DNA from: Culicoidibacter larvae | Lineage (GTDB): Bacteria; Bacillota_I; Bacilli_A; Culicoidibacterales; Culicoidibacteraceae | Assembly: GCF_005771635.1 (NCBI RefSeq) | Contig: NZ_VBWP01000003.1 | Span: forward strand, 62,001 to 126,000 | Direction of reading: 5' to 3' | DNA: 64,000 nt | Shown: positions 1 through 64,000 of the stretch, piece by piece | Numbering within the stretch: position 1 is the first letter of the stretch | Layout: the number at the start of each line of letters is the position of its first letter | Notes under the pieces: generated by a model | Told to the model about the DNA's origin: nothing | The model's database searches: none | The model's input: the letters and a program-made list of their open reading frames with translations, nothing else | Translations under genes and position numbers: made by a program

Positions 1-34
1 GATAAACACAATAGTTATTAAAATATTATTATAA

Positions 35-90
35 TCAGCAAGCAAAACAAAACCCACAACTCTACTTCAGAGTCATGGGCTATTTACTTC
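35..90 (-). terminator. Intrinsic terminator of the recombinase operon
   Basis: On the minus strand, just past the recombinase stop codon, CCCA and ACTCT arms pair with AGAGT and TGGG around a CA/CA internal loop, and the hairpin is followed by TTTTGTTTTGC. This ends leftward transcription of the recombinase genes. The bases 1-34 beyond it show no gene or recognisable feature. Confidence 0.65.
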
Positions 91-96
91 TGATTT

Positions 97-1659
97 TCAT
101 ATTTCAATTTCAATACCAGATTTAAAGGATATGACGAAGTGTTCTTCATAGACTGTAACGCTCTGGATTATCTTCCTTACAAGCTTATCATCGTATTCTA
201 AGGTACGGAATTTGTTCTTGCGGATAAATTCAATCAGCTCATTGATTCGCTCGTTCTCGCCACTGAGGGAGGCATCTTCTACTAAAAGGAGCTGTCGCTT
301 GTCTCTCAGCTCATCAATCTCATCTGCTAGATGTTCATAATCTTGACCCTTATTAGCCAGCTTGATGAGTTCTTTTTGCTTTTCCTCCAGTAAGTTGTTA
401 ATCTCTGAAATTTGGTATTCTGTCGTTTCACCAATCACCGCATGAATATTTTCTTCCAGTGTCTTTATCATATTGTTGCCACCTGCAAGCAGTTTATTAA
501 TTGCAGTCATTACAGCATCATAGAGTTCATCTTCTTTTACGGTTCGGTTCTTACATACCTCAGGACCCTGCTCGATTCTAGTCACACATCGCCAGACAAA
601 TTCTTTTCTGCCATGAATATTCCAATAGGTTCTCCTATAAATATCGCCACAATCTCCACAGAAGGTGATGGCACTTAAAGCGTACTTGCTACTATAAATT
701 CGTTTGTTCTTGCCTGCTCCCGTGTAGATATTGCTTCTTCGATGAATTTCCTCCTGAACTTGCAAGTATAATTCTTTGGGAATAATCGATTCATGGCTAT
801 TTTCAACATAATATTGGGGAACATGCCCTTCATTTTTCACTCGTTTCTTGGTCAGAAAATCTACTGTGACAGTCTTTTGCAGAAGGGCATCTCCGATGTA
901 TTTTTCGTTTTGAAGTATCTTCTTAACTGATTCTGGTCGCCATCTTGGTTTTCCCGCTGCTGTTAAAATACCATCCTTTTCAAGGGCTCGACCAATGCCC
1001 ACTAGACTCTGACCTTCAAGGTATTCTCGGTAGATGCGTTTGATAATCTCAGCTTCTTCGGGAACAATGATTAAATTTCCATCTTCATCTTTGGTGTAGC
1101 CCATAAATCGCTTATGGTTGACCTGCACCTTTCCTTGTTGGTATCGGTACTGTAGCCCAAGCTTAACGTTTTGTGAAAGGCTCTGGCTTTCCTGTTGTGC
1201 CAAAGATGCCATAATAGTCAGCAAAACCTCACCTTTGGCATCCATGGTGTTGATGTTCTCTTTTTCAAAATAAACGGATATGTTCTTATCCTTGAGCTGT
1301 CTAATATATTGAAGGCAGTCTAGGGTGTTACGTGCAAATCGGCTGATGGATTTAGTAATAACCATGTCGATGTTACCATCCATACACTCTGCAATCATAC
1401 GATTAAATTCGTCACGCTTTTTAGTGTTTGTACCGGAGATACCATCATCTGCAAAGATGCCAGCAAACTCCCATTCATTATTTTTCTTTATAAACTCTGT
1501 ATAGTGTGCGACCTGAACCTCATAGCTAGAATTTTGTTCTTCTGTTTCTGTAGAAACACGGCAATAGGCAGCAACACGAAGTTTCTTTATCTTTTCTTTT
1601 GCGGCTGTACTTCCTACTCTTTTACGAGCAGGAATAACCATTATATTTTTCTCTGTCAC
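97..1659 (-). CDS. Large serine recombinase (third gene of trio)
   Basis: Large serine recombinase of 520 aa, expected to catalyse integration or excision of the prophage through a 5'-phosphoserine intermediate. The N-terminal resolvase domain (about residues 27-175) has the catalytic context YCRVST with Ser36 and the conserved SRFARNT helix. A recombinase DNA-binding domain follows (about 185-300), then a zinc-ribbon CGDC...C...C pattern (about 330-375) and a C-terminal coiled coil. It starts 1 nt after the stop of the small recombinase protein, so the three genes are probably one transcript. Its paralogue at 2078-3643 has the same layout but a clearly different sequence, so this is not a recent duplication. 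Confidence 0.93.
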
Positions 1660-1660
1660 T

Positions 1661-2077
1661 TTATTCCTCGCTTTCTATCAGACTGTATAAGTATTCTGCT
1701 CGTTCAAAAGGATCAACTGGCATCTTATTATCTGCCTTTCTCATTTTAAATCGTTCTTTGGGAGGGGGAGAGGTGAAAGCGGCAAGCTCTACCACTCGTC
1801 CTAAATCCTTTGCACGTTTATCTCTAACTTCTTCAGCTTTATCAAATATCTCTTTATCAATGATTGCTGGATACGTATCATTTCCAAGGTAGTTGACGTT
1901 TTTCAAAATGCGTCCCATCACAGAGTGTGTCTTATCAATACCTGCCTGTTCGCCAGCCACTGTAAGGGATAGTCCTGATATGTATTTCTCAAAGAATACC
2001 TTTACTTGACCTGCTGCCTTTTCATCGACAGTAACCTCTCCATCTTGAATTTTGTATCCATATGGAATATATGCCAT
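1661..2077 (-). CDS. Small recombinase-domain protein (no catalytic domain)
   Basis: Protein of 138 aa that begins directly with a recombinase-type DNA-binding domain ([15 protein letters not shown], then KNVNYLGN and [12 protein letters not shown]). It has no resolvase catalytic domain and no active-site serine. It sits exactly between two complete large serine recombinases with 0-1 nt spacing. Trios of this form are common in Bacillota prophages and integrative elements. A structural partner or directionality role is my inference; the sequence shows only that it resembles the middle domain of its neighbours. Confidence 0.8.
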
Positions 2078-3643
2078 TTATCTCACCACCTTTTCTTTCA
2101 GGGAAAGACCGCATTTCAAATTGAATGTCAGCTCATCCCTGGAATTAACAATGATGTTCTCTACAAATTCTTCAAATAATTCTTCTGTGTAGTCACCATT
2201 AAAATTATCTGCTGACACGTAATCAATGAGGTCCTTTATATCGTTTGCTCGTAAAACCCCACTCGTAGAGTTCGTTACCAGGTTTGTTTTTTCGGTAGTA
2301 AGATTTTTAATCTCACTATCTATAACATTCCGTTCCTGATTAAAAAGAGCTGGCTCAAGGAAACCTTTGGCCATCAGTGTAATAAGGGTGTTGCGTTCTT
2401 CCATGAGTTGTTCCATTCGCTTATCAATAGCATCCATTCTTTCACGGTCGCTTTCTTCATCGATTTGGCTAATTGATTTGAAAAGTGGTTCTAAGATTAG
2501 CTTATGACTGAAAGCAAGTTTATTCATCATGGTTGTAAATGTGGCTTTGATTTCCCCATCTCGCAAGAACAACATGGAGCAACTCTCTTTGTCTTCGATA
2601 TGACCGATGCAACTCCAAGCAATGTAACTCCTACCAGCTGAGTAGTTTGTCTTTCTCCTAAAATTGCGACCACACTCTCCACAGACAATCTTGCCACTTA
2701 AAGCATATCGATTAAGATAAACGTTCTTTTTCACGCCCTTACACTTCATCTTGGCTCTTTCATCAATGAGATCTTGTGCCTTAGCAAAGTCTTCTCTACT
2801 TATAATAGGTTCATGATTGTCCTTGTAATAGTACTGGTCTTTTTCACCTGTATTCGAATGGCGGTTGTAGTTACTATCAGTGTAGGTCTTTTGTAACAAA
2901 ACATCTCCCATGTATTTTTCGTTTCGGAGCATGTCTATCACCGTGCCTGCATTCCAGTGATTACCTCTTCTTGCTGGGATTTTGTCTTTGTTCAAACCTC
3001 TTGCTATAGTACCTCCACCTTTCCCTGAAAGGCACTCAGCAAAAATACGTTTGATGATTTCTGCTTCTTCTGGGACGATTACCATTTCACCATCTATATT
3101 GGTGTAGCCGTAGGGCGGAGTACCAACATAACTGCCATTTTGAAATCTCTTTTGAATGGACCATGTTGAGTTTTGTGAAATAGATGCAGACTCTTCTGCA
3201 GCAAATCCTGAAAGAATAGAAAGCATCAGCTCACTTTCCATATCACCCGTATTTAGATTCTCTTTTTCAAAATAAATGTAAACACCGATATCAATCAGCT
3301 TTCTTACTAACTCTAGGCAATCTACTGTATTACGAGCAAAGCGGCTGATTGATTTGGTGATAATAAAATCTATCCGACCTTGCTTACAATCTCGTATCAT
3401 GCGGAGCAGTTCAGTCCGTTTCTCCATCTTGGTGCCGGAGATCCCTTCGTCATAATAAAGACCAGCAAACTCCCATTCAGGATTAGACTTAATATAGCGC
3501 TCATAGTGTTCACGCTGTGCTTTAAGGCTTTCAAGCTGTTCATCACTATCGGTTGAGACCCTGGCATAGGCGGCAACCCTAAGTTTCGTATTAGGTAGTT
3601 GTCCTTGGGGCAGTTCATCTATTTTTGTTATCTTTTTCATCAT
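2078..3643 (-). CDS. Large serine recombinase (first gene of trio)
   Basis: Serine recombinase of 521 aa. The resolvase domain carries YARVST (Ser30), GISGTKMEKR and SRFARNT. The recombinase domain begins near PPYGYTNIDGE, followed by a zinc-ribbon CGECG...C...C and a long charged coiled coil. The start at the paired ATG ATG follows GAGGTGAG. It is the first gene of the recombinase operon and is preceded by a 40-bp promoter-like repeat shared with another phage gene. It probably acts with the next two genes on the attachment sites. Confidence 0.93.
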   Translation of the reverse strand: MMKKITKIDELPQGQLPNTKLRVAAYARVSTDSDEQLESLKAQREHYERYIKSNPEWEFAGLYYDEGISGTKMEKRTELLRMIRDCKQGRIDFIITKSISRFARNTVDCLELVRKLIDIGVYIYFEKENLNTGDMESELMLSILSGFAAEESASISQNSTWSIQKRFQNGSYVGTPPYGYTNIDGEMVIVPEEAEIIKRIFAECLSGKGGGTIARGLNKDKIPARRGNHWNAGTVIDMLRNEKYMGDVLLQKTYTDSNYNRHSNTGEKDQYYYKDNHEPIISREDFAKAQDLIDERAKMKCKGVKKNVYLNRYALSGKIVCGECGRNFRRKTNYSAGRSYIAWSCIGHIEDKESCSMLFLRDGEIKATFTTMMNKLAFSHKLILEPLFKSISQIDEESDRERMDAIDKRMEQLMEERNTLITLMAKGFLEPALFNQERNVIDSEIKNLTTEKTNLVTNSTSGVLRANDIKDLIDYVSADNFNGDYTEELFEEFVENIIVNSRDELTFNLKCGLSLKEKVVR

Positions 3644-3663
3644 CTCACCTCGCTTTCATCCAT

Positions 3664-3703
3664 TACATATATCACTCTAAAAGCCACTAATAGCAAGGTT
3701 TTT
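3664..3703 (-). promoter_or_regulatory. 40-bp promoter-like repeat, copy A
   Basis: This 40-bp block lies just upstream of the first recombinase. It matches 28061-28100 over a perfect 19-bp block and a perfect 7-bp block at identical spacing. Read on the minus strand it offers TTGCTA, 17 nt, GATATA as a possible -35/-10 pair. Both copies sit in the leader of a gene transcribed on this strand, so a shared promoter or regulator site is likely. Confidence 0.55.
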
Positions 3704-3920
3704 AGGACATAATCTTGGCTAGTCGAGGGGAGAATTTCTCTCGGTTTAATGCTGATATTTTGTGTAATTCATCCGCTGTAATTTTGCCTTCTTTATAAAG
3801 CATTTTGATAATGCTCTCCGCCATATGAAAGTCATATTCCCTCTGCAAATCTTCTGTTGTCATCTGTTCTGCTTTGCCCTTGATAGTAGGACAACCGTCT
3901 TTTACTTCAAAAATGTTCAT
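3702..3920 (-). CDS. SHOCT-like small protein
   Basis: Protein of 72 aa beginning MNIFEVKDG. The C-terminal half reads as a short SHOCT-like helix pair (FHMAESIIKMLYKEGKI then TADELHKI), a motif often found in oligomerising small proteins. The ATG at 3920 is chosen over the longer upstream frame because AGGAGGTG lies 7 nt before it. That ribosome site is itself the right arm of the hairpin at 3928-3974, so translation may be controlled. It lies between the DNA polymerase and the recombinases. Molecular role unknown. Confidence 0.7.
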   Translation of the reverse strand: MNIFEVKDGCPTIKGKAEQMTTEDLQREYDFHMAESIIKMLYKEGKITADELHKISALNREKFSPRLAKIMS

Positions 3921-3927
3921 AGAAAAA

Positions 3928-3974
3928 CACCTCCTACCTAGTAGCCACGGCAGGAGGTGAAATCTGATGGTTTT
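3928..3974 (-). promoter_or_regulatory. Conserved hairpin element, copy 1
   Basis: On the minus strand CACCTCCT (3952-3959) can pair with AGGAGGTG (3928-3935) around a loop ending GGCTACTAGGT. The right arm is the Shine-Dalgarno of the SHOCT-like gene, so the hairpin would hide it. Flanking and loop sequence are shared with copies at 8191-8264 and 37751-37822. Confidence 0.65.
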
Positions 3975-3975
3975 A

Positions 3976-5916
3976 TTAATCTTTTTGATAAAAGTCACAT
4001 TCATAGCCATCGGCATCAAGGAGCAGCCCTTTCGCCCAAGGTGGCACTTGACTCATCTGTTTACATACTTCAGTAACCGATATTTGAGGATTAGTTTCAA
4101 TAATTACTTCATCATGGACATGAGCCACAATTCTGTAATGACGGAGAGACTTCATTGCGTGCATCAAAATATCACGGGATATGGCTTGAACAATATTCTC
4201 TACAAACTTAGGACCGTAACTTTCAAGACGCTCCCATTTCTTTGTTCCACCTACTCCTTCATAGGTCACAGACTCACCACCAAACTGATTCTCACCAATT
4301 CGAGGCTTTACATAGGCAAGCCTTCTGCCGGAAGGAAGAACGATAAAAAGCATGCCACTAAAACAATGAAACTCGATGCTATGGGTTTCTTGTGATTTAT
4401 TTTCCTTTACGCATTGTTTAGCCGCCCGATCCACATCCCACCAGAACTGTGTGATGTTTGGATTAGACATTCTCCAGGCATTCACAAGCGGTTTTAATTC
4501 TTCCTCTTCAAGCCCCATCTCTAATGCACCCATGGCTTTTAGCGCACCAACAGAACCACCATATCCAAGTGCCAATTCAGCGATTTTACCCTTCTGTCTC
4601 AAGTGACCGTTCACACCATGCTTTTCAACGGGGACTTTAAACATCTGGGAGGCAGATGCACAGTAGATATCGCCACCACTAGCAAATACCTTTGTTCGCC
4701 ATGTTTCGCCTGCGAGCCATGAAAGCACACGAGCCTCAATGGCTGAGAAGTCAGCCACAATAAACTTATGACCAACTCTTGGTACAAAGGCTGTACGAAT
4801 CAGTTGTGAGAGGGTATCAGGTATATCTTCATAGAGCATTTCCAGTGTTTCAACATCACCATTTCTGACAATATTTCGTGCCTCTTTTAAGTCTGGCATA
4901 TGGTTTTGAGGGAGGTTTTGCAATTGCACCAGCCTTCCGGCAAAGCGGCCGGTTCTGTTGGCTCCATAAAACTGAAACATCCCTCTGGCGCGAGAATCAC
5001 TACAAACTGCATTTTCCATTGCTGTATATTTCTTTACCGAGGATTTTGCCAGTTGCTGACGAAGTGAAAGAACTTCATTTAGTTCACCATCGATTTCCTT
5101 AAGTTTCTCAGCGACAGCTTTTTTACCGAGAGTCTCCATCTCTAGACCATTTTCACAAAGCCAGCTTTTCATCTGTTGTACTGAGTTTGGGTTATCCAGA
5201 TTTGTTATCTGCTGCATGACGGTTAGTAGTTTTTCATGAGATATGTCATCCATGGCGATGGCCTGTTTAACAAAATCCATATCTACCTTTATGCCTCGAT
5301 CGTTGATTTCTTGGTCGAGATGATACTCATCCCAGATGTCCTCTGGTACTGGAAACTTGATCAATCTTTGTTGTATCTGTATTTCTGCCTCCACATCACG
5401 CTTGTTATATGCTTTGAACTGCTGCCATTTATCGATTTCATCAGTGGGTAGGTTACGGGTTCTACCACCATTTATTTTTGTTGGAGTACATGGAAGACAA
5501 AAATATCGTATCAGGTCTTTACCCTCTGTCAGCTTTTGCTTTTCAAGTCCTAGCACTGCACCTACACCTTCTAAAGAAAGAGCTAAACCCATATAGGCAG
5601 ACCAAACCATGGAACATTTCCATGAGGAAGGATTTAGATAAGTCCCAGTGGGATAGCCCAAATAACGTGAAAGGCATACTCGCTCAAACTGAGCATTAAA
5701 TGCCCACTTCGTAATGGTTTCATCGGTTAAGGCATCTAGGATTTCTTTTGGAATCTTTTCTCCATTCATCAAATCGATGACCTTAACTTCATCACCGTCA
5801 ACCGCATAACCAAACAGCATCACCTCAAAATCATCTGCTTCTACGTAACGATAAACACCACTTTTTTGTAGATTGGTAGAAGAATAGGTTTCGATATCAA
5901 TTTCTAAGTTCTTCAT
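3976..5916 (-). CDS. Phage DNA polymerase, family A
   Basis: Replicative DNA polymerase of 646 aa. The N-terminal 3'-5' exonuclease domain begins with LEIDIETYS (exo I) and has NAQFER (exo II). The polymerase domain contains motif A DFSAIEARVLSWLAGE (about residue 390), motif B RQKGKIAELALGYGG (about 440) and motif C HDEVIIE (about 600), so it appears active. The start MKNLEID at 5916 follows AAAGGTGGT and is preferred to the longer frame. It is downstream of the DUF2800 and DUF2815 genes, the usual replication block of this phage type, but a strong terminator at 5937-5976 separates it from DUF2815, implying attenuation or its own promoter. Confidence 0.95.
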   Translation of the reverse strand: MKNLEIDIETYSSTNLQKSGVYRYVEADDFEVMLFGYAVDGDEVKVIDLMNGEKIPKEILDALTDETITKWAFNAQFERVCLSRYLGYPTGTYLNPSSWKCSMVWSAYMGLALSLEGVGAVLGLEKQKLTEGKDLIRYFCLPCTPTKINGGRTRNLPTDEIDKWQQFKAYNKRDVEAEIQIQQRLIKFPVPEDIWDEYHLDQEINDRGIKVDMDFVKQAIAMDDISHEKLLTVMQQITNLDNPNSVQQMKSWLCENGLEMETLGKKAVAEKLKEIDGELNEVLSLRQQLAKSSVKKYTAMENAVCSDSRARGMFQFYGANRTGRFAGRLVQLQNLPQNHMPDLKEARNIVRNGDVETLEMLYEDIPDTLSQLIRTAFVPRVGHKFIVADFSAIEARVLSWLAGETWRTKVFASGGDIYCASASQMFKVPVEKHGVNGHLRQKGKIAELALGYGGSVGALKAMGALEMGLEEEELKPLVNAWRMSNPNITQFWWDVDRAAKQCVKENKSQETHSIEFHCFSGMLFIVLPSGRRLAYVKPRIGENQFGGESVTYEGVGGTKKWERLESYGPKFVENIVQAISRDILMHAMKSLRHYRIVAHVHDEVIIETNPQISVTEVCKQMSQVPPWAKGLLLDADGYECDFYQKD

Positions 5917-5936
5917 AGCTACCACCTTTCCTAAAT

Positions 5937-5976
5937 GAAAAAAGGTGGCAGAGGTAAGACCTCCACCACCATCAAG
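5937..5976 (-). terminator. Terminator or attenuator before the polymerase gene
   Basis: On the minus strand GGTGGTGGAGG pairs along its full 11 nt (two wobbles) with CCTCTGCCACC around a 5-nt loop, followed by six T. It lies between the DUF2815 stop and the polymerase ribosome site, so part of the upstream transcription should stop here. Confidence 0.75.
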
Positions 5977-5989
5977 TTTTCTATTCCTT

Positions 5990-6541
5990 TTAGGCAAGGA
6001 AGTCATCATCGACAAGAGTCGTAAAATCATCTACTGCAGAAGTCTTACCGCCTAGAGGTTCTCCGTCTCTAATTTTTTGAATGTTACCAAGACCACAAGC
6101 TACACCTTTATTACCATTTGAGTTGAAAGCATAGAAGTTAAGAGAAACCCTACCATAACAACCGCTGTATACCTCGCTACGATCCAGTATCGGCTTAACA
6201 CTTTTGTCTACAATCTGTGGCGCTGTCTTGCTATTCGCATTGATGAAGTAATGGCCTTTATAAGCCTCGTCATCACGCTCTACATCTCCATCACGCAACG
6301 GTAGCTTAATGGCAGCTTTATTGGGTTTCTTGCCACCAAACTTTGCGATACCTTCCTCTATGGCAGCATCAACCGCTGCATGGATGGCATTAATAGTTTC
6401 CTTATCATCCTTTGGAATAAGGACAGATACACTGTATTTTTCTGCACCACCATTAATAGATACAGGCTCCCAACCGTGGAAGTAAGAAAATCTTGAGTTT
6501 ACACCTGTGATAACTTTTGTCTTGTTTTGCATATTTGCCAT
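5990..6541 (-). CDS. DUF2815 protein, presumed phage ssDNA-binding protein
   Basis: Protein of 183 aa with the DUF2815 pattern: an opening with GVNSRFSYFHGWEP, then YSVSVLIPK, GHYFINANSKTAPQIVDK, YSGCYGRVSLNFYAF and an acidic tail ending DDFTTLVDDDFLA. The acidic C-terminus resembles those of phage single-strand DNA-binding proteins. Its fixed position between DUF2800 and the family A polymerase fits a role in replication. The binding function is inferred from context, not from a motif. It starts 5 nt after the DUF2800 stop. Confidence 0.82.
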   Translation of the reverse strand: MANMQNKTKVITGVNSRFSYFHGWEPVSINGGAEKYSVSVLIPKDDKETINAIHAAVDAAIEEGIAKFGGKKPNKAAIKLPLRDGDVERDDEAYKGHYFINANSKTAPQIVDKSVKPILDRSEVYSGCYGRVSLNFYAFNSNGNKGVACGLGNIQKIRDGEPLGGKTSAVDDFTTLVDDDFLA

Positions 6542-6546
6542 AATAT

Positions 6547-7683
6547 TTAATCCTCCATAATTTCGTTAAATTCGTTTTTAGCATGTGCTACGTTCATAGC
6601 CGGTCTTTTATCTGAATTTGGAACAAGAGTCGGCTTACCCGGTGGTTTGTAAATGAGGTCACCGAGGAGTTCCTCAAATTTGGATTTACCCATCAGTTTT
6701 TGCATCTCTGTCAGCGGAATAAGGCTCTTTCTGTAAATGTCCTTATATCCATCTGCCACGGCTTTTTCTGCAATGGCTCCTTCATCTTTGTACTTGCGAA
6801 CCGAGCGACCTTCCACAACTTTAAAACCGTTCCACTCTTTACCGTGATTAACTGCTGCATCAGTGGCATAGGCGGTTATTTCATTCGCCCATTTGCTAAT
6901 GTCGGGAAGAATAAGTAAGATTTCTTCTATTTCAGCATCCGTCAGCAGAGGTGGCATCTTGAATTCTTTCTCGGCAAGTTTTAGCTTTTCTTCGGCTCTA
7001 GCCCGGCATCTGTTTGCCGCTTTACAGAAGGTACACCATGGACCGGGGATGTATTCACCCTCGCCGTTAAAGGCCTTGACAGCCCTTGGCTTTAGTTCCT
7101 CTTCCGCCCAGCCTTTTAGTTCTTCCACTGGTATTGTCCAGGTGCTGACATTTTCTCTTCTAGGCTGAAAGATTGTCATAGACACTTCTTTGATGTCATA
7201 CAGGTGATCATAGATTCCAAGCGCTCCTAGGGCATAGAGCTTCATCTGTGGATTGTCCACGGCATCGACTAGCACACCCAGCCCATACTTAAAGTCTACG
7301 ATGTGAAGTCTGTCATCCGCGATAATCACGCAATCTCCTGTTCCAAAGCCGTCTGGTACATAGCATGAAAAATCAAGATGATGTTCGATAAGGACGATTG
7401 GATCGTTACATTTTGTTTTTGCAAGTTCCACCTGCTCCATAACGAAGTCAACGTAAGCATCTGTACATTCCTCCATCTCATCAGAGTTATACTCAGAGAC
7501 AGGTCGCTGACTTCTCATATGAAGTGCCTTTTTTAGTTTGTGTTCACACAGGTCATGAGCCGCTGTACCTTCTTTTGCTGCCTCACCACTTTGGTCTTCA
7601 AACTCCTGTTCAAGTCTTGCAGAGGGTAGGCAGTTGAGCCACCTGTGGGATGAAGATGCAGATAATATTGCATGATTACCCAT
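6547..7683 (-). CDS. DUF2800 RecB/Cas4-like nuclease
   Basis: Protein of 378 aa from the PD-(D/E)XK superfamily. An early GTAAHDLCE segment, the core GTGDCVII...LHIVDFKYG (metal ligands D and the D-K pair) and a Cys set CTFCKAANRCRA, probably completing an Fe-S cluster, give the usual Cas4/AddB-like arrangement. The start MGNHAIL at 7683 follows GGAGGGT and overlaps the upstream gene by 8 nt, indicating coupling. It probably processes DNA ends during phage recombination or replication. Confidence 0.85.
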   Translation of the reverse strand: MGNHAILSASSSHRWLNCLPSARLEQEFEDQSGEAAKEGTAAHDLCEHKLKKALHMRSQRPVSEYNSDEMEECTDAYVDFVMEQVELAKTKCNDPIVLIEHHLDFSCYVPDGFGTGDCVIIADDRLHIVDFKYGLGVLVDAVDNPQMKLYALGALGIYDHLYDIKEVSMTIFQPRRENVSTWTIPVEELKGWAEEELKPRAVKAFNGEGEYIPGPWCTFCKAANRCRARAEEKLKLAEKEFKMPPLLTDAEIEEILLILPDISKWANEITAYATDAAVNHGKEWNGFKVVEGRSVRKYKDEGAIAEKAVADGYKDIYRKSLIPLTEMQKLMGKSKFEELLGDLIYKPPGKPTLVPNSDKRPAMNVAHAKNEFNEIMED

Positions 7684-7993
7684 TTCCAAGACCCTCCGCA
7701 TCTTTCAAGATGTCAGCATAATAAGTCTTATCAACAGCACTTAACTTGTCTGCACCATACTTCTGAATGAGTCCTCGCACTTCGGCGGTAAATCCAAGTT
7801 GGCTCTTTTCAGCAAGTACCATACGCACTTTTTCAAGTGGGATATCTGGCTCTTTTACTGGTTCTTGTTCAGTTGCAGCTTTTGCACTTGGAGCAGGACT
7901 TCCTTCTGTCATTACATCGCAAACCGCCTGTATGCTGTCAGCAAGACTTCGCATATCATTGACCACTTCAAGCAGTAACTTTATTTTGCTCAA
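7676..7993 (-). CDS. Small conserved phage protein (DUF2800-associated)
   Basis: Protein of 105 aa. It has an N-terminal helix (SKIKLLLEVVNDMRSLADSIQAV), an Ala/Pro/Glu-rich linker, and a compact C-terminal module (VRMVLAEKSQLGFTAEVRGLI, then YGADKLSAVD) that recurs in proteins beside DUF2800 in Bacillota phages. Similar proteins are sometimes named rRNA biogenesis proteins in databases, which I do not trust. It overlaps both neighbours by a few bases and so belongs to the early operon. Function unknown. Confidence 0.75.
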   Translation of the reverse strand: MSKIKLLLEVVNDMRSLADSIQAVCDVMTEGSPAPSAKAATEQEPVKEPDIPLEKVRMVLAEKSQLGFTAEVRGLIQKYGADKLSAVDKTYYADILKDAEGLGNG

Positions 7994-8186
7994 GGTCAGT
8001 TCCTCCTTTCGTCATTTCACAGATAGATAGTTCCTCGATGCTATCTCCAGGGATCACAATCGTTACACGCTGTTTACTCCCTAAAAGAAAGCGAAGAATT
8101 CGTTCCCTTACGGACACATTACGGTAGGTAACAAGTCCGCCTGTCTGTGGTTTCTTTGAAACACTGATTTTTAGATTGTGTTTCAT
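7968..8186 (-). CDS. Small early phage protein
   Basis: Basic protein of 72 aa beginning MKHNLKISVSKK, with VTYRNVSVRERILRFLLG and a C-terminal IEELSICEM stretch. The ATG at 8186 is chosen because GAGGTG stands 6 nt upstream; the two earlier in-frame starts overlap that site. It is the first gene of the DUF2800-DUF2815 operon. Its leader holds copy 2 of the conserved hairpin element, whose arm matches the ribosome site. No known domain recognised. Confidence 0.65.
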   Translation of the reverse strand: MKHNLKISVSKKPQTGGLVTYRNVSVRERILRFLLGSKQRVTIVIPGDSIEELSICEMTKGGTDLEQNKVTA

Positions 8187-8190
8187 ATCC

Positions 8191-8264
8191 ATCACCTCTT
8201 TCCAAAGGGCGATTTATTTCTTGCCCTCTACCTAGTAGCCACGGGAGGTGATAGAATCTGACGG
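8191..8264 (-). promoter_or_regulatory. Conserved hairpin element, copy 2, with anti-Shine-Dalgarno
   Basis: On the minus strand ATCACCTC (8245-8252) is an exact 8-nt complement of the ribosome site GAGGTGAT (8191-8198). Between them lie the conserved GGCTACTAGGTAG loop and an inner hairpin AGGGC/GCCCT (8206-8210 and 8223-8227). The leader could thus hide or expose the ribosome site. Confidence 0.6.
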
Positions 8265-8268
8265 TTTA

Positions 8269-8313
8269 GAAAAAAAGAAAGCCTACCAAAGAGAAAAACT
8301 CCTTGATAGGCAT
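8269..8313 (-). terminator. Terminator after the lysozyme gene
   Basis: On the minus strand GCCTATCAAGGAG pairs with CTTTGGTAGGC and is followed by TTTC then seven T. It ends the late transcript after the lysis genes and separates it from the DUF2800 operon. Confidence 0.75.
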
Positions 8314-8325
8314 TCTTGATTACTG

Positions 8326-9264
8326 TTATTTCAAGAGTTCATTGACCCTTTTTTGTACCAAAACATAGTCATAACCGGCATTTGTGAGTTTGTTTTTTCG
8401 TTCTTGTCCGTTACCCCAATCGCCACGAATGACTTCTTTTGCGATGGTATCGATCGACTTCTTACTAGATAGCAGGTCATTGACCTTTGACCGCACCGCC
8501 GCATAATCATAGCCTGAATCTGTTAAACGTTTCTTTCGTTCTTCACCATTACCCCATAAGCCTTGAATGACTTCCTTGGCCAGCGTCTCGATCGATTTCT
8601 TTTCTGTAGGAGCAGGTATATTTTCTTCTTTACCAAGATGATTAAGCCCTGCACTTTGGATAATCGCTTTGTAATCTTTATAGGCATAGTTCATGTCTAA
8701 GTTTCCTGAGTAACCACTTAGTTTACCTTTGCTTGTGTACTGCCAGATACCATGACGAAGAGTCGGTTCTTTACTGGACCACTGAGCGACCCAGAAATCA
8801 TAAGGTTCTAGACGATCCAGTTCTGTTAAATCTTGAAACCAAGAACTAGACGCATAGATGCCGGCGTAATATCCAGCACTTTCTACGGTTTCACAAAAGC
8901 CTACTAAAGCATCGGAAATGGCTTTCTTGCCACTTGGTCGTTGATGATAATTATCCTCTGTATCAATAAATACGGGATAAGAGATGGTCTTGCCTTTGAT
9001 AATTTCTAGGCATTTATTCGCTTCTGCTATGCCCTTGGTTTTGGTATTGGCACAGCTGTACCAGTAAACACCGATAGGAATACCTCTCTCGTGAAAGGCT
9101 TTGTAGTGTTGTTCAAAGGCATCATCCTTGTGCAAACTTACTCCTGTACCGTGGCCCGTATATCCTGCTCGAAGGATGACAAAATCAACTTCTTTTGCAA
9201 GTTGGTCATAGTTAATCTGACTTGGTTTTTGCCACGTACTAATATCAATTCCTTTAGTTTTCAT
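8326..9264 (-). CDS. Endolysin: GH25 lysozyme with two CPL-7 repeats
   Basis: Muramidase of 312 aa that cuts the peptidoglycan glycan backbone at lysis. The GH25 domain (1 to about 200) opens with GIDISTWQ and has VDFVILRAGYTG and VFIDTEDN, carrying the acidic catalytic residues. Two C-terminal repeats of about 42 aa follow, each with KEVI..WGNG.ERK..LT..GYDY, the CPL-7 (CW_7) wall-binding repeat. No signal peptide is seen, so release depends on the adjacent holin, whose stop lies 2 nt upstream. Confidence 0.95.
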   Translation of the reverse strand: MKTKGIDISTWQKPSQINYDQLAKEVDFVILRAGYTGHGTGVSLHKDDAFEQHYKAFHERGIPIGVYWYSCANTKTKGIAEANKCLEIIKGKTISYPVFIDTEDNYHQRPSGKKAISDALVGFCETVESAGYYAGIYASSSWFQDLTELDRLEPYDFWVAQWSSKEPTLRHGIWQYTSKGKLSGYSGNLDMNYAYKDYKAIIQSAGLNHLGKEENIPAPTEKKSIETLAKEVIQGLWGNGEERKKRLTDSGYDYAAVRSKVNDLLSSKKSIDTIAKEVIRGDWGNGQERKNKLTNAGYDYVLVQKRVNELLK

Positions 9265-9266
9265 GA

Positions 9267-9674
9267 TTATTCCTCCTCGTTCTTTTTATGGAGCTGCTTT
9301 AATACATCTTTTAGTTTTTCTGGGATAGGTAGTCCAAGGTGAGCTGAATTTTCTAACAGCGAAATTCCCTCATTTGATAGATAGAAGAAAACAATCGCTG
9401 TTCTTAGTACGCTCCCATCACCAATCACATAAACGTCTAAAATATTGGCTACACCCACTAAAACAAAAATCAGCACTTTACGGCTGATTCCGATAAATCC
9501 CACTTCACTTGATAGGGTCTTATCAGCGATTGCACATAAGACACCTGTTAGATAGTCGATGACTACAAAGACTAGTAGCGCATATAAAAATCCGTCTGCT
9601 CCTCCTAAAAACCATCCGAAGAATCCACCGATTGCTGTTATCACAACTTGGATCCAGTTCCATATTTCTTTCAT
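9267..9674 (-). CDS. Phage holin
   Basis: Small membrane protein of 135 aa with three or four hydrophobic segments (about 9-27, 31-51, 65-85 and 93-108) and a charged C-terminal tail ending LHKKNEEE. The segment LLVFVVIDYLTGVLCAI is typical of the toxin-secretion/phage-lysis holin family. It is directly upstream of the lysozyme and should form the membrane lesions that let it reach the wall. Confidence 0.92.
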   Translation of the reverse strand: MKEIWNWIQVVITAIGGFFGWFLGGADGFLYALLVFVVIDYLTGVLCAIADKTLSSEVGFIGISRKVLIFVLVGVANILDVYVIGDGSVLRTAIVFFYLSNEGISLLENSAHLGLPIPEKLKDVLKQLHKKNEEE

Positions 9675-9698
9675 TTAAAATTCCTCCTTTTGATGAAA

Positions 9699-9733
9699 TA
9701 AAAAGAACACCTACTTTTGCAGATGTTCCTTTG
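9699..9733 (-). terminator. Terminator between the tail and lysis genes
   Basis: On the minus strand GAACATCT pairs with AGGTGTTC around an 8-nt loop and is followed by TTTTTATTT. It lies immediately after the GH18-like tail gene, so lysis-gene transcription is reduced or separately started. Confidence 0.65.
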
Positions 9734-9734
9734 A

Positions 9735-12203
9735 TTACTCTATTTGTTTTGGTAGCCACTCCCAGAGTCTTAAATCCTCCTGCCCTAGTGACCACATACA
9801 CATGCCTCGAAGTTTCCACCGATAAGCTGCTTCATTTGCCCAGTACACGAGGCTATCCACATCCTGATAATAAAGAATGGAAAATCCGTCACCATCACCT
9901 AAGAAAATACGAGATATCCAGATGTTAATATCCCTTGGAATGATGGTGACACTGTAGTCATTTCCACACTGAATGGATGGCATCATATCTGAATGAAAAA
10001 AATCATAATCTAGGGAGATGCTTTCACTTCTTGTGGCTGATTCTTCAAGGTCTGCTGTTAAAGTAAATACTTGAAACTCATCATCCCAAGAACAGTTACT
10101 TCTTGTTAGCCGACCATATGTTTTAAATGCCCCATCTGGCATAAGCACGTCAAAGCGTTCATAAGGCTCATAGGTCCAAGCATCGCCTAAGCGAAGCAAC
10201 TGGCAATGGACTTTATTATCCGAACGAATACCTGCATACCCTGTCACATCCGAGCAAGTGGCTGTAAAGCGCAGTGTATTGGATGCAGAGGAATAGACCC
10301 GCACTTGATTGCCACGTTTTCGAATTTCTAGAGTGTAAAAGCTTGGATTCAATCGAATGTTTGCGGCCGATGTTCTTGAAAAGCTGGTGGCATAACTACC
10401 TTTTAAAGTAGAACCTTCATACAGTTCAATACGCTGGTTATCATAATTAAAGCAACAATAAATCGTTCCAATAAAAACACCTGCCTTGCCACTAAAGGTC
10501 TCAGGAAAAATAATCTGCGCCCTTAAATGGATATCTGAAAAATTGTTGTAGTTCCATGCTAACTGCCCCTTACCCTCCAGTTGGGAATAGGGTCTATTCA
10601 TCGAACTGCTTGTATCTTGCCAAACACTCCATTCGCCTGATAATGTTGTCCAGTAGCTTTGGGGGAGAGGGTTATCATCTCTAAAATCCTCATACCACAC
10701 AAGGGCAGAATCTGCTTTTCTTCTAAGCATCTCAAGCGTCAACTTAAAACCAGTTGCAGGTCCTACCATATCACCATTTACATCTTTGAAATGTCTAGGA
10801 GCAAGGGTATATTCTGCTTCACCAACTGATGGCTCCTCAGAAAATGAAGAACAGACTCTAAATCCATAAAACTGTACACCCTTTGCCCCAAGCGAAATGG
10901 TGATGGTATGTGTTCCTGCAGAAAGGCGCACTCCTTTTTTAAACACCGCCCAGAAAGTCGTTCTCCAATAAGGCCACCACAGTCTGTTTTCAGAAAAATC
11001 TACTTCATTTCCATCAAGGGAGATATGAATATTATTCTTATCCCAAAATGGAAAGCCTAGCTTTACTGCTACATCATAAGTACCTGCCTGAGCAAGCGTA
11101 AAATGATAGGTTGCTGCGCCTTCATCACCCAGGGTTGTGACGCTATTAGATACGGAAACAACACCGGAATAGCTATCTGGCATGGCATCATGATCCACAT
11201 AAACAGTACCAAAGGCTGTCTTTTGTTGTTTGCCATAGGCCGTCAGATACTGTCTTCCATTGTAGCTTGCAGATAAGAGTGGATAGCTATAGCGAGTGGC
11301 ATCTCTTCCTTCCATATAATCGTAGACATGCGGCAATGCCCAGGGCACTTTATTATCATCATCCCAATAAGCCACGATGGGAATAAAAGGTTGAGGAGGC
11401 GCATCGTCTGTGAAATTATAGACTCCTGTCATCCAGTATTTTGCCGCATAGTAGGTATGAGACGTTCCCCTATAGGCTTTACCTAGGTTTTCTGGTGTGT
11501 CATAGATTTGCCAGTTCCATCCATAAGCAGGCATCCCAAAGAAAATCTTATCGGGATTCATCACTGTAACGGCATAATTATAAATCCCTTCAAGCCAGCT
11601 CCTTGGAGATACAGGTCCCGGTGCAGAACCTGACCAAGCCATACCATAACTCATAATTGATGCGGTATCGCAATAAGGGTCTAGGTCACCATAGACGCAC
11701 CAGTTCTCACCACCTACAGAGCCATTGACACTGGTCATACCTGGAAGGCAAATGTTCATCAGTTTACTTGAATCATAGGCTTTGATGGTGTTGTAAATAT
11801 TTTTAAACATGGTCGTTGACTTAGCATGAGTGGAATAGTCATCGCCTCTTTCTAGGTCAATATCAATACCATCGCACCAAGGATACTTTTTCATAATACG
11901 AATAAGCTCGGATAGAAACAGTTCCTGAGCGCCATTCGTGTTATCTCTCAATGCTCTGAAAATACTGTTTGCACCATCATTGGCAATGGTAAGTAACCAT
12001 TTGATATGACGATAACGGTTAATGTAGGGGAGCATACTGCTGATGGTAACACCACTCTCAACAATTTCACCGGTAGCTCGTACCTTAAAAGAAAAAAGAC
12101 CGATGGTATCAATCCGGTCTCCATATTTCTCTAAAGCTTCATACATCCGTGCATTTCCCATGAAAGTCCACACCATGATTTTCTTGCCTTTTAGTCGTTC
12201 CAT
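9735..12203 (-). CDS. Tail-associated GH18-like glycoside hydrolase
   Basis: Protein of 822 aa whose N-terminal third (about 1-370) is a GH18-type barrel: KIMVWTFMGN, then the catalytic signature DGIDIDLE (DxxDxDxE intact), SIMSYGMAW and FFGMPAYGWNW. The central part (about 380-500) resembles a carbohydrate-binding beta-sandwich (TYDVAVKLGFPFWD). A LamG-like segment (about 540-670) and a short C-terminal region follow. It is the last structural gene before the lysis cassette and overlaps the previous stop as TAATG. A role in degrading or binding the host surface glycan at adsorption is inferred. Confidence 0.85.
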   Translation of the reverse strand: MERLKGKKIMVWTFMGNARMYEALEKYGDRIDTIGLFSFKVRATGEIVESGVTISSMLPYINRYRHIKWLLTIANDGANSIFRALRDNTNGAQELFLSELIRIMKKYPWCDGIDIDLERGDDYSTHAKSTTMFKNIYNTIKAYDSSKLMNICLPGMTSVNGSVGGENWCVYGDLDPYCDTASIMSYGMAWSGSAPGPVSPRSWLEGIYNYAVTVMNPDKIFFGMPAYGWNWQIYDTPENLGKAYRGTSHTYYAAKYWMTGVYNFTDDAPPQPFIPIVAYWDDDNKVPWALPHVYDYMEGRDATRYSYPLLSASYNGRQYLTAYGKQQKTAFGTVYVDHDAMPDSYSGVVSVSNSVTTLGDEGAATYHFTLAQAGTYDVAVKLGFPFWDKNNIHISLDGNEVDFSENRLWWPYWRTTFWAVFKKGVRLSAGTHTITISLGAKGVQFYGFRVCSSFSEEPSVGEAEYTLAPRHFKDVNGDMVGPATGFKLTLEMLRRKADSALVWYEDFRDDNPLPQSYWTTLSGEWSVWQDTSSSMNRPYSQLEGKGQLAWNYNNFSDIHLRAQIIFPETFSGKAGVFIGTIYCCFNYDNQRIELYEGSTLKGSYATSFSRTSAANIRLNPSFYTLEIRKRGNQVRVYSSASNTLRFTATCSDVTGYAGIRSDNKVHCQLLRLGDAWTYEPYERFDVLMPDGAFKTYGRLTRSNCSWDDEFQVFTLTADLEESATRSESISLDYDFFHSDMMPSIQCGNDYSVTIIPRDINIWISRIFLGDGDGFSILYYQDVDSLVYWANEAAYRWKLRGMCMWSLGQEDLRLWEWLPKQIE

Positions 12204-12787
12204 TAGAATGGTTCACCTCCATCTTGCATTTCCTGCATGGTAAACAGCACCCTTGCAGATTTCCCTTTTTCAAGGCTTACTTTGTGCTTTGAGTCCCAGG
12301 CGGCACTGTATTGATAGAACCCCTCTTTGGGTTCGCTGCCTCCGTTTTTGGTACAAGTTAGTGTGGATGCCAGAAGTGCCAAATCAGCATCCTTTTCAAT
12401 TTCTCTAGGGAAGGATATCTGTTGCCCTCCTATACCTTGGCTTAGTTTCACTGTTCCAGCAGACATAGAAATCTTTGGATAGATATGAATATCAAGTCCT
12501 GCAGAGGTTTCACCAACATTAAATAAAATAATGGTTTCCTCTGAACGGACCACACCGTTAAACCAAACAGGATTCTTGATACTGCCATCTTCCTTTAGTT
12601 TTTCTAACCTACTTTCTGTATGAGGCGCATAACCATTTAGAACAGGTCCTTCTTGTAACTGGATGTCCGTAAACCAAATCATGCCAGTGCAATCATAGAG
12701 GGTAGGTTTTATGCTTACACTCATGACACGCTTATCTTGTTTTTTATTTATGACTTCTGCTAACCTTATAAATTTAACCTTAGCCAT
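12203..12787 (-). CDS. Baseplate or tail accessory protein
   Basis: Protein of 194 aa, mostly predicted beta. The N-terminal part (GMIWFTDIQLQEGPVLNGYAP) repeats the pattern CTGTFYITDLFLQAGSVVTG of the gene just upstream, so the two are related tail modules. It overlaps the upstream gene by 8 nt and the downstream start by 1 nt. The exact structural role is unknown; position argues for the adsorption apparatus. Confidence 0.65.
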   Translation of the reverse strand: MAKVKFIRLAEVINKKQDKRVMSVSIKPTLYDCTGMIWFTDIQLQEGPVLNGYAPHTESRLEKLKEDGSIKNPVWFNGVVRSEETIILFNVGETSAGLDIHIYPKISMSAGTVKLSQGIGGQQISFPREIEKDADLALLASTLTCTKNGGSEPKEGFYQYSAAWDSKHKVSLEKGKSARVLFTMQEMQDGGEPF

Positions 12788-12980
12788 CTAACGTCCACCT
12801 TATTTCACAGGGATGACCTACCCATCCCGTGACCACTGACCCTGCTTGTAAAAAGAGATCCGTAATATAAAAAGTGCCTGTGCAATTTGTGACACAGACA
12901 CGGATGGTAATGGATTTTACTTTAGAAGAGTAGCTTTCTGGGAGTATCTTTTCTGATGTTCTTGAAAAATAGGCCACCAA
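12780..12980 (-). CDS. Small tail accessory protein
   Basis: Protein of 66 aa with a beta-rich core ITIRVCVTNCTGTFYITDLFLQAG that is also found near the N-terminus of the next gene. It lies 9 nt after the large tail protein and may once have been continuous with one of its neighbours. Function unknown. Confidence 0.55.
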   Translation of the reverse strand: MVAYFSRTSEKILPESYSSKVKSITIRVCVTNCTGTFYITDLFLQAGSVVTGWVGHPCEIRWTLDG

Positions 12981-12989
12981 TCCACCTCC

Positions 12990-15515
12990 TTAATACAAAT
13001 CAATAAACCTTGTTTCTGTCGTTCCATCTTCATATTCAATAACCACTTCAATGCCAACCTGTGAGTTGCTACTCAGTTTTTCAAGGTTTTCAGATGCGAT
13101 TTGTGCCGAGAGTGTGTAGCTAGAGCGATTAGCCGGATAGATGGTCTGAGCCATACTCTTTGTCATATTAGCTACACCCATTGCCTTAAAGGATGTCGAC
13201 CCACTTACACCGTTATCACCATCTACTTCAAAGCCTGAGTTAATCCAGTAAGCCATGCCATCATCAGCACGAGAATTTCGCAGCAGATTAAAAGGCACCA
13301 TTTCACGGATATCATTGTTCGTTACCATACTTGTGCCTTCAAGAGAATCTGCCACGTTATCCCACTGGCTTGCAGAACTACCCAGATTTTTAAGGGTAGT
13401 AGATAGTTCTAATACTGTATTCCATGGTTCTTGTAAGTTGTATTCTCTTCGTATAACACGAGTTGTCACCGACAGTCCTAAATCTTTATCTTCTACATGA
13501 ACATAATCTCCAAGCGACCATGCTTCATGCTCATAACCCGTTAACACCGATAAATCCATTGCATTTAAAACATAGGAGATGTTTGGTTTCGCATACTGAG
13601 CAAGCCTCATCTCGGTATATTCTTTCATCTGATAGGGATTGGTAAAGGAAGAACAATCAAGCGTTGATATTCGAATATCAGACGAATACGTATAGTCCTC
13701 CACATATGCCTTTCCTCCATTGATATCTGCAAAAGTAAGACCCTCGCTACCAATGGCATAGAGCCTTGTCACAAGACTTCTGGTATCAACGACTCTTTTA
13801 ATGCTCTTCATATTTTTCTTATAAGCAAACAATGCACCGCTATCCGTACCATAGACCGTTAAGAGATGGACCAGCCGATTGGGGCAATCAAAGACAAGGT
13901 CTCCACCATGTAAGTCCGCAACCGTGCGAAGGATGGATAGTGCATTCTTTTCTGTACTCGTCCAGGTTCTTTTGGTTCCAACATTGACTGTGCCTACACT
14001 CCACTCTGTTCCTTCTAACGCATATGCCATGGACACTTCAGCAGTTTCTGCATCAAATTTATGTTCTTCTTTTCGCACTGAAAAAGTCAGGTCGTAAAAC
14101 TCTGCTTCAGCATACACTTCAGTCGCTAGATTTCCTTCGCTATCTTTTGTATCCGTCAAAGTCCTTACTTTATAGATGTCATTAACAATCTGGATTTTCT
14201 TTTCACTATCAATAAATCCCCTCTTGTTATCACGGTAGGGGATCATAAAGGAGAGCGTATCCTCGCCATTGATTTCACTGGTTACTACAATGTTATAAGC
14301 ATTTTCTAACACAGCCTCCCAGGCTCCATTTGAATCCAATACGACAGGTCTTGCGAAACCAATCCTCTCATAAGGTGACTTTGGAATGTCGTAAAGTCTA
14401 ATATCAATGATTCGAGGGGTCTTACTCGTATCTACAGTAGTAAGTGTGACCCTAAAACGAATGTATGCCTTATTCGGAGATACCAGTTTTCCATCAAGTG
14501 CGATGGCTGCCCAATCACTCCAATGAACAAGGTCATCGCTTGTTGAGGTTTCTATTGGCTCAACTGCAGTTACCCCAGAAATATATTCACTGGTAACAGA
14601 TACCCGACCTGTGCCAGACAGATTGCACGTTGCCGGAGCCGTATATAGTGTTCCTTCCGTTGGATAGACACCTTCTGTTTCCCTTAAGCTCACCACTCCC
14701 GGTACGCTAAGGGCATCAACAGCACCGCCCATATCACCCCCGTTAGTCAAAAGAGACCCATTGAAATAATCAATCAAATCATCCGTTGTAAGACTGGAAT
14801 CCATATCAAAAAACCAGTCATCAAATCTTCCAGCATACCAATAGGCATCTGCATGCATACCCATAATGATGTCGGCTGTACAAGAAGGATTTAGTGTGCC
14901 TGTAAAGGAGTAAGTCGGGGATACCCAGCTCGTTCCACTCGTCTTATCTCCCAGTACAATCCATGCATTTTTATTGTTTGGCTCTATGACCATGCAAATA
15001 AAATACACTCCACCATTGATAAGTGAAAAAGGCGGTGTGGTTGTTTGGTCGAGTATAAGAGAACCACTAGCGTTATAAAGCATGATTCTAGGTCTGCCTG
15101 CAAAGAGCGACAGGTAAAAGATAGGCTGACCAGGACCATAGCGCGTATTTAATATGGGGCAATAGGTATTTCCTACCGAATAAGTAGTCGGTATCATCCA
15201 ACCGCCAACAAGGATTCGTTCTCCCATCTCCGAAAAGAACGTACCATCATTGGCCACTTTAAGGTAGGTTTTTTCTGTAGCGGGATTGTTGATGTTGATT
15301 CGGATTTGTCTCCCTTTTTGCCCGCTTTGAAGGCTTGCAGTTGTTCCTAGATAATTGACAAGCTCTATTTTTCTATCTAACCCAGAAGAGTCTGCAAGAT
15401 AGCCATTTTCATCTACCGATATATCATTGAACCGCCACAGTCCAGATTTTGCATACTCAACTGGGAACTCTCCCGTAAAATCTGTCTGTTTATTTAATAT
15501 TGTTTTTAGTGCCAC
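12990..15515 (-). CDS. Phage tail protein (lectin and endopeptidase-like/gp37-like)
   Basis: Protein of 841 aa downstream of the distal tail protein. Residues about 20-260 look like a concanavalin/LamG fold (GVYFICMVIEPNNKNAWIVLGD and FDDWFFDMDSSLT). Residues about 390-690 match the N-terminal domain of phage minor structural and prophage endopeptidase tail proteins (NIVVTSEINGEDTLSFMIPY, ATEVYAEAEFYDL, SLVTRLYAIGSEG). The C-terminus is a carbohydrate-binding-like beta domain. It should build the tail tip and contact the host. Whether it has peptidase activity cannot be seen. Confidence 0.82.
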   Translation of the reverse strand: MALKTILNKQTDFTGEFPVEYAKSGLWRFNDISVDENGYLADSSGLDRKIELVNYLGTTASLQSGQKGRQIRININNPATEKTYLKVANDGTFFSEMGERILVGGWMIPTTYSVGNTYCPILNTRYGPGQPIFYLSLFAGRPRIMLYNASGSLILDQTTTPPFSLINGGVYFICMVIEPNNKNAWIVLGDKTSGTSWVSPTYSFTGTLNPSCTADIIMGMHADAYWYAGRFDDWFFDMDSSLTTDDLIDYFNGSLLTNGGDMGGAVDALSVPGVVSLRETEGVYPTEGTLYTAPATCNLSGTGRVSVTSEYISGVTAVEPIETSTSDDLVHWSDWAAIALDGKLVSPNKAYIRFRVTLTTVDTSKTPRIIDIRLYDIPKSPYERIGFARPVVLDSNGAWEAVLENAYNIVVTSEINGEDTLSFMIPYRDNKRGFIDSEKKIQIVNDIYKVRTLTDTKDSEGNLATEVYAEAEFYDLTFSVRKEEHKFDAETAEVSMAYALEGTEWSVGTVNVGTKRTWTSTEKNALSILRTVADLHGGDLVFDCPNRLVHLLTVYGTDSGALFAYKKNMKSIKRVVDTRSLVTRLYAIGSEGLTFADINGGKAYVEDYTYSSDIRISTLDCSSFTNPYQMKEYTEMRLAQYAKPNISYVLNAMDLSVLTGYEHEAWSLGDYVHVEDKDLGLSVTTRVIRREYNLQEPWNTVLELSTTLKNLGSSASQWDNVADSLEGTSMVTNNDIREMVPFNLLRNSRADDGMAYWINSGFEVDGDNGVSGSTSFKAMGVANMTKSMAQTIYPANRSSYTLSAQIASENLEKLSSNSQVGIEVVIEYEDGTTETRFIDLY

Positions 15516-15519
15516 TGGA

Positions 15520-16296
15520 TCACCTCCATTTACTGCGAGCCTTTATTTCAAGCGCTGTAAACACAGCATTATTCGTTGTTATTGCTAGGGTATTATTGCC
15601 TACATTGAGACTTGGAAAATCAATCTCCTCTAGGTATGGCAAAGCGTTTCTTAAGATTATCCCGTTTTCGTCTTCCACATAAGCCGTCATCTTATCTGTA
15701 TCAATGACAAGGGTTTCTTCTGCCAAAAGTACAGCATTCACTATTTTCATTTCCAAGCCATTGGTTGTAATAGAAATAGAATTGTTCGCACCCGATGTGA
15801 TGATTCCCTTCAAGCGATACATAGGATTGGATTCAACATTGCCGGTCTGTCTTAAAATCGTGTGACTTCCTTCGCTTTCTATTAAATAATTTTCATCCGT
15901 AATGGCATAAGCAAATGGGTCAGGACAGAAAAACTTTAAGTTAAAACTTCCTGCAAAACGAATGAGTCGTTCACAATCCACTTTTTCATTCAGCCTCGCC
16001 ATGAAATACCTGTCGGGTACATCATCAAAAACAAGTTCTTTTAAACCTTGCATGGGATCAAGCCATGTTGAAAGTTCGTCAAGGGTACTCACCAGAGCAG
16101 AAAAGCTATGCTTGGGATAGATATTACAAGCTACATTGATTTCTCGGTAATCAAAATCAGCCCCAAAATCTGTCACACCATACTTACCCGGCACAGTGGT
16201 GGTAAAATTACGCATCCCTCCACAGACCTGCCAGGAAGTGAGCCTGGCTTTTAGTCCCATGCTTTTTGAAGAAACATCGTTATATGAAAAACCCAT
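15520..16296 (-). CDS. Distal tail protein (Dit-like)
   Basis: Protein of 258 aa between the tape measure and the tail-tip protein, with the Dit family pattern: an N-terminal domain with FTTTVPGKYGVTDFGADFDYREINVAC, then STWLDPMQGLKELVFDD and DRYFMARL, and a C-terminal galectin-like beta domain. The ATG at 16296 (MGFSYND) follows GGGGGTG at 5 nt and replaces the GTG two codons earlier. It forms the ring at the end of the tail tube. Confidence 0.88.
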   Translation of the reverse strand: MGFSYNDVSSKSMGLKARLTSWQVCGGMRNFTTTVPGKYGVTDFGADFDYREINVACNIYPKHSFSALVSTLDELSTWLDPMQGLKELVFDDVPDRYFMARLNEKVDCERLIRFAGSFNLKFFCPDPFAYAITDENYLIESEGSHTILRQTGNVESNPMYRLKGIITSGANNSISITTNGLEMKIVNAVLLAEETLVIDTDKMTAYVEDENGIILRNALPYLEEIDFPSLNVGNNTLAITTNNAVFTALEIKARSKWR

Positions 16297-16308
16297 CGGC
16301 ACACCCCC

Positions 16309-18915
16309 TTATGTTGTAGAAAACCGGCCCTGAGCACGGGATCCTGTCTGAATTAAATTATAGAGTTCCTGAGATACCCTTCTGATATCATCTTCACTTC
16401 GTACGATCATCTGCTGTACAGTAACTAGCGACCCACTGACACCACCTGGGGAAGAAGTGGCTGCATTTGAAATCACGCCACCTACAGAAGTATCCACTGA
16501 AAAGTCTGTAGGCAAGGATGTACTCATATCGCTGGCAAGACTGGTCATCACATCGTTGATATCCTCGCTCATCATCTCAGCCGCTTTCACAGCCTCATCA
16601 CCGTTATCTTGGATAGAACCTGCAAGACCTTTTACAAGCATTTCACCAACCCACCCCATCTGTTTCGATGGTGATTTGATACCGAAGAAATCCTTGATGC
16701 CCGTCCAAATGCCACTAATCCAACCACTCACTTTATTCCATAGCCAAGAAGCAAGAGATTGAATACCCTGCCATAGTCCTTTTACAATGTTGCCACCCAC
16801 CGTCACGATGGAACCCATGGAGTTTGTAAATGCTCTGACGATGCCGCCAATAATCTGAGGCACTGCTTTTACGATCTCTACCACAATGGTTGGTAAATTC
16901 TGAATGAGTGCTACAAATAGCTGAACCCCTGCCATAATGATCTTGTCGATGTTTCCAATTAATGCATTTACAATACTTGAAATGATTTGAGGTATCGCTG
17001 CAACAATGGTGGTAATAATGGTCGGTAGATTTTGAACCAGTGCAACAAGTAAGTCGACACCCGCTTGAATGAGTTGTGGAATCGAACTTAAAATCCCATT
17101 CAATATCCCATCAATTATCTGTGGAATCGCCTCTACAATAGCCGTAATAATTTCAGGCAAGGCTGTAACCAGCGATGTTAGTAACTGAATACCTGCATCT
17201 ATAATCTGAGGAATTGCGCTAATAATAAAATCAACGATTGCCAAGATAATCGTAGGGAGAGCCACAATTAGTTGCGGGATCGCCTCGAGTAGCCCCTGAG
17301 CCAAACCAAGTATTAACTGCAGTGCTGCATCGAGAAGCATGGGTAAATTATCCACCAAACCTTGCACAATCGTAGTAATTGCATTAACTGCCGCAGGAAT
17401 CAGTTCTGGCATTGCTTGCCCAAGACCATCCACTAAAGTTGCAATTAACTGGACGGCTGCATCCACTAGCAGTGGTAAGTTTTCAATCAAGGCATTCACA
17501 ATCGTAAGGATGGAATCAACCGCTACCGGTATTAAGGTAGGTAATAGGTTCATCAGTGCGTTCAGTACCTGAGTAAATAAATCTGTCACCGTAGCAAGCA
17601 GTGTCGGTAACAAATCAGAAACCGCATCCAATAATGCTTCAATTGCTATGGGCAGGGCCTTTACGATATTTTCAATCACTGGAGTAATGTTTTTTACCAC
17701 CGACTGAAAGGCATCCACCATGTTTTTACTGAGTTGTTCCATATCCGCATCGGCATTTCCAAAACCAACTAAAAGATTTTGCAAAGCAGATTCAAAAGCA
17801 TTCAAGGACCCTGAAATAGTCTCCTCTGCCTCAAGAGCAGTCGTACCAGCAATGCCCATGCTTTCTTGAATGACATGGATGGCAGAAACTACATCGGCAT
17901 AAGAAGAAACATCATACTCAATACCAGAGATGGCCTCGGCATCAGCAAGGAGTCGCTCCATTTCACTTTTTGTACCACCATATCCAAGTTTTAGGTTGTC
18001 TAGCATGGTGTAATTTTGCTTGGCAAAACCCTGATAGGCATTTTGAATGGACTCCATGTCTGTACCCATTTTGTTGGCATTATCAGACATATCAGTAATC
18101 GCCATATCCGCATATTTAACGGCTTTTTCAGTATCTCCTCCAAGAGAAGAAATAAGGCTTGCAGAAAAAGATGTGACGGTTTCCATGTAGTCATTGGCAG
18201 AAAGACCTGCCGTCTTATAGGCATTCGATGCATAGTCTTGTAACTGCTGAGAGTTTTCTTTAAAAAGCGTATCCACACCACCGACTAATTGTTCGTAATC
18301 GGCATAAGCAGAAATGACTTCTTTACCCAGTTTGACAGCCGCCGCACCTGCTGCAACAGCAACTGCTCCCATCGCAATGCCTATAGATTTTAAAGTTGTA
18401 CCTAAGCCTTTAAACTTAGATTCAGATTTTTCAGCAGAGTCAGCTGCCACACCAATCTCTTTTCCCATATCATCTGCACTGTCGGTGACATCGTTCATTT
18501 CACGGTTCATGTCATCGAGAGCATCTTCAGCATCATCATAATTGGAGTTAGCTTCTTCAAGAGCAGCATTATTGCTACTTAACTCTCGCTCCATATTGTT
18601 GAGTGCCGCCTCAGCATTGTTCAATTGAATCTGCCAGTTCTGTGTTCTTCTATCAGTTTCTCCAAAGGAGGTAGCTGCATTTTCTAGAGCCGACCTCAAG
18701 GTATCAATTTTGCTTTTTTGGGTTTCAATCTCTTTGTTGAGGACTGAATTTCTGGCGGAAAGTGCCTGTACAGACTTATCGTTTTTATCAAATTCTGAGG
18801 CTACCAGTTTCATTTCAGAGCCAAGTACTTTAAAGGAACGATTGATATCTGTTAATGCCTTTTTAAATTCTTTCTCGCCTTCAAGACCGATTTTCAAGCC
18901 GAAATTATCTGCCAT
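16309..18915 (-). CDS. Tape measure protein
   Basis: Protein of 868 aa setting tail length. The N-terminal part is a long coiled coil (about 40-150); TMP-type segments with SANDYMETVTSFSASLISSLGGD follow. Residues about 440-690 are hydrophobic helical repeats of roughly 40 aa with recurring LPTI and IPQII. The family C-terminal motif WNKVSGWISGIWTGIKDFFGI ends the conserved part. The start MADNFG at 18915 follows AGGAGGTG at 6 nt. Confidence 0.95.
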   Translation of the reverse strand: MADNFGLKIGLEGEKEFKKALTDINRSFKVLGSEMKLVASEFDKNDKSVQALSARNSVLNKEIETQKSKIDTLRSALENAATSFGETDRRTQNWQIQLNNAEAALNNMERELSSNNAALEEANSNYDDAEDALDDMNREMNDVTDSADDMGKEIGVAADSAEKSESKFKGLGTTLKSIGIAMGAVAVAAGAAAVKLGKEVISAYADYEQLVGGVDTLFKENSQQLQDYASNAYKTAGLSANDYMETVTSFSASLISSLGGDTEKAVKYADMAITDMSDNANKMGTDMESIQNAYQGFAKQNYTMLDNLKLGYGGTKSEMERLLADAEAISGIEYDVSSYADVVSAIHVIQESMGIAGTTALEAEETISGSLNAFESALQNLLVGFGNADADMEQLSKNMVDAFQSVVKNITPVIENIVKALPIAIEALLDAVSDLLPTLLATVTDLFTQVLNALMNLLPTLIPVAVDSILTIVNALIENLPLLVDAAVQLIATLVDGLGQAMPELIPAAVNAITTIVQGLVDNLPMLLDAALQLILGLAQGLLEAIPQLIVALPTIILAIVDFIISAIPQIIDAGIQLLTSLVTALPEIITAIVEAIPQIIDGILNGILSSIPQLIQAGVDLLVALVQNLPTIITTIVAAIPQIISSIVNALIGNIDKIIMAGVQLFVALIQNLPTIVVEIVKAVPQIIGGIVRAFTNSMGSIVTVGGNIVKGLWQGIQSLASWLWNKVSGWISGIWTGIKDFFGIKSPSKQMGWVGEMLVKGLAGSIQDNGDEAVKAAEMMSEDINDVMTSLASDMSTSLPTDFSVDTSVGGVISNAATSSPGGVSGSLVTVQQMIVRSEDDIRRVSQELYNLIQTGSRAQGRFSTT

Positions 18916-18932
18916 GCTTTCCACCTCCTTTG

Positions 18933-19504
18933 TCAGATTCCATCAGGGATAATGTCATCAATAAATATCTCTCTTTTTGGTTTTGCCAGCCCCTGATACT
19001 GTTTGTGGCACTCCCACAAGTCTAGTAGCAAACCAAACGGCATCAGCCAAAATTCATCCATGGTCAGATGTAATAGACTGATGCCGTAATATAAAAGCCT
19101 CGTAAATAACTCTTCGTCACTTACGGGGCTACTGCGTTTTTTGGGCTTTCCTCACTGAGTACATTTCTTTTTGCACCCTTGTAAAGGGCATTCATTATTG
19201 CCTCTTTGTACTCTGCCAAATCAATCGGGCTTGTGAGAATTTCCACCTCATCTTCTGTTAGTAATTCCTTCGGTGCATCCTTGTGCTTGATGTTATAGAC
19301 AAGGGTACTTTGATTGGCCAGTAAGGTAATCAGCCACACAATCTCTGAAAGTGCCATCTCAACATTCTCAGACTTCATTAGCTTATCGCCTAGGTTTTCA
19401 AGACCACCATATCGTCCTGCAATTTCCTTTGTTGCCTTTGTAGTAAGTAGTAGCACATATTCATCGCCACCAATACTAATGCTTGCTGTTCGTTCGTTAT
19501 CCAT
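18933..19504 (-). CDS. Tail assembly chaperone gpGT, by -1 frameshift
   Basis: The zero-frame chaperone gene ends at 19121. A slippery heptamer A AAA AAC (19136-19142), in frame as CCA AAA AAC, would allow a -1 shift into an open frame that continues to a TGA at 18933. That extension reads ...SDEELFTRLLYYG, then MDEFWLMPFGLLLDLWE and ends IFIDDIIPDGI, the usual T-domain style just upstream of a tape measure. It fills a 200-nt gap that otherwise has no gene. Programmed frameshifting between these two genes is a general rule in long-tailed phages. Confidence 0.8.
19121..19504 (-). CDS. Tail assembly chaperone gpG-like
   Basis: Protein of 127 aa beginning MDNERTASISIGGDEYVLLLTTKATKEIAGRYG-like, with an acidic middle (LLTEDEVEILTSPIDLAEY) and a short basic end. 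This is the zero-frame product of the chaperone pair that coats the tape measure during tail assembly. It follows the major tail protein by 13 nt and holds the slippery site near its 3' end. Confidence 0.88.
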   Translation of the reverse strand: MDNERTASISIGGDEYVLLLTTKATKEIAGRYGGLENLGDKLMKSENVEMALSEIVWLITLLANQSTLVYNIKHKDAPKELLTEDEVEILTSPIDLAEYKEAIMNALYKGAKRNVLSEESPKNAVAP

Positions 19505-19517
19505 GAATTATCCCTCC

Positions 19518-20102
19518 TTATACTGTGTAATCCGGTTCATAGACTTCTGTATACCAACCGCTGATAACCGATGCCGGTACATCCTTATCGCCTTCGGTCA
19601 CTTCCGCTTTCCATGGATGTTTACCACTTGTATCCGGCTTGTTTCTTCGGAGAACCGTACCTTCAATTGTTGGTGTTGAGAATGTAATACTGTCACCTTT
19701 TGTTGCTAGGTTGGTGGCAGGAATACCGAATTTCACTCGGTAGAGCCAGTAGTATTTATACTTGCCATTGGATTTCTTTGCTCTAAAACCGACGGCCACA
19801 GGATCCCCGCCATCTTCACTGTTAGAAACCACAACGTTGTTCTTATCAACCGTGACACCGGTTAAGGCGGCTGCAGTAGTCGAGCCAATATCATCTACTC
19901 CAAGAGAGATATTGCCATTCTTAAATTCTTTGACGATTTCTGCCGCACCATCATCTGCATAGAGGGTTGCCTCTGCCAGTTCAACAGATAACTCGGCTGA
20001 GATTGCTTTTGCCAGCTGAGTGGGTGTGCCATAGATTTCTTCGCCATTTTCATCATCTGTGATGGTCGCATAGTAAAGTTTATCCAGACCAATTGTTGCC
20101 AT
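19518..20102 (-). CDS. Major tail tube protein
   Basis: Protein of 194 aa of the phi13-type major tail family: MATIGLDKLYYATITDD, then QLAKAISAELSVELAEATLYADDG, a central GVDDIGS, and the late segment YKYYWLYRVKFGIPATNLATKGDSI. It follows AGGAGGTAATT at normal spacing. It polymerises to form the tail tube. Confidence 0.93.
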   Translation of the reverse strand: MATIGLDKLYYATITDDENGEEIYGTPTQLAKAISAELSVELAEATLYADDGAAEIVKEFKNGNISLGVDDIGSTTAAALTGVTVDKNNVVVSNSEDGGDPVAVGFRAKKSNGKYKYYWLYRVKFGIPATNLATKGDSITFSTPTIEGTVLRRNKPDTSGKHPWKAEVTEGDKDVPASVISGWYTEVYEPDYTV

Positions 20103-20104
20103 TT

Positions 20105-20449
20105 TTAATTACCTCCTATTTCATAATGTTTGGCTACATCCACGTTGTAGTGGTAATAGCCCGTATCATCTTCAAAGCCGATGTAGCTGCGTGCGGTTAT
20201 GGTAAAACTGGAAGCCAACAATAACTGCACCACTTGATTTTTTAACGCTGTATAACTGCCCTTGCTATAAATTGAAATCCGTGCCTCTTGAACATCAATG
20301 CATGGTAGATTATCCGAATGAAGGTCAAAGCTATCGCTCATCGGAACAATCACCATGTACTTACCAGGGGCAGTATCCGAAAACATACCTGTTTCTATTG
20401 GAACATCCAGTGATTCTAAAGCGACTTGTAAGTCTGCTAGAATGCTCAT
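20105..20449 (-). CDS. Tail terminator/completion protein
   Basis: Protein of 114 aa in the usual tail-terminator slot between the gp10-like connector and the tail tube gene. It has an N-terminal helix, an ETGMFSDTAPGKYMVIVP strand-turn and a central VQEARISIYSKGSY segment as in the family. It overlaps the upstream gene as ATGA, indicating coupling. The name rests on position and general fold pattern. Confidence 0.75.
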   Translation of the reverse strand: MSILADLQVALESLDVPIETGMFSDTAPGKYMVIVPMSDSFDLHSDNLPCIDVQEARISIYSKGSYTALKNQVVQLLLASSFTITARSYIGFEDDTGYYHYNVDVAKHYEIGGN

Positions 20450-20877
20450 ATCTTTTTGGCCTCCTCTTCAAAGGTGCTTTTCATTACTGAGATACACTCA
20501 GACTTTGATGCACTTTTAGCTGGTTTCAAAAAAGGTTTTGCAGGCTGACCGTGTTTGCCGTATTCAAGGATGTTGGCTAGTTTTGCATTACTCTCTCCAT
20601 CAGACCTTGGTTCAGAAAAACCTATTTTAATATTGTGGTTTCCGCTCCTATCTAGCCTGACTGAAGTGACACCGAGTGCCTTTTCTAATTCACCCGTTGA
20701 TCGTGATTCATGCTTTGTACCTTTACCGATTACAGCAGAAAGATTACTCTTCGTTCGCTTGAAAACGACTTCACCACCTGCTTTTAGCACCTTTTCGGCA
20801 ACAGGGTCAAAGTCAGATCCAAGCTTTGAAATCTTGAGCAAAAAATCATCGGGCATTTTAATATCAACTTTTGCCAA
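20446..20877 (-). CDS. HK97 gp10-like head-tail protein
   Basis: Protein of 143 aa: an N-terminal helical region, KAGGEVVFKRTKSNL, a basic stretch and LANILEYGKHGQPAKPFLKPA, the characteristic motif of the HK97 gp10 family. It overlaps the head closure gene by 14 nt. It acts at the head-tail joint. Confidence 0.88.
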   Translation of the reverse strand: MAKVDIKMPDDFLLKISKLGSDFDPVAEKVLKAGGEVVFKRTKSNLSAVIGKGTKHESRSTGELEKALGVTSVRLDRSGNHNIKIGFSEPRSDGESNAKLANILEYGKHGQPAKPFLKPAKSASKSECISVMKSTFEEEAKKI

Positions 20878-21205
20878 TACTGCTCACCACCTTCTTTGCC
20901 AAAATCTCTGTATACATACCTCGACCTTTTACGTTCTCTACCGAGGTAATATCAAAACGCTCTCCATCACACTCAATAAAGTGTTCTGTCGTAACCTCAA
21001 CTCCTGGAATAGCACGAAACCTGAATAAATCTGTAGCCTCTGAAAAAGTAGCCAGGTTAGCCCAGCGTTCACTGCCATGACGCCCTTCTCGATAGACTCG
21101 AATCGAAGCAATCACGGTTTCTGATGTTGTTGCAAAGCCTTCACTGTCTTTTGTTTTTGTGACTACCTTAATATCAGCAAATCCATTCATTTTTCCGAAA
21201 CTCAC
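20864..21205 (-). CDS. Head closure/head-tail adaptor protein
   Basis: Adaptor of about 113 aa with GFATTSETVIASIRVYREGRHG, RWANLATFSEATDLFRFR and VENVKGRGMYTEILAKKV. I place the start at the GTG at 21205, which has GAGGT 7 nt upstream. The longer frame to 21280 would overlap the previous gene by 52 nt. It joins the portal-connector complex to the tail. Confidence 0.82.
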   Translation of the reverse strand: MSFGKMNGFADIKVVTKTKDSEGFATTSETVIASIRVYREGRHGSERWANLATFSEATDLFRFRAIPGVEVTTEHFIECDGERFDITSVENVKGRGMYTEILAKKVVSSIGKS

Positions 21206-21228
21206 AACCAGTACCTCGCTTTCAATGT

Positions 21229-21537
21229 TTACACCTTCCAATCCCGATCGAGTCTTAATAGTAGGTTGACCGTTTTCCAAACCTGCTGACCCGCCTGCAC
21301 ATTATCTGCAAAGAAGCCACCTGTACTGCCATCTCTGCTTTCATAAAAATGAGAGGAAAGCATAATAATGGCTTGCTCTGTAGTCGGTGGCATAGGATTG
21401 TCGCTATAGAAATTTTCTGGTACATGCTGATAACTCTCGGCATAACTGACAGCAGCGGCGATGAACATCTCTAAGAGTTCGTCATCAGCTTCATGCTCTA
21501 AAATCAAGTTTGCCTTTACCTTTTGAATCAGTGTCAT
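21229..21537 (-). CDS. Head-tail connector protein (gp6-like)
   Basis: Helical protein of 102 aa: MTLIQKVKANLILEHEADDELLEMFI, AAAVSYAESYQHV and TTEQAIIMLSSHFYESRDG, the pattern of HK97 gp6-type DNA packaging/connector proteins. It sits between the head fibre and adaptor genes. It probably forms the ring under the portal. Confidence 0.9.
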   Translation of the reverse strand: MTLIQKVKANLILEHEADDELLEMFIAAAVSYAESYQHVPENFYSDNPMPPTTEQAIIMLSSHFYESRDGSTGGFFADNVQAGQQVWKTVNLLLRLDRDWKV

Positions 21538-21559
21538 ACCGCTACCATCCTTTCTCTTT

Positions 21560-21784
21560 TTAATCAGCTTCTATGAGTCCGGCTGCTTTTAGCTTTAAAA
21601 GCAATGCATTAAAATCAGCAACTAAACTCGTAATATCTTCTGCCACACTAGGTGCTTGGTTTTCTGCAGGAGTAAAAGAAGAAGGGAGACCTGTTACTGT
21701 TGCTCCCTCCTTAATCTCTAACGTTCCTGCGATGACGGTTTTATCTCCGCCTTGTTCGGTGTAGTTTTTTGTGTTGTAATCCAT
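21560..21784 (-). CDS. Head fibre-like protein
   Basis: Protein of 74 aa directly downstream of the capsid gene: MDYNTKNYTEQGGDKTVIAG, LEIKEGATVTGL, then a helical C-terminus FNALLLKLKAAGLIEAD. The closing K.KAAGL-type helix is typical of small proteins called head fibre or capsid-associated in related phages. Decoration of the capsid is inferred. Confidence 0.75.
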   Translation of the reverse strand: MDYNTKNYTEQGGDKTVIAGTLEIKEGATVTGLPSSFTPAENQAPSVAEDITSLVADFNALLLKLKAAGLIEAD

Positions 21785-21796
21785 ATCGCACCTCCG

Positions 21797-22993
21797 TTAG
21801 GCTTTCTGCTGAAGAACCTTGATTGCTTCAGGTAGTACTAACTTGCCATCCACACGTTCTTTAGCTACAAAACCGACCATGCCATTACCTGCAAACAGCT
21901 CACGAAGTTCTGCAAAGGAACGAGAACCACGATCTCCAATGTTGTAGTAAGACAAATCGCCAAAGATAATGGTCTTAGCACCTGCCTCAATGGTAGGCAT
22001 ATAAGCAGATGTATAAACAGGATAGCCAAGTAGTTTATCTGGTTCACCTGCAACAAGAGCTGCTTGCCACATATAGGCACCGTTCCCGTCCTTTAGTTTT
22101 CTAAGGGCTGCAATGGTCTGGTCATTTAAAATGAACACGGCATTTTTACGGTAAGGACGCTTCAAGGAATACACAAGGTTAATCACTTCGTCAGCAGTAA
22201 TCGCCGTTGCAGATGCTGCTGTTACACCGACTTCAGCACCACCACTTGCAGCCAGAATACCCAGTGGTTTCCCTGTACCATTACCATTAATAAAGGCATC
22301 TTCCTCGGCATTAGCCAGAGCCTTATAAAACTCCTCAATGATGTAGTTCTCCAGTTGGAAGGCATTGTCATAGAGCAGTTCCTCGGTAACCTTTACAGCT
22401 ACATGAAGTTTGTGAGCATCCAGATTAATTTGAGAGAAGGTTGCATCACTAAAGGTCAGTGCCTCTCCCTCATCAATCCATGCAGCTGCAGGTTTTGTAG
22501 CTGCAATATTAATTTTTCGCTCACCAGATGTGGTAATGGTATGACCCAGCTTACGAATGATATTTTCGTCTTTCAGCCCATCAATCAGTCTCGTGTCATA
22601 CTCTTCTGGAACCAGATATCCACCATCAGCATCAACACCTTCTTGCAGGACATTGGATACATTACGGAAGTTTGAACGAAGAGCTGAAAGCATTGCTGTC
22701 TTATAAGAATCAGCTGCTCGGCCAGTTTTAATTTCACTGTTATCCATTCGACCATTCATCGGATTTTCAATGATTGGCTTGCTGACAGGTTTTTCAAGTT
22801 CAGCCTCGATTGCTTCACGTCTTTCCATGCGATGGATTTCATTCGTGAGTTCAGTGATCTCATCTTCCATGGTTTTGTAGGTTTTATCGTCTTCTCCGGA
22901 CAATGTGCCATTCTTGGTTTTATGAGTGTCCAAGAACCCGTCCATCGTTTCAATAAGCTTTTTGCGCTTGTTACGCATTTCTGTAATCGTCAT
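21797..22993 (-). CDS. Major capsid protein, HK97 fold
   Basis: Protein of 398 aa with an N-terminal coiled-coil scaffold (about 1-100, TITEMRNKRKKLIETMDGF) that the upstream protease should remove. The HK97 core follows, from VDADGGYLVPEEYDTRLIDGL, with INLDAHKLHVAVKVTEELLYD, FINGNGTGKPLGIL and KERVDGKLVLPEAIKVLQQKA at the end. It forms the icosahedral head. Confidence 0.97.
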   Translation of the reverse strand: MTITEMRNKRKKLIETMDGFLDTHKTKNGTLSGEDDKTYKTMEDEITELTNEIHRMERREAIEAELEKPVSKPIIENPMNGRMDNSEIKTGRAADSYKTAMLSALRSNFRNVSNVLQEGVDADGGYLVPEEYDTRLIDGLKDENIIRKLGHTITTSGERKINIAATKPAAAWIDEGEALTFSDATFSQINLDAHKLHVAVKVTEELLYDNAFQLENYIIEEFYKALANAEEDAFINGNGTGKPLGILAASGGAEVGVTAASATAITADEVINLVYSLKRPYRKNAVFILNDQTIAALRKLKDGNGAYMWQAALVAGEPDKLLGYPVYTSAYMPTIEAGAKTIIFGDLSYYNIGDRGSRSFAELRELFAGNGMVGFVAKERVDGKLVLPEAIKVLQQKA

Positions 22994-23009
22994 AGTAAAA
23001 TTCCTCCAT

Positions 23010-23741
23010 TTACATATATTTTTTGATAATTAAAAGACGCTCCTTGAGTTCATCAATTGAGCGCCCTTGTGGTTTTAGAGATTCCTCCGCCTGAATTGGT
23101 TTATTCTTTTCTGCCATTTTGTTAAGTAGGTTAGTTGCCACTGCTTTTCTAGAAAACGCATAGGCAGAAAAAGTGGGTTCGGATTGTTTCTCATCCTTTA
23201 GCACATCGTCTGCAAAGCCAAGTTCTATGGCTTTGTTGGCATTCATCCAGGTTTCAGCATCCATCAAATGAGATAGTTTGATGCGAGATACTCCAGTCTT
23301 AATCTCATAGGCATTGATAATGCTTTCTTTCACCTCATCTAACATCTCGATCGCTCGTTTCATGTCTTCATGATCACCCATCGTGATGGTTGCTGGGTTA
23401 TGAATCATTATGAGTGCTGTCGGAGCCATTAGTACCTTTGTTCCTGCCATGGCAATGACAGAAGCGGCTGATGCTGCAATCCCATCAATCTTGACGGTTA
23501 CCTCATCTGGATAATCCATCAACATGGTATAAATCTGACTTGCGGCAATGCAATCTCCACCCGGTGAATTAATCCATAAGGTGATGGGTCCTTTTCCGCT
23601 AAAGAGTTCATTTCTAAACATATGCGGGGTCACATCATCATCAAACCAGCTTTCTTCAGCGATTGTTCCATAAAGCTCAAGAACTCGTTCTTCTTGTTCG
23701 CTTGCTTGGTTCTTCCATCCCCAAAATATCTTGTTCTTCAT
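23010..23741 (-). CDS. ClpP-like prohead protease
   Basis: Protease of 243 aa that matures the capsid. LWINSPGGDCIAASQIYTML, the GIAASAASVIAMAG serine region and ALIMIHNPATITMGD with the catalytic His are those of a ClpP/S14 fold. The start MKNKIFW at 23741 follows GGAGG at 9 nt and overlaps the portal 3' end by 65 nt. Placed between portal and capsid as in HK97-type heads. Confidence 0.93.
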   Translation of the reverse strand: MKNKIFWGWKNQASEQEERVLELYGTIAEESWFDDDVTPHMFRNELFSGKGPITLWINSPGGDCIAASQIYTMLMDYPDEVTVKIDGIAASAASVIAMAGTKVLMAPTALIMIHNPATITMGDHEDMKRAIEMLDEVKESIINAYEIKTGVSRIKLSHLMDAETWMNANKAIELGFADDVLKDEKQSEPTFSAYAFSRKAVATNLLNKMAEKNKPIQAEESLKPQGRSIDELKERLLIIKKYM

Positions 23742-24999
23742 CCAAGTCTTCCTCCTTTCCATCCTCGTTTGTATTTGCGAATGCACCTGCCTTTGTAAGA
23801 GGGAGCATATTGCCGTTTACAAGGTACATGTCACCGCCATCCTCTGAAGGGATACGGTCTAGGTTTTCAAGTTCCCTAATATCATTGGCACTCATCCAAC
23901 CGTTCTGCCTTGCTGTGGCATACCCGCTCATGCGACTAACATAATCCCCTCTAAGCAGACCTTCTACATTGAATCTAAAGAAGTATTTTTTCTTTTCTTC
24001 CGGTGTAAAAAGGGTGCGGGCTAGGGTTTGCTCCCAACGCACTACCCACGGGTCTAAGGTGTATTTCACAAACTCAAGGGATTGTTGCTCAATATTAGAA
24101 AAGCTCGACTTCTCAAGGTCGCCTACCATGTGAGGAGGGACTCTAAAAATCCGAGCAATTTCATTGATTTGAAACTTCCTTGTTTCAAGGAATTGTGCTT
24201 GTTCTGGTGAAATGGAAATCGGTGTATATTTCATTCCTTCTTCAAGCACGGCTATTTTATTGGAATTGGCACTGCCACCAAATTGTGACTGCCAAGCCTC
24301 TCTGACTTTCCCAGGTTCTTTAATCGTTCCCGGATGTTCAAGCACACCACTTGGAGCAGCACCGTTAGCAAAGAACTTAGCTCCATATTCCTCTGTTGCT
24401 ATGGCAAGACCAATCGCATTTTTAGCCATTGCTATAGGGGAGTAGCCCACCAGCCCATCAAACCCGAGTCCGGGAATATGAAGTACATCGGAGGTGCTAA
24501 GTTTTACTGTCATACCCTTCATACTGTTCACATCATCTGCACCTCTGGTATATAAGTAATAGAGCTGCCCACTCTCATCTCGATGGACTGACATCCTATT
24601 TGGCATCAAGGGGTAGAGTCCTACAACTTCACCTTTTCCATTACGAATAATCTGCGCATAACAATTCCCCCATAATAAAAGATGAGTCATCAGTGTTTCT
24701 CTAAACACAAAAGAACTCATCTCAGGATTCGGTTCATCATGCAAAAGTCGATACAAGGAATGGTCAATTGCTTTTTCCTTGCCACCATCGTCTGTATAGC
24801 GATAAAGATGCAGAGGAAGCCCTGCGACTGCTTCAGCTAATATCCGAACACAAGAGTATACGGCCGTCATTTGAAGTGCCGACCGCTCGGTCACTGTTTT
24901 ACCTGCTGTGGTTGATCCCATTAAAAATGTGTAGTTTGAACTCACAGCTCTGTCAGTAGGCTTATCTCTTGCCTTAAAAATGGATGATAAAAACCCCAA
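23677..24999 (-). CDS. Portal protein, HK97 type
   Basis: Portal of about 440 aa. YSCVRILAEAVAGLPLHLYRY, the segment MTHLLLWGNCYAQI, LEFVKYTLDPWVVRWEQTLAR and RFNVEGLLRGDYVSRM define the family. The start appears to be the TTG at 24999 (MGFLSSIF), with GGAGGTG 7 nt upstream. The TTG two codons earlier lies too close to that site. It forms the dodecameric ring through which DNA enters. Confidence 0.93.
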   Translation of the reverse strand: MGFLSSIFKARDKPTDRAVSSNYTFLMGSTTAGKTVTERSALQMTAVYSCVRILAEAVAGLPLHLYRYTDDGGKEKAIDHSLYRLLHDEPNPEMSSFVFRETLMTHLLLWGNCYAQIIRNGKGEVVGLYPLMPNRMSVHRDESGQLYYLYTRGADDVNSMKGMTVKLSTSDVLHIPGLGFDGLVGYSPIAMAKNAIGLAIATEEYGAKFFANGAAPSGVLEHPGTIKEPGKVREAWQSQFGGSANSNKIAVLEEGMKYTPISISPEQAQFLETRKFQINEIARIFRVPPHMVGDLEKSSFSNIEQQSLEFVKYTLDPWVVRWEQTLARTLFTPEEKKKYFFRFNVEGLLRGDYVSRMSGYATARQNGWMSANDIRELENLDRIPSEDGGDMYLVNGNMLPLTKAGAFANTNEDGKEEDLDEEQDILGMEEPSKRTRRTSS

Positions 25000-25014
25000 A
25001 ACCAATCACCTCCC

Positions 25015-26625
25015 TCATATAAAGAGAATGCCTCGGTTGTCATAAACCGAAGCACTCGTATCATTGCCACAACGAATCGCTCGATCAAGAGCCATAATCG
25101 TTGCCACTGCACCATCAATCTTTTCTGATGATTTTTCCTTGTCCGGCTTGATGTTGCCTGCCGGGTCTGTTCGAACAAAAATGTTATCCATCATCCAACG
25201 AAGTACAGGATGCCCACCATGAGCAACCTTTTCTTCTAGCGTTAGTTTCATCAGTTCTTTAGTCGGTGGACTCATATCCTTAAATCCTTGACCAAAGGGG
25301 ACAACAGTAAAGCCCATGCCTTCGAGGTTTTGCACCATTTGTACGGCTCCCCAACGGTCAAAGGCAATTTCACGAATGTTGTACTTTTCGCCAAGTTCTT
25401 CGATGAACTTCTCAATAAAACCGTAATGGACCACATTTCCTTCGGTTGTTTTAAGCTGTCCTTGCTTTTCCCAGACATCATAGGGAACATGGTCACGGTT
25501 GACCCTGGCACTTAGAGTTTCTTCTGGCAGCCAAAAGTAGGGAAGAATGATGTATTTATCATCCTCATCTAGGGGAGGAAACACCAATACAAAGGCAGTA
25601 ATATCAATGGAGCTAGAAAGGTCTAGTCCGCCATAGCATACCCTTCCAAGTAAATCCTCTTCATTTACGGCAAAGGCACATTTATCCCACCTGTCCATTG
25701 GCATCCAGCGAACCGCCTGTTTGACCCACTGATTAAGTCGTAACTGTCTAAAGGCATTCTCTTCTGCAGGGTTTTGCTTGGCTGATTCACAAGCGGCTTT
25801 TACCTTATCAATCCCTACCGTTATGCCAAGGCTTGGATTCGCTTTTTTCCACACCTTCGGATCTGTCCAATCATCTGACTCATCTGCTCCATAAATAACC
25901 GGATAAAAAGTAGGGTCAATCTTTCTTTTCTCCATGAGGTCTTTGGCTTTCTGATGGGTTTCATAGCAGATTGATTTTGTATCAGATCCTGCCGTGGTGA
26001 TCAGAAAATAAAGAGGCTGCGTTCTGGCATCACCAGAACCTTTGGTCATGACATCAAAGAGTTTTCTGTTGGGCTGCGTATGCAACTCATCAAAAACAAC
26101 ACCATGAATATTAAAACCATGCTTTGAATAAGCCTCTGCTGAAAGCACTTGATAAAAACTATTAGTCGGTTGGAAAATGATCCGCTTTGTTGCCGATAAG
26201 ATTTTAACTCGTTTACTTAGAGCCGGGCTCATACGTACCATATCAGCAGCCACTTCAAATACGATGGACGCCTGTTGCCTGTCTGCAGCGCACCCGTAGA
26301 CTTCTGCTCGCTCTTCACCATCACCACATGTAAGTAACAAGGCTACGGCAGCAGCTAATTCTGATTTTCCCATTTTCTTTGGAATCTCAATATAAGCCGT
26401 ATTAAATTGCCTGTAGCCATCTGGTTTCAGTGTTCCAAACAAATCCCTGATAATCTGCTCTTGCCAATCAATCAGTTCAAAGGGCTTTCCTGACCATTTC
26501 CCCTTGGTATGACTTAAGCATTCGATAAAGTTGACCGCATAATCTGCAGCATCTTTATCGTAAATAGAGTCCTTTGCCATAAAAGGAGTCGGTTTATATT
26601 TCTTAAGTTTTCTGATTGCGGTCAC
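25015..26625 (-). CDS. Terminase large subunit
   Basis: Packaging motor of 536 aa. The ATPase domain has Walker A IPKKMGKSELAAA and Walker B VVFDELHTQP. The nuclease domain has LDLSSSIDITAFVL and later acidic residues near AFDRWGAVQM. A late DKEKSSEKIDGAVATIMAL segment completes the family pattern. The start is probably the GTG at 26625. The gap 26626-26728 on its upstream side holds nothing I can name. Confidence 0.95.
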   Translation of the reverse strand: MTAIRKLKKYKPTPFMAKDSIYDKDAADYAVNFIECLSHTKGKWSGKPFELIDWQEQIIRDLFGTLKPDGYRQFNTAYIEIPKKMGKSELAAAVALLLTCGDGEERAEVYGCAADRQQASIVFEVAADMVRMSPALSKRVKILSATKRIIFQPTNSFYQVLSAEAYSKHGFNIHGVVFDELHTQPNRKLFDVMTKGSGDARTQPLYFLITTAGSDTKSICYETHQKAKDLMEKRKIDPTFYPVIYGADESDDWTDPKVWKKANPSLGITVGIDKVKAACESAKQNPAEENAFRQLRLNQWVKQAVRWMPMDRWDKCAFAVNEEDLLGRVCYGGLDLSSSIDITAFVLVFPPLDEDDKYIILPYFWLPEETLSARVNRDHVPYDVWEKQGQLKTTEGNVVHYGFIEKFIEELGEKYNIREIAFDRWGAVQMVQNLEGMGFTVVPFGQGFKDMSPPTKELMKLTLEEKVAHGGHPVLRWMMDNIFVRTDPAGNIKPDKEKSSEKIDGAVATIMALDRAIRCGNDTSASVYDNRGILFI

Positions 26626-26728
26626 CCCTCTTCAAAATGAGCATAAAAATAGACCCGCATCAAGCAAGCCTTATTACTCTTTCTATACGAGAAACAGAGC
26701 CAATGTTGGCACTGTCCTCTGTTGCTAT

Positions 26729-26953
26729 TTAGTTGTGTTCTAATAATAAGATTGCAAGCGCAATTTCTGTATCCTCATCCACAGGTTCAATGTCCCAGCC
26801 TCGGTCATAATTTGCAATAATCTCTTCTTTGCGCTTAAGCATCAGCTTTGAGATGCGCCCCTTGTCAATGCCAAATTCCGAACTTTTCTCATAGCACTTT
26901 ACCCAATAATGGATGATGCTGTCATGAACTTTAATGCTACCTTCTTTCCACAC
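26729..26953 (-). CDS. Small conserved phage protein before the terminase
   Basis: Protein of 74 aa: SIKVHDSIIHYWVKCYEK, FGIDKGRISKLMLKRKEEII, then DRGWDIEP and an acidic, leucine-rich end. The pattern recurs in small hypothetical genes next to DUF5049 and DUF4314 in Bacillota phages. It is 4 nt from the DUF5049 stop, so it is in the same transcript. No function known. Confidence 0.65.
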   Translation of the reverse strand: MWKEGSIKVHDSIIHYWVKCYEKSSEFGIDKGRISKLMLKRKEEIIANYDRGWDIEPVDEDTEIALAILLLEHN

Positions 26954-26957
26954 GGTT

Positions 26958-27137
26958 TTATTCCTCCTTGCCTGTCAGAATGAATCTGGAATAGGCCCCC
27001 ACGTTATCTGCAAGGTAAACAAGTAGCTCGTTATACCCTTCCCTCAGAGCGATTTCCTGTACTTTTCGCACATCAAACATATTGGTTTCACCGGTATCTC
27101 GAATGGCAAGAATCTGTTCTTTTATCTTACTTGTCAT
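26958..27137 (-). CDS. DUF5049 protein
   Basis: Protein of 59 aa, MTSKIKEQILAIRDTGETNMF followed by VQEIALREGYNELLVYL, which is the DUF5049 pattern. The ATG at 27137 has AGGAGG 7 nt upstream and is preferred over the longer frame to 27230. It overlaps the DUF4314 gene by 11 nt. Function unknown. Confidence 0.75.
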   Translation of the reverse strand: MTSKIKEQILAIRDTGETNMFDVRKVQEIALREGYNELLVYLADNVGAYSRFILTGKEE

Positions 27138-27357
27138 CTTCAATCCTCCTGCACAGGTCTTCTCCAAAAACGACTGATAAACTGGAGCCAGTTTCCCAAG
27201 ACACCATGATTGATCCGATGTCATCAACACCTATGACTGTTCCTTTTGTTCCAATCGCAGGAGCTTGAATATCATCCATTCTTAGAAGTTCTACTCGGCA
27301 TCCTACAGGGTACTTCTCACGGAGGCTTTGCAACCGTTCTTTACTAATTGTCCTCAC
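27127..27357 (-). CDS. DUF4314 protein
   Basis: Protein of 76 aa with the small beta-barrel pattern of DUF4314: RLQSLREKYPVGCRVELLRM, GTKGTVIGVDDIGSIMVSW and a late SVVFGEDLCRRI. It starts with GTG preceded by GGAGGA at normal spacing and overlaps both neighbours. Found repeatedly beside terminase genes; function unknown. Confidence 0.78.
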   Translation of the reverse strand: MRTISKERLQSLREKYPVGCRVELLRMDDIQAPAIGTKGTVIGVDDIGSIMVSWETGSSLSVVFGEDLCRRIEDDK

Positions 27358-28033
27358 TTTTTGCTCCTCCTTTAAATGCCGATGAACCAGTTAAGTTTCT
27401 AAGCAGTATTTTTCGCTCTTCTTTGTATTCTTCCCCGATAAAGCCAAGGCGGAGTAAAAAGCATCTGAATGCGTATTTCTCATTTTCTACTTCCTTCTCT
27501 TTTACCGTGATGCGTTTCTGATTTATCGCCATCTCGCATAAGGCAAAAATGAAGTGGTTATATGCTTTCACCTCTTCTGCTGCTGGCAATGTTTCAAACC
27601 AAGGAAATGAAACTACGTCTTCAGAAACTTCAATTGGTAAATCCTCTACATCAAGTGCATGGCGGATTAATTTTCCTTTTGCTTCAATAATGGCTTTTAG
27701 GTTTTCAAGTGCCTTCTCAGTAAAATTGCTCCTTGGCATGGAAACTGTAAGACCAAACTCCTCGCTGTCTGCCCTTTGTTTGCCCTCTGTGGCGCTTATC
27801 TCTTCCTCAGCAATAAAACCCTCGCTGGCTAAATGTCCTGCCACACGTTCGATTTCTTCGCTGTTTACCTTGTCACTGAGTTCAAGGTTTCCATTCTTGT
27901 CGATGGTAAAGTCACCTACCTCATATGCCATACTAGGCATTCCTAGGTACTTTGCTTTAACTCCTGTGAGAGTACTAAGAGTCGTTACCAGCCTTTTTCT
28001 TTCTGCTCCTGTTACATTGTATTTAATGACCAT
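27344..28033 (-). CDS. Conserved phage protein with N-terminal NVTGAERKRL motif
   Basis: Protein of 229 aa. The N-terminal module (YNVTGAERKRLVTTLSTLTG, PSMAYEVGDFTIDKNGNLEL) recurs in phage proteins that databases sometimes call virulence-related, a label without functional support. The C-terminal half is helical and charged. The ATG at 28033 follows AGGAGGT; the longer frame has no ribosome site. Copy B of the 40-bp promoter-like repeat lies 28 nt upstream of the start, so this gene may open a transcript that includes the terminase. Confidence 0.7.
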   Translation of the reverse strand: MVIKYNVTGAERKRLVTTLSTLTGVKAKYLGMPSMAYEVGDFTIDKNGNLELSDKVNSEEIERVAGHLASEGFIAEEEISATEGKQRADSEEFGLTVSMPRSNFTEKALENLKAIIEAKGKLIRHALDVEDLPIEVSEDVVSFPWFETLPAAEEVKAYNHFIFALCEMAINQKRITVKEKEVENEKYAFRCFLLRLGFIGEEYKEERKILLRNLTGSSAFKGGAKSEDN

Positions 28034-28060
28034 GTACAAAACCTCCTTTGTTTTGGTATG

Positions 28061-28100
28061 TACATATATCACTCTAAAACACTTATATAGCAAGCTTTTT
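28061..28100 (-). promoter_or_regulatory. 40-bp promoter-like repeat, copy B
   Basis: Matches 3664-3703 in a 19-bp and a 7-bp perfect block at the same spacing. On the minus strand TTGCTA, 17 nt, GATATA is again available. It lies between the methyltransferase stop and the 27344-28033 gene. Confidence 0.55.
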
Positions 28101-28135
28101 ATCAATTATCTTGTGGGAAACTTTACTAGTATTCC

Positions 28136-29371
28136 TTATTCATTGGTTTCCACCAATTCATCATATTTATAACTTAGTCCATCCCTTTGAACACTGACTT
28201 CTTTAGAAGTTCCAACCTGCTCAATGTAGCGTTTAATAATGACATCACAAAACTTCTCATCTAGTTCCACGGTGTAGCAGATGCGTTCTGATTGCTCACA
28301 GGCAATTAGGGTACTACCACTTCCGCCAAATGGGTCAAGCACAATGGTGTTACTCATAGAGGAGTTCAAAATCGGATAGGCGAGCAGAGGGATAGGTTTC
28401 ATCGTAGGATGGTCTCCATTTCTCTTCTGCTTATCAAATTCCCAGATGGTGGTTTCTTTCCTGCCCGTATACCACTGATGCTTGCCTTTCTTTTTCCAGC
28501 CAAACAGCACTGGTTCATGCTGCCATTGATAAGGAGAACGACCCAGCACAAGGGAGTCCTTTTTCCATATACAACAGCCGGACAAATAAAAACCGGCATC
28601 CGAGAAGGCTTTTCTAAAATTAAACCCTTCGGTGTCGGCATGGAATACGTAGATGGAGGCATCGTCTGCCAGAACTTCTTCGATATTGATAAAGGCATCT
28701 AAGAGGAACTGGTAGAAGGCATCATTTGCCATATGGTCATTTTTGATTTTCCCTGCAGCACCTTCATAATTCACATTGTAGGGAGGATCTGTTACGCACA
28801 AGTTTGCCTTCTTTTTATTCATCAGCACATCATAGGTTTCTTTCTTGGTAGAATCACCACAGATAAGCCTGTGTCTGCCAAGCGTCCATATGTCACCAAG
28901 CTTGCTGATGGCAGGCTTTTTTAGTTCTGTCTCCACATCAAAGTCATCATCGTGGATCCCCTCTTTCAGCGTGTCTTTAAATAAGTCATCCAGTTCTTTA
29001 GGGTCAAATCCAGTTAGGGAAACATCAAAATCTACACCTTGTAAATCTGAAATTAAAAGGGCCAATTTATCCTTGTCCCAATCACCGCTGATTTTATTGA
29101 GCGCGATGTTGAGTGCTTTTTCTTTTTCTTCGTCCATTTCAATGATGACACACTCAACTTCTGTGATGCCCATATCCATGAGAACCTTCAGTCTTTGATG
29201 CCCACCAACAACATGGCCGGTCACCTTATTCCAGATAACCGGCTCTACATAACCAAATTGTTCAATGGATCGTTTTAATTTATCGTATTCTGCATCTCCT
29301 GGTTTCAAATCTTTACGAGGATTGTATGTTGCAGGGATGAGGTCTTTTGTGTTCTTCTTTTCAATCAACAT
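28136..29371 (-). CDS. ParB-like/DNA methyltransferase fusion
   Basis: Protein of 411 aa joining an N-terminal ParB/sulfiredoxin-like nuclease domain (about 1-150: IPATYNPRKDLKPGD, GHVVGGHQRLKVLMDMG) to a beta-class DNA methyltransferase. The catalytic DPPYNV motif (about residue 205) precedes the SAM-binding DPFGGSGST (about 350). It probably modifies phage DNA as protection from host restriction. Its start overlaps the phage SAM synthetase by 11 nt, so methyl-donor supply and use are translated together. Confidence 0.93.
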   Translation of the reverse strand: MLIEKKNTKDLIPATYNPRKDLKPGDAEYDKLKRSIEQFGYVEPVIWNKVTGHVVGGHQRLKVLMDMGITEVECVIIEMDEEKEKALNIALNKISGDWDKDKLALLISDLQGVDFDVSLTGFDPKELDDLFKDTLKEGIHDDDFDVETELKKPAISKLGDIWTLGRHRLICGDSTKKETYDVLMNKKKANLCVTDPPYNVNYEGAAGKIKNDHMANDAFYQFLLDAFINIEEVLADDASIYVFHADTEGFNFRKAFSDAGFYLSGCCIWKKDSLVLGRSPYQWQHEPVLFGWKKKGKHQWYTGRKETTIWEFDKQKRNGDHPTMKPIPLLAYPILNSSMSNTIVLDPFGGSGSTLIACEQSERICYTVELDEKFCDVIIKRYIEQVGTSKEVSVQRDGLSYKYDELVETNE

Positions 29372-30524
29372 ATTTATTTACCGCCTCCCTTAGTTCTGTA
29401 TAGCAATCTAGAAATTCCCACGTGCTTAAGCCATATCTGAAATGGCCGTAAGTAGCTGTATCTGCATAAATAACATCCGTCAGCTTTAGCTTTTCGATAA
29501 TGGCTGCAGGTCTTAAATTGAATACATCTAATACAGCACGGCAAAGGATACTTTCTTCCACCGTGCCTGTTCCAAAGGTATCAATCTCAAGAGCAACAGG
29601 ATCTGCTTTTCCAATTGCATAGGAAATCGCTACCTGGCATCGCTTAGCAAAGCCACATCGAACAATATTCTTTGCAATCGCCCTTGCCATGTAGGCACCA
29701 CTACGGTCAACTTTTGTCGGGTCTTTGCCTGAAAACGCACCGCCACCATGAGCAGCTAATCCGCCATAGGTATCAACCATGATTTTTCTTCCCGTAAGAC
29801 CAGTATCAGCTGCTGGTCCTCCTTCAACAAATCGTCCACTAGGATTAATGAGGATCTCAGTCTCATCGTCAAATGGATATTTTTCAAAGACTGGCCACAG
29901 CACCTGAGCAATGACTTCATTTCTTAAAACATCTAAATCTTTATCTGCACTGTGTTGAACGGAAACTACAATGGTCTTAATTCGTTTTGGTTTGTCACCT
30001 TCATATTCCACCGTCACTTGAGCCTTACCATCTGGGCCAATGTCTTTGATTACGCCATTCTTCATCACCTTATCCAGCTTTTCGCAAATGGCATGGGATA
30101 AGACTAAGGGGAGAGGTAGTTTCTCACTAGTTTCATTGGTGGCATAGCCATAAACGGTGCCTTGGTCACCCGCTCCTAACATGGAATACCATGACGTATC
30201 ACCCTCACGAGATTCCAAGGCCCTATCTACACCACCTGCGATATCTTTACTTTGTTGATGGACATAGACAAAGACTAAAAATTTTCTAGGCTTGTAGCCC
30301 ACATCTGTAAGAACACGGCGGACAACACCTCTAATGTCAATTCTCTTTGAGCAGGTAATCTCACCGGCAACAATGATGTGTCCTTTGGTTGCCATCACCT
30401 CGCAAGCAACACGAGAAGATTTATCTTTTCTTAAACATGCATCTAAAAGGCTATCTGAAATAAGGTCACATAGTTTATCGGGATGACCTTTACATACACT
30501 TTCACACGTTCTATATTTATTCAT
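29361..30524 (-). CDS. metK: Phage S-adenosylmethionine synthetase
   Basis: Methionine adenosyltransferase of 387 aa making SAM from methionine and ATP. GHPDKLCDLISD, GAGDQGTVYGYATNE, the segment NPSGRFVEGGPAADTGLTGRK and HGGGAFSGKDPTKVDRS keep the substrate and metal-binding signatures, so it looks active. It is slightly short compared with chromosomal enzymes of about 395-400 aa. It lies between the small terminase and a SAM-dependent DNA methyltransferase that it overlaps, so it is probably phage cargo that feeds DNA methylation. Confidence 0.95.
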   Translation of the reverse strand: MNKYRTCESVCKGHPDKLCDLISDSLLDACLRKDKSSRVACEVMATKGHIIVAGEITCSKRIDIRGVVRRVLTDVGYKPRKFLVFVYVHQQSKDIAGGVDRALESREGDTSWYSMLGAGDQGTVYGYATNETSEKLPLPLVLSHAICEKLDKVMKNGVIKDIGPDGKAQVTVEYEGDKPKRIKTIVVSVQHSADKDLDVLRNEVIAQVLWPVFEKYPFDDETEILINPSGRFVEGGPAADTGLTGRKIMVDTYGGLAAHGGGAFSGKDPTKVDRSGAYMARAIAKNIVRCGFAKRCQVAISYAIGKADPVALEIDTFGTGTVEESILCRAVLDVFNLRPAAIIEKLKLTDVIYADTATYGHFRYGLSTWEFLDCYTELREAVNKYVD

Positions 30525-30525
30525 T

Positions 30526-31065
30526 TTATTTTCCTTTCCGAGCAGATAATAACCGCTCCATCAAATCATCTTGTGGACTTCTGCCTCCAAACTCCACAGA
30601 GCAGTTTTCCTTCACAATTTGGTAAATCTGATACCAGCACTGATTGACCTGTTTCATGTATTCACGACTCATCGCAACATAAGGTGATGCGATGGCAGCT
30701 GAAGTGGTTGGATGCTTTGCAAGAAAGCCATATTCTGAAATACACTCTTCACACTGAATCCAACGAGAAACACTCATGGCATACTGCTCGATTAGCTGGT
30801 TGTTTACTAACATTTCGCAGCCACGATCCTTTAGCCACTTGTAAGTTTCGATATAAATATCTTCTGCACAGAGGTCTTTGCCATTTTTCTGAGTAGCCTT
30901 TAAATAATCTTTTACTGGAGGAACATCCGTGCCTTCCATTTCTGCTGGCTCCGGCAGTACTTGAACCCCGTTTAATCTGCCATCAGCAATTTTGTCGGTT
31001 AGAGCCTTTGATTTTCTTCCAGCACCAACACGCTGACCGCCTCTTGCTGTACCGTCTTTCGCCAT
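30526..31065 (-). CDS. Terminase small subunit, P27 family
   Basis: DNA-recognition subunit of 179 aa. GGQRVGAGRKSKALTDKIADG, then LPEPAEMEG and a helical C-terminal half with SAAIASPYVAMSREYMKQVNQ fit the P27 type. It follows the HNH gene, which is typical for cos-type packaging. Two extra genes (metK and the methyltransferase) and small proteins separate it from the large subunit. Confidence 0.88.
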   Translation of the reverse strand: MAKDGTARGGQRVGAGRKSKALTDKIADGRLNGVQVLPEPAEMEGTDVPPVKDYLKATQKNGKDLCAEDIYIETYKWLKDRGCEMLVNNQLIEQYAMSVSRWIQCEECISEYGFLAKHPTTSAAIASPYVAMSREYMKQVNQCWYQIYQIVKENCSVEFGGRSPQDDLMERLLSARKGK

Positions 31066-31183
31066 GTTTTCACCCCACTTTCCTAAAAGTCTTTAATACC
31101 CCCTTTGATTTCTGATTTTTACACGCGAAGCCCCAGGCCGTTGTCCGCCATAAGAGGTCTAGAGATTTGACCTCCCCCTTGGC

Positions 31184-31543
31184 TCACCTGCGAATCTGTC
31201 GATCACCGAGTTCTAAATGAATCTTGTTATGACAGGATTTACATAAGGACATCAAATTGTTTCTATCGTGTGTACCACCTTGAGAAACAGGGAGGATGTG
31301 ATGCACTTCATCGGTGGGAGTTAGTCTTCCGTCCTCTTTACACATCTCACACAGGGGATGTTCCTGTGCATACCGGTCTCGGATTCTTTTCCAGGCTCTA
31401 CCATACTTTTTATTAATATCCTTTGACCGTTGGTATTTGTCATAGCGTCTACGTTCAACGACTCGATGCTCTTCACAGTACTGACCATCCGTTAAGTTGG
31501 GACATCCTGGACTGCTACATGGTCGCTTAGGTTTGCTTGGCAT
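31184..31543 (-). CDS. HNH endonuclease next to terminase
   Basis: Protein of 119 aa. It has an N-terminal zinc-type Cys/His group (CSSPGCPNLTDGQYCEEH) and a complete HNH core DEVHHILPVSQGGTHDRNNL followed by CKSCHNKIH. The start MPSKPKR at 31543 follows AGAGGTG. Such HNH proteins work with terminases in cos cleavage. The 118 nt between it and the small terminase hold no visible gene. Confidence 0.93.
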   Translation of the reverse strand: MPSKPKRPCSSPGCPNLTDGQYCEEHRVVERRRYDKYQRSKDINKKYGRAWKRIRDRYAQEHPLCEMCKEDGRLTPTDEVHHILPVSQGGTHDRNNLMSLCKSCHNKIHLELGDRQIRR

Positions 31544-31569
31544 TGCTTCACCTCTCTTTCTGAGCATAG

Positions 31570-31603
31570 AAAAAGCCCTGCAGGGTATGACCCACAAGGC
31601 TTA
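31570..31603 (-). terminator. Terminator between early and late genes
   Basis: On the minus strand an AAGCC/GGGCTT outer stem encloses a GGGT/ACCC stem and is followed by five T. It lies between the ArpU-like regulator and the HNH gene, marking the early-to-late boundary. Confidence 0.6.
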
Positions 31604-31661
31604 GTAAGTATTCTATCTTGCTGATTATAATGTAACATAAAGATGAGGTGCTTATCTCTGC

Positions 31662-32114
31662 TCAAAAGTGCTCATTGCTGTTCAACATTTGAATAACAAT
31701 TGGATTTTCAGGTACGACAACGTGATTTAAGGCATTGCCATGCCATCTGCGAATGGTACTCTTATCAGCATTCAGCTCATCACCGATTTGCTCCCAGGTA
31801 AAGTTATGGACGTAGCGGTAACGTAACACCATGCGTTCATCGATATCCGTTACTTTATTAATCACATCTCGAATCTCTGCTTTAAGTGCTACAAGATGAT
31901 CTACCTCATCATTAATCTTGATTTGTAGTTCTTCAATTCGCTCAAGGTATCTGACAAACAAAGCATCGGTATGCCGCCCCTTCTGTATTCTCTCACCCCA
32001 ACAAGGGGAGGAAACACTGGTCGATAACTCCCTTAGCCTTTCCATTTCCTCAATGTTTGATTGGATTCGTTTGTCTAGCCTGTAGGCTTGGTGTAAATAT
32101 TCTTTTGCTTTCAT
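31662..32114 (-). CDS. DUF1492/ArpU-like late transcription regulator
   Basis: Protein of 150 aa with an N-terminal coiled coil (KEYLHQAYRLDKRIQSNIEEM) and a C-terminal sigma region 4-like helix-turn-helix (DERMVLRYRYVHNFTWEQIGDELNAD, then STIRRWH). It is the last early gene, immediately before the terminator and late genes. That position is typical for a late-gene activator. It overlaps the upstream small gene by 4 nt. Confidence 0.85.
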   Translation of the reverse strand: MKAKEYLHQAYRLDKRIQSNIEEMERLRELSTSVSSPCWGERIQKGRHTDALFVRYLERIEELQIKINDEVDHLVALKAEIRDVINKVTDIDERMVLRYRYVHNFTWEQIGDELNADKSTIRRWHGNALNHVVVPENPIVIQMLNSNEHF

Positions 32115-32335
32115 TTCTCGCTCACCTCCGCTTGTAGCTTTTTGATTAGGACATTCCCATCAACAGAGGTAAGTTCTCTATACCAATCAGAGTGGAAGAA
32201 CCTCTCCACCTCGTTTTTCATATCTTGTGCCGGTCCATAACGCGGACGTTTCTTTAATTTCTTTAAGGCATCTCTATAATCCTTAACAGCCATCAAAATA
32301 ATGGCATTGGCTAAATCTTGATAAGGCTCTGTCAT
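32111..32335 (-). CDS. Small conserved early phage protein
   Basis: Protein of 74 aa: YQDLANAIILMAVKDYRDALKKL, then an FFHSDWYRELTSVDG segment. This arrangement is common in small genes between the SNF2 helicase and the DUF1492 regulator. It overlaps both neighbours by 4 nt. Function unknown. Confidence 0.75.
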   Translation of the reverse strand: MTEPYQDLANAIILMAVKDYRDALKKLKKRPRYGPAQDMKNEVERFFHSDWYRELTSVDGNVLIKKLQAEVSEK

Positions 32336-33684
32336 CGCATCACCTCTAAATTCGCCTTTACCGCATCAATCAAGGCATCTTGAGTTTTCTCCTTTTTTGT
32401 GAGTGCAAGCAGCACGTCTTCATCGATGGTGTTTTTGGTGATGATGTGGTGGACAATAACTGTATCCTTTTGACCCTGCCTATAAAGTCTTGCATTAGTT
32501 TGTTGATACAGCTCTAGTGACCAAGTCAGACCAAACCAGATAAGCGTTGAACCACCGCTTTGAAGATTAAGACCATGACCTGCACTGGCTGGATGAATAA
32601 CAGCAATGGGGATCTTGCCATCATTCCAATCCTCAATATCCTTCGATGACTGAATTTGCCTGACCGGAAATCTATCTTTAATTCGCTCTAAATCATGCTT
32701 ATACCAATAAGCAACAAGTACCGGTTTCCCATTAGCTCCTTCGATTAAATCTTCCAAGGCATCTAGCTTTTTTTCATGAATCACATGGGCCTTATTCCCG
32801 CTATCGTATACAGCACCATTTGCCATCTGTAGCAGTTTCCCAGAAAGGACGGCTGCATTAACCGCATCAATTTCTTCATCGCCTAAGTTAGCCACCATTT
32901 CTTCCTTAAATTCCGAATAAACCTTCCACTCCTTATCACTTAAAGTAACGAACACCTCATTGCTGACGTATTCAGGCATTTTGAGATAATCGGTAGATTT
33001 CATAGAAATGGTGATGTCTGATATTTGTTTGTAGATTTCCTCTTCTGCACCTGGCAGTGGTTTATAAGAAAATACAATCTGTGCGTTTCGCTTATCTGGC
33101 TTAAAATAGGTATTTCGGTAATGGCTAATGTAGCGTCCTAGCCTTTGACCCAAATCAAGAATGCGAAACTCTGCCCATAAATCCATCAATCCATTACTGG
33201 AGGGAGTTCCGGTAAGACCGACAATTCTTTTTACAGAGGGTCTTACTTTAAGTAGACTCTTAAACCGCTTTGCGCCATAAGACTTAAAGGATGACAATTC
33301 ATCAATGACCACCATATCAAAATGAAAAGGAATACCACTTTTATGAACCAGCCAATCTACGTTCTCACGGTTGATGATGTATAGCGTTGATTGTTTCTTG
33401 AGGGCATCGATTCTTTCTTTTTCCGTTCCCACTGCCACTGAATAAGAGAGTCCTTTTAGATGATCCCACTTTTTGATTTCGGCAGGCCATGTATCTCTTG
33501 CTACTCTTAAAGGCGCAATCACTAACACCTTGCAAACGAGGAAACTATCCAAACACAAATCAAAGATGGCGGATAAGGTAATCACACTTTTACCTAAACC
33601 CATTTCAAGAAATACAGCCGATATGGGATGGGATAAAATGAATTCAGTGGCATAACTTTGGTATTCATGTGGCTTGTATTTCAC
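32332..33684 (-). CDS. SNF2-type DEAD/DEAH helicase
   Basis: Superfamily 2 ATPase of 450 aa. Walker A FLEMGLGKSVITLSA, DELS as motif II, GLTGTPSSNGLMDLW as motif III and the C-terminal AGHGLNLQ and QQTNARLYRQGQ motifs are all present. I choose the GTG at 33684 (GGAGGG at 7 nt) over the longer frame. It overlaps the VRR-NUC gene by 20 nt. It should remodel DNA during replication together with that nuclease. Confidence 0.9.
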   Translation of the reverse strand: MKYKPHEYQSYATEFILSHPISAVFLEMGLGKSVITLSAIFDLCLDSFLVCKVLVIAPLRVARDTWPAEIKKWDHLKGLSYSVAVGTEKERIDALKKQSTLYIINRENVDWLVHKSGIPFHFDMVVIDELSSFKSYGAKRFKSLLKVRPSVKRIVGLTGTPSSNGLMDLWAEFRILDLGQRLGRYISHYRNTYFKPDKRNAQIVFSYKPLPGAEEEIYKQISDITISMKSTDYLKMPEYVSNEVFVTLSDKEWKVYSEFKEEMVANLGDEEIDAVNAAVLSGKLLQMANGAVYDSGNKAHVIHEKKLDALEDLIEGANGKPVLVAYWYKHDLERIKDRFPVRQIQSSKDIEDWNDGKIPIAVIHPASAGHGLNLQSGGSTLIWFGLTWSLELYQQTNARLYRQGQKDTVIVHHIITKNTIDEDVLLALTKKEKTQDALIDAVKANLEVMR

Positions 33685-33946
33685 TAAGTATCCCTCCAAT
33701 CTGTTCTATATCATCAAGGCAATAGACTAGAAAGCCTAATGCCTCTAATTGCTTCTTTCTTTTATTTTGTAAAGGTCGCATCTTTTTCCCTGTCGCCTTA
33801 CATTCGACAAAGGCGATTCTTCCCATGGGAAGTAACACGATGCGGTCGGGCATTCCATCTATTCCAGGACTCACAAATTTCGGGGCAATGCCTCCCATGC
33901 TTTTTACTGTCGCTACCAGTTTTTGTTCTATATATTTTTCTTGCAT
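33665..33946 (-). CDS. VRR-NUC nuclease
   Basis: Small Holliday-junction-type nuclease of 93 aa with the VRR-NUC core GIDGMPDRIVLLPMGRIAFVECK; the D and E-x-K metal ligands are intact. The ATG at 33946 (MQEKYIEQ) follows GGAGGT. Located as usual between VapE and SNF2 genes. Confidence 0.9.
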   Translation of the reverse strand: MQEKYIEQKLVATVKSMGGIAPKFVSPGIDGMPDRIVLLPMGRIAFVECKATGKKMRPLQNKRKKQLEALGFLVYCLDDIEQIGGILSEIQAT

Positions 33947-33969
33947 AAATGACCTCCAACAATTCATCA

Positions 33970-34254
33970 GGAACAACAAGCACAACTTTTAACGTTTTTT
34001 CCTATACGCGCGCATACATACGCTCACGATGCTTTACTACTACTATTTATTAATTTATTACTAAGTAGTAAAACTCTTGTTCCACTCATTCAAGTAAAGC
34101 CAGAACATCGGTAATGACTGGGTTTTTAAGAGAACAAGCATAAGGAACAACTAAAGAACAAGGAACGACCTTACTCATTCTTCTCGTAACAACGTTGCCT
34201 ACCGTAAAGGGGAAAATTACTTGTTCCGTTCTTGTTCCCTTGGTACTTGTTCCA
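33970..34254. other. Candidate phage replication origin (iterons plus AT-rich inverted repeat)
   Basis: About nine copies of a GGAACAAG/AGAACAAG-like octamer occur in both orientations, near 33970, 34075, 34131, 34144, 34155, 34162, 34217, 34230 and 34245. Among them a TTTACTACT/AGTAGTAAA inverted repeat (34033-34041 and 34064-34072) surrounds a run of A and T. The cluster spans the 224-nt gap and the 3' end of the VapE primase-helicase gene, a likely place for an origin. Confidence 0.5.
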
Positions 34255-36528
34255 CCCATTAATCTTTTTCATAATGCCTGCAATGGCATAGGAGTCTGCA
34301 GGTTTCATGGCGGAGGCATCCCTTCCAAAGCATTCGCACCAAATTTCCATATTGCAAACAAGCGTACGTTCTACCGTGCCAACACGGGATTCCCCACCAA
34401 ATTCACTACCGTTTAGGTAGTTTCTTCGCTCGTATAAGGACAGGGCATTCCAGTCATCGGGTAAAAGCGTATCGAGGTAAGTGCGAACAAGCCCTTCTCG
34501 CTCATCACTCTCCATGGCATCTGCCTGCTCATTCGTTGCCAACTCTACATCACTGCCTTCTAAATAGAGCTTTTCACCTTTGGCATAAAGCACCAAAGTT
34601 TCTGCCCAAATCTGCTCTACATCGTATACGGACATCTGCCATGCTTTTCTTTTGCCGTCACCGCTAATGCGCACAGGCCAGAATCTTCGGTTACCCGTGA
34701 TGTCTCGCAAAAATCCACTTTCTGCATTGGTAGAGCCGACAATGATACATTGACGAGGATGGCTTTCCACATTCACCCCATAACTGGCACGGTATTTATC
34801 ATCGGATCTTGAGATAAAGGATTTCACAACTTCCACATCGGTTTTTCGCATGCCGGCTAGTTCGCCCAGTTCTAAAATCCAGTACCCTTGAAGTTTCTCA
34901 GGACCTGCTTTATCCTTCATATCCGTGAGCGTCAAACTATCGGAAAACCAATCACCTGCAAGCTTTGCAAAAAAGGTAGACTTACCGATGCCTTGTGGAC
35001 CATTTAGAATTAAAACGCTGTCGAATTTCGTACCAGGATGAACAATTCTAGCGACTGCTGCCACCATCATTTTTCTAGTAACGGCTCTGGTATAGGAATT
35101 ATCTGTTGCATTGAAGTAATCAATCAGTAAGGTCTCAACGCGATCGGTTCCATCCCACTCTGGTAGATGATCCAGGTATTCTTTTATAGGATGATAGGAA
35201 CGCTCTGCTGCGACTGCTAGTATGGCGTCCTTTGTTTTGGTTGGGGAGTAGATGCCATATTTATTAGACAGATAAACTTTAAGGGCTGCATTATCTGAAT
35301 CATTCCAGCCGCCCTTCATCTGTTCCCAAGGCAGTCCGTCTCTAGCATCGATTCCATCACGGTGCTTATTAAAAGCAATGGATTCCAGTTCTGAATCGTT
35401 GCGGATGATGAGAACGATATTATCCAAGGTATCTTTAATCTTTCCTTGCTTATCCAGTTCAAGGGCTGTCTGCCAATTATCCTCCGTAAAATCAATCGTA
35501 GCCTGTTCCATCCGCTCTTTCGTAAACTGGGCTTTTACTTTATCGTCTTGGGTGGCAAATTCGCACATGTTGATAAAGGATGGGAGTTTGCTTGGAGGTG
35601 TGCTTTCTGTCGCTCGATCATCTAAATGACCAAATCGATGGATGCGAACAAGGTCAAAAGCATTAAGCAGCCTCCCACTTGCAGGATCTGTTGCGTGGTG
35701 AGAATAGGCAAACTTATCATCATAGAGGATAACCCCTGCACTGGAGTCAGCCGGGATATAATCATATCGACCAACCATTACTGAAGGTTCGTATATATCC
35801 TTTAAGAACGTATCGATTGCAGTGCTTACTGAGTAGCTACGACAAAAAGTACCGATAACTCCCTCTTTTGAAAGTGGATCGGCTTGTTCCTTTAATGAGC
35901 GATCAAGTACTTCTGACTGCCTAGAGGATACGGGCCAAGTACTGGTGTCTCGCCAATCATCGTATTTATTTAGAAATACATCAGGATCAAGGAGAGAACC
36001 ATCTTTTTCCTCATACACAAAAATGCCGTTTCTTGAAGTAGACGGCCAATACATTAATCGTTCTGGTTCATAGGTCGTATCATCAAAAAGGTCGATGCCG
36101 ATTTCTTTTGCGACCATGCGACTAACGGCTGCATACTCCTCCTCTCCAACATCACGGAAGAGAGGAATAATCAGCCTTAGTCTTGGATTTTCTGGAGTAT
36201 GCTTATGAGTAGAATAAATACAACACTGATAAGGGAAGAAGGTAGAGATTTCTTCCCAGATAGTACTTGTGCCATAATCCATATCAAGGGTGAGCATGGA
36301 GCGTGATAGAACATTCCCTTTTTTACGTCTGCCATCTTTTAAATGACCGCCAACAAAACCGCCGACATCTTTAATGGAGTCCTGACCACCTTTTCTCATT
36401 TTTCGATATTCTTCTACGGTTTCAGTAGTACGCTGCGTGGTCTTAACACGAGAGCAGAAGGCCTCCCAGCTGATGTCTGTGTTTTTCCACTTTTTATCCA
36501 TTCGGCTATTGCCGTATGCTATCTTCAT
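34171..36528 (-). CDS. VapE-family primase-helicase
   Basis: Replication protein of 785 aa. The N-terminal part (about 1-200) looks like an archaeo-eukaryotic primase (LTLDMDYG, IYSTHKHTPENPRLRLIIPL). The C-terminal part (about 440-690) is the VapE helicase with Walker A LNGPQGIGKSTFFAKLAG, Walker B GYWILELGELAGM and a later ITGNRRFWPVRISG. Iterons of the candidate origin lie in its last codons and give an unusual QGNKNGTS tail. It shares 4 nt with the upstream gene. Confidence 0.92.
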   Translation of the reverse strand: MKIAYGNSRMDKKWKNTDISWEAFCSRVKTTQRTTETVEEYRKMRKGGQDSIKDVGGFVGGHLKDGRRKKGNVLSRSMLTLDMDYGTSTIWEEISTFFPYQCCIYSTHKHTPENPRLRLIIPLFRDVGEEEYAAVSRMVAKEIGIDLFDDTTYEPERLMYWPSTSRNGIFVYEEKDGSLLDPDVFLNKYDDWRDTSTWPVSSRQSEVLDRSLKEQADPLSKEGVIGTFCRSYSVSTAIDTFLKDIYEPSVMVGRYDYIPADSSAGVILYDDKFAYSHHATDPASGRLLNAFDLVRIHRFGHLDDRATESTPPSKLPSFINMCEFATQDDKVKAQFTKERMEQATIDFTEDNWQTALELDKQGKIKDTLDNIVLIIRNDSELESIAFNKHRDGIDARDGLPWEQMKGGWNDSDNAALKVYLSNKYGIYSPTKTKDAILAVAAERSYHPIKEYLDHLPEWDGTDRVETLLIDYFNATDNSYTRAVTRKMMVAAVARIVHPGTKFDSVLILNGPQGIGKSTFFAKLAGDWFSDSLTLTDMKDKAGPEKLQGYWILELGELAGMRKTDVEVVKSFISRSDDKYRASYGVNVESHPRQCIIVGSTNAESGFLRDITGNRRFWPVRISGDGKRKAWQMSVYDVEQIWAETLVLYAKGEKLYLEGSDVELATNEQADAMESDEREGLVRTYLDTLLPDDWNALSLYERRNYLNGSEFGGESRVGTVERTLVCNMEIWCECFGRDASAMKPADSYAIAGIMKKINGWNKYQGNKNGTSNFPLYGRQRCYEKNE

Positions 36529-36959
36529 AGAGACTCTACCTCCTCAAAATCTTTATTAAAGTATCTAACCGGCTGTCTGCGCTTCTTTGCTTTTTCAATT
36601 TCAATACTCATGCCTCTTGAGATCACATCACCTAGAACCCAGACCTCTTGGCATTTGCCCATCAGGATAATATCCATAAAAATAGCGAGCTCACGTTCTT
36701 TCTCATTGCTGTCATCCATAAACTGTGGAAATAAAAGGTGAGGAGCAAGCGGAATATTGCCCTTATCTAAAGCAAAACGGCAAAATGATCGTGTGCGCTT
36801 ATTGTTGTTTTCTATATCGCCACTAAAGGGAGAGCAAATATAGACAAGGGGCTTAAAGGCAGCTTTTGCTGCTGCCTTTTCCTCACGAGTGATATTGCTA
36901 AGTGCTTTATGAGGAGTTGGGTCATGATACCCTTCTGCGTTGTTCATATTGATTCCCAT
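36525..36959 (-). CDS. DUF7768/DUF4406-like nucleoside-deoxyribosyltransferase-fold protein
   Basis: Protein of 144 aa with VYICSPFSGDIENN, FALDKGNIPLAPHLLFPQFMD and EVWVLGDVISRGMSIEIEKA. This is the pattern of the 2-deoxyribosyltransferase-like domain (DUF4406/DUF7768). The start MGINMNN at 36959 follows GGAGGTG. A role in nucleotide metabolism during infection is inferred from the fold only. Confidence 0.72.
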   Translation of the reverse strand: MGINMNNAEGYHDPTPHKALSNITREEKAAAKAAFKPLVYICSPFSGDIENNNKRTRSFCRFALDKGNIPLAPHLLFPQFMDDSNEKERELAIFMDIILMGKCQEVWVLGDVISRGMSIEIEKAKKRRQPVRYFNKDFEEVESL

Positions 36960-36960
36960 A

Positions 36961-37743
36961 TCACACCTCCATCTCAATCTGCGGATAAATACTATCCGCC
37001 TTTAGCTGTTCATAGATAAAGAGTCTGCCTTTTTGTGTCCACTTGGTATGCACTTTCGTATGCTTTATACCTTTGCTATCTTCGTAAATGTGAGTGTTGG
37101 TTTTGGTATATCCATTGGGAGCATACTTTTGATAAAGAAGCCAAATATCACCTTGCTTAAACTGAATGCCTTTTTCATGGAGGTATTCGTTCATGCGCAT
37201 GGCACTCCAGCCATAATCTTTGGCAATCACAGAAATATTGACTGCATCCCTGCATTTAAGAACCACATCATAGTAAGTAGCCTTGGGTTTCATCTCAGCA
37301 ATTTGTTGCTGACCAATAGCAACGGCCGCCATCAACTCCTTGTTCTTTTCACGCTCTTCTTTTAATGCAGTAAATGCAGCAATGGCCAGGTCAGGATTTG
37401 CGATTAAATCATCCGTAGCATAGAGTCCGTGTTTACGAATAGCAGGGAGTACTTCGTTTGTCACCCATCGCTTAAATTTTTTAGCATTTGGCATCTTGCT
37501 TGAGAGGATGAGACTGTACAGACCAGATTCGTTAATAGCAGTCATCGTTTGATTTCTTCCGATGGCGTCACGAATCGTTACGTCATCCTTGTCCTCTTCA
37601 TCAACATGATCAATTAAAGCTTTGCGAGTATTTGCATAACCAAGAATGCTTGCTACATCCTTTCCTACAAAATAAGGTTGACCACCAATCGTTGTAGTAC
37701 GTACAGAGCCGAACTCTGCTTTTTTGTAAACTTGTAATTCCAT
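36961..37743 (-). CDS. Phage antirepressor (BRO-N plus KilAC)
   Basis: Protein of 260 aa. The N-terminal BRO domain (FVGKDVASILGYANTRKAL, INESGLYSLILSSK, RWVTNEVLPAIRKHGLY) is followed by a KilAC/ANT domain (SVIAKDYGWSAMRMNEYL). It should relieve repression during induction. Its leader carries copy 3 of the conserved hairpin, and its ribosome site AAGGAGGTAA can pair with that element. It lies just after the sigma-like gene. Confidence 0.93.
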   Translation of the reverse strand: MELQVYKKAEFGSVRTTTIGGQPYFVGKDVASILGYANTRKALIDHVDEEDKDDVTIRDAIGRNQTMTAINESGLYSLILSSKMPNAKKFKRWVTNEVLPAIRKHGLYATDDLIANPDLAIAAFTALKEEREKNKELMAAVAIGQQQIAEMKPKATYYDVVLKCRDAVNISVIAKDYGWSAMRMNEYLHEKGIQFKQGDIWLLYQKYAPNGYTKTNTHIYEDSKGIKHTKVHTKWTQKGRLFIYEQLKADSIYPQIEMEV

Positions 37744-37750
37744 TCGAATT

Positions 37751-37822
37751 ACCTCCTTATAATTTTTGGAGGTCTTGACCTCCTACCTAGTAGCCTTGGG
37801 AGAAGGTCAAATCTGACGGTTT
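37751..37822 (-). promoter_or_regulatory. Conserved hairpin element, copy 3 (four-segment leader)
   Basis: On the minus strand four segments occur in order: GACCTTCT (37801-37808), AGGAGGTC (37777-37784), GACCTCC (37768-37774) and the ribosome site AAGGAGGT (37751-37758). Segments 1-2 and 3-4, or 2-3 and 1-4, can pair. Segment 1 begins in the stop codon of the sigma-like gene, so upstream translation could select the fold. Confidence 0.6.
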
Positions 37823-38349
37823 TTATATTCTTGTTCTAATTTCTTTGTTGCCCGCTTTAATTTCTGAGTAATGTTGTTTTCATTTACTCCGATGGAACTG
37901 GCATATTCTCGAATCGACATACCGTCAATGCGTACTGCAATGAACATATCTGCCCAATCCTGCTTTTTGCCAAGAGCGGTGCGTATCCATGAGCAGATAG
38001 ATTCGTACTCATTTTGGAGACTCCGTTCTATCTCCTGAGAGTTGTCAGCGAAAGTATCCATGACATCTATTTCAACTTCATCATCTTTTCGATAAGGTGT
38101 CTTGGGATTACCAAGATGCCTATGGTAGCGACGCCAATGGTTATATTCCTTGTTGTTCATGAGGTCGAACATTTCTTGTAGAGTCTCGCAGCGTTTCACC
38201 TCCGCTTTCTTTTCAGGCTTTGCCTCTGCAAGACGTTGCTCATAGTCGATATCAAGCATGACGCTGTAATCTCCGTCTGGAATTTCAATTGTGGTGTAGT
38301 TCTTGTGACCGTTTTTGATGTTGTCTTCATATAAAACTCGTATTTTCAT
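37807..38349 (-). CDS. Phage sigma-70-like regulator
   Basis: Protein of 180 aa. The N-terminal part is phage-specific (IRVLYEDNIKNGHKNYTTIEI); the C-terminal part looks like sigma region 4 (WADMFIAVRIDGMSIREYASSI, then NNITQKLKRATKKLEQEY). The ATG at 38349 has AAGGAA upstream. That region lies in an 11-bp hairpin reaching the start codon, so initiation is probably controlled. It is the first gene of the early operon. Confidence 0.8.
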   Translation of the reverse strand: MKIRVLYEDNIKNGHKNYTTIEIPDGDYSVMLDIDYEQRLAEAKPEKKAEVKRCETLQEMFDLMNNKEYNHWRRYHRHLGNPKTPYRKDDEVEIDVMDTFADNSQEIERSLQNEYESICSWIRTALGKKQDWADMFIAVRIDGMSIREYASSIGVNENNITQKLKRATKKLEQEYKNRQI

Positions 38350-38393
38350 TTTGCATTCCTTTCCGTCCCAGTAATGGGTAGCGGAATGCAAAA
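38349..38393 (-). promoter_or_regulatory. Start-site hairpin of the sigma-like gene
   Basis: An 11-bp perfect inverted repeat (38349-38359 and 38383-38393) encloses a CCCA/TGGG inner stem. On the minus strand the second arm holds the GGAA ribosome site and runs to the start codon, so folding would block initiation. Confidence 0.65.
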
Positions 38394-38453
38394 GAGCCTG
38401 CGGATAAGATGACCACAAACTTCGCTTGTCCTAAAAAAGAGCGCACGAAATTA

Positions 38454-38522
38454 CGGTGGGTGCATCTTCATTCCAAACACAGTCTCTATCACTGTGTTCT
38501 GAACTCTCTATGCATCCCGCCG
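38454..38522 (-). ncRNA. Structured leader, two-stem RNA candidate
   Basis: A 69-nt block. The outer CGGTGGGTGCAT and ATGCATCCCGCCG pair over 12 bp (one bulge, one wobble); an 11/12-nt internal loop follows, then an inner ACACAGT/ACTGTGT stem with a 7-nt loop. It lies in the leader of the sigma-like gene. No U-tract follows, so it is not a simple terminator. I could not match it to a known riboswitch class. Confidence 0.5.
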
Positions 38523-38554
38523 TCCTAATGCGCATCTCGGACTTTGAGACTGGT

Positions 38555-38581
38555 TTAATAGAAGTTTTCAGCTTCTATTAA
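38555..38581. promoter_or_regulatory. Perfect 10-bp inverted repeat, operator candidate
   Basis: TTAATAGAAG and CTTCTATTAA are separated by 7 nt, upstream of the early operon. A second short palindrome, CGCAGAACTGCG, lies at 38609-38620. With no repressor gene of standard type nearby, these are candidate sites for the phage or operon regulator. The rest of the 394-nt gap 38350-38743 holds the hairpins described and a terminator. Confidence 0.5.
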
Positions 38582-38639
38582 CATCATAATTTGAAACAAG
38601 ATTTACTTCGCAGAACTGCGAGTTCCGGTTTTTGGGCGT

Positions 38640-38681
38640 AAAAAAAAAGGCTTTACAACCATTATTGGTCATAAAGCCTTG
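38640..38681 (-). terminator. Terminator of the restriction-modification operon
   Basis: On the minus strand AAGGCTTTA/TAAAGCCTT with an inner ACCA/TGGT stem is followed by nine T. It closes the nine-gene operon after the ImmA/IrrE-like gene and insulates the early phage genes. Confidence 0.85.
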
Positions 38682-38743
38682 CAATTACGTAATCAAAACC
38701 AGAAGTAAGAGTTCCGATTTTAGTCTAAATATTTTTTACTTTT

Positions 38744-40657
38744 TTATAAATCCTTGCCCCACGTTTTATAGCCCATTTCTCTTAACTTTTCATTACATAA
38801 ATCTAGTGTTTCCATATAGTGATGTTCGATGAGAAATTGACCAAAGTAACCTTCTTCTGTTAATGGATAATCATTGCGTGATTTCTTAATGAGATCGTTA
38901 CTGAATTTGGGATGTAGGTGAAGCCCAATACAAATGGCACAGACAGTTTCATAACTTACATTTTTTTCTTCTTTACGAAGGTCTTGAATATATCGATCAC
39001 TTAATCCTGTTCTAAGCGCTAACTCAAGATTAGTCATCTTTGTACCATCTTCTTTTTTAAGACGCTTCATATGGGCATCCAGAGTCCCTGAAAAAGACAT
39101 CGGTAGTGATCGTAATATTCCTGTAATCCGTTCTCCTTCTTTTTTTAGTTTTTTCAATTCTATTGCACGCTGTACTACGTCTTGATTATCTTCATCTTCA
39201 ATGTAAGTACATTCACAATAAGAAGATGCATCTATATCTCTGCAAAGGGAACATTGGGTATAATAGGCATCGCCTTGTGTTTTTGCTATTTTAAATTTTT
39301 GCTTAAACTTAATACAACATTCATCGACATGCTGTCTAGCATAAGATGTTAGGGTGCATTTCCCATCTGCAGATTTTTCTACGTATTTTTCATCATTAAT
39401 ACAGTACATATAATCAACATAAATAAAGTCGCCTTTCTCAAGGTTAGCTTTAAAGCTGATATCAAAATTTGCCTCATAACAGGCATTTCTTATGTCGATG
39501 ATATAACTTTCATCCTTATTGAGAGCAGTTGCCTTAAATGAAAAACTAGGTAAATAGGTGCCGTTTAGATAATTCCAAACCCCTTGTGCCTGCGAAAAGC
39601 CAAGTTCGATGGCGCGGAGTTTTGCTGCAAACTTTGAAACTGCAAAAAAATCTGCCAACTCTTCGATTGCCTCTTCCATAATATCTGAATCAGATCTCTC
39701 TGAATTTTCAATATGTAGACGTAGCAATATTTCTTTTAGTTTTTTTCTTGTCGTGTTTGCAGGTAGTAGAATGCGAGGAGTCAAAGCATTAGCTTGCCAT
39801 TCCATCCACTGAAGCGCACCTTCAATCCCATTATTCTTAAGCCCTCTTTGCTCAGTAATCCCACATGTTAAAGAAGTCAGATCACTATTTAACAACTTCT
39901 GCATTTCAAAAAACTTATCATGACGGTCCCAATGCACACATTCGTGTACAACTGTATTATTACGAGATCCAATATTCCGCATGAAGAAAATGTTCGGATT
40001 TAAAAGGATTGTTCCTGGCTCAACGGTCTGTTTTACTACTTCATATTCCTCGTTGAATATATCAACTGTTGATTCTGCAAAATAAGTTTTGCCAAATATA
40101 TTATCTGGGAGCGGGGCCTCATAAAGCACTAGTCCCATATTAAACATGAGTTCATCGAGGGGAATAGGCATAGGTTCATTTAGCGCTTGTCTACAGTATT
40201 TGTAAAGAAATTTTTCCGCTTCCTTTTCTAAGTCCTCTGAATAAAGGTAAGGAATCAAATATTTAGATAATGTTGTATTCTTATCAAACTTATCGGCGAA
40301 ATAGTCATCAACATCCGTAATGGTAACCATATTAAGACCATCACTTAAATAACCAGTAAAAGAGACCGTGTACCAAGGGCTTTTTATATCAGCATCATAA
40401 TCTCTCTTTCCCATTCCTTTTAGGATAACATCTGCCTCAACTGCTGCGTTGAAAATAATCCTGCTTCCATCTGTAGAGTGGAAAGAGACAGTTTTTATAT
40501 GTATATCCTCCACCTGAAAGTAAGAAGGATCTAAAACTGTATACGAATAAAACCCGTTATTCCGGCCTCTTTTAAATATGAGGCCGGTGATAGCGCGGTG
40601 AATATCATTATAATATTTGTCTTCAAGATACTTTTCAAACGATGCATATTGTTTCAT
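38744..40657 (-). CDS. ImmA/IrrE-type metallopeptidase with C-terminal HTH
   Basis: Protein of 637 aa, the last gene of the restriction-modification operon. A zinc-peptidase motif HECVHWDRHD (HExxH, about residue 237) lies in an ImmA/IrrE-like region with LTPRILLPANTTRK further on. A Cys-rich segment (about 450-500, CSLCRDIDASSYCEC) and a C-terminal XRE-like HTH (LELALRTGLSDRYIQDLRKEE) follow. ImmA/IrrE proteins cleave repressors. Here the HTH is fused to the peptidase, so it may sense and regulate by itself. It is much longer than usual, and no separate CI-type repressor is seen in the prophage. Confidence 0.8.
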   Translation of the reverse strand: MKQYASFEKYLEDKYYNDIHRAITGLIFKRGRNNGFYSYTVLDPSYFQVEDIHIKTVSFHSTDGSRIIFNAAVEADVILKGMGKRDYDADIKSPWYTVSFTGYLSDGLNMVTITDVDDYFADKFDKNTTLSKYLIPYLYSEDLEKEAEKFLYKYCRQALNEPMPIPLDELMFNMGLVLYEAPLPDNIFGKTYFAESTVDIFNEEYEVVKQTVEPGTILLNPNIFFMRNIGSRNNTVVHECVHWDRHDKFFEMQKLLNSDLTSLTCGITEQRGLKNNGIEGALQWMEWQANALTPRILLPANTTRKKLKEILLRLHIENSERSDSDIMEEAIEELADFFAVSKFAAKLRAIELGFSQAQGVWNYLNGTYLPSFSFKATALNKDESYIIDIRNACYEANFDISFKANLEKGDFIYVDYMYCINDEKYVEKSADGKCTLTSYARQHVDECCIKFKQKFKIAKTQGDAYYTQCSLCRDIDASSYCECTYIEDEDNQDVVQRAIELKKLKKEGERITGILRSLPMSFSGTLDAHMKRLKKEDGTKMTNLELALRTGLSDRYIQDLRKEEKNVSYETVCAICIGLHLHPKFSNDLIKKSRNDYPLTEEGYFGQFLIEHHYMETLDLCNEKLREMGYKTWGKDL

Positions 40658-40671
40658 AGGCAGACCTCCTA

Positions 40672-43581
40672 TTAATAATATTGCTCGATGTAGCTATAAG
40701 CTTTATCGAAAACTTCTTTGTCTTTAATCTTGTATTTAATCCAGATAACACTACGAAGTGCCTTTTTCACTTCATTTTTTCCGGTAGTTGTTCTTTGCCA
40801 TCCATCGAATCGTACAATCTTTACAATGTCATCAATATCAGCAACAATGCGTTCAACAATGATGGGTGTTTTGTCGTTCTTAGCACCTTTAAAGAGTTCT
40901 GTTAGTGCTGCTTTCCCACGATCAATTTCTTCTTCCGGGACAACTTCCTTTTCTGCTTGAGCAGCTTCTTTTGCAAGTTCAAGTAGGAGCTTCAAGAACT
41001 CAATACTATTAATTAACCCTTGTTCGTGGCGTTCACGAAGCTCTTCGAGCTTCTCTCCCAGCTTAATAAACTTTGGATCGTTAGAATGTTCGCGAATTTT
41101 GGCAACTAAGTCTATTTCTACCTTCATAGTTGTCTTTTTAACATCTTTCTGCTTACGAATAAATTCGTCAATTAGATCCGCATCAAGCGTTAAAATATCC
41201 ATATCATCATGAACCCTGCCAACTTCGATATTAGAGTGAACTAATTCCATTGTTTTGGCACCAAGAGCAGCCCAAACGAGAGCACCGCGATTATCCGTGG
41301 GTTTCACTGACTCGTAGACTTTTGTTAGCCATACATAGTCAAACTTGTACTTATCAAGAAATGGATCAGGGGACAGAGCATCCCATGCTCTATTTAGAAC
41401 ACGATAATCTGCAGCAAATGCATCTTTATCTTTATTTGTTGGAATACACTCCTGAGCTGCAAGTAAACCTTCCCAACCTACTACGGTACGGTCAACGCCC
41501 ATAAAGTAACTTAGGCATTTTCTGAGAAGTGCAGGAACCTGCTTCTTGACTTCTTCAATATTTGTGATAACTTTTTTCATGCTAGCTTCATCAAAGTCCA
41601 ACGCCTTTGCAACATTATCAAAAATACCAATGTAGTCTACAATTAATCCATGGGTTTTACCTTCATCAAAAGTACGGTTTGTACGGCAGATGGCTTGCAG
41701 AAGGTTATGGTCCTTCATTGGCTTATCTAAATACATTGCTTGAAGAATTGGAGCGTCAAAACCCGTTAATAGCTTTGATGTAACAATAACTAACTTAAGA
41801 GGGTTATTCTTATCACGGAACTGATCAAGGACTCTTGCTTCTTCATCACGGCTGCGACGAAATTTTCTATATCGATCTTCCTTATCGTTATTGGTATCCA
41901 TTACTATCGTTGTTGCTTCATGAGGGAGTAGCTTATCTAGCTCTTCCTTATACTTAAGACAGCACTCACGGTCGTATACAACGATCTGTCCTTTATACCC
42001 GTTAGGCTCTATTTTTTCTTTATAATGTTTTACAATGTGTTCGCAAACCTTGCGTATACGTTTTGGATCATACATGATGGCTTTCATATTTACACGTTTT
42101 GAAAGCTCAGCACGATCTGCATCTGAGAGCGTCTCAGTTAAGGCATCAAATTCTGTATCTATTTTATCCTTATCAACATGAAGCTCGACTGGAACTGGCT
42201 CAAAGTTCAAGGGTAGAGTTGCATTGTCTCTGATGGAATCCGAGAAAGTATATCGACTCAAATATCCGCTCTTATCTTCCGTTGCACCAAATGTACGGAA
42301 AGTATTCTTATCAATACGATTAATTGGAGTACCGGTAAGTCCAAAGAAGAAAGCATTTGGAAGTGCTGCACGCATCCTTTCACCGAGGTCACCTTCTTGA
42401 GTTCTATGTGCTTCATCAACCATAATGATTATGTTATCTCTAAGATTAAGAACATCTTCGACATCACCAAATCGGAAAATAGTCGTTATTGCAATTTTAC
42501 GAATATCTTGCTTAAAAAAGTTTTCAACTTCTTCCTTAGTCGCAAGTGATACTAGGTTTGGAATATCCGAAGCATTAAATGTTGCAGTTATCTGAGTTTC
42601 AAGATCAAGTCGATCATCAACTATTACCACAGTAGGATTCTTAAGTTCGGGGATCATGCGAATTTTTTGTGCTGCAAATACCATTAGCAACGATTTACCA
42701 GAACCCTGAAAGTGCCAGATAAGACCTTGCTTTGGATAGCCCGCAATAACACGTTGTACAATAAGGTTAGCACCTTCATACTGCTGGTAACGGCAAATTA
42801 TTTTGTATTTAACATGTTTCTTATCTGTAGCAAAGAGAGTGAAAAACTGAAAAATATCCATAACCTTCTCAGGAGTAATCATATCAGCTATGCTAACTTT
42901 AACATCAGCGAGGCTACCCTCTGACTTATGGTTAGGAGTATGCCATGGGCCCCACATATTAACTGGCATGCCAACCGAACCATAGCGATAGCATCTACCC
43001 TCAGTAGCAAAATTAAATACATTAGTTACAAACATCTGCGGAATACTCTTTTCATACGATGAAATATCACTTGCAGCGTCTAACCAGGTTATAGCATTGC
43101 GCACCGGGGTCTTTAACTCTCCGATTGAAATTGGGAAACCATTAACCAGCAAAACAATATCAAGTCTCTTTCCACCTTCGGCCTGAGGATAAATCCATTG
43201 ATTAGTAACGACATATTCATTAAGTACTAAATCTTCTTTTTTCATTGTGCCAAAAAAACGGATCGGTATCATTCGGCCATTTTTGCCAAAAGGATATGAA
43301 TTTTCTTCAAAAATCATTCTTTGAAAAAGTTCATTTTGAGTTATTAGGTTATGATGCTGCACTGAAAGTATAATTGCACGTAATTTATAAATGACTTCAT
43401 CAGCACGAGATGGTTCTTCCGCTATTTCAGGATTCAAACGAATTAGCGCTTCTTTAACCATCGGTTCCACCATCACATCCGAAAAGTCCCGTGGTAAATC
43501 ATCAGCGGAGATAAAATTCCACCCGTTTTTGGTTAGTGTTGAGATCACCATTTTTTCAATTGTATTGTCTTCGTTAAACAT
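40672..43581 (-). CDS. hsdR: Type I restriction subunit R
   Basis: Translocase-nuclease of 969 aa. The N-terminal nuclease has GKRLDIVLLVNGFPISIGELK (D...ExK intact). The SF2 motor has Walker A HFQGSGKSLLMVFA (about residue 300), the DEAH box MVDEAHRTQEGDLG (about 388), FFGLTGTPI and late motifs TGFDAPILQAMYLD and LLQAICRTNR. It cuts unmodified DNA after translocation, together with HsdM and HsdS. It is the only R subunit for the two methylases of the locus. Confidence 0.96.
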   Translation of the reverse strand: MFNEDNTIEKMVISTLTKNGWNFISADDLPRDFSDVMVEPMVKEALIRLNPEIAEEPSRADEVIYKLRAIILSVQHHNLITQNELFQRMIFEENSYPFGKNGRMIPIRFFGTMKKEDLVLNEYVVTNQWIYPQAEGGKRLDIVLLVNGFPISIGELKTPVRNAITWLDAASDISSYEKSIPQMFVTNVFNFATEGRCYRYGSVGMPVNMWGPWHTPNHKSEGSLADVKVSIADMITPEKVMDIFQFFTLFATDKKHVKYKIICRYQQYEGANLIVQRVIAGYPKQGLIWHFQGSGKSLLMVFAAQKIRMIPELKNPTVVIVDDRLDLETQITATFNASDIPNLVSLATKEEVENFFKQDIRKIAITTIFRFGDVEDVLNLRDNIIIMVDEAHRTQEGDLGERMRAALPNAFFFGLTGTPINRIDKNTFRTFGATEDKSGYLSRYTFSDSIRDNATLPLNFEPVPVELHVDKDKIDTEFDALTETLSDADRAELSKRVNMKAIMYDPKRIRKVCEHIVKHYKEKIEPNGYKGQIVVYDRECCLKYKEELDKLLPHEATTIVMDTNNDKEDRYRKFRRSRDEEARVLDQFRDKNNPLKLVIVTSKLLTGFDAPILQAMYLDKPMKDHNLLQAICRTNRTFDEGKTHGLIVDYIGIFDNVAKALDFDEASMKKVITNIEEVKKQVPALLRKCLSYFMGVDRTVVGWEGLLAAQECIPTNKDKDAFAADYRVLNRAWDALSPDPFLDKYKFDYVWLTKVYESVKPTDNRGALVWAALGAKTMELVHSNIEVGRVHDDMDILTLDADLIDEFIRKQKDVKKTTMKVEIDLVAKIREHSNDPKFIKLGEKLEELRERHEQGLINSIEFLKLLLELAKEAAQAEKEVVPEEEIDRGKAALTELFKGAKNDKTPIIVERIVADIDDIVKIVRFDGWQRTTTGKNEVKKALRSVIWIKYKIKDKEVFDKAYSYIEQYY

Positions 43582-43605
43582 AAATATTCCCTCCTATCAT
43601 GAAGT

Positions 43606-44262
43606 TTAATTTCCATCTGTGACAATCATATTGTCATAATTGCGAATTAAGTTGCTCAAGAGTCTAAAATCTCGTGCCTCTGTATCACTTGCAAATTTTG
43701 ATTTATCGCTCTGTCGAACAAAGGACGCAAACCGTATCTGCTCTTTGTATGGAACATCAGGAATTTCCATTTCTGCAAACTGCGCTAATTGTATAGCAGG
43801 GTAGGAGACATCCCTTATTAAACTCTTAGTTCCAACTGTCATAAAAAAGGTTCTTATATATTCTGTAGTACTTGTCATATCTATAGGCTGTATACATGCC
43901 AAATGTGAAACTACATATGCCGCCTTTTTCAGCGAATAAATGTGCCCTGATAAGCATGACATCCCACTTTTTGCGACCAAGACCGTTCCAGAATTATGCA
44001 GCTTCAACTTTTTTTCTTTAATTGTTTTTTCATCTACAAGATTACATTCTTGCTCAGAAAGTCTTAACAACTTTAAGTCCTCTAAATTTCCAGCTTTTAT
44101 AAAAGGAGTACCTTCTTCAGAAAACTCATCATCATGAGGTGAACTTTGACCTGCTGTTATATTTGCTATTTCACCTAACCTTGTCTTCTCATACCCTTCG
44201 AACTGCTCCATAAATTGAGATTTGAAATTAACCAATGAACTTTTTAAAGGAGTTTTTAACAT
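43606..44262 (-). CDS. hsdS: Half HsdS cassette (central helix, TRD2 and tail only)
   Basis: 218 aa corresponding to the second half of a specificity subunit. It starts at the conserved central helix (FKSQFMEQFEGYEKTRLGEIA), contains one target recognition domain and ends after the shared QSDKSKF segment. There is no first TRD. The ATG overlaps the 3' end of the tyrosine recombinase by 35 nt and has no good ribosome site, so it is probably a silent cassette. Its edges are 20-22 bp direct repeats (44201-44220 and 43692-43713) shared with the hsdS at 45279-46418. Confidence 0.85.
   Translation of the reverse strand: MLKTPLKSSLVNFKSQFMEQFEGYEKTRLGEIANITAGQSSPHDDEFSEEGTPFIKAGNLEDLKLLRLSEQECNLVDEKTIKEKKLKLHNSGTVLVAKSGMSCLSGHIYSLKKAAYVVSHLACIQPIDMTSTTEYIRTFFMTVGTKSLIRDVSYPAIQLAQFAEMEIPDVPYKEQIRFASFVRQSDKSKFASDTEARDFRLLSNLIRNYDNMIVTDGN
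43692..43713 (-). repeat. TRD2-end repeat, copy 1
   Basis: A 22-bp sequence identical to 45347-45368; 19 bp of it also occur at 46457-46475. It encodes the QSDKSKF segment at the end of each HsdS TRD2. All three copies point the same way. Confidence 0.8.
44201..44220 (-). repeat. TRD2-start repeat, copy 1
   Basis: A 20-bp sequence identical to 45880-45899. A diverged copy around 46942-46957 shares 16 bp with the flank here. It encodes the SQFMEQF central helix and abuts the recombinase 3' end, a likely crossover site. Confidence 0.8.
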
Positions 44263-45208
44263 TTTCCTGATTCACCATTGCATACTGAAGAGTAGTATCT
44301 ATACTTTGATGGCCAAGAAGCTGTTGAACCTGCTCAATCGGCATTCCTTTGTCTATTGCCAGTGTTGCCAGCGTTCTGCGAAACTTATGTGGGTGCACCT
44401 TAGAAAAGTTTAGTTCTCGTCCTATTTTTCTTAAACGAATCTCAACTCCGCTAATCTGCAATCGATCATAAGGCTTTAATAATGATACAAATAGTGCTTC
44501 ATTATTATCTTCACGCTCTGATAGATATCTCTGAAGATGTATTTTAGTTCTAGCATCAAAGTATACTTTTCGTTGCCTGTTACCTTTTCCTATCACAACA
44601 CACTCTCTATTTTCAAAGTCCACATCCCTGATATTAAGCTTGACTAATTCTCCTACACGAATGCCTGTTGAAGCTAGAAGGTCAATCATAGAAAGATCAC
44701 GCATATTATCACAGTGATCACGCATCAGCTCCATTGACTCATCCGAATACGTTTCTTTCACAGTTTTACCAGTCTTAACTTTTCGAATCCTTCTAACCGG
44801 ACTCTTTACAATGTAATCCTCATCCTCTAGCCAAGCAAAGAAGGTAGAAAAAATTCTCCTTACATTATCCAACGTAACTTTACTAACATTACCTCGTTGC
44901 TGATATGAATCAAGGTAATCCCGTAAATCTTCCGTTGTTATATGACATTCCGATTTGTTAATATTCTCCAGTAAATTCCGAATCGTTGATTCATAATAAC
45001 GTAAAGTTTTGCTTGAACACCCTTCCACACGTTTAGCTGAAATAAATAACGGAAGAAGATTATTCTGTTTATCCTCTTTTTCTAATTGTTTATCACCAAT
45101 CACTTCTGTTAGACGTTTTTTTAATACTTTAGATAACATAGCCATTTGGACATCATCTAAAATTGTTGCAAGATCTTGTTGCACTTCATTAATAATTTGA
45201 TTAAGCAT
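44228..45208 (-). CDS. Tyrosine recombinase within the hsdS locus
   Basis: XerC/CreX-like integrase of 326 aa. A SAM-like N-terminal DNA-binding domain (SKTLRYYESTIRNLLENI) precedes the catalytic domain with ASTGIRVGELVKL (Arg), HKFRRTLATLAIDKG (HxxR), LLGHQSIDTT and the Tyr of LQYA; all catalytic residues are present. The ATG at 45208 follows GGAGG. It is placed between complete and half HsdS genes, so DNA shuffling of specificity is its likely job. The hsdS genes are in direct rather than inverted orientation, which would favour deletion and cassette exchange. Confidence 0.92.
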   Translation of the reverse strand: MLNQIINEVQQDLATILDDVQMAMLSKVLKKRLTEVIGDKQLEKEDKQNNLLPLFISAKRVEGCSSKTLRYYESTIRNLLENINKSECHITTEDLRDYLDSYQQRGNVSKVTLDNVRRIFSTFFAWLEDEDYIVKSPVRRIRKVKTGKTVKETYSDESMELMRDHCDNMRDLSMIDLLASTGIRVGELVKLNIRDVDFENRECVVIGKGNRQRKVYFDARTKIHLQRYLSEREDNNEALFVSLLKPYDRLQISGVEIRLRKIGRELNFSKVHPHKFRRTLATLAIDKGMPIEQVQQLLGHQSIDTTLQYAMVNQENVKNSFKKFIG

Positions 45209-45264
45209 GAAATTTCCTCCTTTGTTTGTTCCTCCGTGAGGTTGTCTCACGAGCCGGAGGAAAC
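45209..45264 (-). promoter_or_regulatory. Leader hairpin of the tyrosine recombinase
   Basis: On the minus strand TTCCTC and CGTGAG pair with CTCACG and GAGGAA with a one-sided bulge (45229-45263). The first arm TTTCCTCC also matches exactly the ribosome site GGAGGAAA of the recombinase, so two folds with opposite effects on translation are possible. Confidence 0.5.
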
Positions 45265-45278
45265 TTCATGCCCCATAA

Positions 45279-46418
45279 TTATCCTAAATTTTCTTCTATA
45301 ATCCGTTTATAGGTGGCATTTAACTCTGATAGAGTTTGCTCGAGTTCAAATTTTGATTTATCGCTCTGATTAGCAAAGGCTTCAAATTGTTTTTGATGCT
45401 CTAATGGTGGTATCGGAATCAATATATTATCAATATGTTCATTCTTAAGATTATTGATATTTGATCCCGTTGCTAATCGCATAATTGTATTTCTGTACTC
45501 ATCCGTTTCAAAATACGTAGCTATATATTTAGGTATAAGCATCCCTGTAGAGCGCAGAAGCTTGCAAAATGTACCAAATGTCTCTCCTTCTTCATTTCTT
45601 GAGCATAAAGCAGCTTTTCCTACATGCTCTAGGCTTCCACTAGAGCCACACATCAAGATATCTTCATTACATATCAGTTGTTCTTTTGACACCTTATCTT
45701 TAGATACGAACTGGACTTCCTCATGATTTACTTTTCCTGATAAAATATTATTTGCTCTTAACAATGTAATGCTTAGGGAGTTAAGGTTATTGTGTAGGTC
45801 AGCAGGCTTATACGATACGCCACGTATTTGGTTAATGAAGTTTCCCAGTCTTTTCCTTTCATATGGATTTCCATTTACAAACTGCTCCATAAATTGAGAC
45901 TTTACGAGCTCATCAGTTTTATTGAGCAACTCTTTATACCTTAGCAATGTTCTATTTATTGACCATAACATGTCAGCTAACTTCTTTTGTTTATCTAAAT
46001 CAGGGAGCTGAAACTTCAGTTCTTTAAGATCTCTCCAGTTAATTGTTGGTGAGAGTGACCCAACAGATATCTTTATTGCAGCGTCCAAAAAATAATCTGA
46101 GCTAATGAAGAGTGGGAAGAAATTCTTGTCAATTATTTCTTCATTTGGCCGCAAGACCATTCCATGAGCAGAGAAGATTCCATCGAACGGAGCAATTGCT
46201 ACTTTCTTTTGATATGCTCGCCTTTTACCAAATAATACGTCTCCTTTTTTCATTACAAGTTTTTCACCCTTAGGAGCAATATCAGAGCCCCATCTTGAAA
46301 CCATAAGGTTCTGAGAATCCAAGTGTTCTAAGCCTATATAAGTATATTTATCTTCTTCAACAGGCTTCTTTTTTTCTGTGATATTGATAACAATATGGTC
46401 AAATCTATATTCCGACAT
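45279..46418 (-). CDS. hsdS: Type I specificity subunit (complete)
   Basis: Specificity subunit of 379 aa with two TRDs. TRD1 (about 1-150) has IGLEHLDSQN, KKGDVLFGKRRAYQKKV and a late SVGSLSPTINWRDL. The central helix ends LVKSQFMEQF. TRD2 (about 195-340) has TGSNINNLKNEHI. A second helix ends the protein. It follows the previous stop directly with AGGAGGT upstream. The TRD2 edges are direct repeats shared with the half cassette. Confidence 0.93.
   Translation of the reverse strand: MSEYRFDHIVINITEKKKPVEEDKYTYIGLEHLDSQNLMVSRWGSDIAPKGEKLVMKKGDVLFGKRRAYQKKVAIAPFDGIFSAHGMVLRPNEEIIDKNFFPLFISSDYFLDAAIKISVGSLSPTINWRDLKELKFQLPDLDKQKKLADMLWSINRTLLRYKELLNKTDELVKSQFMEQFVNGNPYERKRLGNFINQIRGVSYKPADLHNNLNSLSITLLRANNILSGKVNHEEVQFVSKDKVSKEQLICNEDILMCGSSGSLEHVGKAALCSRNEEGETFGTFCKLLRSTGMLIPKYIATYFETDEYRNTIMRLATGSNINNLKNEHIDNILIPIPPLEHQKQFEAFANQSDKSKFELEQTLSELNATYKRIIEENLG
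45347..45368 (-). repeat. TRD2-end repeat, copy 2
   Basis: Identical over 22 bp to 43692-43713. It marks the 3' edge of the TRD2 of the hsdS at 45279-46418. Confidence 0.8.
45880..45899 (-). repeat. TRD2-start repeat, copy 2
   Basis: Identical over 20 bp to 44201-44220. Recombination between the two would replace the TRD2 of this hsdS by the half cassette and excise about 1.68 kb containing the recombinase gene. Confidence 0.8.
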
Positions 46419-47465
46419 TTATGCTGCACCTCCTAACATCCAGCTAAAATAGTCATATTTTGATTTATCGCTCTGTTGAGCAAAGGCAATGAACTGTTCC
46501 TGTTGATGCTTATCTGCATTTGGCATCAATAGCCCATGCAAATTATCTTTATTGATGGAAAGAACGGTACTTCCTTGTCCCATTGAAGCTATTTTATCTT
46601 CCATAACTCTAAATGCATACAGAAGGAACTCATTGTATTCCTGAGATTTTTTGCTTCTGATAGCAGCTAATCCACGCCCTATACAACACTCCTTGTCTGT
46701 AAGATTTACGGTTCCTACAGGTGCTCGTACAGACATGAGCACATCGCCGGAGTTAGCTATTCGAGTTGGTGCACTGCAGTACATTCGAGTCTTCACATAC
46801 TTTTCCGAGAAATCCGCGCTTCCTTGATAAAAAGGTAATCCTTGAGCATCAAAATTATAGGAATCAGATGTTGGGGATTGGCCCATTAATATGACAGCCA
46901 TAGTGTCGAGTCGAACTCTATCGGTGTTCATGAACATCTCGATAAATTGAGATTTGACCAGCTCATCGGTCTTTTGAATTAGCTTCTGATAGGTCTTTTT
47001 TGTACTATCTATCGACCATAATAGGCTAGCTAACTTGCTTTGTTCTTTTAAATCAGGTAACTCAAACCTAAAGTTCTTTAGATTCTCCCATTTAACACGG
47101 GGTGATAAAGAACCAGCGGACTTACCTATAGCAAAATCAAATAATGCATCATTTTGAATAATAAACGGTAAAAGTTCAGGTAGAATTTTATCTGGAAGAG
47201 CTTGAATTACCGTTATGTCACCAGAACAAATGCCATCAAAAGGAGCAACTACAGCCTTCTTTAAATAAGCACGTCTACGTCCAAAAAGAACATCTCCTTT
47301 TCGGAAGATCTTAGTAAAAGAATTTTCCTTATTTTCTTCCCAGGCTGTTAGAGTAATTTCTTCTGAAATCAAGTGCTCTAAGCCCACAATTGGATACCTG
47401 ACTTTATTTTCTTTACTAGTTTCCTTTCGCTCTTTAGCAACTTCTCCTAAGAATACTTCACTCAT
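46419..47465 (-). CDS. hsdS: Type I specificity subunit (complete, proximal to hsdM)
   Basis: Specificity subunit of 348 aa. TRD1 is of the same family as in the next gene (IVGLEHLISEEITLTAWEE, GDVLFGRRRAYLKKAVVAPF). The central helix is LVKSQFIEMF. TRD2 is of another type (MGQSPTSDSYNFDAQGLPFYQ, MSVRAPVGTVNL). The ATG at 47465 with AAAGGGG at 9 nt is preferred over the ATG 9 nt upstream. It overlaps the HsdM stop and is probably the main expressed specificity gene. Confidence 0.92.
   Translation of the reverse strand: MSEVFLGEVAKERKETSKENKVRYPIVGLEHLISEEITLTAWEENKENSFTKIFRKGDVLFGRRRAYLKKAVVAPFDGICSGDITVIQALPDKILPELLPFIIQNDALFDFAIGKSAGSLSPRVKWENLKNFRFELPDLKEQSKLASLLWSIDSTKKTYQKLIQKTDELVKSQFIEMFMNTDRVRLDTMAVILMGQSPTSDSYNFDAQGLPFYQGSADFSEKYVKTRMYCSAPTRIANSGDVLMSVRAPVGTVNLTDKECCIGRGLAAIRSKKSQEYNEFLLYAFRVMEDKIASMGQGSTVLSINKDNLHGLLMPNADKHQQEQFIAFAQQSDKSKYDYFSWMLGGAA
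46457..46475 (-). repeat. TRD2-end repeat, copy 3
   Basis: Shares 19 bp with the copies at 43692 and 45347, at the same codons (QSDKSK). Confidence 0.75.
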
Positions 47466-48954
47466 TATTTTCATCCCCTTTCCCGATCATGTCGCTTAAT
47501 TTCATATAGCGAAGTTTCATAATTTCCGAGTATGTTCTCCAACTTTCATAACGCTCTTGAAGAGAACGTTCGTCAGTTTCTGCCCCAGGCATGGTCTTTT
47601 TAACATAGAGTGGGATACTGAGCGAGAAATTGTTATCTTCAATATCACGAATTGAGACAACGCGTGCAAAATCATTATCTGTTTCATATTTGTTGTATGC
47701 TGATGCTATCTTTTCAATATGTTTATCTTCCAGATAGCTCTGTGCATTTTTTCTCTCAACCTCATCTACTGCATTTATAAATAAAACCTGGCCACGACGG
47801 TTTGCAGGCTTATTTTTACGACATATAATTATGCAAGCCTCCATTGGTGAATTATAAAACAGGTTGGGACCTAAACCTATCACACATTCAAGCATATCGC
47901 TTCTAACTAATTTTTCTCGCATACTACTTTCCTCATTACGAAACAATACGCCATGTGGGAATAATATCGCACTACGTCCAGTGTCTTCTTTCAAACTCTT
48001 CAGAATGTGTTGTAAAAAAGCATAATCTGCTCGACCTTGAGGAGGAACACCTAGGAAGTTACGTCCATATTTATCGCTAGCAAAGGCTTCTCTGTCCCAC
48101 TGACTAATAGAGTAGGGAGGATTGGCAAGAACCATGTCAAATTCTTTCAACTTTCCTTTCTCAATAAAAGCCGGTGATTTTAACGTATCTCCATTTACAA
48201 TTTCAAAGTCCTTCACACCATGCAAAAATAAGTTCATTTTGCCAATCGATGAAGTTAAAGCATTTATTTCCTGCCCATAAACAGCCACATTACGCCATTC
48301 TTTTTTTTGTTTTTGCAAATAGGCTATCGCGGAGATTAGCATACCTGCACTACCGCACGTTGGATCATAAATTGATTCTCCTGACTGAGGTCTCAAGATT
48401 TCAGTCATAAGATGAACTACGGTACGATTTGTATAGAATTCTTGAGCGGTATGGCCACTGTCGTCGGCAAACTTCTTGATTAGGTACTCGTATCCCTGTC
48501 CTAGTTCGTCCTCCGGACAATTTTCAATAGACAATGTTCTACTGCTGAAATGTTCTATTAATTCTTTTAGAAGTCTGTCTGACAAACGATTCTTATTTGT
48601 CCAAGCAGCATCTCCAAAAATTCCTTGTAGTTTATCAGCGTTTGCTTTTTCGATCTTACGAAATGCACTGACTATAGCAACACCTACATTCTCAGAAACT
48701 TCACGAACATCATTCCAATGAGCACCTTTGGGTACCTGAAACCGATGATTTTCTTCAAACTCTAAGGCTTCCTCATCGCCAAATTGCTCTAGAATTTTTT
48801 GACACTCTTCGTCATAAACATCGCTGATTCTTTTAAAGAAAAGCAGCGGGAAAATGTATTGTTTATAAGCTCCTGCATCTATACTAGAACGAAGAAGAAC
48901 AGCTGAATCCCATAAATATGTTTGCAATTCATCTATTGTAATGCACTTACTCAT
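47458..48954 (-). CDS. hsdM: Type I methylase subunit M
   Basis: N6-adenine methylase of 498 aa. It has an N-terminal helical domain (FPLLFFKRISDVYDEECQ), SAM motif I DPTCGSAGMLISA and catalytic motif IV ANPPYSISQWD; it looks active. It partners the adjacent HsdS and HsdR. It is related to, but clearly different from, the methylase part of the upstream fusion gene, with which it overlaps by 8 nt. Confidence 0.95.
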   Translation of the reverse strand: MSKCITIDELQTYLWDSAVLLRSSIDAGAYKQYIFPLLFFKRISDVYDEECQKILEQFGDEEALEFEENHRFQVPKGAHWNDVREVSENVGVAIVSAFRKIEKANADKLQGIFGDAAWTNKNRLSDRLLKELIEHFSSRTLSIENCPEDELGQGYEYLIKKFADDSGHTAQEFYTNRTVVHLMTEILRPQSGESIYDPTCGSAGMLISAIAYLQKQKKEWRNVAVYGQEINALTSSIGKMNLFLHGVKDFEIVNGDTLKSPAFIEKGKLKEFDMVLANPPYSISQWDREAFASDKYGRNFLGVPPQGRADYAFLQHILKSLKEDTGRSAILFPHGVLFRNEESSMREKLVRSDMLECVIGLGPNLFYNSPMEACIIICRKNKPANRRGQVLFINAVDEVERKNAQSYLEDKHIEKIASAYNKYETDNDFARVVSIRDIEDNNFSLSIPLYVKKTMPGAETDERSLQERYESWRTYSEIMKLRYMKLSDMIGKGDENNE

Positions 48955-51364
48955 TTACATATCCTCCTTCAAGCAATAATTCCATCATTGTTTTTTCAGC
49001 CTCAATCATTTTTTCAAGTGCGTCAAAATACTGTTTTCTTACTTCAGCTGGAGGAGTAATTTCTTGTTCTTTTCTTTCGATATAATTATTGATCGCTAGA
49101 CTATAACCTTTATCTTTGACTTCGGAAATCGTGACCACTTTTACTTTTTCAATAACATCTTTATAATCGCCATACAAATTGTAGACCTTGTCTACGTCAT
49201 TGTCGGTCATTATATTTTGTGCTCGTTGTGCTGTGAATATATCAGAACCATCGATCATACATATACGACCTTTATGATCATTTTTTTTGTTATTGTTTAG
49301 AAAAAGAATACAAGCGGATACTCCAGTTGAATAGAACACGCCGCTTACCAGTGTAATAATGCATTCTAGCTTGTCTGATTCAATCAGTTGTTTGCGAATT
49401 TCTGCTTCTCTACCCCCACGGAATAGTACACCTTGTGGTAAAACAACAGCACAACGGCCGGTTTTCTCGTCCATCGACTTCACCATGTGTTGCAGCCATG
49501 CAAAATCAGCATTGGAGTCAGTTGGGGTTCCCCACATATTTCGACCATATATATCTGTACTAAATTGTTGTGAACCCCATTTTTTCAACGAAAATGGAGG
49601 ATTCGCTACAACGCAATTGAAAGTTTTTAATTTACCTTTCTCAAGAAAATTAGGAGAACGTAATGTATCACCTTGTGTAATCTTAAAATCCTTTGCGCCA
49701 TGCAAAAATAAATTCATTCTAGCAATTGCAGATGTAGATAGATTATTCTCCTGGCCATATATTCGGCCATACGTCATTTTATCGTTTTTCATGTAGCGTA
49801 TGGCTTCTATTAGCATTCCTCCAGTCCCACAAGCTGGATCATAGACTGTTTCACCAATCTTTGGATCCAGAAGCATAATGAGAAGTTTGACAATGGAGCG
49901 TGGAGTATAAAATTCACCAGCATTCTTTTTTGATAAATCAGCAAATTTCTTAATCAGAAATTCATAACTATCTCCCATAACATCAGCCGAGTAATTCGCA
50001 TTACCAACTTTTATTTTTGACATATGTTCTATTAAATTTTTTAGTCTCTCGTCTGAGAGTTTAGTTTTGTCAGTCCAATTAGCATCATCAAAGCTACTAA
50101 ATACACCACTTAAAGTATCGGGGTTAGCACGCTCAATACCATTCATTGCTTTGACGATTGCAACACCAACATTTTCACTTGCTTCCCTGACATTTTGCCA
50201 GTGGCATCCCACAGGAATATCAAAACTGTGGTTCTCGGGAAATCTAGCATACTCCTCATCTCCACCAGAGCGCTCAAGTGCATCTTGAGTTTCTTCGTCG
50301 TAAACATCACTAATTCTCTTAAAAAAGAGGATTGGAGTCACATAACTTTTATACTCATCTTGGTTTATTGGTCCTCGCAGAATATTACAAGCCTCAAATA
50401 GATGATTAAATAGTTGCTGGCTTGTCGTCTCTTCATTTGTAGGAATCGAATCATTTAGTTCTTTCTCTGCTATTTCTACAGAGGACTGCATCATAGTTTT
50501 TCTATTCCCAGTCTGCACTTTGGTCTCTGCATTTCTTTCGATGCCAATACTACCGACTGAATTGATTTTTTCCATCTTTGATGGATAATTATTTTCAAAC
50601 TCTACCAAAATCTTAAGTAGGCGCTCGTCAAGGAAGGTCAGAGCATGTTTTCTAATATCTGTAGGTATTCCATAGTAAGCTCCTGCGATACCACCTGTAA
50701 TAGCTGCAATGGTATCGCTATCACCACCAATTGATATGGCGTTACGAATTGCATCTTCAAAATTTTTCGACTCGAAGAAAGCTTCCAAGGCTTGAGGAAC
50801 AGTTCCCTGACAGCTCTCATTAAACTCATAATTATCACGTATTTCATCAAGGGAAAAATTCAACGGGTAATAATTCTTTGTTATATAGTCGCGAATCTCT
50901 AGCAAATTCTTTCCAGAACGCGCCAGGAAGATAGCAACAGCTGTTGCCTCTGCACCTTTTATCCCCTCAGGATGATTGTGTGTTACTTCTGTCACAGCTT
51001 TTGATAGTTGTTTCACTTCTTCCAGGGTATTTGCTACGAATCCACATGCACTGACACGCATCGCTGCCCCATTACCATAGCTGTTATATGGTTTTGGATT
51101 GTCAGAATATATCCATTCTCTGAAATGCCCACCATATCCACAGTTTGGGTAGTGTTGTCCGATATTCTGCATATACTTTACAGCATTTTCGGACAGGTCA
51201 CTATAATCCGACTTGCTTTCTAACAGCGCTTTAGCTATAGCTAAAGTCATTATGGAATCATCGGTAACACTACATTTATACGTTAATAAATCAAATTGCT
51301 TACTCTTGTTATTATTCCATTCAAAACGGGAACCCACGATATCCCCGATAATAGCTCCTAACAT
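48947..51364 (-). CDS. ADP-ribosylglycohydrolase fused to HsdM methylase
   Basis: Protein of 805 aa from one uninterrupted frame. Residues 1 to about 265 are a DraG/ARH-type ADP-ribosylglycohydrolase: GAIIGDIVGS (3-12), TDDS (34-37), YGNGAAMRVS (96-105) and GGDSDT (213-218), so the metal-binding residues are kept. After a linker (about 266-310), residues to the end form a complete type I HsdM with DPACGTGGMLIEA (about 511) and ANPPFSLKKW (about 588). Both halves appear active. Two adjacent ATG codons near residue 290 could allow a separate methylase product, but the ribosome site there is weak. The fusion suggests ADP-ribose removal linked to DNA modification; substrate unknown. Confidence 0.9.
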   Translation of the reverse strand: MLGAIIGDIVGSRFEWNNNKSKQFDLLTYKCSVTDDSIMTLAIAKALLESKSDYSDLSENAVKYMQNIGQHYPNCGYGGHFREWIYSDNPKPYNSYGNGAAMRVSACGFVANTLEEVKQLSKAVTEVTHNHPEGIKGAEATAVAIFLARSGKNLLEIRDYITKNYYPLNFSLDEIRDNYEFNESCQGTVPQALEAFFESKNFEDAIRNAISIGGDSDTIAAITGGIAGAYYGIPTDIRKHALTFLDERLLKILVEFENNYPSKMEKINSVGSIGIERNAETKVQTGNRKTMMQSSVEIAEKELNDSIPTNEETTSQQLFNHLFEACNILRGPINQDEYKSYVTPILFFKRISDVYDEETQDALERSGGDEEYARFPENHSFDIPVGCHWQNVREASENVGVAIVKAMNGIERANPDTLSGVFSSFDDANWTDKTKLSDERLKNLIEHMSKIKVGNANYSADVMGDSYEFLIKKFADLSKKNAGEFYTPRSIVKLLIMLLDPKIGETVYDPACGTGGMLIEAIRYMKNDKMTYGRIYGQENNLSTSAIARMNLFLHGAKDFKITQGDTLRSPNFLEKGKLKTFNCVVANPPFSLKKWGSQQFSTDIYGRNMWGTPTDSNADFAWLQHMVKSMDEKTGRCAVVLPQGVLFRGGREAEIRKQLIESDKLECIITLVSGVFYSTGVSACILFLNNNKKNDHKGRICMIDGSDIFTAQRAQNIMTDNDVDKVYNLYGDYKDVIEKVKVVTISEVKDKGYSLAINNYIERKEQEITPPAEVRKQYFDALEKMIEAEKTMMELLLEGGYVNE

Positions 51365-51378
51365 AATGATACCTCCTA

Positions 51379-52998
51379 TTAAAGTTCTCGTAGCTTATCT
51401 AAAACTTTATTCCAGCGTTTTTCAGCAACCTCAACAGTTTCTTTGTAGATTTCTAACTCTTTTTCATATTCATCAGCCTTCATATGTTGTTCTTCAATTG
51501 AAGGAACAGGTATTTCCAAGGCATTCAAGTCTTTATAGCTGATATTAATTACTGTACTTCCTTGTTGTACACCACTTATCATCTTTTGCCCAAGAGGGCT
51601 GTCTAAGAACAATTTTAAATACACGCTGCTAAGCATCTTTACTTCAGGTCGGATTACAATGATGTTAGATGAAGCGATGCATGGATAGCTCTGCTCGCGA
51701 AAGATAGAGGTTCTAATTGCAGTTCCTCTTGCAGGTATTAGTACGTCACCTTCTTTAAGAATGTAGTTTGAAATCTTACGTTCTTCTTCATCAAAGTGAT
51801 CTAGACTATCATAATCAATATCGTAATCACCTATATTCGAGATGTTAACGACACCAACACTTCCGGTTGGGTCTTTTTTTGATACTGATTTTCCTCGGAA
51901 AACTTCAGCAACATCTCCCAAAGCAATTTTACGAATAGATGATTCTTGGAATTTTATCCACTCTTCATCTTGCTGAGAGAATATTTTATTTATACTCCAA
52001 TCACCAAGTTCCTCAAGTTCCTCTAACATAACGAATGTTTCTTCATCGATAATAAATTTATTAGCCATATCACGTTTGTTCTTACGAGGACCAGATTTAT
52101 ATCGACGGACTATCACATCATCATCACCTGGCTTGGTATTTACAACATCGATAAGGTAAGTTTTAATCCCTGTTCCTTCAAACGCACCTTCTGGAAGTTC
52201 TGTAATTTCTTTTAAGCGATAAGTCTGTTGAACAAACTGCCTAAGCACTCCAATCTTTCCATGAGCAAATGTGATTCTTGCCGGCATTGTGATTATAAGC
52301 TCACCACCATTATTTGTATGAAGAAGCAGGTTTTCAAGCGCTACCGCATCTTGATCTCTACTCATAAAATTTTCATCTTCAGCAAGATTTCTTGTTCCGA
52401 AATTAGGTACAGAGAATATAAGATCGTAACGACTGTTTGTGAAACCGTATTGATATATACTTGCATTCAATATTTTTACATTTTTATAACCAGCAAAAAT
52501 TCTGTTAATTATGTGAAAACTGATTTTTTCTTCAGTTGTAATGGTATAGTTGCAACCAGGATGTTCATCGATTAGTTTCTTTAGATTTGGAGCGAATTTT
52601 TCCCCTTCGGCAATAAGAACCTCATCTGCGTCAAGTTTAAAGCGACTGCCGTACTCTTCAAATAGAGCATTAGAAATTACTGAGTACCCACCATATCTTC
52701 TATCACTCTGAGCAATAATCAATTCCCAGTTGACCTCTCCCTTAAAAACATCATAGGCATTATACACTCTGGTAAATTGTGTCTTATCTCTAAACGGGTT
52801 AATAATATCGAGCCTATCTGCAACTGTCAGCATAGTCTCGTAGATTCGCTCTTCTGAATCATCATAAATATTTTTGTCAAAGTACTCTTCCTTTGTTTCA
52901 GCCACAAGAAGCGCAGCAGGAAGATAGGAGTCACTCTCAGTAAACCCTCTAAATAAATCTAAGTATTCAAAGGTGTTTTTTTCAATCTCGTTAGTCAT
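51379..52998 (-). CDS. Degenerate methylase-specificity fusion (HsdM-like plus HsdS)
   Basis: Protein of 539 aa, first gene of the operon. The N-terminal two thirds follow an HsdM-like Rossmann layout (YDLIFSVPNFGTRN, then GGELIITMPARITFAHGKIG and EGTGIKTYLIDV). The catalytic NPP(F/Y) is replaced by SVPNF (about residue 196), and a normal SAM motif I is not recognisable, so methyl transfer is doubtful. The C-terminal part (about 365-539) is one HsdS TRD plus helix (IALGDVAEVFRGKS, VQQGSTVINISYKDL). It could target the ADP-ribosylglycohydrolase-HsdM fusion encoded 14 nt downstream. Start follows AAGGAGG. Confidence 0.8.
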   Translation of the reverse strand: MTNEIEKNTFEYLDLFRGFTESDSYLPAALLVAETKEEYFDKNIYDDSEERIYETMLTVADRLDIINPFRDKTQFTRVYNAYDVFKGEVNWELIIAQSDRRYGGYSVISNALFEEYGSRFKLDADEVLIAEGEKFAPNLKKLIDEHPGCNYTITTEEKISFHIINRIFAGYKNVKILNASIYQYGFTNSRYDLIFSVPNFGTRNLAEDENFMSRDQDAVALENLLLHTNNGGELIITMPARITFAHGKIGVLRQFVQQTYRLKEITELPEGAFEGTGIKTYLIDVVNTKPGDDDVIVRRYKSGPRKNKRDMANKFIIDEETFVMLEELEELGDWSINKIFSQQDEEWIKFQESSIRKIALGDVAEVFRGKSVSKKDPTGSVGVVNISNIGDYDIDYDSLDHFDEEERKISNYILKEGDVLIPARGTAIRTSIFREQSYPCIASSNIIVIRPEVKMLSSVYLKLFLDSPLGQKMISGVQQGSTVINISYKDLNALEIPVPSIEEQHMKADEYEKELEIYKETVEVAEKRWNKVLDKLREL

Positions 52999-53026
52999 AA
53001 TTCATTTTTCCTCCTTACCAATAGCT

Positions 53027-53103
53027 GATTTGATAAATCAAGAATATCACGGTTTAACAAATTTGTCAATCGCTAATTTAACTTTTGGTACTTGAATACC
53101 AAA
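53027..53103 (-). promoter_or_regulatory. Promoter and operators of the restriction-modification operon
   Basis: On the minus strand TTGACA (53064-53069), 17 nt, TATTCT (53041-53046) is a near-consensus sigma-A promoter. Upstream lies TTTGGTA, 6 nt, TACCAAA (53084-53103) and downstream a TTGAT/ATCAA palindrome (53027-53039), both candidate operators. Confidence 0.75.
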
Positions 53104-53360
53104 TTGATATAAATTGCACCGTGGATATTGGCGTAAAAATACGGATGCGTTTATTTAATGATTGGCACCGGATTTTCTGGATAGCTATTTTAATTGCCTT
53201 CCACGTGCATATATATTTCAATTTCAACTTTCAATCTGATAGTCACATTGTCAACTCACTATTATTTTGCCAACCATCTTATCAACTCACTTAGTCATCG
53301 ACGATATTTGTTGATGATTTTTCAAATTCACCAATCTTTGATAACTTCCCTAAAAGCAAA
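53104..53360. other. AT-rich intergenic stretch at the prophage-host junction
   Basis: No gene is convincing here. A 15-bp sequence at 53213-53227 repeats exactly at 99-113 at the other end of the element. It is a weak attachment-site candidate because it is AT-rich. The prophage-host boundary probably lies in this stretch. Confidence 0.35.
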
Positions 53361-53410
53361 AAACCGTGATTATCCTTCCGGCTTAAAACCAGACCTCAAA
53401 TCACGGAAAG
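53360..53410 (-). terminator. Terminator of the rRNA methyltransferase gene
   Basis: On the minus strand CCGTGATT pairs with AATCACGG around a partly folded loop and is followed by six T. It closes the host gene before the prophage. Confidence 0.7.
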
Positions 53411-53437
53411 CCTTTATTTACTTGTCTTATTACACTT

Positions 53438-54808
53438 TTATTTATCTACCCTTGACATCAATACTACCGTCTCAACGTGATAAGTCTGCGGGAACATATC
53501 GAATGGGAACACGGTATCACTAGTGTAACCAAGTTCAGCGAAAATATTCAAGTCACGGGCAAAGCTGTCTGGGTGACAAGAAATGTAGACAATTCGCTTC
53601 GGCGCAAGCCGAACCAAATTCTCGATAAACTCGCGGCTGCATCCCTTGCGTGGCGGATCAATCAATGCCACATCAACGGCTAAACCAGATTCTACCCATG
53701 CTTCAATCTGACTATCCACATTATTTTCAATAAACTCAACATTATGGATGCTATTAAGTTCCGCATTCAAGTCAGCACTCTTAACCGCTTGAGCAGCAAC
53801 TTCAACACCATATACAAATTTTGCATTCTGAGCAAATAACATACTCATTGTACCAATGCCACTGTAAAAATCAGCTACCACATCATCTGCCTTCACCTCA
53901 GCTAAATCACGTGCTTTCTGATATAATTGCTCCATTTGCGCATGATTCACCTGGTAAAATGATTCTGGATACAAACGTACTTGCAAACCGTCATTGATAG
54001 CGTCAGTAATATACATCTCACCAAAGAATGCGCGACGGCTCTCACCTAAAATCTTGCTATTATGAGCGGTATTCACATTCTCAACCACACTCTTAATCTG
54101 CGGAAACTTTTGCACCATTGCTTCAGCTAAACGCACCAACGTCTTACGCTCTTTGCCAAAAGTCACAAACACCAACATATATTCGCCAGTTGCTTCTGCA
54201 TGCTGAACAATTAAATGACGGAAATTCCCGGTACGACGCTTGCTGTCATAAGCCGAAATTTTCATCTGATTCGCTATTTCAACAAAATATTCCACCATCG
54301 CACTCGAAGTTTCATCGTGAATTGTGCTCCCGGCAAAAGGCACGATGTCATGACTTTTCTCCTTGAAAAACCCCGCGACAAGCGTTCCCTCCGGACCACT
54401 TGCCCGAACCGGTACTTGCATCTTATTGCGGTAATGCCACTCTTTTGGTGATTCTATCACCGGCATCACTACTGGCGGCTCAACCATATGTTTTTTCAAC
54501 GCGGCAACGGTAATCAGCTCTTTAAAGCGCAGCTGCTCATCATACTTCATATGCTGTAACTGGCAAACACCGCTCTCATCAAGCGACTCAGTATCAACTT
54601 CTGCCCGCTCACTGCTCACCTTCACTAGCTTCACAATCTGCCCATAGGCAAATCGCTTCGCTACCTTAGTAATAACAATATCTGCAACCTCGCCCATCAA
54701 TAACTGCGGCACAAAAATTGCCATACCTTCATGTTTCACTACACCCATGCCCTCATGGCTGTAATCCACACACTCAACATTTTTTAGTAATATATCTTTT
54801 TCCAACAT
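53438..54808 (-). CDS. 23S rRNA (uracil-5-)-methyltransferase, RlmD/RlmCD-like
   Basis: Host enzyme of 456 aa making 5-methyluridine in 23S rRNA with SAM. A TRAM domain (1 to about 65), the central domain, and a Rossmann domain with FYSGIGTMSMLFA, DPPRKGCSREFIENL and the catalytic cysteine in YISCHPDSFARDL (usually SCNP) are seen. The Fe-S cysteine cluster normally before CQLQH is missing: only one Cys remains in DESGVCQLQHMKY. The prophage lies downstream of this gene and does not interrupt it. Confidence 0.9.
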   Translation of the reverse strand: MLEKDILLKNVECVDYSHEGMGVVKHEGMAIFVPQLLMGEVADIVITKVAKRFAYGQIVKLVKVSSERAEVDTESLDESGVCQLQHMKYDEQLRFKELITVAALKKHMVEPPVVMPVIESPKEWHYRNKMQVPVRASGPEGTLVAGFFKEKSHDIVPFAGSTIHDETSSAMVEYFVEIANQMKISAYDSKRRTGNFRHLIVQHAEATGEYMLVFVTFGKERKTLVRLAEAMVQKFPQIKSVVENVNTAHNSKILGESRRAFFGEMYITDAINDGLQVRLYPESFYQVNHAQMEQLYQKARDLAEVKADDVVADFYSGIGTMSMLFAQNAKFVYGVEVAAQAVKSADLNAELNSIHNVEFIENNVDSQIEAWVESGLAVDVALIDPPRKGCSREFIENLVRLAPKRIVYISCHPDSFARDLNIFAELGYTSDTVFPFDMFPQTYHVETVVLMSRVDK

Positions 54809-54825
54809 ATATAATCCTCCCGGTA

Positions 54826-54863
54826 AAAAAAGCCCACTTGCTCCTTGAGCAAGCGGGCTCCCG
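54826..54863. terminator. Bidirectional-type terminator
   Basis: GCCCACTTGCTC and GAGCAAGCGGGC pair around a 3-nt loop, with seven A before and a T-rich run after. It ends the 54867-55658 gene on the minus strand. Confidence 0.85.
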
Positions 54864-54866
54864 TTT

Positions 54867-55658
54867 TTATTGGTTACTATTATTTGACCATCTCAACTGG
54901 CCATCAGTTCCTTTGTTCGCAGTCCCAAAACTTGGGTATGGATGAATATTATCCTTGCTTGTAGGATCTTTGAGGTTAGCTTCTGTACTTATTTCATCCG
55001 GTGTTTCTTTCATAATGATAACTTGTGCTTCATATTTTTTAAACAAATCCGGATTACCACTGTTTTCAACAAATTTGTTGACGATTTTAGTCGCATCTTC
55101 TTTAGCATGACCAATCCAGCGATCATTAGGAACAGTTATATTAAAATATACAATACCGCCGCGTTCTTCGATTTCAATAGCGACAGTTGAAGTTTCACCC
55201 TTCATCTGCTCTGCTGTTTCAGTAAATAATTTGCTGTCTAACGCAGGTCGGTCTTTTAAACGATATGATGCATTATCAACACCGTATACCGGTGATGCTT
55301 CTGGTTCCCAGAAGAAGTAAATAACGGCAACAATACCAACAATAATTGCTGTTAACACAGTAATCGCCATAAAAGCAATCCAAATGCGGCGAGCACGAAC
55401 TCGTCCTTTAGGTGGTTTTTTAGTTGTTTTGTTTCCTTTACCGCCTCTTGTATCCGCAGCAGCATTTGCTTTTCGGCTCATATTTGCATCCTCATTTTTA
55501 GTGCTTGCTTTACTGCTTGCACTATTATTTTGGTCATCGCGAATCGGCGTTGAGATAATTGTATTCTCATCAACACCTTGATTCGTTTCGACTGGTTTAT
55601 TATCAGCACTCGCGTTATTTCTTGAACGACGGCTGTTTTTTTCGTTATTTGTATCCAT
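54867..55658 (-). CDS. Asn-rich single-pass membrane protein
   Basis: Protein of 263 aa. A polar N-terminal region of about 85 residues rich in Asn, Ser and Lys, a basic RVRARRIW stop and one transmembrane segment (about 93-115, IAFMAITVLTAIIVGIVAVI) lead to an outer domain of about 145 residues (TSTVAIEIEERGGIVYFNI, ATKIVNKFVENSG). I do not recognise the outer domain. The start at 55658 follows AAGGAG. Function unknown; membrane anchored with the C-terminus outside is likely. Confidence 0.75.
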   Translation of the reverse strand: MDTNNEKNSRRSRNNASADNKPVETNQGVDENTIISTPIRDDQNNSASSKASTKNEDANMSRKANAAADTRGGKGNKTTKKPPKGRVRARRIWIAFMAITVLTAIIVGIVAVIYFFWEPEASPVYGVDNASYRLKDRPALDSKLFTETAEQMKGETSTVAIEIEERGGIVYFNITVPNDRWIGHAKEDATKIVNKFVENSGNPDLFKKYEAQVIIMKETPDEISTEANLKDPTSKDNIHPYPSFGTANKGTDGQLRWSNNSNQ

Positions 55659-55774
55659 CGGTTAACTCCTTGGCATTTATTATCGCTATTATCATATCAT
55701 ATTTCTTAAAAGCAAACAAATTACTATTTTGTAAGTTTATTTCTATAATTAAAAAGTATTTCCCCTATATTGTA

Positions 55775-57202
55775 CTAGCGCTTTTTAATTTCTGCAAGCA
55801 ACAATTTATTCACCAGCGGCGGATTGGCTTGCCCTTTCGTCGCTTTCATAATTTGACCCACCAAGAAGCCGATTGCGCGATCTTTTCCATTCTTAAAATC
55901 TTCGATTGATTGCGGGTTGTTATTGAGTACTTCATTAATGATCGGAACCAGCACTGACTCATCAGAAATTTGGGCAACACCAAGTGATTCAATAGCTGCT
56001 TTAACACTATCCCCGGTACTAATAACTTGTTCGAAAACAGACTTAGCAATTTTCGACGAAATTGATCCATCGCCAATTGCACTCAAGAGATCAGCCAAAT
56101 GCTGCGGTTGCAATTTAGTCGCTTCTAATTCAACTTGTTCCTTATTAAGATACCCCTGAATCTCACCCATCAACCAGTTTGCTGCCTGTTTAGGATCAGC
56201 ACCTAGCTGAATCGTTGCCTCAAAGAAATTCGAAGTTGCCTTGTTAATAGTAATAACATGAGAATCATAATTAGAAAGTCCTAATGCATCATTATACCGC
56301 TGTTGCCGTGCACGCGGTAATTCCGGAAGTGTCGCTTTAATACGCTCAATCCATGCCTCATCAACATAGATAGGGTTTAAATCCGGCTCTGGAAAGTAAC
56401 GATAATCTGAAGCCGTCTCTTTGGTCCGCATCAGCACTGTCGTGCGTGCTGCATCATCATAGCGCCGCGTCTCTTGCACAATCATGCCGCCACTCATCAA
56501 TGTTTTTTGATGACGCTCAACTTCAAGTTCCAAAGCACGTTGCATATTTGATATTGAGTTAATATTTTTAATTTCCGTTTTTACCCCGAATGCAGCAGCA
56601 CCGATTGGGCGAATTGAAATGTTAGCATCAGCTCGCATTGAGCCTGCTTCCATACGGCCATCAGAAACATCAGTATATAAAAGAATCGCTCTTAGCGCCT
56701 CAACATAAGCCGCTGCCTCTTCTGGTGATCGCATTGAGGCATCAGTAACAATCTCAACTAATGGTACACCTTGGCGGTTGTAATCAACCAGTGAGTAACC
56801 ATTATAATGCGTAGACTTACCGGCATCTTCTTCAATATGAATTCGTTCGATACCGATTCTTTTTACAACGCCATCTAGCTCAATTTCAACAAATCCGTTG
56901 CGACCGATTGGTGTTCGGTCTTGGGTAATTTGAAAGGCTTTGGGATTGTCCGGATAAAAATAATTTTTCCGGTCAAAACTCATATGTTGGGTAATTTCGC
57001 AATTTAACGCTAATGCTGCCTTTAAAGCAAAATCAATCACATCACGATTCAATGTTGGCAGGACTCCAGGATATCCCCAGTCAATAACGTTGGTGCTGCT
57101 GTTTTCAACTGCACCATAAGTTACTAAACTTGGAGAATAAATTTTCTTATTGGTTTTTAACTCTGCATGGACTTCAATTCCGATAACCGTTTCAAAATTC
57201 AT
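55775..57202 (-). CDS. gatB: Asp/Glu-tRNA amidotransferase subunit B
   Basis: Subunit of 475 aa of the GatCAB complex that amidates Glu-tRNA(Gln) or Asp-tRNA(Asn). [55 protein letters not shown] and the C-terminal YqeY-like tail with [17 protein letters not shown] are typical. It follows gatA by 1 nt. The operon order is gatC-gatA-gatB. Confidence 0.97.
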
Positions 57203-57203
57203 C

Positions 57204-58658
57204 CTAGTTTCCTCCCTTCATTTCTGGTTTTATTTGGTAATATTTAGTCGCTTGTTCAAAAGCATAAGCAAACTGATAAATACCTACTTCATCAAAAGCT
57301 TTACCTGTCAATTGCAATCCGACCGGTAAACCCTCTTTAGTAAATCCGGCTGGTACTGATATTGCCGGTAAACCAACAAGGTTTGCCGGAATAGTTAGTA
57401 AATCGTTTAAATATACTTTAACTGCATCTTTACTATGCTCACCAATCTTAAACGGTGCGTCTGGTGTTGTTGGGCCTAAAATAACATCGTATTCTTTGAA
57501 GATGACGTCAAAATCTTGTTTGATAACCGTACGTAATTTTGCAGCTTGCATATAGAATGCATCATAGTGACCGGCACTCAGGCAATATGTTCCGACTAAA
57601 ATTCGTTTCTTTACTTCTGAACCGAAACCTTCTGCACGTGACTTCTCATAGATATTATCTAAATCAGTTGTATTATCAGCACGATAACCATAACGAATAC
57701 CATCGAAGCGCGCTAAGTTAGAACTTGCTTCACATGGTGCAATAATATAATATGCCGGTACGACATAATCTAAATGCGGCATCCGCACAGTTTCAACAAT
57801 TGCGCCCATACCACGATACACTTCAATTGCTTCAAGCACCCGTTCACGAATTTCCGGATTAATCGCATCACTCATATACTCTTCCGGCACCGCAATCTTC
57901 TTTCCTGCCATTGAAGTTTCAAGTAACTCACTGAATTTAGGTACTTCTTGTACTGAACTGGTTGTGTCCATCTCATCACGTCCGGCAATTGCCTCAAGTA
58001 CAACAGCATTATCTTCTACCGTTTTACTGAAAATACCGATTTGGTCTAATGATGAAGCAAATGCCACCACACCAAATCGCGAAATCCGACCATATGTCGG
58101 TTTCAATCCAACGGTGTTGGTAAATGCTGCCGGTTGACGCACCGAACCACCGGTGTCGCTGCCCAAGGCTGCTTTAACAAGTCCGGCAGCGACTGCTGCC
58201 GCGCTTCCACCGGAAGATCCGCCGGGCACATAATCCAGATTGTATGGATTATGTACCGGACCAAAGTGTGATGACTCATTGCTTGAACCCATAGCAAATT
58301 CATCCATGTTTAATTTTCCCATGTTGATACTGCCGGCAGTACGTAAACGTTCTGCTACGGTTGCATCGTAAAGCGGATCAGTAAAGTTTTCCAGCATTTT
58401 AGAGCCGCAGGTAGTTGCCAAATCGCGAGTGACAATATTGTCTTTAAGCGCGACCGGAATACCTGAGAGTAACTGGTTTTCTTGAAAATCAGTTACTTGG
58501 CTTTTCACATAATCAGTATCAAAAGTGATGAAACTATTGAGTTTTGGATCGAGTTCAGTAATACGATCTACACTTTCCTGAATCAATGCTTGAGCAGTTA
58601 TTTCCTTATTATCGAGCTTGTTGCGTAATTCTTTGATTGATAAATCGAGTAGACTCAT
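57204..58658 (-). CDS. gatA: Asp/Glu-tRNA amidotransferase subunit A
   Basis: Amidase-signature enzyme of 484 aa that releases ammonia from glutamine. The catalytic Lys lies in [12 protein letters not shown], and the two serines in [15 protein letters not shown] and [14 protein letters not shown]. It overlaps gatC by 4 nt (ATGA). Confidence 0.97.
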
Positions 58659-58957
58659 ATAATTTCCTCCTTCAATACAGTTGGTACTTTTACCTGATTA
58701 TTTTCTGATTCCGGGGCATTATTCAGTAATGCTGCCGTATCCTGTTTGAATTCTAAAGCTTCATCACGATAAATAAATGGTTCCGGATTTGGATGGAACA
58801 TCGGTTCTACATCGCTTAAATCCAAATGTTGAATATCTTCAATCATCGCCAGAACAGTATTGATTTTACTCTCAACATCAGCGATTTCATCTTCGGTAAT
58901 TTCTATTTTAGATAGTTTCCCAAGTTTTAAAATATCATCACGGGTTAATTTTAACAT
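58655..58957 (-). CDS. gatC: Asp/Glu-tRNA amidotransferase subunit C
   Basis: Small stabilising subunit of 100 aa: DILKLGKLSKIEITEDEI, INTVLAMIEDIQHLDLSDVEP and a late MFHPNPEPF...RDEA segment. The start follows GGAGG. First gene of the amidotransferase operon, about 100 nt after the ligA stop. Confidence 0.95.
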   Translation of the reverse strand: MLKLTRDDILKLGKLSKIEITEDEIADVESKINTVLAMIEDIQHLDLSDVEPMFHPNPEPFIYRDEALEFKQDTAALLNNAPESENNQVKVPTVLKEEII

Positions 58958-59056
58958 GTTTTTTTCCTCCGTTTTTTTTTTGTAAAAATTGCAATTCCTG
59001 ACTGAGTATCTGCTCGCGCCCGCTTCAGGTCCAAGGACCGAAACCGGCGAACGATC

Positions 59057-61090
<2,034 letters not shown>

Positions 61091-61234
61091 TCAGTTTTTC
61101 AGTTACCCAACTATTATAACATAAATAGCCTATGGCGCCTATTAAACTTTGCTGTTTTTTCTTCACGTAAAAATCATTTTATTTACAATACTATTTGTGT
61201 TATAATTGGTCTGTTAGTCGAGGTGAGAATTACA

Positions 61235-61642
61235 ATGAATGATTGCATTTTTTGTCAAATAATCGAACATCATATACCATCTTACAAAATTTATGAGGAT
61301 GAGCATGTTTATGCATTCTTGGATATCAGTCAGGCGACAAAGGGACATACTTTAGTTGTTCCAAAAAAACATTGCCGTAATATTCTTGATGCTGACCCGG
61401 AAACGGTTAGTCAGGTATTTGCTGCGGTTGCAAAAATAGCAGTTCATCTGAAAGATAAACTGCACGCAGATGGTATTAACGTTACAACCAATGCTGAACC
61501 GAGTGCCGGCCAAGTTGTTTTTCACTGGCATGTGCATATTTTACCTCGTTATAATGATATGGACGGATATCAACAAATTTTTGATAATACCGAGCCAACA
61601 ACTGAAACATTAGTTGCGTTGGCAGAAACCATTGCACTTTAG
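61235..61642 (+). CDS. HIT family hydrolase
   Basis: Protein of 135 aa. [20 protein letters not shown] opens the fold and the catalytic histidine triad is seen in [10 protein letters not shown]. The ATG at 61235 follows GAGGTGA. A TATAAT box precedes it with a weak -35. It hydrolyses nucleotide-phosphate bonds; the exact substrate is not visible. It is divergent from ligA and followed closely by the foldase gene. Confidence 0.93.
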
Positions 61643-61664
61643 AAAGAAAGGGAGTTATTCATTT

Positions 61665-62738
61665 ATGAATAAACATATTAAAAGAGTATTTGCTGCAATT
61701 GCGGTACTTGCATTAGGAAGTGGACTAGCGGCTTGTGGAACGCCACCGGAAGTTGTTAAAACTACATTAGCAACTGTTGATGGCGTAAATGCTGATGTTA
61801 GCAACTGGGATGCATTATTTGCAAGTGAGGGATCTTCAAACAATAATGCTTCAAGTTCAAATAATAATACTGAGGCAGCAGGTGATCCGACCCAACGTGT
61901 CGTTGATGCTATTCATCTGCAAGTATTAAAAAATCCAGTATCAGGATTAACTGTAGACAAAAAGAATGTTGAGAAAATCCTTGATAATTTAAAATCACAA
62001 TATGGTGATAAGTACTTAACCCAAATGAGCAGCACATTACCATATCCGGTTTATACCGAGGAAGACTTAATTGAGTATATTGAATTGTATGATTTACAAA
62101 ATCAATTATTTGCTCAAGCAATCCCGGTAACTGACGAAGAAATCAGCGCCAAATACTTAAGCGATTACCAAAAACAAGTAGATGCTGAACATATCCTCAT
62201 TGAAGATCAAGCACAAGCACAAAAAGTACTTGATGCTATCAATAATGGTGAATATACCGTTGATGATGTTGTTAAAAATGTTGCCGAATTAAACGCAGCT
62301 GCATCAAGCACATCTACCAACAATAACGTTGAGTCAATCGTTGGTGATGATGTTGTTATTAAAGAAGCCAGTGACCTTGGATTCTTCGGTAAAGGTAAAA
62401 TGGTTGCACCATTTGAAGCGGCAGCATTTGCTTTAGCAGAAGGCGAAACAACTGCTGAATTAGTAAAAACTGATTATGGATACCACATTATCTATGCTAA
62501 AGAAATTAAAGAGCAACCATTGGATGCTAAGTTGCAAGAAACAATCATTCAAGAGATTCGTAGTTCTAAGAAAACTCAAGATATTTACGATACTGAAATC
62601 AACAAGCTTATTGCTCAAGTTGAAATTGTATTCTTAAATGATAAAGCCAAAGAATTATACGATGCTTATGCAGTACTCCATGAAACACCAGTTGACGAAA
62701 CCGATTCAAGCAATAATAATTCTTCAAACAATAATTAA
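61665..62738 (+). CDS. PrsA-like lipoprotein foldase (parvulin)
   Basis: Secreted lipoprotein of 357 aa. The signal peptide [18 protein letters not shown] ends in the lipobox LAAC. A SurA-like N-terminal region, the parvulin domain ([23 protein letters not shown] and later [30 protein letters not shown]) and a helical C-terminus follow. Asn/Ser-rich linkers occur after the lipobox and at the end and inside the parvulin domain. It assists folding of secreted proteins on the outer face of the membrane. It follows the HIT gene by 22 nt. Confidence 0.9.
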
Positions 62739-62746
62739 TATGTAAA

Positions 62747-62778
62747 ACAAAAGAGAAGCTCTTGTAGCTTCTCTTTTT
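62747..62778 (+). terminator. Terminator after the foldase gene
   Basis: AAGAGAAGCT and AGCTTCTCTT pair around a 5-nt loop and are followed by a T run. Confidence 0.85.
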
Positions 62779-62781
62779 TAG

Positions 62782-62963
62782 TTATTCTTTGCCCTTCTTT
62801 TTATCATTTTTAAATTGTTCAATGCGTTCTTTATTTTTTTGTTTATTATTTTTGAAATCTTTTTTTATTTGTTGATTATGAAAGAAACGATGTATCCATT
62901 GGCTGCTTTGATCCGAAAATAGAAAAAAACAACAATTATGAGTGCAACAATAAATAAAATCAT
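62782..62963 (-). pseudogene. Small transmembrane protein, apparently frameshifted
   Basis: An ATG at 62963 opens a 32-aa hydrophobic peptide (MILFIVALIIVVFFYF) that ends at 62865. In another frame a basic tail (SSQWIHRFFHNQQIKKDFKN, ending KKKGKE at 62782) continues past a run of seven T. The two parts together resemble one small single-pass protein broken by a shift at the homopolymer. It could also be a real 32-aa peptide, or a sequencing error. Confidence 0.35.
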
Positions 62964-62968
62964 AGTAA

Positions 62969-63292
62969 TTACATCCCTTCTGATTTTTTATTAAGATATG
63001 TGCCAATAATATAACACATGGCAAGATAGAAAATAATATAGCCCGTCTCGATGATAACAAATGTCAACAGCATGCTTAACCCCGGCAGAACTCCGCCCCA
63101 AAATAGCCCATACCAAATAATAATATTTAAAATCAGCGGAATAGCAGCGGCTCCCAGCAGTCGTACTTTATTATCAACTATTTTAAAAAGGCATTTAAAT
63201 ATAATAAAAGTCAGCAATACATTTAGTGGTAAGCAAATAAGATGATAAATTCCTGACATCACTATCGTCATTGCAATCTCGATTCCGTCCAA
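62969..63292 (-). CDS. Small multi-pass membrane protein
   Basis: Protein of about 107 aa with three or four hydrophobic segments (LICLPLNVLLTFIIFKCLF, LLGAAAIPLILNIIIWYGLF, LSMLLTFVIIETGYIIFYL). I favour the TTG at 63292, which has GGAGG at 7 nt, over the ATG at 63310, whose own codons include that site. No family recognised. Confidence 0.55.
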   Translation of the reverse strand: MDGIEIAMTIVMSGIYHLICLPLNVLLTFIIFKCLFKIVDNKVRLLGAAAIPLILNIIIWYGLFWGGVLPGLSMLLTFVIIETGYIIFYLAMCYIIGTYLNKKSEGM

Positions 63293-63391
63293 ATAATCGC
63301 CTCCAAGCATATAGAATTATTATAACTAAACGCAATTATTAAAAAAAGTCCAAATATTTGGGCTGTTTTATATTTCTCTGTTAAAACTAAT

Positions 63392-63421
63392 AAAAAAAGC
63401 GCCCGGCCCGGGCGCTTTTTT
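63392..63421. terminator. Bidirectional terminator
   Basis: AAAAAAAGCGCCCGG and CCGGGCGCTTTTTTT form a near-perfect hairpin with A and T runs on both sides. It closes the methyltransferase gene. Confidence 0.9.
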
Positions 63422-63430
63422 TCACACTTC

Positions 63431-64000
63431 CTATAAAACTTTAGCAATCATCGCAACATGATTGAAGTATTTGCCATCCTCAGCAGCCATCATATGCACA
63501 TCACCTTGAGCATAAGGATTCGGACTTAACAGCCACTCATTCCATGCTTGTTGGTGACAATCTAATTCAAAAACATTAACAACTTCTACCGCATCACATT
63601 GGCTCCATAATTCACGCCACCAAGTAACTGAATGCATATGCATCTCACCATCAATCCAAAATGGTTTTAAAGCCTCCGGCACTGATTTAAATTCAGTTTG
63701 CAAGCCCGGAACCGCAACAACAATATATCCACCAGGTTTAACAAGAGCGGCAACATTTTCTAGCATCTCTACACCCTCACCAAAATAGTGGTAGGCATCC
63801 ACCGAGACGATATAGTCGAAGTAACTATCAGCAAATGGCAAGTGTCTGCTGGCATCAACGCGAACCGGCATAACCTGCTCGGCTATGCCACGCTCAATAA
63901 AACGCCGATAGTTTTCGCTTGGATCTACCCACAAGTCAGCAGCCACAATTTGCGCTGCAAAGTTTTTGGCCAAATAAAGCGTAGAAAGTCCGGCACCACA
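63431..64000 (-). CDS. SAM-dependent methyltransferase (5' end outside window)
   Basis: Class I methyltransferase, partial. The frame is open to the window end and its first visible codons read CGAGLSTLYLAKNF, the SAM-binding motif I; the true start is beyond 64000. FADSYFDYIVSVDAYHYFG (motif IV region) and ALVKPGGYIVVAVPG follow. A small-molecule substrate is likely; which one cannot be told. Confidence 0.85.
   Translation of the reverse strand, partial: CGAGLSTLYLAKNFAAQIVAADLWVDPSENYRRFIERGIAEQVMPVRVDASRHLPFADSYFDYIVSVDAYHYFGEGVEMLENVAALVKPGGYIVVAVPGLQTEFKSVPEALKPFWIDGEMHMHSVTWWRELWSQCDAVEVVNVFELDCHQQAWNEWLLSPNPYAQGDVHMMAAEDGKYFNHVAMIAKVL

Follow-up and report, generated by a model that had tools for sequence, protein, structure and literature searches.

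What does the folded leader do that lies between a sigma-like gene and an antirepressor gene in a prophage of Culicoidibacter larvae, and how does the second gene come to be expressed? We analysed a stretch of 64,000 nt around this locus (NZ_VBWP01000003.1, assembly GCF_005771635.1, positions 62,001 to 126,000; hereafter the window). A first-pass annotation had described the leader as the third copy of a four-segment switch, in which segments 1:2 and 3:4 or, alternatively, 2:3 and 1:4 can pair, and had suggested that ribosomes ending at the stop codon of the sigma-like gene set the fold and couple antirepressor synthesis. All of these pairings are present on the minus strand at 37751-37823 (Table 1), and at copy 3 segment 1 does begin within the TGA of the sigma-like gene (37809-37807). 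At minimum free energy, 37740-37823 folds as 1:2 plus 3:4, at -29.2 kcal/mol (z -4.48, with 0 of 200 shuffles as good); when 2:3 is imposed on the leader, it adopts 2:3 plus 1:4 at -23.3 kcal/mol. The four-segment label fits copies 2 and 3 but not copy 1, which has two segments because its segment 2 is the Shine-Dalgarno sequence itself. We consider it probable that the three sites are promoters of one regulon under a phage sigma-like factor, and that their arms hide the Shine-Dalgarno sequence only in read-through transcripts. The promoter part of this reading, as judged from sequence, is well supported; the guarding part, that is, the silencing of read-through, is moderately supported.

Table 1. 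Features of the window that bear on the element or lie near it.
Feature	Position	Strand	Details
SHOCT_2 gene under copy 1	3702..3920	minus	between PolA and serine recombinases
Copy 1	3926..3974	minus	box ATCAGATT 3961-3968; GGCTA 3942-3946; Shine-Dalgarno 3929-3935 = segment 2
Replication genes under copy 2	3976..8186	minus	KHNLKISVS protein (PHROG 7234), 105-aa protein, DUF2800 exonuclease, ssDNA-binding protein, DNA polymerase A
Copy 2	8221..8267	minus	box GTCAGATT 8255-8262; GGCTA 8236-8240
Intrinsic terminator after lysin gene	8269..8312	minus	directly upstream of copy 2; -20.3 kcal/mol, z -7.8, then T-run
S-adenosylmethionine synthetase gene and DNA methylase-like gene	28136..30524	minus	
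Antirepressor gene	36961..37743	minus	Bro-N + KilAC/ANT; under copy 3
Copy 3, segment 4	37751..37758	minus	AAGGAGGT, Shine-Dalgarno of the antirepressor gene
Copy 3, segment 3	37768..37774	minus	GACCTCC; pairs with segment 2 or Shine-Dalgarno
Copy 3 (model positions 1-48)	37776..37823	minus	between sigma-like gene and antirepressor gene
Copy 3, segment 2	37777..37784	minus	AGGAGGTC; holds the predicted transcription start (ECF-like geometry)
Copy 3, second box core	37791..37795	minus	GGCTA, -10-like
Copy 3, segment 1	37799..37808	minus	GACCTTCTCC; inside inter-box spacer; 5' arm pairing with segment 2 or 4
Copy 3, first box	37810..37817	minus	GTCAGATT, -35-like
Sigma-like gene	37807..38349	minus	180-aa product; directly upstream of copy 3
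Inverted repeat at sigma-like gene	38344..38394	minus	TTTTGCATTCC/GGAATGCAAAA
Hairpin-rich stretch	38400..38680	minus	about 250 nt, apparently noncoding
Type I restriction-modification island	40672..51364	minus	
Integrase-like recombinase gene	44228..45250		within the island
805-aa frame	48947..51364	minus	

Exactly three matches to the core CAGATT-N14-GGCTACTAGGTAG lie in the window, all on the minus strand (3934-3966, 8228-8260 and 37783-37815), and none appeared in 100 shuffles of the window with up to three mismatches allowed. No further copies were found elsewhere in the whole genome, and in a position-weight scan of the window for weaker sites the next best score was 11, compared with 36-38 for the copies; none was accepted. 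Three types of site can be distinguished: (a) before the antirepressor gene, as in copy 3; (b) before the small PHROG 7234 gene that opens the replication genes, as in copy 2; and (c) before the SHOCT_2 gene, as in copy 1. The sigma-like gene has its own Shine-Dalgarno sequence within an inverted repeat that reaches the start codon, and a homologue of the gene (L220) is also preceded by a similar Shine-Dalgarno hairpin. The hairpin-rich stretch is flanked by a terminator (38680-38647) and by the sigma-like gene; no consensus sigma-70 promoter was found there, near the sigma-like gene or near copy 3. The prophage also has a complete S-adenosylmethionine synthetase gene adjoining a DNA methylase-like gene. 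In the Type I island, HsdS-like genes share 53-nt repeats (43691, 45346, 46453) and possibly form, together with the recombinase, a phase-variable specificity gene set. The 805-aa frame looks like a fusion of an ADP-ribosylglycohydrolase-like start and an HsdM-like part.

Near-identical copies of the element turned up in many Bacillota when viral contigs and 84,980 species genomes were scanned with sequence patterns, and two sequence-only models reached divergent phages. A looser pattern, GTCAGATT-N{8,34}-CTACTAG, was abandoned when chance hits swamped the scan; one true divergent member, L076, came from it. The family now comprises about 66 distinct aligned homologues, from Bacillota phages, and its conserved part consists of two boxes, GTCAGATT-N14-GGCTAnnAgGTAG, with the 14-nt spacing fixed in nearly all homologues. 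Exactly three copies occur in 8 of 10 named motif-bearing phages, the exceptions being a record that is a 22-kb fragment and the 64-kb PV036457, which has the protein but one copy; most motif-bearing bacterial genomes have three copies per prophage. These copies stand at the same three places across phages, and the distance from motif start to start codon is constant by site type, at about 52-55 nt for (c), 77-84 nt for (a) and 78-83 nt for (b). At (a) and (c) the downstream gene varies between phages while the motif is kept, and the motif is therefore not tied to one gene. Outside phages the element is rare in the searched data, with one partial plasmid match in Lactococcus raffinolactis. A literature search, mainly of freely readable papers, found no published description of the motif.

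Some homologous loci depart from the usual layout. One (L297 in G753, 1501-1630) holds a tandem pair of elements 81 bp apart, with boxes GTCAGATT and GTCCTTTT, which perhaps serve two factors. At two others (L283 in G397 and L305 in G593) an element with box CTCAATTT or CTCAACTT stands right behind a terminator and before a gene for MKEIENKKTSKISN...; in G397 the same contig holds a GTCAGATT copy 1.7 kb away from this CTCAATTT/CTCAACTT-type element.

The strongest conservation falls outside the paired arms, in the two boxes at fixed spacing, and the boxes behave differently from the rest of the element when the sites of one phage are compared. Box 1 (model positions 7-14) takes the forms GTCAGATT (with ATCAGATT mostly at site c), GTCCTTTT, GTCCAATN, GTCCGATT, and CTCAACTT or CTCAAGTT. 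It differs among phages and is common to all sites of one phage: within-phage identity is 0.955, compared with 0.710 when sites are permuted among phages (z 9.9), and 0.958 compared with 0.673 (z 6.5) with one phage per box form. Two phages, G614 and G753, are exceptions and have two box types each. Positions 34-38, the five nucleotides after GGCTA, are also concordant within phages (0.711 versus 0.549, z 5.9), and the GGCTA core itself is invariant in the sets tested. By contrast, neither the spacer (positions 15-26; 0.521 versus 0.531) nor the downstream arm (positions 42-48; 0.460 versus 0.468) shows within-phage concordance. That the sites of one phage agree at the boxes alone indicates that the boxes are read by a trans-acting factor.

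The product of the sigma-like gene is the candidate for this factor. Its C-terminal half has the fold of sigma region 4 (Z ~9 over residues 97-180, from AlphaFold2 and structural comparison); Sigma70_r4_2 matches at E 3e-5, just below the Pfam cut-off, and TIGR02937 (sigma70-ECF) matches weakly, below the family cut-off. The N-terminal half carries an NxPEYNxWxxxxRH motif. Predicted alone (pTM 0.48), this domain gave no convincing match, and sigma-2 was absent among the matches that VIA-align listed for it. The family corresponds to PHROG 11138, for which no function is listed. Across 14 proteins, distance between box 1 sequences follows distance between recognition helices (r 0.84; 0.82 as a partial r that controls for the remainder of the C-terminal part; p<1/5000) and does not follow that remainder (partial -0.22). 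Two divergent proteins illustrate this: L256 (helix ENNITQKLKRA) and L076 (helix ENNLTRKLQRA) are 45% and 34% identical outside the helix region but have near-identical helices, and the box is still GTCAGATT. L296, 54% identical, has a different helix, RDTVYKRLQRA, and the box GTCCAATA. Among named phages, the motif is found in 10 of 10 with the sigma-like gene and in 0 of 8 without it (Fisher 2.3e-5), where the eight were hand-picked for related exonuclease or antirepressor genes, are phylogenetically non-independent and include one with a 12.6-bit partial motif match that was scored as absent. TPDSL_ph1, one of the eight, matches weakly in the region-4 part alone (E 1e-4). We propose that the sigma-like protein recognises the first box.

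The surroundings of the element likewise point to a promoter. In the homologues, eight copy-2-type sites have a terminator of -17 to -30 kcal/mol 8-40 nt upstream, as do five type (c) sites in another clade, and four copy-2-type sites that lack a terminator follow closely on the sigma-like gene instead; in this tabulation, as in that of accessibility below, a few sites were mistyped by the automatic rule (L309 as b, some a), which leaves the conclusions unchanged. Genes behind a terminator must have a promoter of their own, for which the motif is the conserved candidate; a promoter is thus indicated rather than a leader. The arrangement GTCAGA-N17-GCTA, two boxes at rigid spacing upstream of several operons, fits ECF-type spacing. 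ECF sigma factors need a rigid spacer, with an optimum of 17 bp for SigH, and their domain 4 reads the -35 element (PMC6411747). On the SigH scaffold, GTCAGA at -34 to -29 puts GCTA at -11 to -8 across a 17-bp spacer, with a predicted start at position 41.

Pairing of the hairpin arms, at least for 1:2, also finds support among the homologues. The change of the outer pair from C-G to G-C relative to copy 1 (CACC/GGTG versus GACC/GGTC), put forward earlier as a compensatory change supporting the stem, is borne out and belongs to a covariation among homologues, found in the 1:2 pairs when the 66 sequences were checked. Across these the eight pairs form in 80.7% of cells, compared with 74.5% for shuffled and 46-61% for slid arms, and 57 double-sided changes occur where shuffles predict 29.3; 0 of 500 shuffles reached either value. 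The outer pair alone is CG in 13, TA in 12, GC in 10 and AT in 2. In the 15 copy-3-type copies the 1:2 pairs form in 89.2% versus 81.1%, and at these sites (a) a phage's own arms pair at -12.2 kcal/mol compared with -9.6 kcal/mol for swapped arms (p<5e-5), so that the stem stands on covariation and the swap test alike. Own-versus-swapped 1:2 pairing was not significant at (b) or (c) sites, nor was 1:4. Copy-2-type sites (L216, L298, L257 and others) have a conserved GCTCTCGGAAAGGAG/AGAGG block that forms a second pairing with the Shine-Dalgarno sequence (3:4). A pseudoknot between GUCA of box 1 and the loop was dropped on inspection, copy 1 having AUCA.

In the full leader the Shine-Dalgarno sequence is hidden in both folds, by 3:4 in one and by 1:4 in the other. 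Only when segment 1 is removed does 2:3 form while segment 4 pairs with neither of segments 1 and 3. As the second fold (2:3 plus 1:4) also covers the Shine-Dalgarno sequence, exposure would come about by losing segment 1, not by refolding. At 34 of the 35 sites of type (a) or (b), RNA started at about position 39 is predicted to have a 5'-terminal 2:3 hairpin, or at least folds better than shuffles. By site type, the predicted probability that the Shine-Dalgarno sequence is unpaired is 0.18/0.26/0.13 in read-through RNA, compared with 0.54/0.52/0.68 for a start at 39 and 0.34/0.40/0.71 for a start at 42. With segment 1 shuffled it stays nearly as low (0.22/0.25/0.22), and pyrimidine richness alone therefore does much of the work.

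These observations are consistent with the following scheme. Box 1, GTCAGATT, would serve as the -35 element, recognised by the region-4 helix of the phage-encoded sigma-like protein, and box 2, GGCTAnnAgG, as the -10 element. Transcription would start near motif position 41, at about 37783, 8228 and 3934, giving a local transcript that is devoid of segment 1. At copies 2 and 3, the first bases of this transcript would fold into the 2:3 hairpin, with the Shine-Dalgarno sequence left free; at copy 1, it would begin at the Shine-Dalgarno sequence. A read-through transcript, on the other hand, would have segment 1, which would pair either with segment 2, so that segment 3 covers the Shine-Dalgarno sequence, or with the Shine-Dalgarno sequence itself, and would thus be poorly translated. 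Only in the presence of the sigma-like protein would the antirepressor be made, together with the products of the replication genes and of the gene that precedes the recombinases. We infer promoter activity, the start site, direct binding and translational silencing alike.

Could the leader instead act as the ribosome-set switch of the first-pass annotation, with ribosomes that end at the sigma-like stop covering segment 1 and coupling antirepressor translation? The overlap of stop and segment 1 seen in the window recurs in the GTCAGATT clade, but across homologues the place of the stop codon ranges from motif position -2 to +65, and the same element stands at copies 1 and 2, where no gene overlaps it. 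A switch would also gain little from two full-leader folds that both hide the Shine-Dalgarno sequence, would leave the strongest conservation in boxes outside the arms, which behave like the recognition site of a trans-acting factor, and would have to operate in a leader hardly transcribed without its own promoter where several copies sit behind the terminators. We regard this mechanism as highly improbable, although ribosome coupling may add to regulation at copy 3. Some of the same evidence bears on an RNA leader that binds a small ligand or a phage protein, possibly the sigma-like one, with the boxes as single-stranded RNA elements and the arms switching the Shine-Dalgarno sequence. The conserved bases do flank a real hairpin and occupy its loop, and a trans-acting RNA-binder would likewise yield concordance within phages. 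Against this, box 1 follows the DNA-recognition helix of sigma region 4, copies come directly after intrinsic terminators, the full-length leader hides the Shine-Dalgarno sequence in either fold, and no Rfam family corresponds (Rfam 15 scans of the window and 11 divergent loci gave nothing at the gathering cut-off); such a leader appears distinctly unlikely.

If the boxes are read as DNA, the reader need not be the sigma-like protein: concordance requires merely some trans-acting DNA-binder, and the element might be an operator of another phage repressor or activator. The helix-specific covariation with the sigma-like protein, together with motif co-occurrence, leaves very little room for this possibility. 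The element might also be a promoter and nothing else, its arms a by-product of a pyrimidine-rich spacer that faces a purine-rich Shine-Dalgarno sequence. Three results agree with this explanation, namely that boxes are concordant within phages and arms are not, that a shuffled segment 1 hides the Shine-Dalgarno sequence almost equally, and that swap tests are not significant at two of three site types. However, 1:2 covariation exceeds both shuffles and slides, the swap test is significant at copy-3-type sites, and a promoter alone gives segment 3 no reason to complement the Shine-Dalgarno sequence at those sites; we therefore hold a bare promoter to be unlikely.

The reading of the three sites as promoters guarded against read-through predicts one factor and three start sites per phage. 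If true, the replication genes, the antirepressor and the gene before the recombinases answer to the sigma-like factor alone and not to read-through, and the pairs of -35 box and recognition helix constitute a natural code, a series of at least five specificities. PHROG 11138 would also gain a function and target sites. More broadly, we see an even chance that a widespread family of Bacillota phages runs a minimal three-promoter regulon through its sigma-like protein, with each promoter inside its own translational insulator and with box and helix co-evolved through at least five specificities. The reading further suggests that a T4-like promoter-in-hairpin device arose independently as a regulon-wide design in temperate Bacillota phages, including gut phages under Ca. 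Heliusvirales.

Several known systems resemble parts of this arrangement. The DUF2815 RNA (RF03084) is a structured leader named for a gene of this replication cassette; it was rejected as the same element, scoring 16.1 bits against a cut-off of 41.2, with no instance above the cut-off in 245 genomes. In ECF (group IV) sigma factors such as SigH (PMC6411747), region 4 reads the -35 box at rigid spacing, as sequence leads us to expect here; the present protein differs in having no recognisable region 2, and the boxes are GTCAGATT/GTCCTTTT/CTCAACTT with a GGCTA second box. The split sigma SigO-RsoA (YvrI-YvrHa) of Bacillus subtilis (PMC8103513) offers a precedent for a region 4 protein without evident region 2 that directs promoter use, as presumed for the phage protein, whose N-terminal domain is set apart by the NxPEYNxWxxxxRH motif. 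Sigma genes are also borne by other phages of the same phylum (PMC9429907), but those are sporulation-type, unlike the PHROG 11138 family. A precedent for the arms is found in T4, where genes e, soc, 49 and I-TevI have the Shine-Dalgarno sequence or start codon in a helix, and late transcripts of gene e are without the 5' arm (PMC3014915). In T4, as proposed here, long upstream transcripts hide the Shine-Dalgarno sequence in a hairpin, and for gene e local transcripts devoid of the 5' arm are translated; in the present phages this function is a predicted one. T4 is nevertheless an unrelated phage with gp55/gp33 as sigma, and the late promoter of gene e lies beside the hairpin, whereas the three copies described here, each at its fixed place, have the 5' arm in the spacer between -35 and -10, and two of them an extra 2:3 hairpin.

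Follow-up and report, generated by a model that had tools for sequence, protein, structure and literature searches.

A degenerate methyltransferase–specificity fusion as candidate autorepressor of a predicted type I m6A/m4C restriction operon carrying an ADP-ribosylhydrolase domain

The type I restriction-modification system PacII was reportedly first described by Morgan et al. in 2016. In the available text of PMC9613975 it is presented as a non-canonical m6A/m4C type I system. How restriction systems stay in check on entering a new host has long been asked, and the known answers, as far as the accessible portions of the sources describe them, include C proteins and methyltransferases with a fused repressor domain (PMC12707154) and the regulator RptR (PMC12255303). 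A conjugative transposon carrying a putative ADP-ribosylhydrolase (ARH) gene together with a type I system is recorded in PMC11005914, the available part of which does not state a fusion of the two. Here we describe a gene run in a 64,000-nucleotide stretch of Culicoidibacter larvae DNA (the window, that is, the whole stretch analysed). We consider it likely that this run is a type I m6A/m4C operon with an accessory ARH domain on M1, autorepressed at a palindrome by its head gene product, M'S.

The gene run and its two HsdM paralogues

The run consists of co-directional genes, which would be read as one transcript. M'S and the ARH-M1 fusion open it, and its other members are another HsdM gene, three copies of hsdS, one Xer-type recombinase and a complete hsdR. 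The features are as follows.

53084..53103, no strand assigned: predicted operator, palindrome TTTGGTACTTGAATACCAAA, upstream of M'S
53041..53069, minus strand: predicted promoter TTGACA-17-TATTCT, TG preceding the -10 (consensus scan)
51379..52998, minus strand: M'S, 539 aa, degenerate HsdM fold (residues 1-342) plus one half-HsdS (345-539); proposed autorepressor
48947..51364, minus strand: ARH-M1 fusion, 805 aa, uninterrupted frame (ORF translation)
50570..51364, minus strand: ARH domain of the fusion, residues 1-265 (Pfam, structure model)
48947..50428, minus strand: M1 domain (NPPF, AGEF), beginning near residue 313 of the fusion; HsdM predicted to be of m6A type (PacII M1 match)
47458..48954, minus strand: M2, the second HsdM (NPPY), predicted m4C type (PacII M2 match)
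46419..47474, minus strand: hsdS 1, two Methylase_S stretches (Pfam)
45279..46418, minus strand: hsdS 2, two Methylase_S stretches (Pfam)
44228..45250, minus strand: Xer-type tyrosine recombinase, flanked by hsdS genes (domain match)
43606..44262, minus strand: hsdS 3, one Methylase_S stretch (Pfam)
40672..43581, minus strand: hsdR restriction subunit (TIGR00348, 1.8e-144; Pfam HSDR_N and SWI2_SNF2)
38744..40657, minus strand: 637-aa protein, HExxH-like motif by eye, weak CapP match (1.9e-4)

The preliminary description of this DNA had reported a 539-aa and an 805-aa frame, and both are present at the positions it gave, the latter with the motifs GDIVGS, TDDS, GGDSDT, DPACGTGG and NPPF in its translation. 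It had also seen the two genes as lacking an R subunit of their own, a view contradicted by the hsdR gene within the same run. The 637-aa protein, which has a counterpart 3' of R in several relatives and matched nothing in Pfam, may lie outside the restriction system.

By sequence, the best PDB matches of M1 and M2 are the corresponding PacII chains (7vru_A, 2.1e-139, and 7vru_B, 9e-169, respectively); in a structure search showing one chain per entry, the top chain for the M1 model was PacII M2 (Z 46.0). Both paralogues, one with NPPF and the other with NPPY, were found in all 91 loci L012-L102, NPPF being present in 54/54 fusions, and HsdS and HsdR stand in the gene run with both HsdMs, the composition that marks an M1M2S-type system. 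These sequences predict a non-canonical type I restriction-modification system, complete and equipped with a recombinase, in which M1 would place m6A on one strand, M2 would place m4C on the other and R would cleave.

The hsdS copies share direct repeats, with two short imperfect inverted pairs between them. Since the repeats are direct and the inverted pairs short and imperfect, clear inversion arms are absent, and the idea of inverting hsdS repeats was rejected. A left att site of a prophage-like element was searched for and not found.

An ARH domain fused to M1

Pfam divides the fusion into ADP_ribosyl_GH (residues 1-233, 6.3e-41), HsdM_N (320-448, 3.8e-24) and N6_Mtase (459-768, 1.8e-97), and its model has an ARH fold (ARH3, Z 29.0, rmsd 2.7, 256 aligned; DraG, Z 26.8). 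A sequencing artefact, a possibility raised by the preliminary description, is ruled out by independent fusions in other loci: 57 distinct fusions of at least 700 aa occur among L012-L102, a set of genome and viral contigs plus one further genome. The fusion is real, conserved and widespread, and in the window it stands in one run with M2, S and R. Against a phage collection, ARH-M1 gave partial matches in 125 records, none reaching 80% coverage. A literature search that included the available parts of PMC8883491, PMC12255303, PMC3900703 and PMC11005914 turned up no description of an ARH-HsdM fusion.

Of 90 related loci, 63 have ARH on M1, and the M1 genes of the other 27 lack it; the domain has few origins and has undergone repeated loss or exchange. 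The seven metal and catalytic positions are complete in 49/54 fusions, the window's among them, and the four aspartates D35, D36, D215 and D217 are retained in 51. Since three fusions (L016, L055 and L056) keep the domain with its metal-ligand residues lost, and 27 M1 genes do without it, the domain is dispensable; judged from its residues, ARH is probably an accessory, active hydrolase. The three fusions would also suit a non-catalytic domain, either a sensor of ADP-ribose or an NAD derivative or a structural cap that tunes the complex, a reading opposed by the aspartates of the other 51 and in our estimate unlikely. As an active hydrolase, ARH would most likely strip ADP-ribose off the complex or its surroundings. 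That it acts, for example, on marks left by phage ADP-ribosyltransferases is a guess within the main explanation, and one we hold as possible, somewhat short of an even chance.

The preliminary description had proposed that M'S and ARH-M1 work as a self-contained pair, either taking ADP-ribose off DNA or subunits or neutralizing an ADP-ribosyltransferase. This proposal is consistent with the adjacency of the two genes, the residues intact in 49 of the 54 fusions and the ARH3-like fold, and its hydrolase half may well be right: removal of ADP-ribose is still possible because the ARH site is intact. The pair itself does not hold up, as hsdR, M2 and hsdS belong to the same gene run, and M'S and ARH occur independently across loci (M'S is found in 28/58 ARH-bearing and 9/27 ARH-less M1 loci, where loci with little upstream DNA were scored as lacking M'S). 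The partner transferase also failed to appear, since Pfam matched no ADP-ribosyltransferase family in nine proteins of the run, the 637-aa protein without any match among them. Nor was a transferase noticed beside free-standing ARH genes, for which 11 loci were fetched and six read by eye over the first 70 residues of the openings. We regard the self-contained pair as very improbable and retain the accessory hydrolase of a complete type I system; its presence on M1 makes a link between restriction and ADP-ribosylation testable.

M'S and the palindrome upstream of it

M'S is degenerate, as had been described, with SVPNFG at the place of NPPF, motif I missing and a single Methylase_S match (357-508, 1.9e-13; N6_Mtase sub-threshold at 0.0054), and both (N/D)PP(F/Y/W/H) and a DPxxGxG-type motif I are absent from 39/39 aligned M'S proteins. 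Despite the lost motifs, the structure model indicates that M'S keeps a methyltransferase fold, its residues 1-342 aligning with PacII M1 (Z 27.0, rmsd 3.2, 341 aligned) and residues 345-539 with Esub1 (Z 24.9, rmsd 2.2, 194 aligned). A comparison with a phage collection gave no match to M'S.

The gene was followed through 38 loci from which identical-protein duplicates had been removed and L101 left out, its upstream DNA lacking; the loci are related, the window and L013 being about 98% alike and L080, L081, L083 and L084 near-copies. In all 38, M'S is the first matched gene, preceded by no matched same-strand gene, and the next same-strand gene is M1 or R, at most 127 bp away in 34.

Upstream of M'S, a palindrome, TTTGGTAT-N4-ATACCAAA, recurs across these loci. 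Read on the M'S-coding strand, the window copy has one mismatch to it and none to TTTGGTA-N6-TACCAAA, of which it is the sole match in the window with up to two mismatches allowed (a tolerance at which 31/100 shuffles contain some match) and the only zero-mismatch copy in the whole genome. With at most two mismatches, the palindrome lies upstream of M'S in 30/38 loci versus 0/1780 same-locus control windows and 0/760 shuffles; another five loci have three mismatches, as do 8/1780 controls, and three loci have five. In loci scored as M'S-less and having at least 1.3 kb of upstream DNA it was found at this tolerance of two in 0/40. With duplicates kept, the comparison covered 44 loci with M'S, 31 of which have the site at two mismatches or fewer (the fragment L016 and the distant protein L059 included), and 47 without, of which seven have fewer than 210 bases ahead of the first matched gene; L033 and L050 were scored as M'S-less, yet a more distant M-S-like protein lies upstream in both. 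A scan of viral contigs for the palindrome gave 61 loci, three of them beside M'S, and was uninformative.

The predicted operator in the window is centred 24 bp upstream of the first -35 base, and among the 38 loci the centre falls on the -35 in seven and 15-26 bp upstream in 24, with no clear promoter in seven. This nearness is partly built in, because the promoter search covered about 60 bp around the site, and promoter-like matches in the region are not enriched (40, versus a shuffle mean of 42.9). A head gene in 38/38 loci with a conserved promoter site in 30/38 is the arrangement sought in an autoregulator, and we infer that M'S is an autorepressor derived from a dead type I methyltransferase, although an activator, too, could use a site lying 22-24 bp upstream of the -35. 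Stripped of its SAM-binding and catalytic motifs and retaining one fused specificity half, M'S would form as a homodimer an M2S-like clamp on GGTAT-N4-ATACC, where it would sit beside or over the -35 box and repress the operon.

Half-S proteins are capable of acting as specificity subunits, M'S has a half-S domain, and the palindrome resembles a bipartite type I target. These points would also fit an alternative specificity factor that, with M1 or M2, directs methylation or restriction to GGTAT-N4-ATACC, the promoter copy being just one target. Against this, the protein's own M-fold in cis should fill the place of M1 or M2, the site stands at two set places relative to the candidate promoter, and in 38/38 loci the S half is nearer to the window's than the M half is, unlike an exchangeable specificity gene. 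We judge such a factor rather improbable, and the "targeting protein" of the preliminary description gives way to an operon regulator, better supported by the conserved promoter palindrome.

More distant proteins of the M'S kind stand at the head of type I operons in which the HsdM gave no match to ARH. Motif IV, the only motif covered by this count, is absent from 14/14 of these proteins, and in a test devised after sites had been seen, paired palindromes scoring at most 2 were found in 7/14 upstream regions versus 16/1995 random windows. For L224 the stretch before the preceding gene was used, there being no site directly before the M-S gene; the upstream regions of L203, L207, L208 and L210 lack a clear site. 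L201 carries TTTGGTAT-N4-ATACCAAA itself, beside restriction genes that have only a remote relationship to those of the window. The annotation of two distant members, both on named plasmids, reads just "N-6 DNA methylase", so the family is easily overlooked.

That M'S and the palindrome occur together does not by itself identify the binder, and the palindrome could instead be the site of some other factor, a regulator of the host or of an element, with M'S in a different role. Across the 31 loci of the main family, the rank correlations of site with gene (pS 0.30, pM 0.35, R 0.30, M1 0.22, M2 0.22) do not single out M'S; tracking of the S half by the site, no better than that of the other genes, was set aside as not discriminating. 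Another binder is harder to reconcile with the loci scored as M'S-less, which have the same M1-M2 genes without the site, and with L201 and L202, which have an M'S-like protein and the site type in common while their restriction genes are distant from the window's. We give this reading little chance and keep M'S as the proposed repressor. On balance we lean towards a broader view, in which dead type I M-S fusions would be a large repressor family heading several unrelated kinds of type I operon, enzyme-dead clamps reading palindromes through their target-recognition domain, with one branch adding ARH on M1 to counter phage ADP-ribosylation.

Comparison with known systems

Like PacII M1M2S (PDB 7VRU), the window system has two HsdM paralogues, one with NPPF and AGEF and the other with NPPY, plus S. 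The solved PacII M1 chain (499 aa) aligns with the HsdM part of the fusion alone, and the window system adds ARH on M1, M'S as head gene, a recombinase and extra hsdS; M2 has AQEF, versus AAEF for PacII in the available text of PMC9613975. ARH3-like hydrolases (6g1p) and DraG (2woc) resemble the ARH domain over its whole length, 256 residues to ARH3, with TDD and GGDSDT conserved; the window domain differs in being fused to HsdM. DarTG in type I operons, as far as the accessible parts of PMC8883491 and PMC12255303 describe it, likewise places ADP-ribose chemistry inside a type I locus. There, however, the macrodomain hydrolase DarG is paired with the DNA transferase DarT, whereas in the window ARH and M1 form one protein and Pfam matched no transferase family.

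The nearest solved relative of the M'S half-S is Esub1, which we take to come from Streptococcus. Its solved chains (8VSQ; 8VSR, "Co-crystal structure of Prx with Esub1"; phmmer 1.2e-36) are 206 and 198 aa long and have no M domain, in contrast to M'S; a literature search turned up no paper on Esub1. That search, together with the descriptions in the available parts of PMC12707154 and PMC12255303, sets M'S apart from the regulators reported there. RptR is similarly an operon-linked type I repressor with conserved promoter sites, but by the accessible account it is a small regulator with a 6-bp palindrome as minimal site, whereas M'S, at 539 aa, is a degenerate methyltransferase that includes a specificity domain. 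The dual-function methyltransferases Ecl18kI and EcoRII and the C proteins, in the available portion of PMC12707154, also control a restriction-modification locus from within, some through the methyltransferase itself, using a fused repressor domain or a helix-turn-helix protein. In M'S, unlike these, the catalytic motifs are degenerate, and DNA reading would fall to its own target-recognition domain. If this is correct, restriction would here be controlled in a different way, by a methyltransferase pared down to a DNA-reading clamp with a precise operator.

Organization of the restriction run

The type I restriction run in the window is headed by M'S, a 539-aa protein combining a degenerate HsdM with half an HsdS (51379-52998, minus strand), followed by an 805-aa ADP-ribosylhydrolase-HsdM fusion, ARH-M1 (48947-51364, minus strand), and a second HsdM, M2. 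Both reading frames and their motifs are as given in the preliminary description. Its proposal that M'S and ARH-M1 form a pair without an R subunit fails because hsdS and hsdR are present in the same run, and the type I system is therefore complete:

38744-52998, minus strand: co-directional run, led by M'S (539 aa), ARH-M1 (805 aa) and M2 (498 aa)
Same run, in order after M2: hsdS (351 aa), hsdS (379 aa), tyrosine recombinase (340 aa)
Same run, last genes: half hsdS (218 aa), hsdR (969 aa), 637-aa protein

Adjacent genes overlap or lie about 30 bases apart at most, and AGGAGG/GGAGG-like sequence was seen by eye ahead of six of the nine starts; we infer that the run is a single transcript. The last protein (38744-40657), possibly a protease-repressor fusion, carries a HExxH-like motif and a weak CapP match, and is found downstream of hsdR in several relatives.

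The top PDB sequence matches are PacII M1 for the M domain of the fusion (7vru_A, 2.1e-139) and PacII M2 for M2 (7vru_B, 9e-169). PacII belongs to the non-canonical type I enzymes: its M1, with NPPF, produces m6A and its M2, with NPPY, produces m4C (PMC9613975). The window motifs are AGEF/NPPF in M1 and AQEF/NPPY in M2. A structure comparison displaying one chain per entry placed PacII M2 first for the fusion model (Z 46.0); it is therefore the sequence match and the motifs that identify this subunit as M1. A third HsdM-like gene (G000:C3:56183-57601), 30% identical to M1, lies about 4.4 kb to the left of the window in the same genome.

M'S and the upstream palindrome

In M'S of the window and of 38 relatives, the motif I glycines are gone and motif IV is degenerate (SVPNFG, AVPIFG, SLPPFG and similar). 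An AlphaFold2 model of the window protein (pLDDT 88.3) retains the HsdM fold, residues 1-342 superimposing on PacII M1 (Z 27.0, rmsd 3.2, 341 aligned, 12% identity); residues 345-539 superimpose on Esub1 (Z 24.9, rmsd 2.2, 194 aligned). The Esub1 structures, by their titles, are of Esub1 alone and with Prx, a streptococcal prophage protein whose partners are reportedly treated in a 2025 paper.

The palindrome TTTTGGTAT-N4-ATACCAAAA lies upstream of M'S in many relatives. For 38 distinct loci including the window (L101, lacking upstream DNA, was left out), the best site per locus in −350 to +100 was scored as mismatches to TTTGGTAT-N4-ATACCAAA, giving 0 in 15, 1 in 8, 2 in 7, 3 in 5 and 5 in 3. 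Two or fewer mismatches were reached in 0 of 1780 control windows from the same loci (three in 8) and in 0 of 760 dinucleotide shuffles (three in 7). Among 47 loci counted as lacking M'S, none reaches two or fewer and three have three; 40 have at least 1.3 kb ahead of the first matched gene, and in two (L033, L050) a less closely related M-S-like protein is encoded upstream. In the window's genome, TTTGGTA-N6-TACCAAA occurs once with zero mismatches, at the M'S upstream site, and at 34 places with up to two, against 26 for the reversed control. The center of the palindrome falls on the −35 box in 7 of the 38 loci; in 24 it precedes the first base of that box by 15-26 bp. In 7, no good promoter was evident in the stretch searched, which began about 40 bases ahead of the start of the site and ended about 60 bases past it.

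Searching 395 genomes with an M'S profile returned five close members (G000, G057, G122, G218 and G355, of which G000 is the window's genome) and a second tier, mostly 560-630-aa open frames matching over the S half; weaker matches resemble ordinary HsdS and HsdM. Loci were fetched for 11 second-tier and three close members. Nine of 12 (the 11 and close member L200) adjoin type I genes that are remote relatives of the window's. The M-S proteins of the other three, L204, L207 and L208, have no neighbor matching the window's type I genes, and it is possible that they regulate something else. Named plasmids from Salimicrobium and Lactococcus carry two further members, annotated 'N-6 DNA methylase', ahead of HsdM, S and R. 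None of 14 distant M-S proteins contains (N/D)PP(F/Y/W/H), and all 11 neighboring HsdMs contain NPPF. Of 14 distant loci, 7 have paired promoter palindromes scoring two or less, versus 16 of 1995 random windows; this test was designed once the sites were already known, and the loci include two near-copies (L205, L209). In L201 the motif is TTTGGTAT-N4-ATACCAAA itself. Another copy lies shortly after the candidate −10, meaning that the start of the gene was set too early.

The correlation of the palindrome with M'S within the family is not decisive as to the binder. M'S is proposed as the binder mainly because a degenerate M-S protein and promoter palindromes are what the distant operons have in common with the window's. 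Most likely, M'S would act as a homodimeric repressor, with a type I methyltransferase as its ancestor. Repression would suit the site placement better than activation, since sites in several loci overlap the −35 or candidate −10 or flank the promoter on both sides.

Distribution and mobility

Relatives were confirmed 96 times in genome contigs, the best 80 of 96 being kept, and 10 more came from viral contigs. Their record titles, many of metagenome bins whose taxon labels can be wrong, are mostly Bacillota, with fewer Verrucomicrobiota, Synergistota, Deferribacterota, Pseudomonadota, Spirochaetota and Melainabacteria and one archaeon, Methanomicrobium mobile. M1 and M2 are both present in 91 of 91 loci (L012-L102), and the full-length fusion in 3 of 295 sampled genomes (G000, G057, G218). 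Of the 90 M1 genes taken for a tree, 63 carry the ADP-ribosylhydrolase (ARH) domain and 27 do not. A tree of the 85 M1 genes that are distinct requires 12 changes of this label, whereas the fused ARHs fall into a single supported group that also takes in two free-standing ARHs (SH-aLRT 97, quick tree), a contrast suggesting few origins and much loss or exchange.

From 53479 to 40866, the window is 96-98% identical in DNA to the run of Anaerosphaera multitolerans (L013), except at 45410-45867 and 43731-44206, within the second and third hsdS genes; target-recognition domains thus seem to have been swapped between otherwise near-identical operons. The likeness stops at about 53480, within the 3'-terminal part of an RlmD-like gene. 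By eye, the run adjoins genes resembling a prophage:

97-3643: three serine-recombinase-like genes (520, 138, 521 aa; by eye)
About 3976-38418: prophage-like stretch, restriction genes at one end and serine recombinases at the other

Near the recombinase end, 3975-7820 is similar to the DNA that flanks related Alkalibacterium and Brevibacillus operons on their upstream side. The restriction operon appears to travel with prophages. The prophage-like stretch also contains a SAM synthetase-like gene with a DNA methyltransferase gene immediately after it (28136-30524, by eye).

The ADP-ribosylhydrolase domain

The fusion model (pLDDT 86.5, pTM 0.59) matches the ADP-ribosylhydrolase ARH3 across 256 residues (Z 29.0). 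Of 54 fusions, 49 keep all of seven positions intact (E15, T34, D35, D36, D215, D217, T218); we take the roles of these residues to be those in ARH3, in agreement with the titles of ARH3 mutant structures. Single changes occur in L017 and L032; in L016, L055 and L056 the metal ligands are gone and the domain itself is retained. This pattern, intact in most fusions and changed or lost in the rest, indicates that the domain is probably active, and dispensable. None of the nine proteins encoded in the run matched an ADP-ribosyltransferase family. Our best guess is that the domain would shield from ADP-ribosylation by phage. A known tie between type I loci and ADP-ribosylation is DarTG (PMC8883491, PMC12255303).
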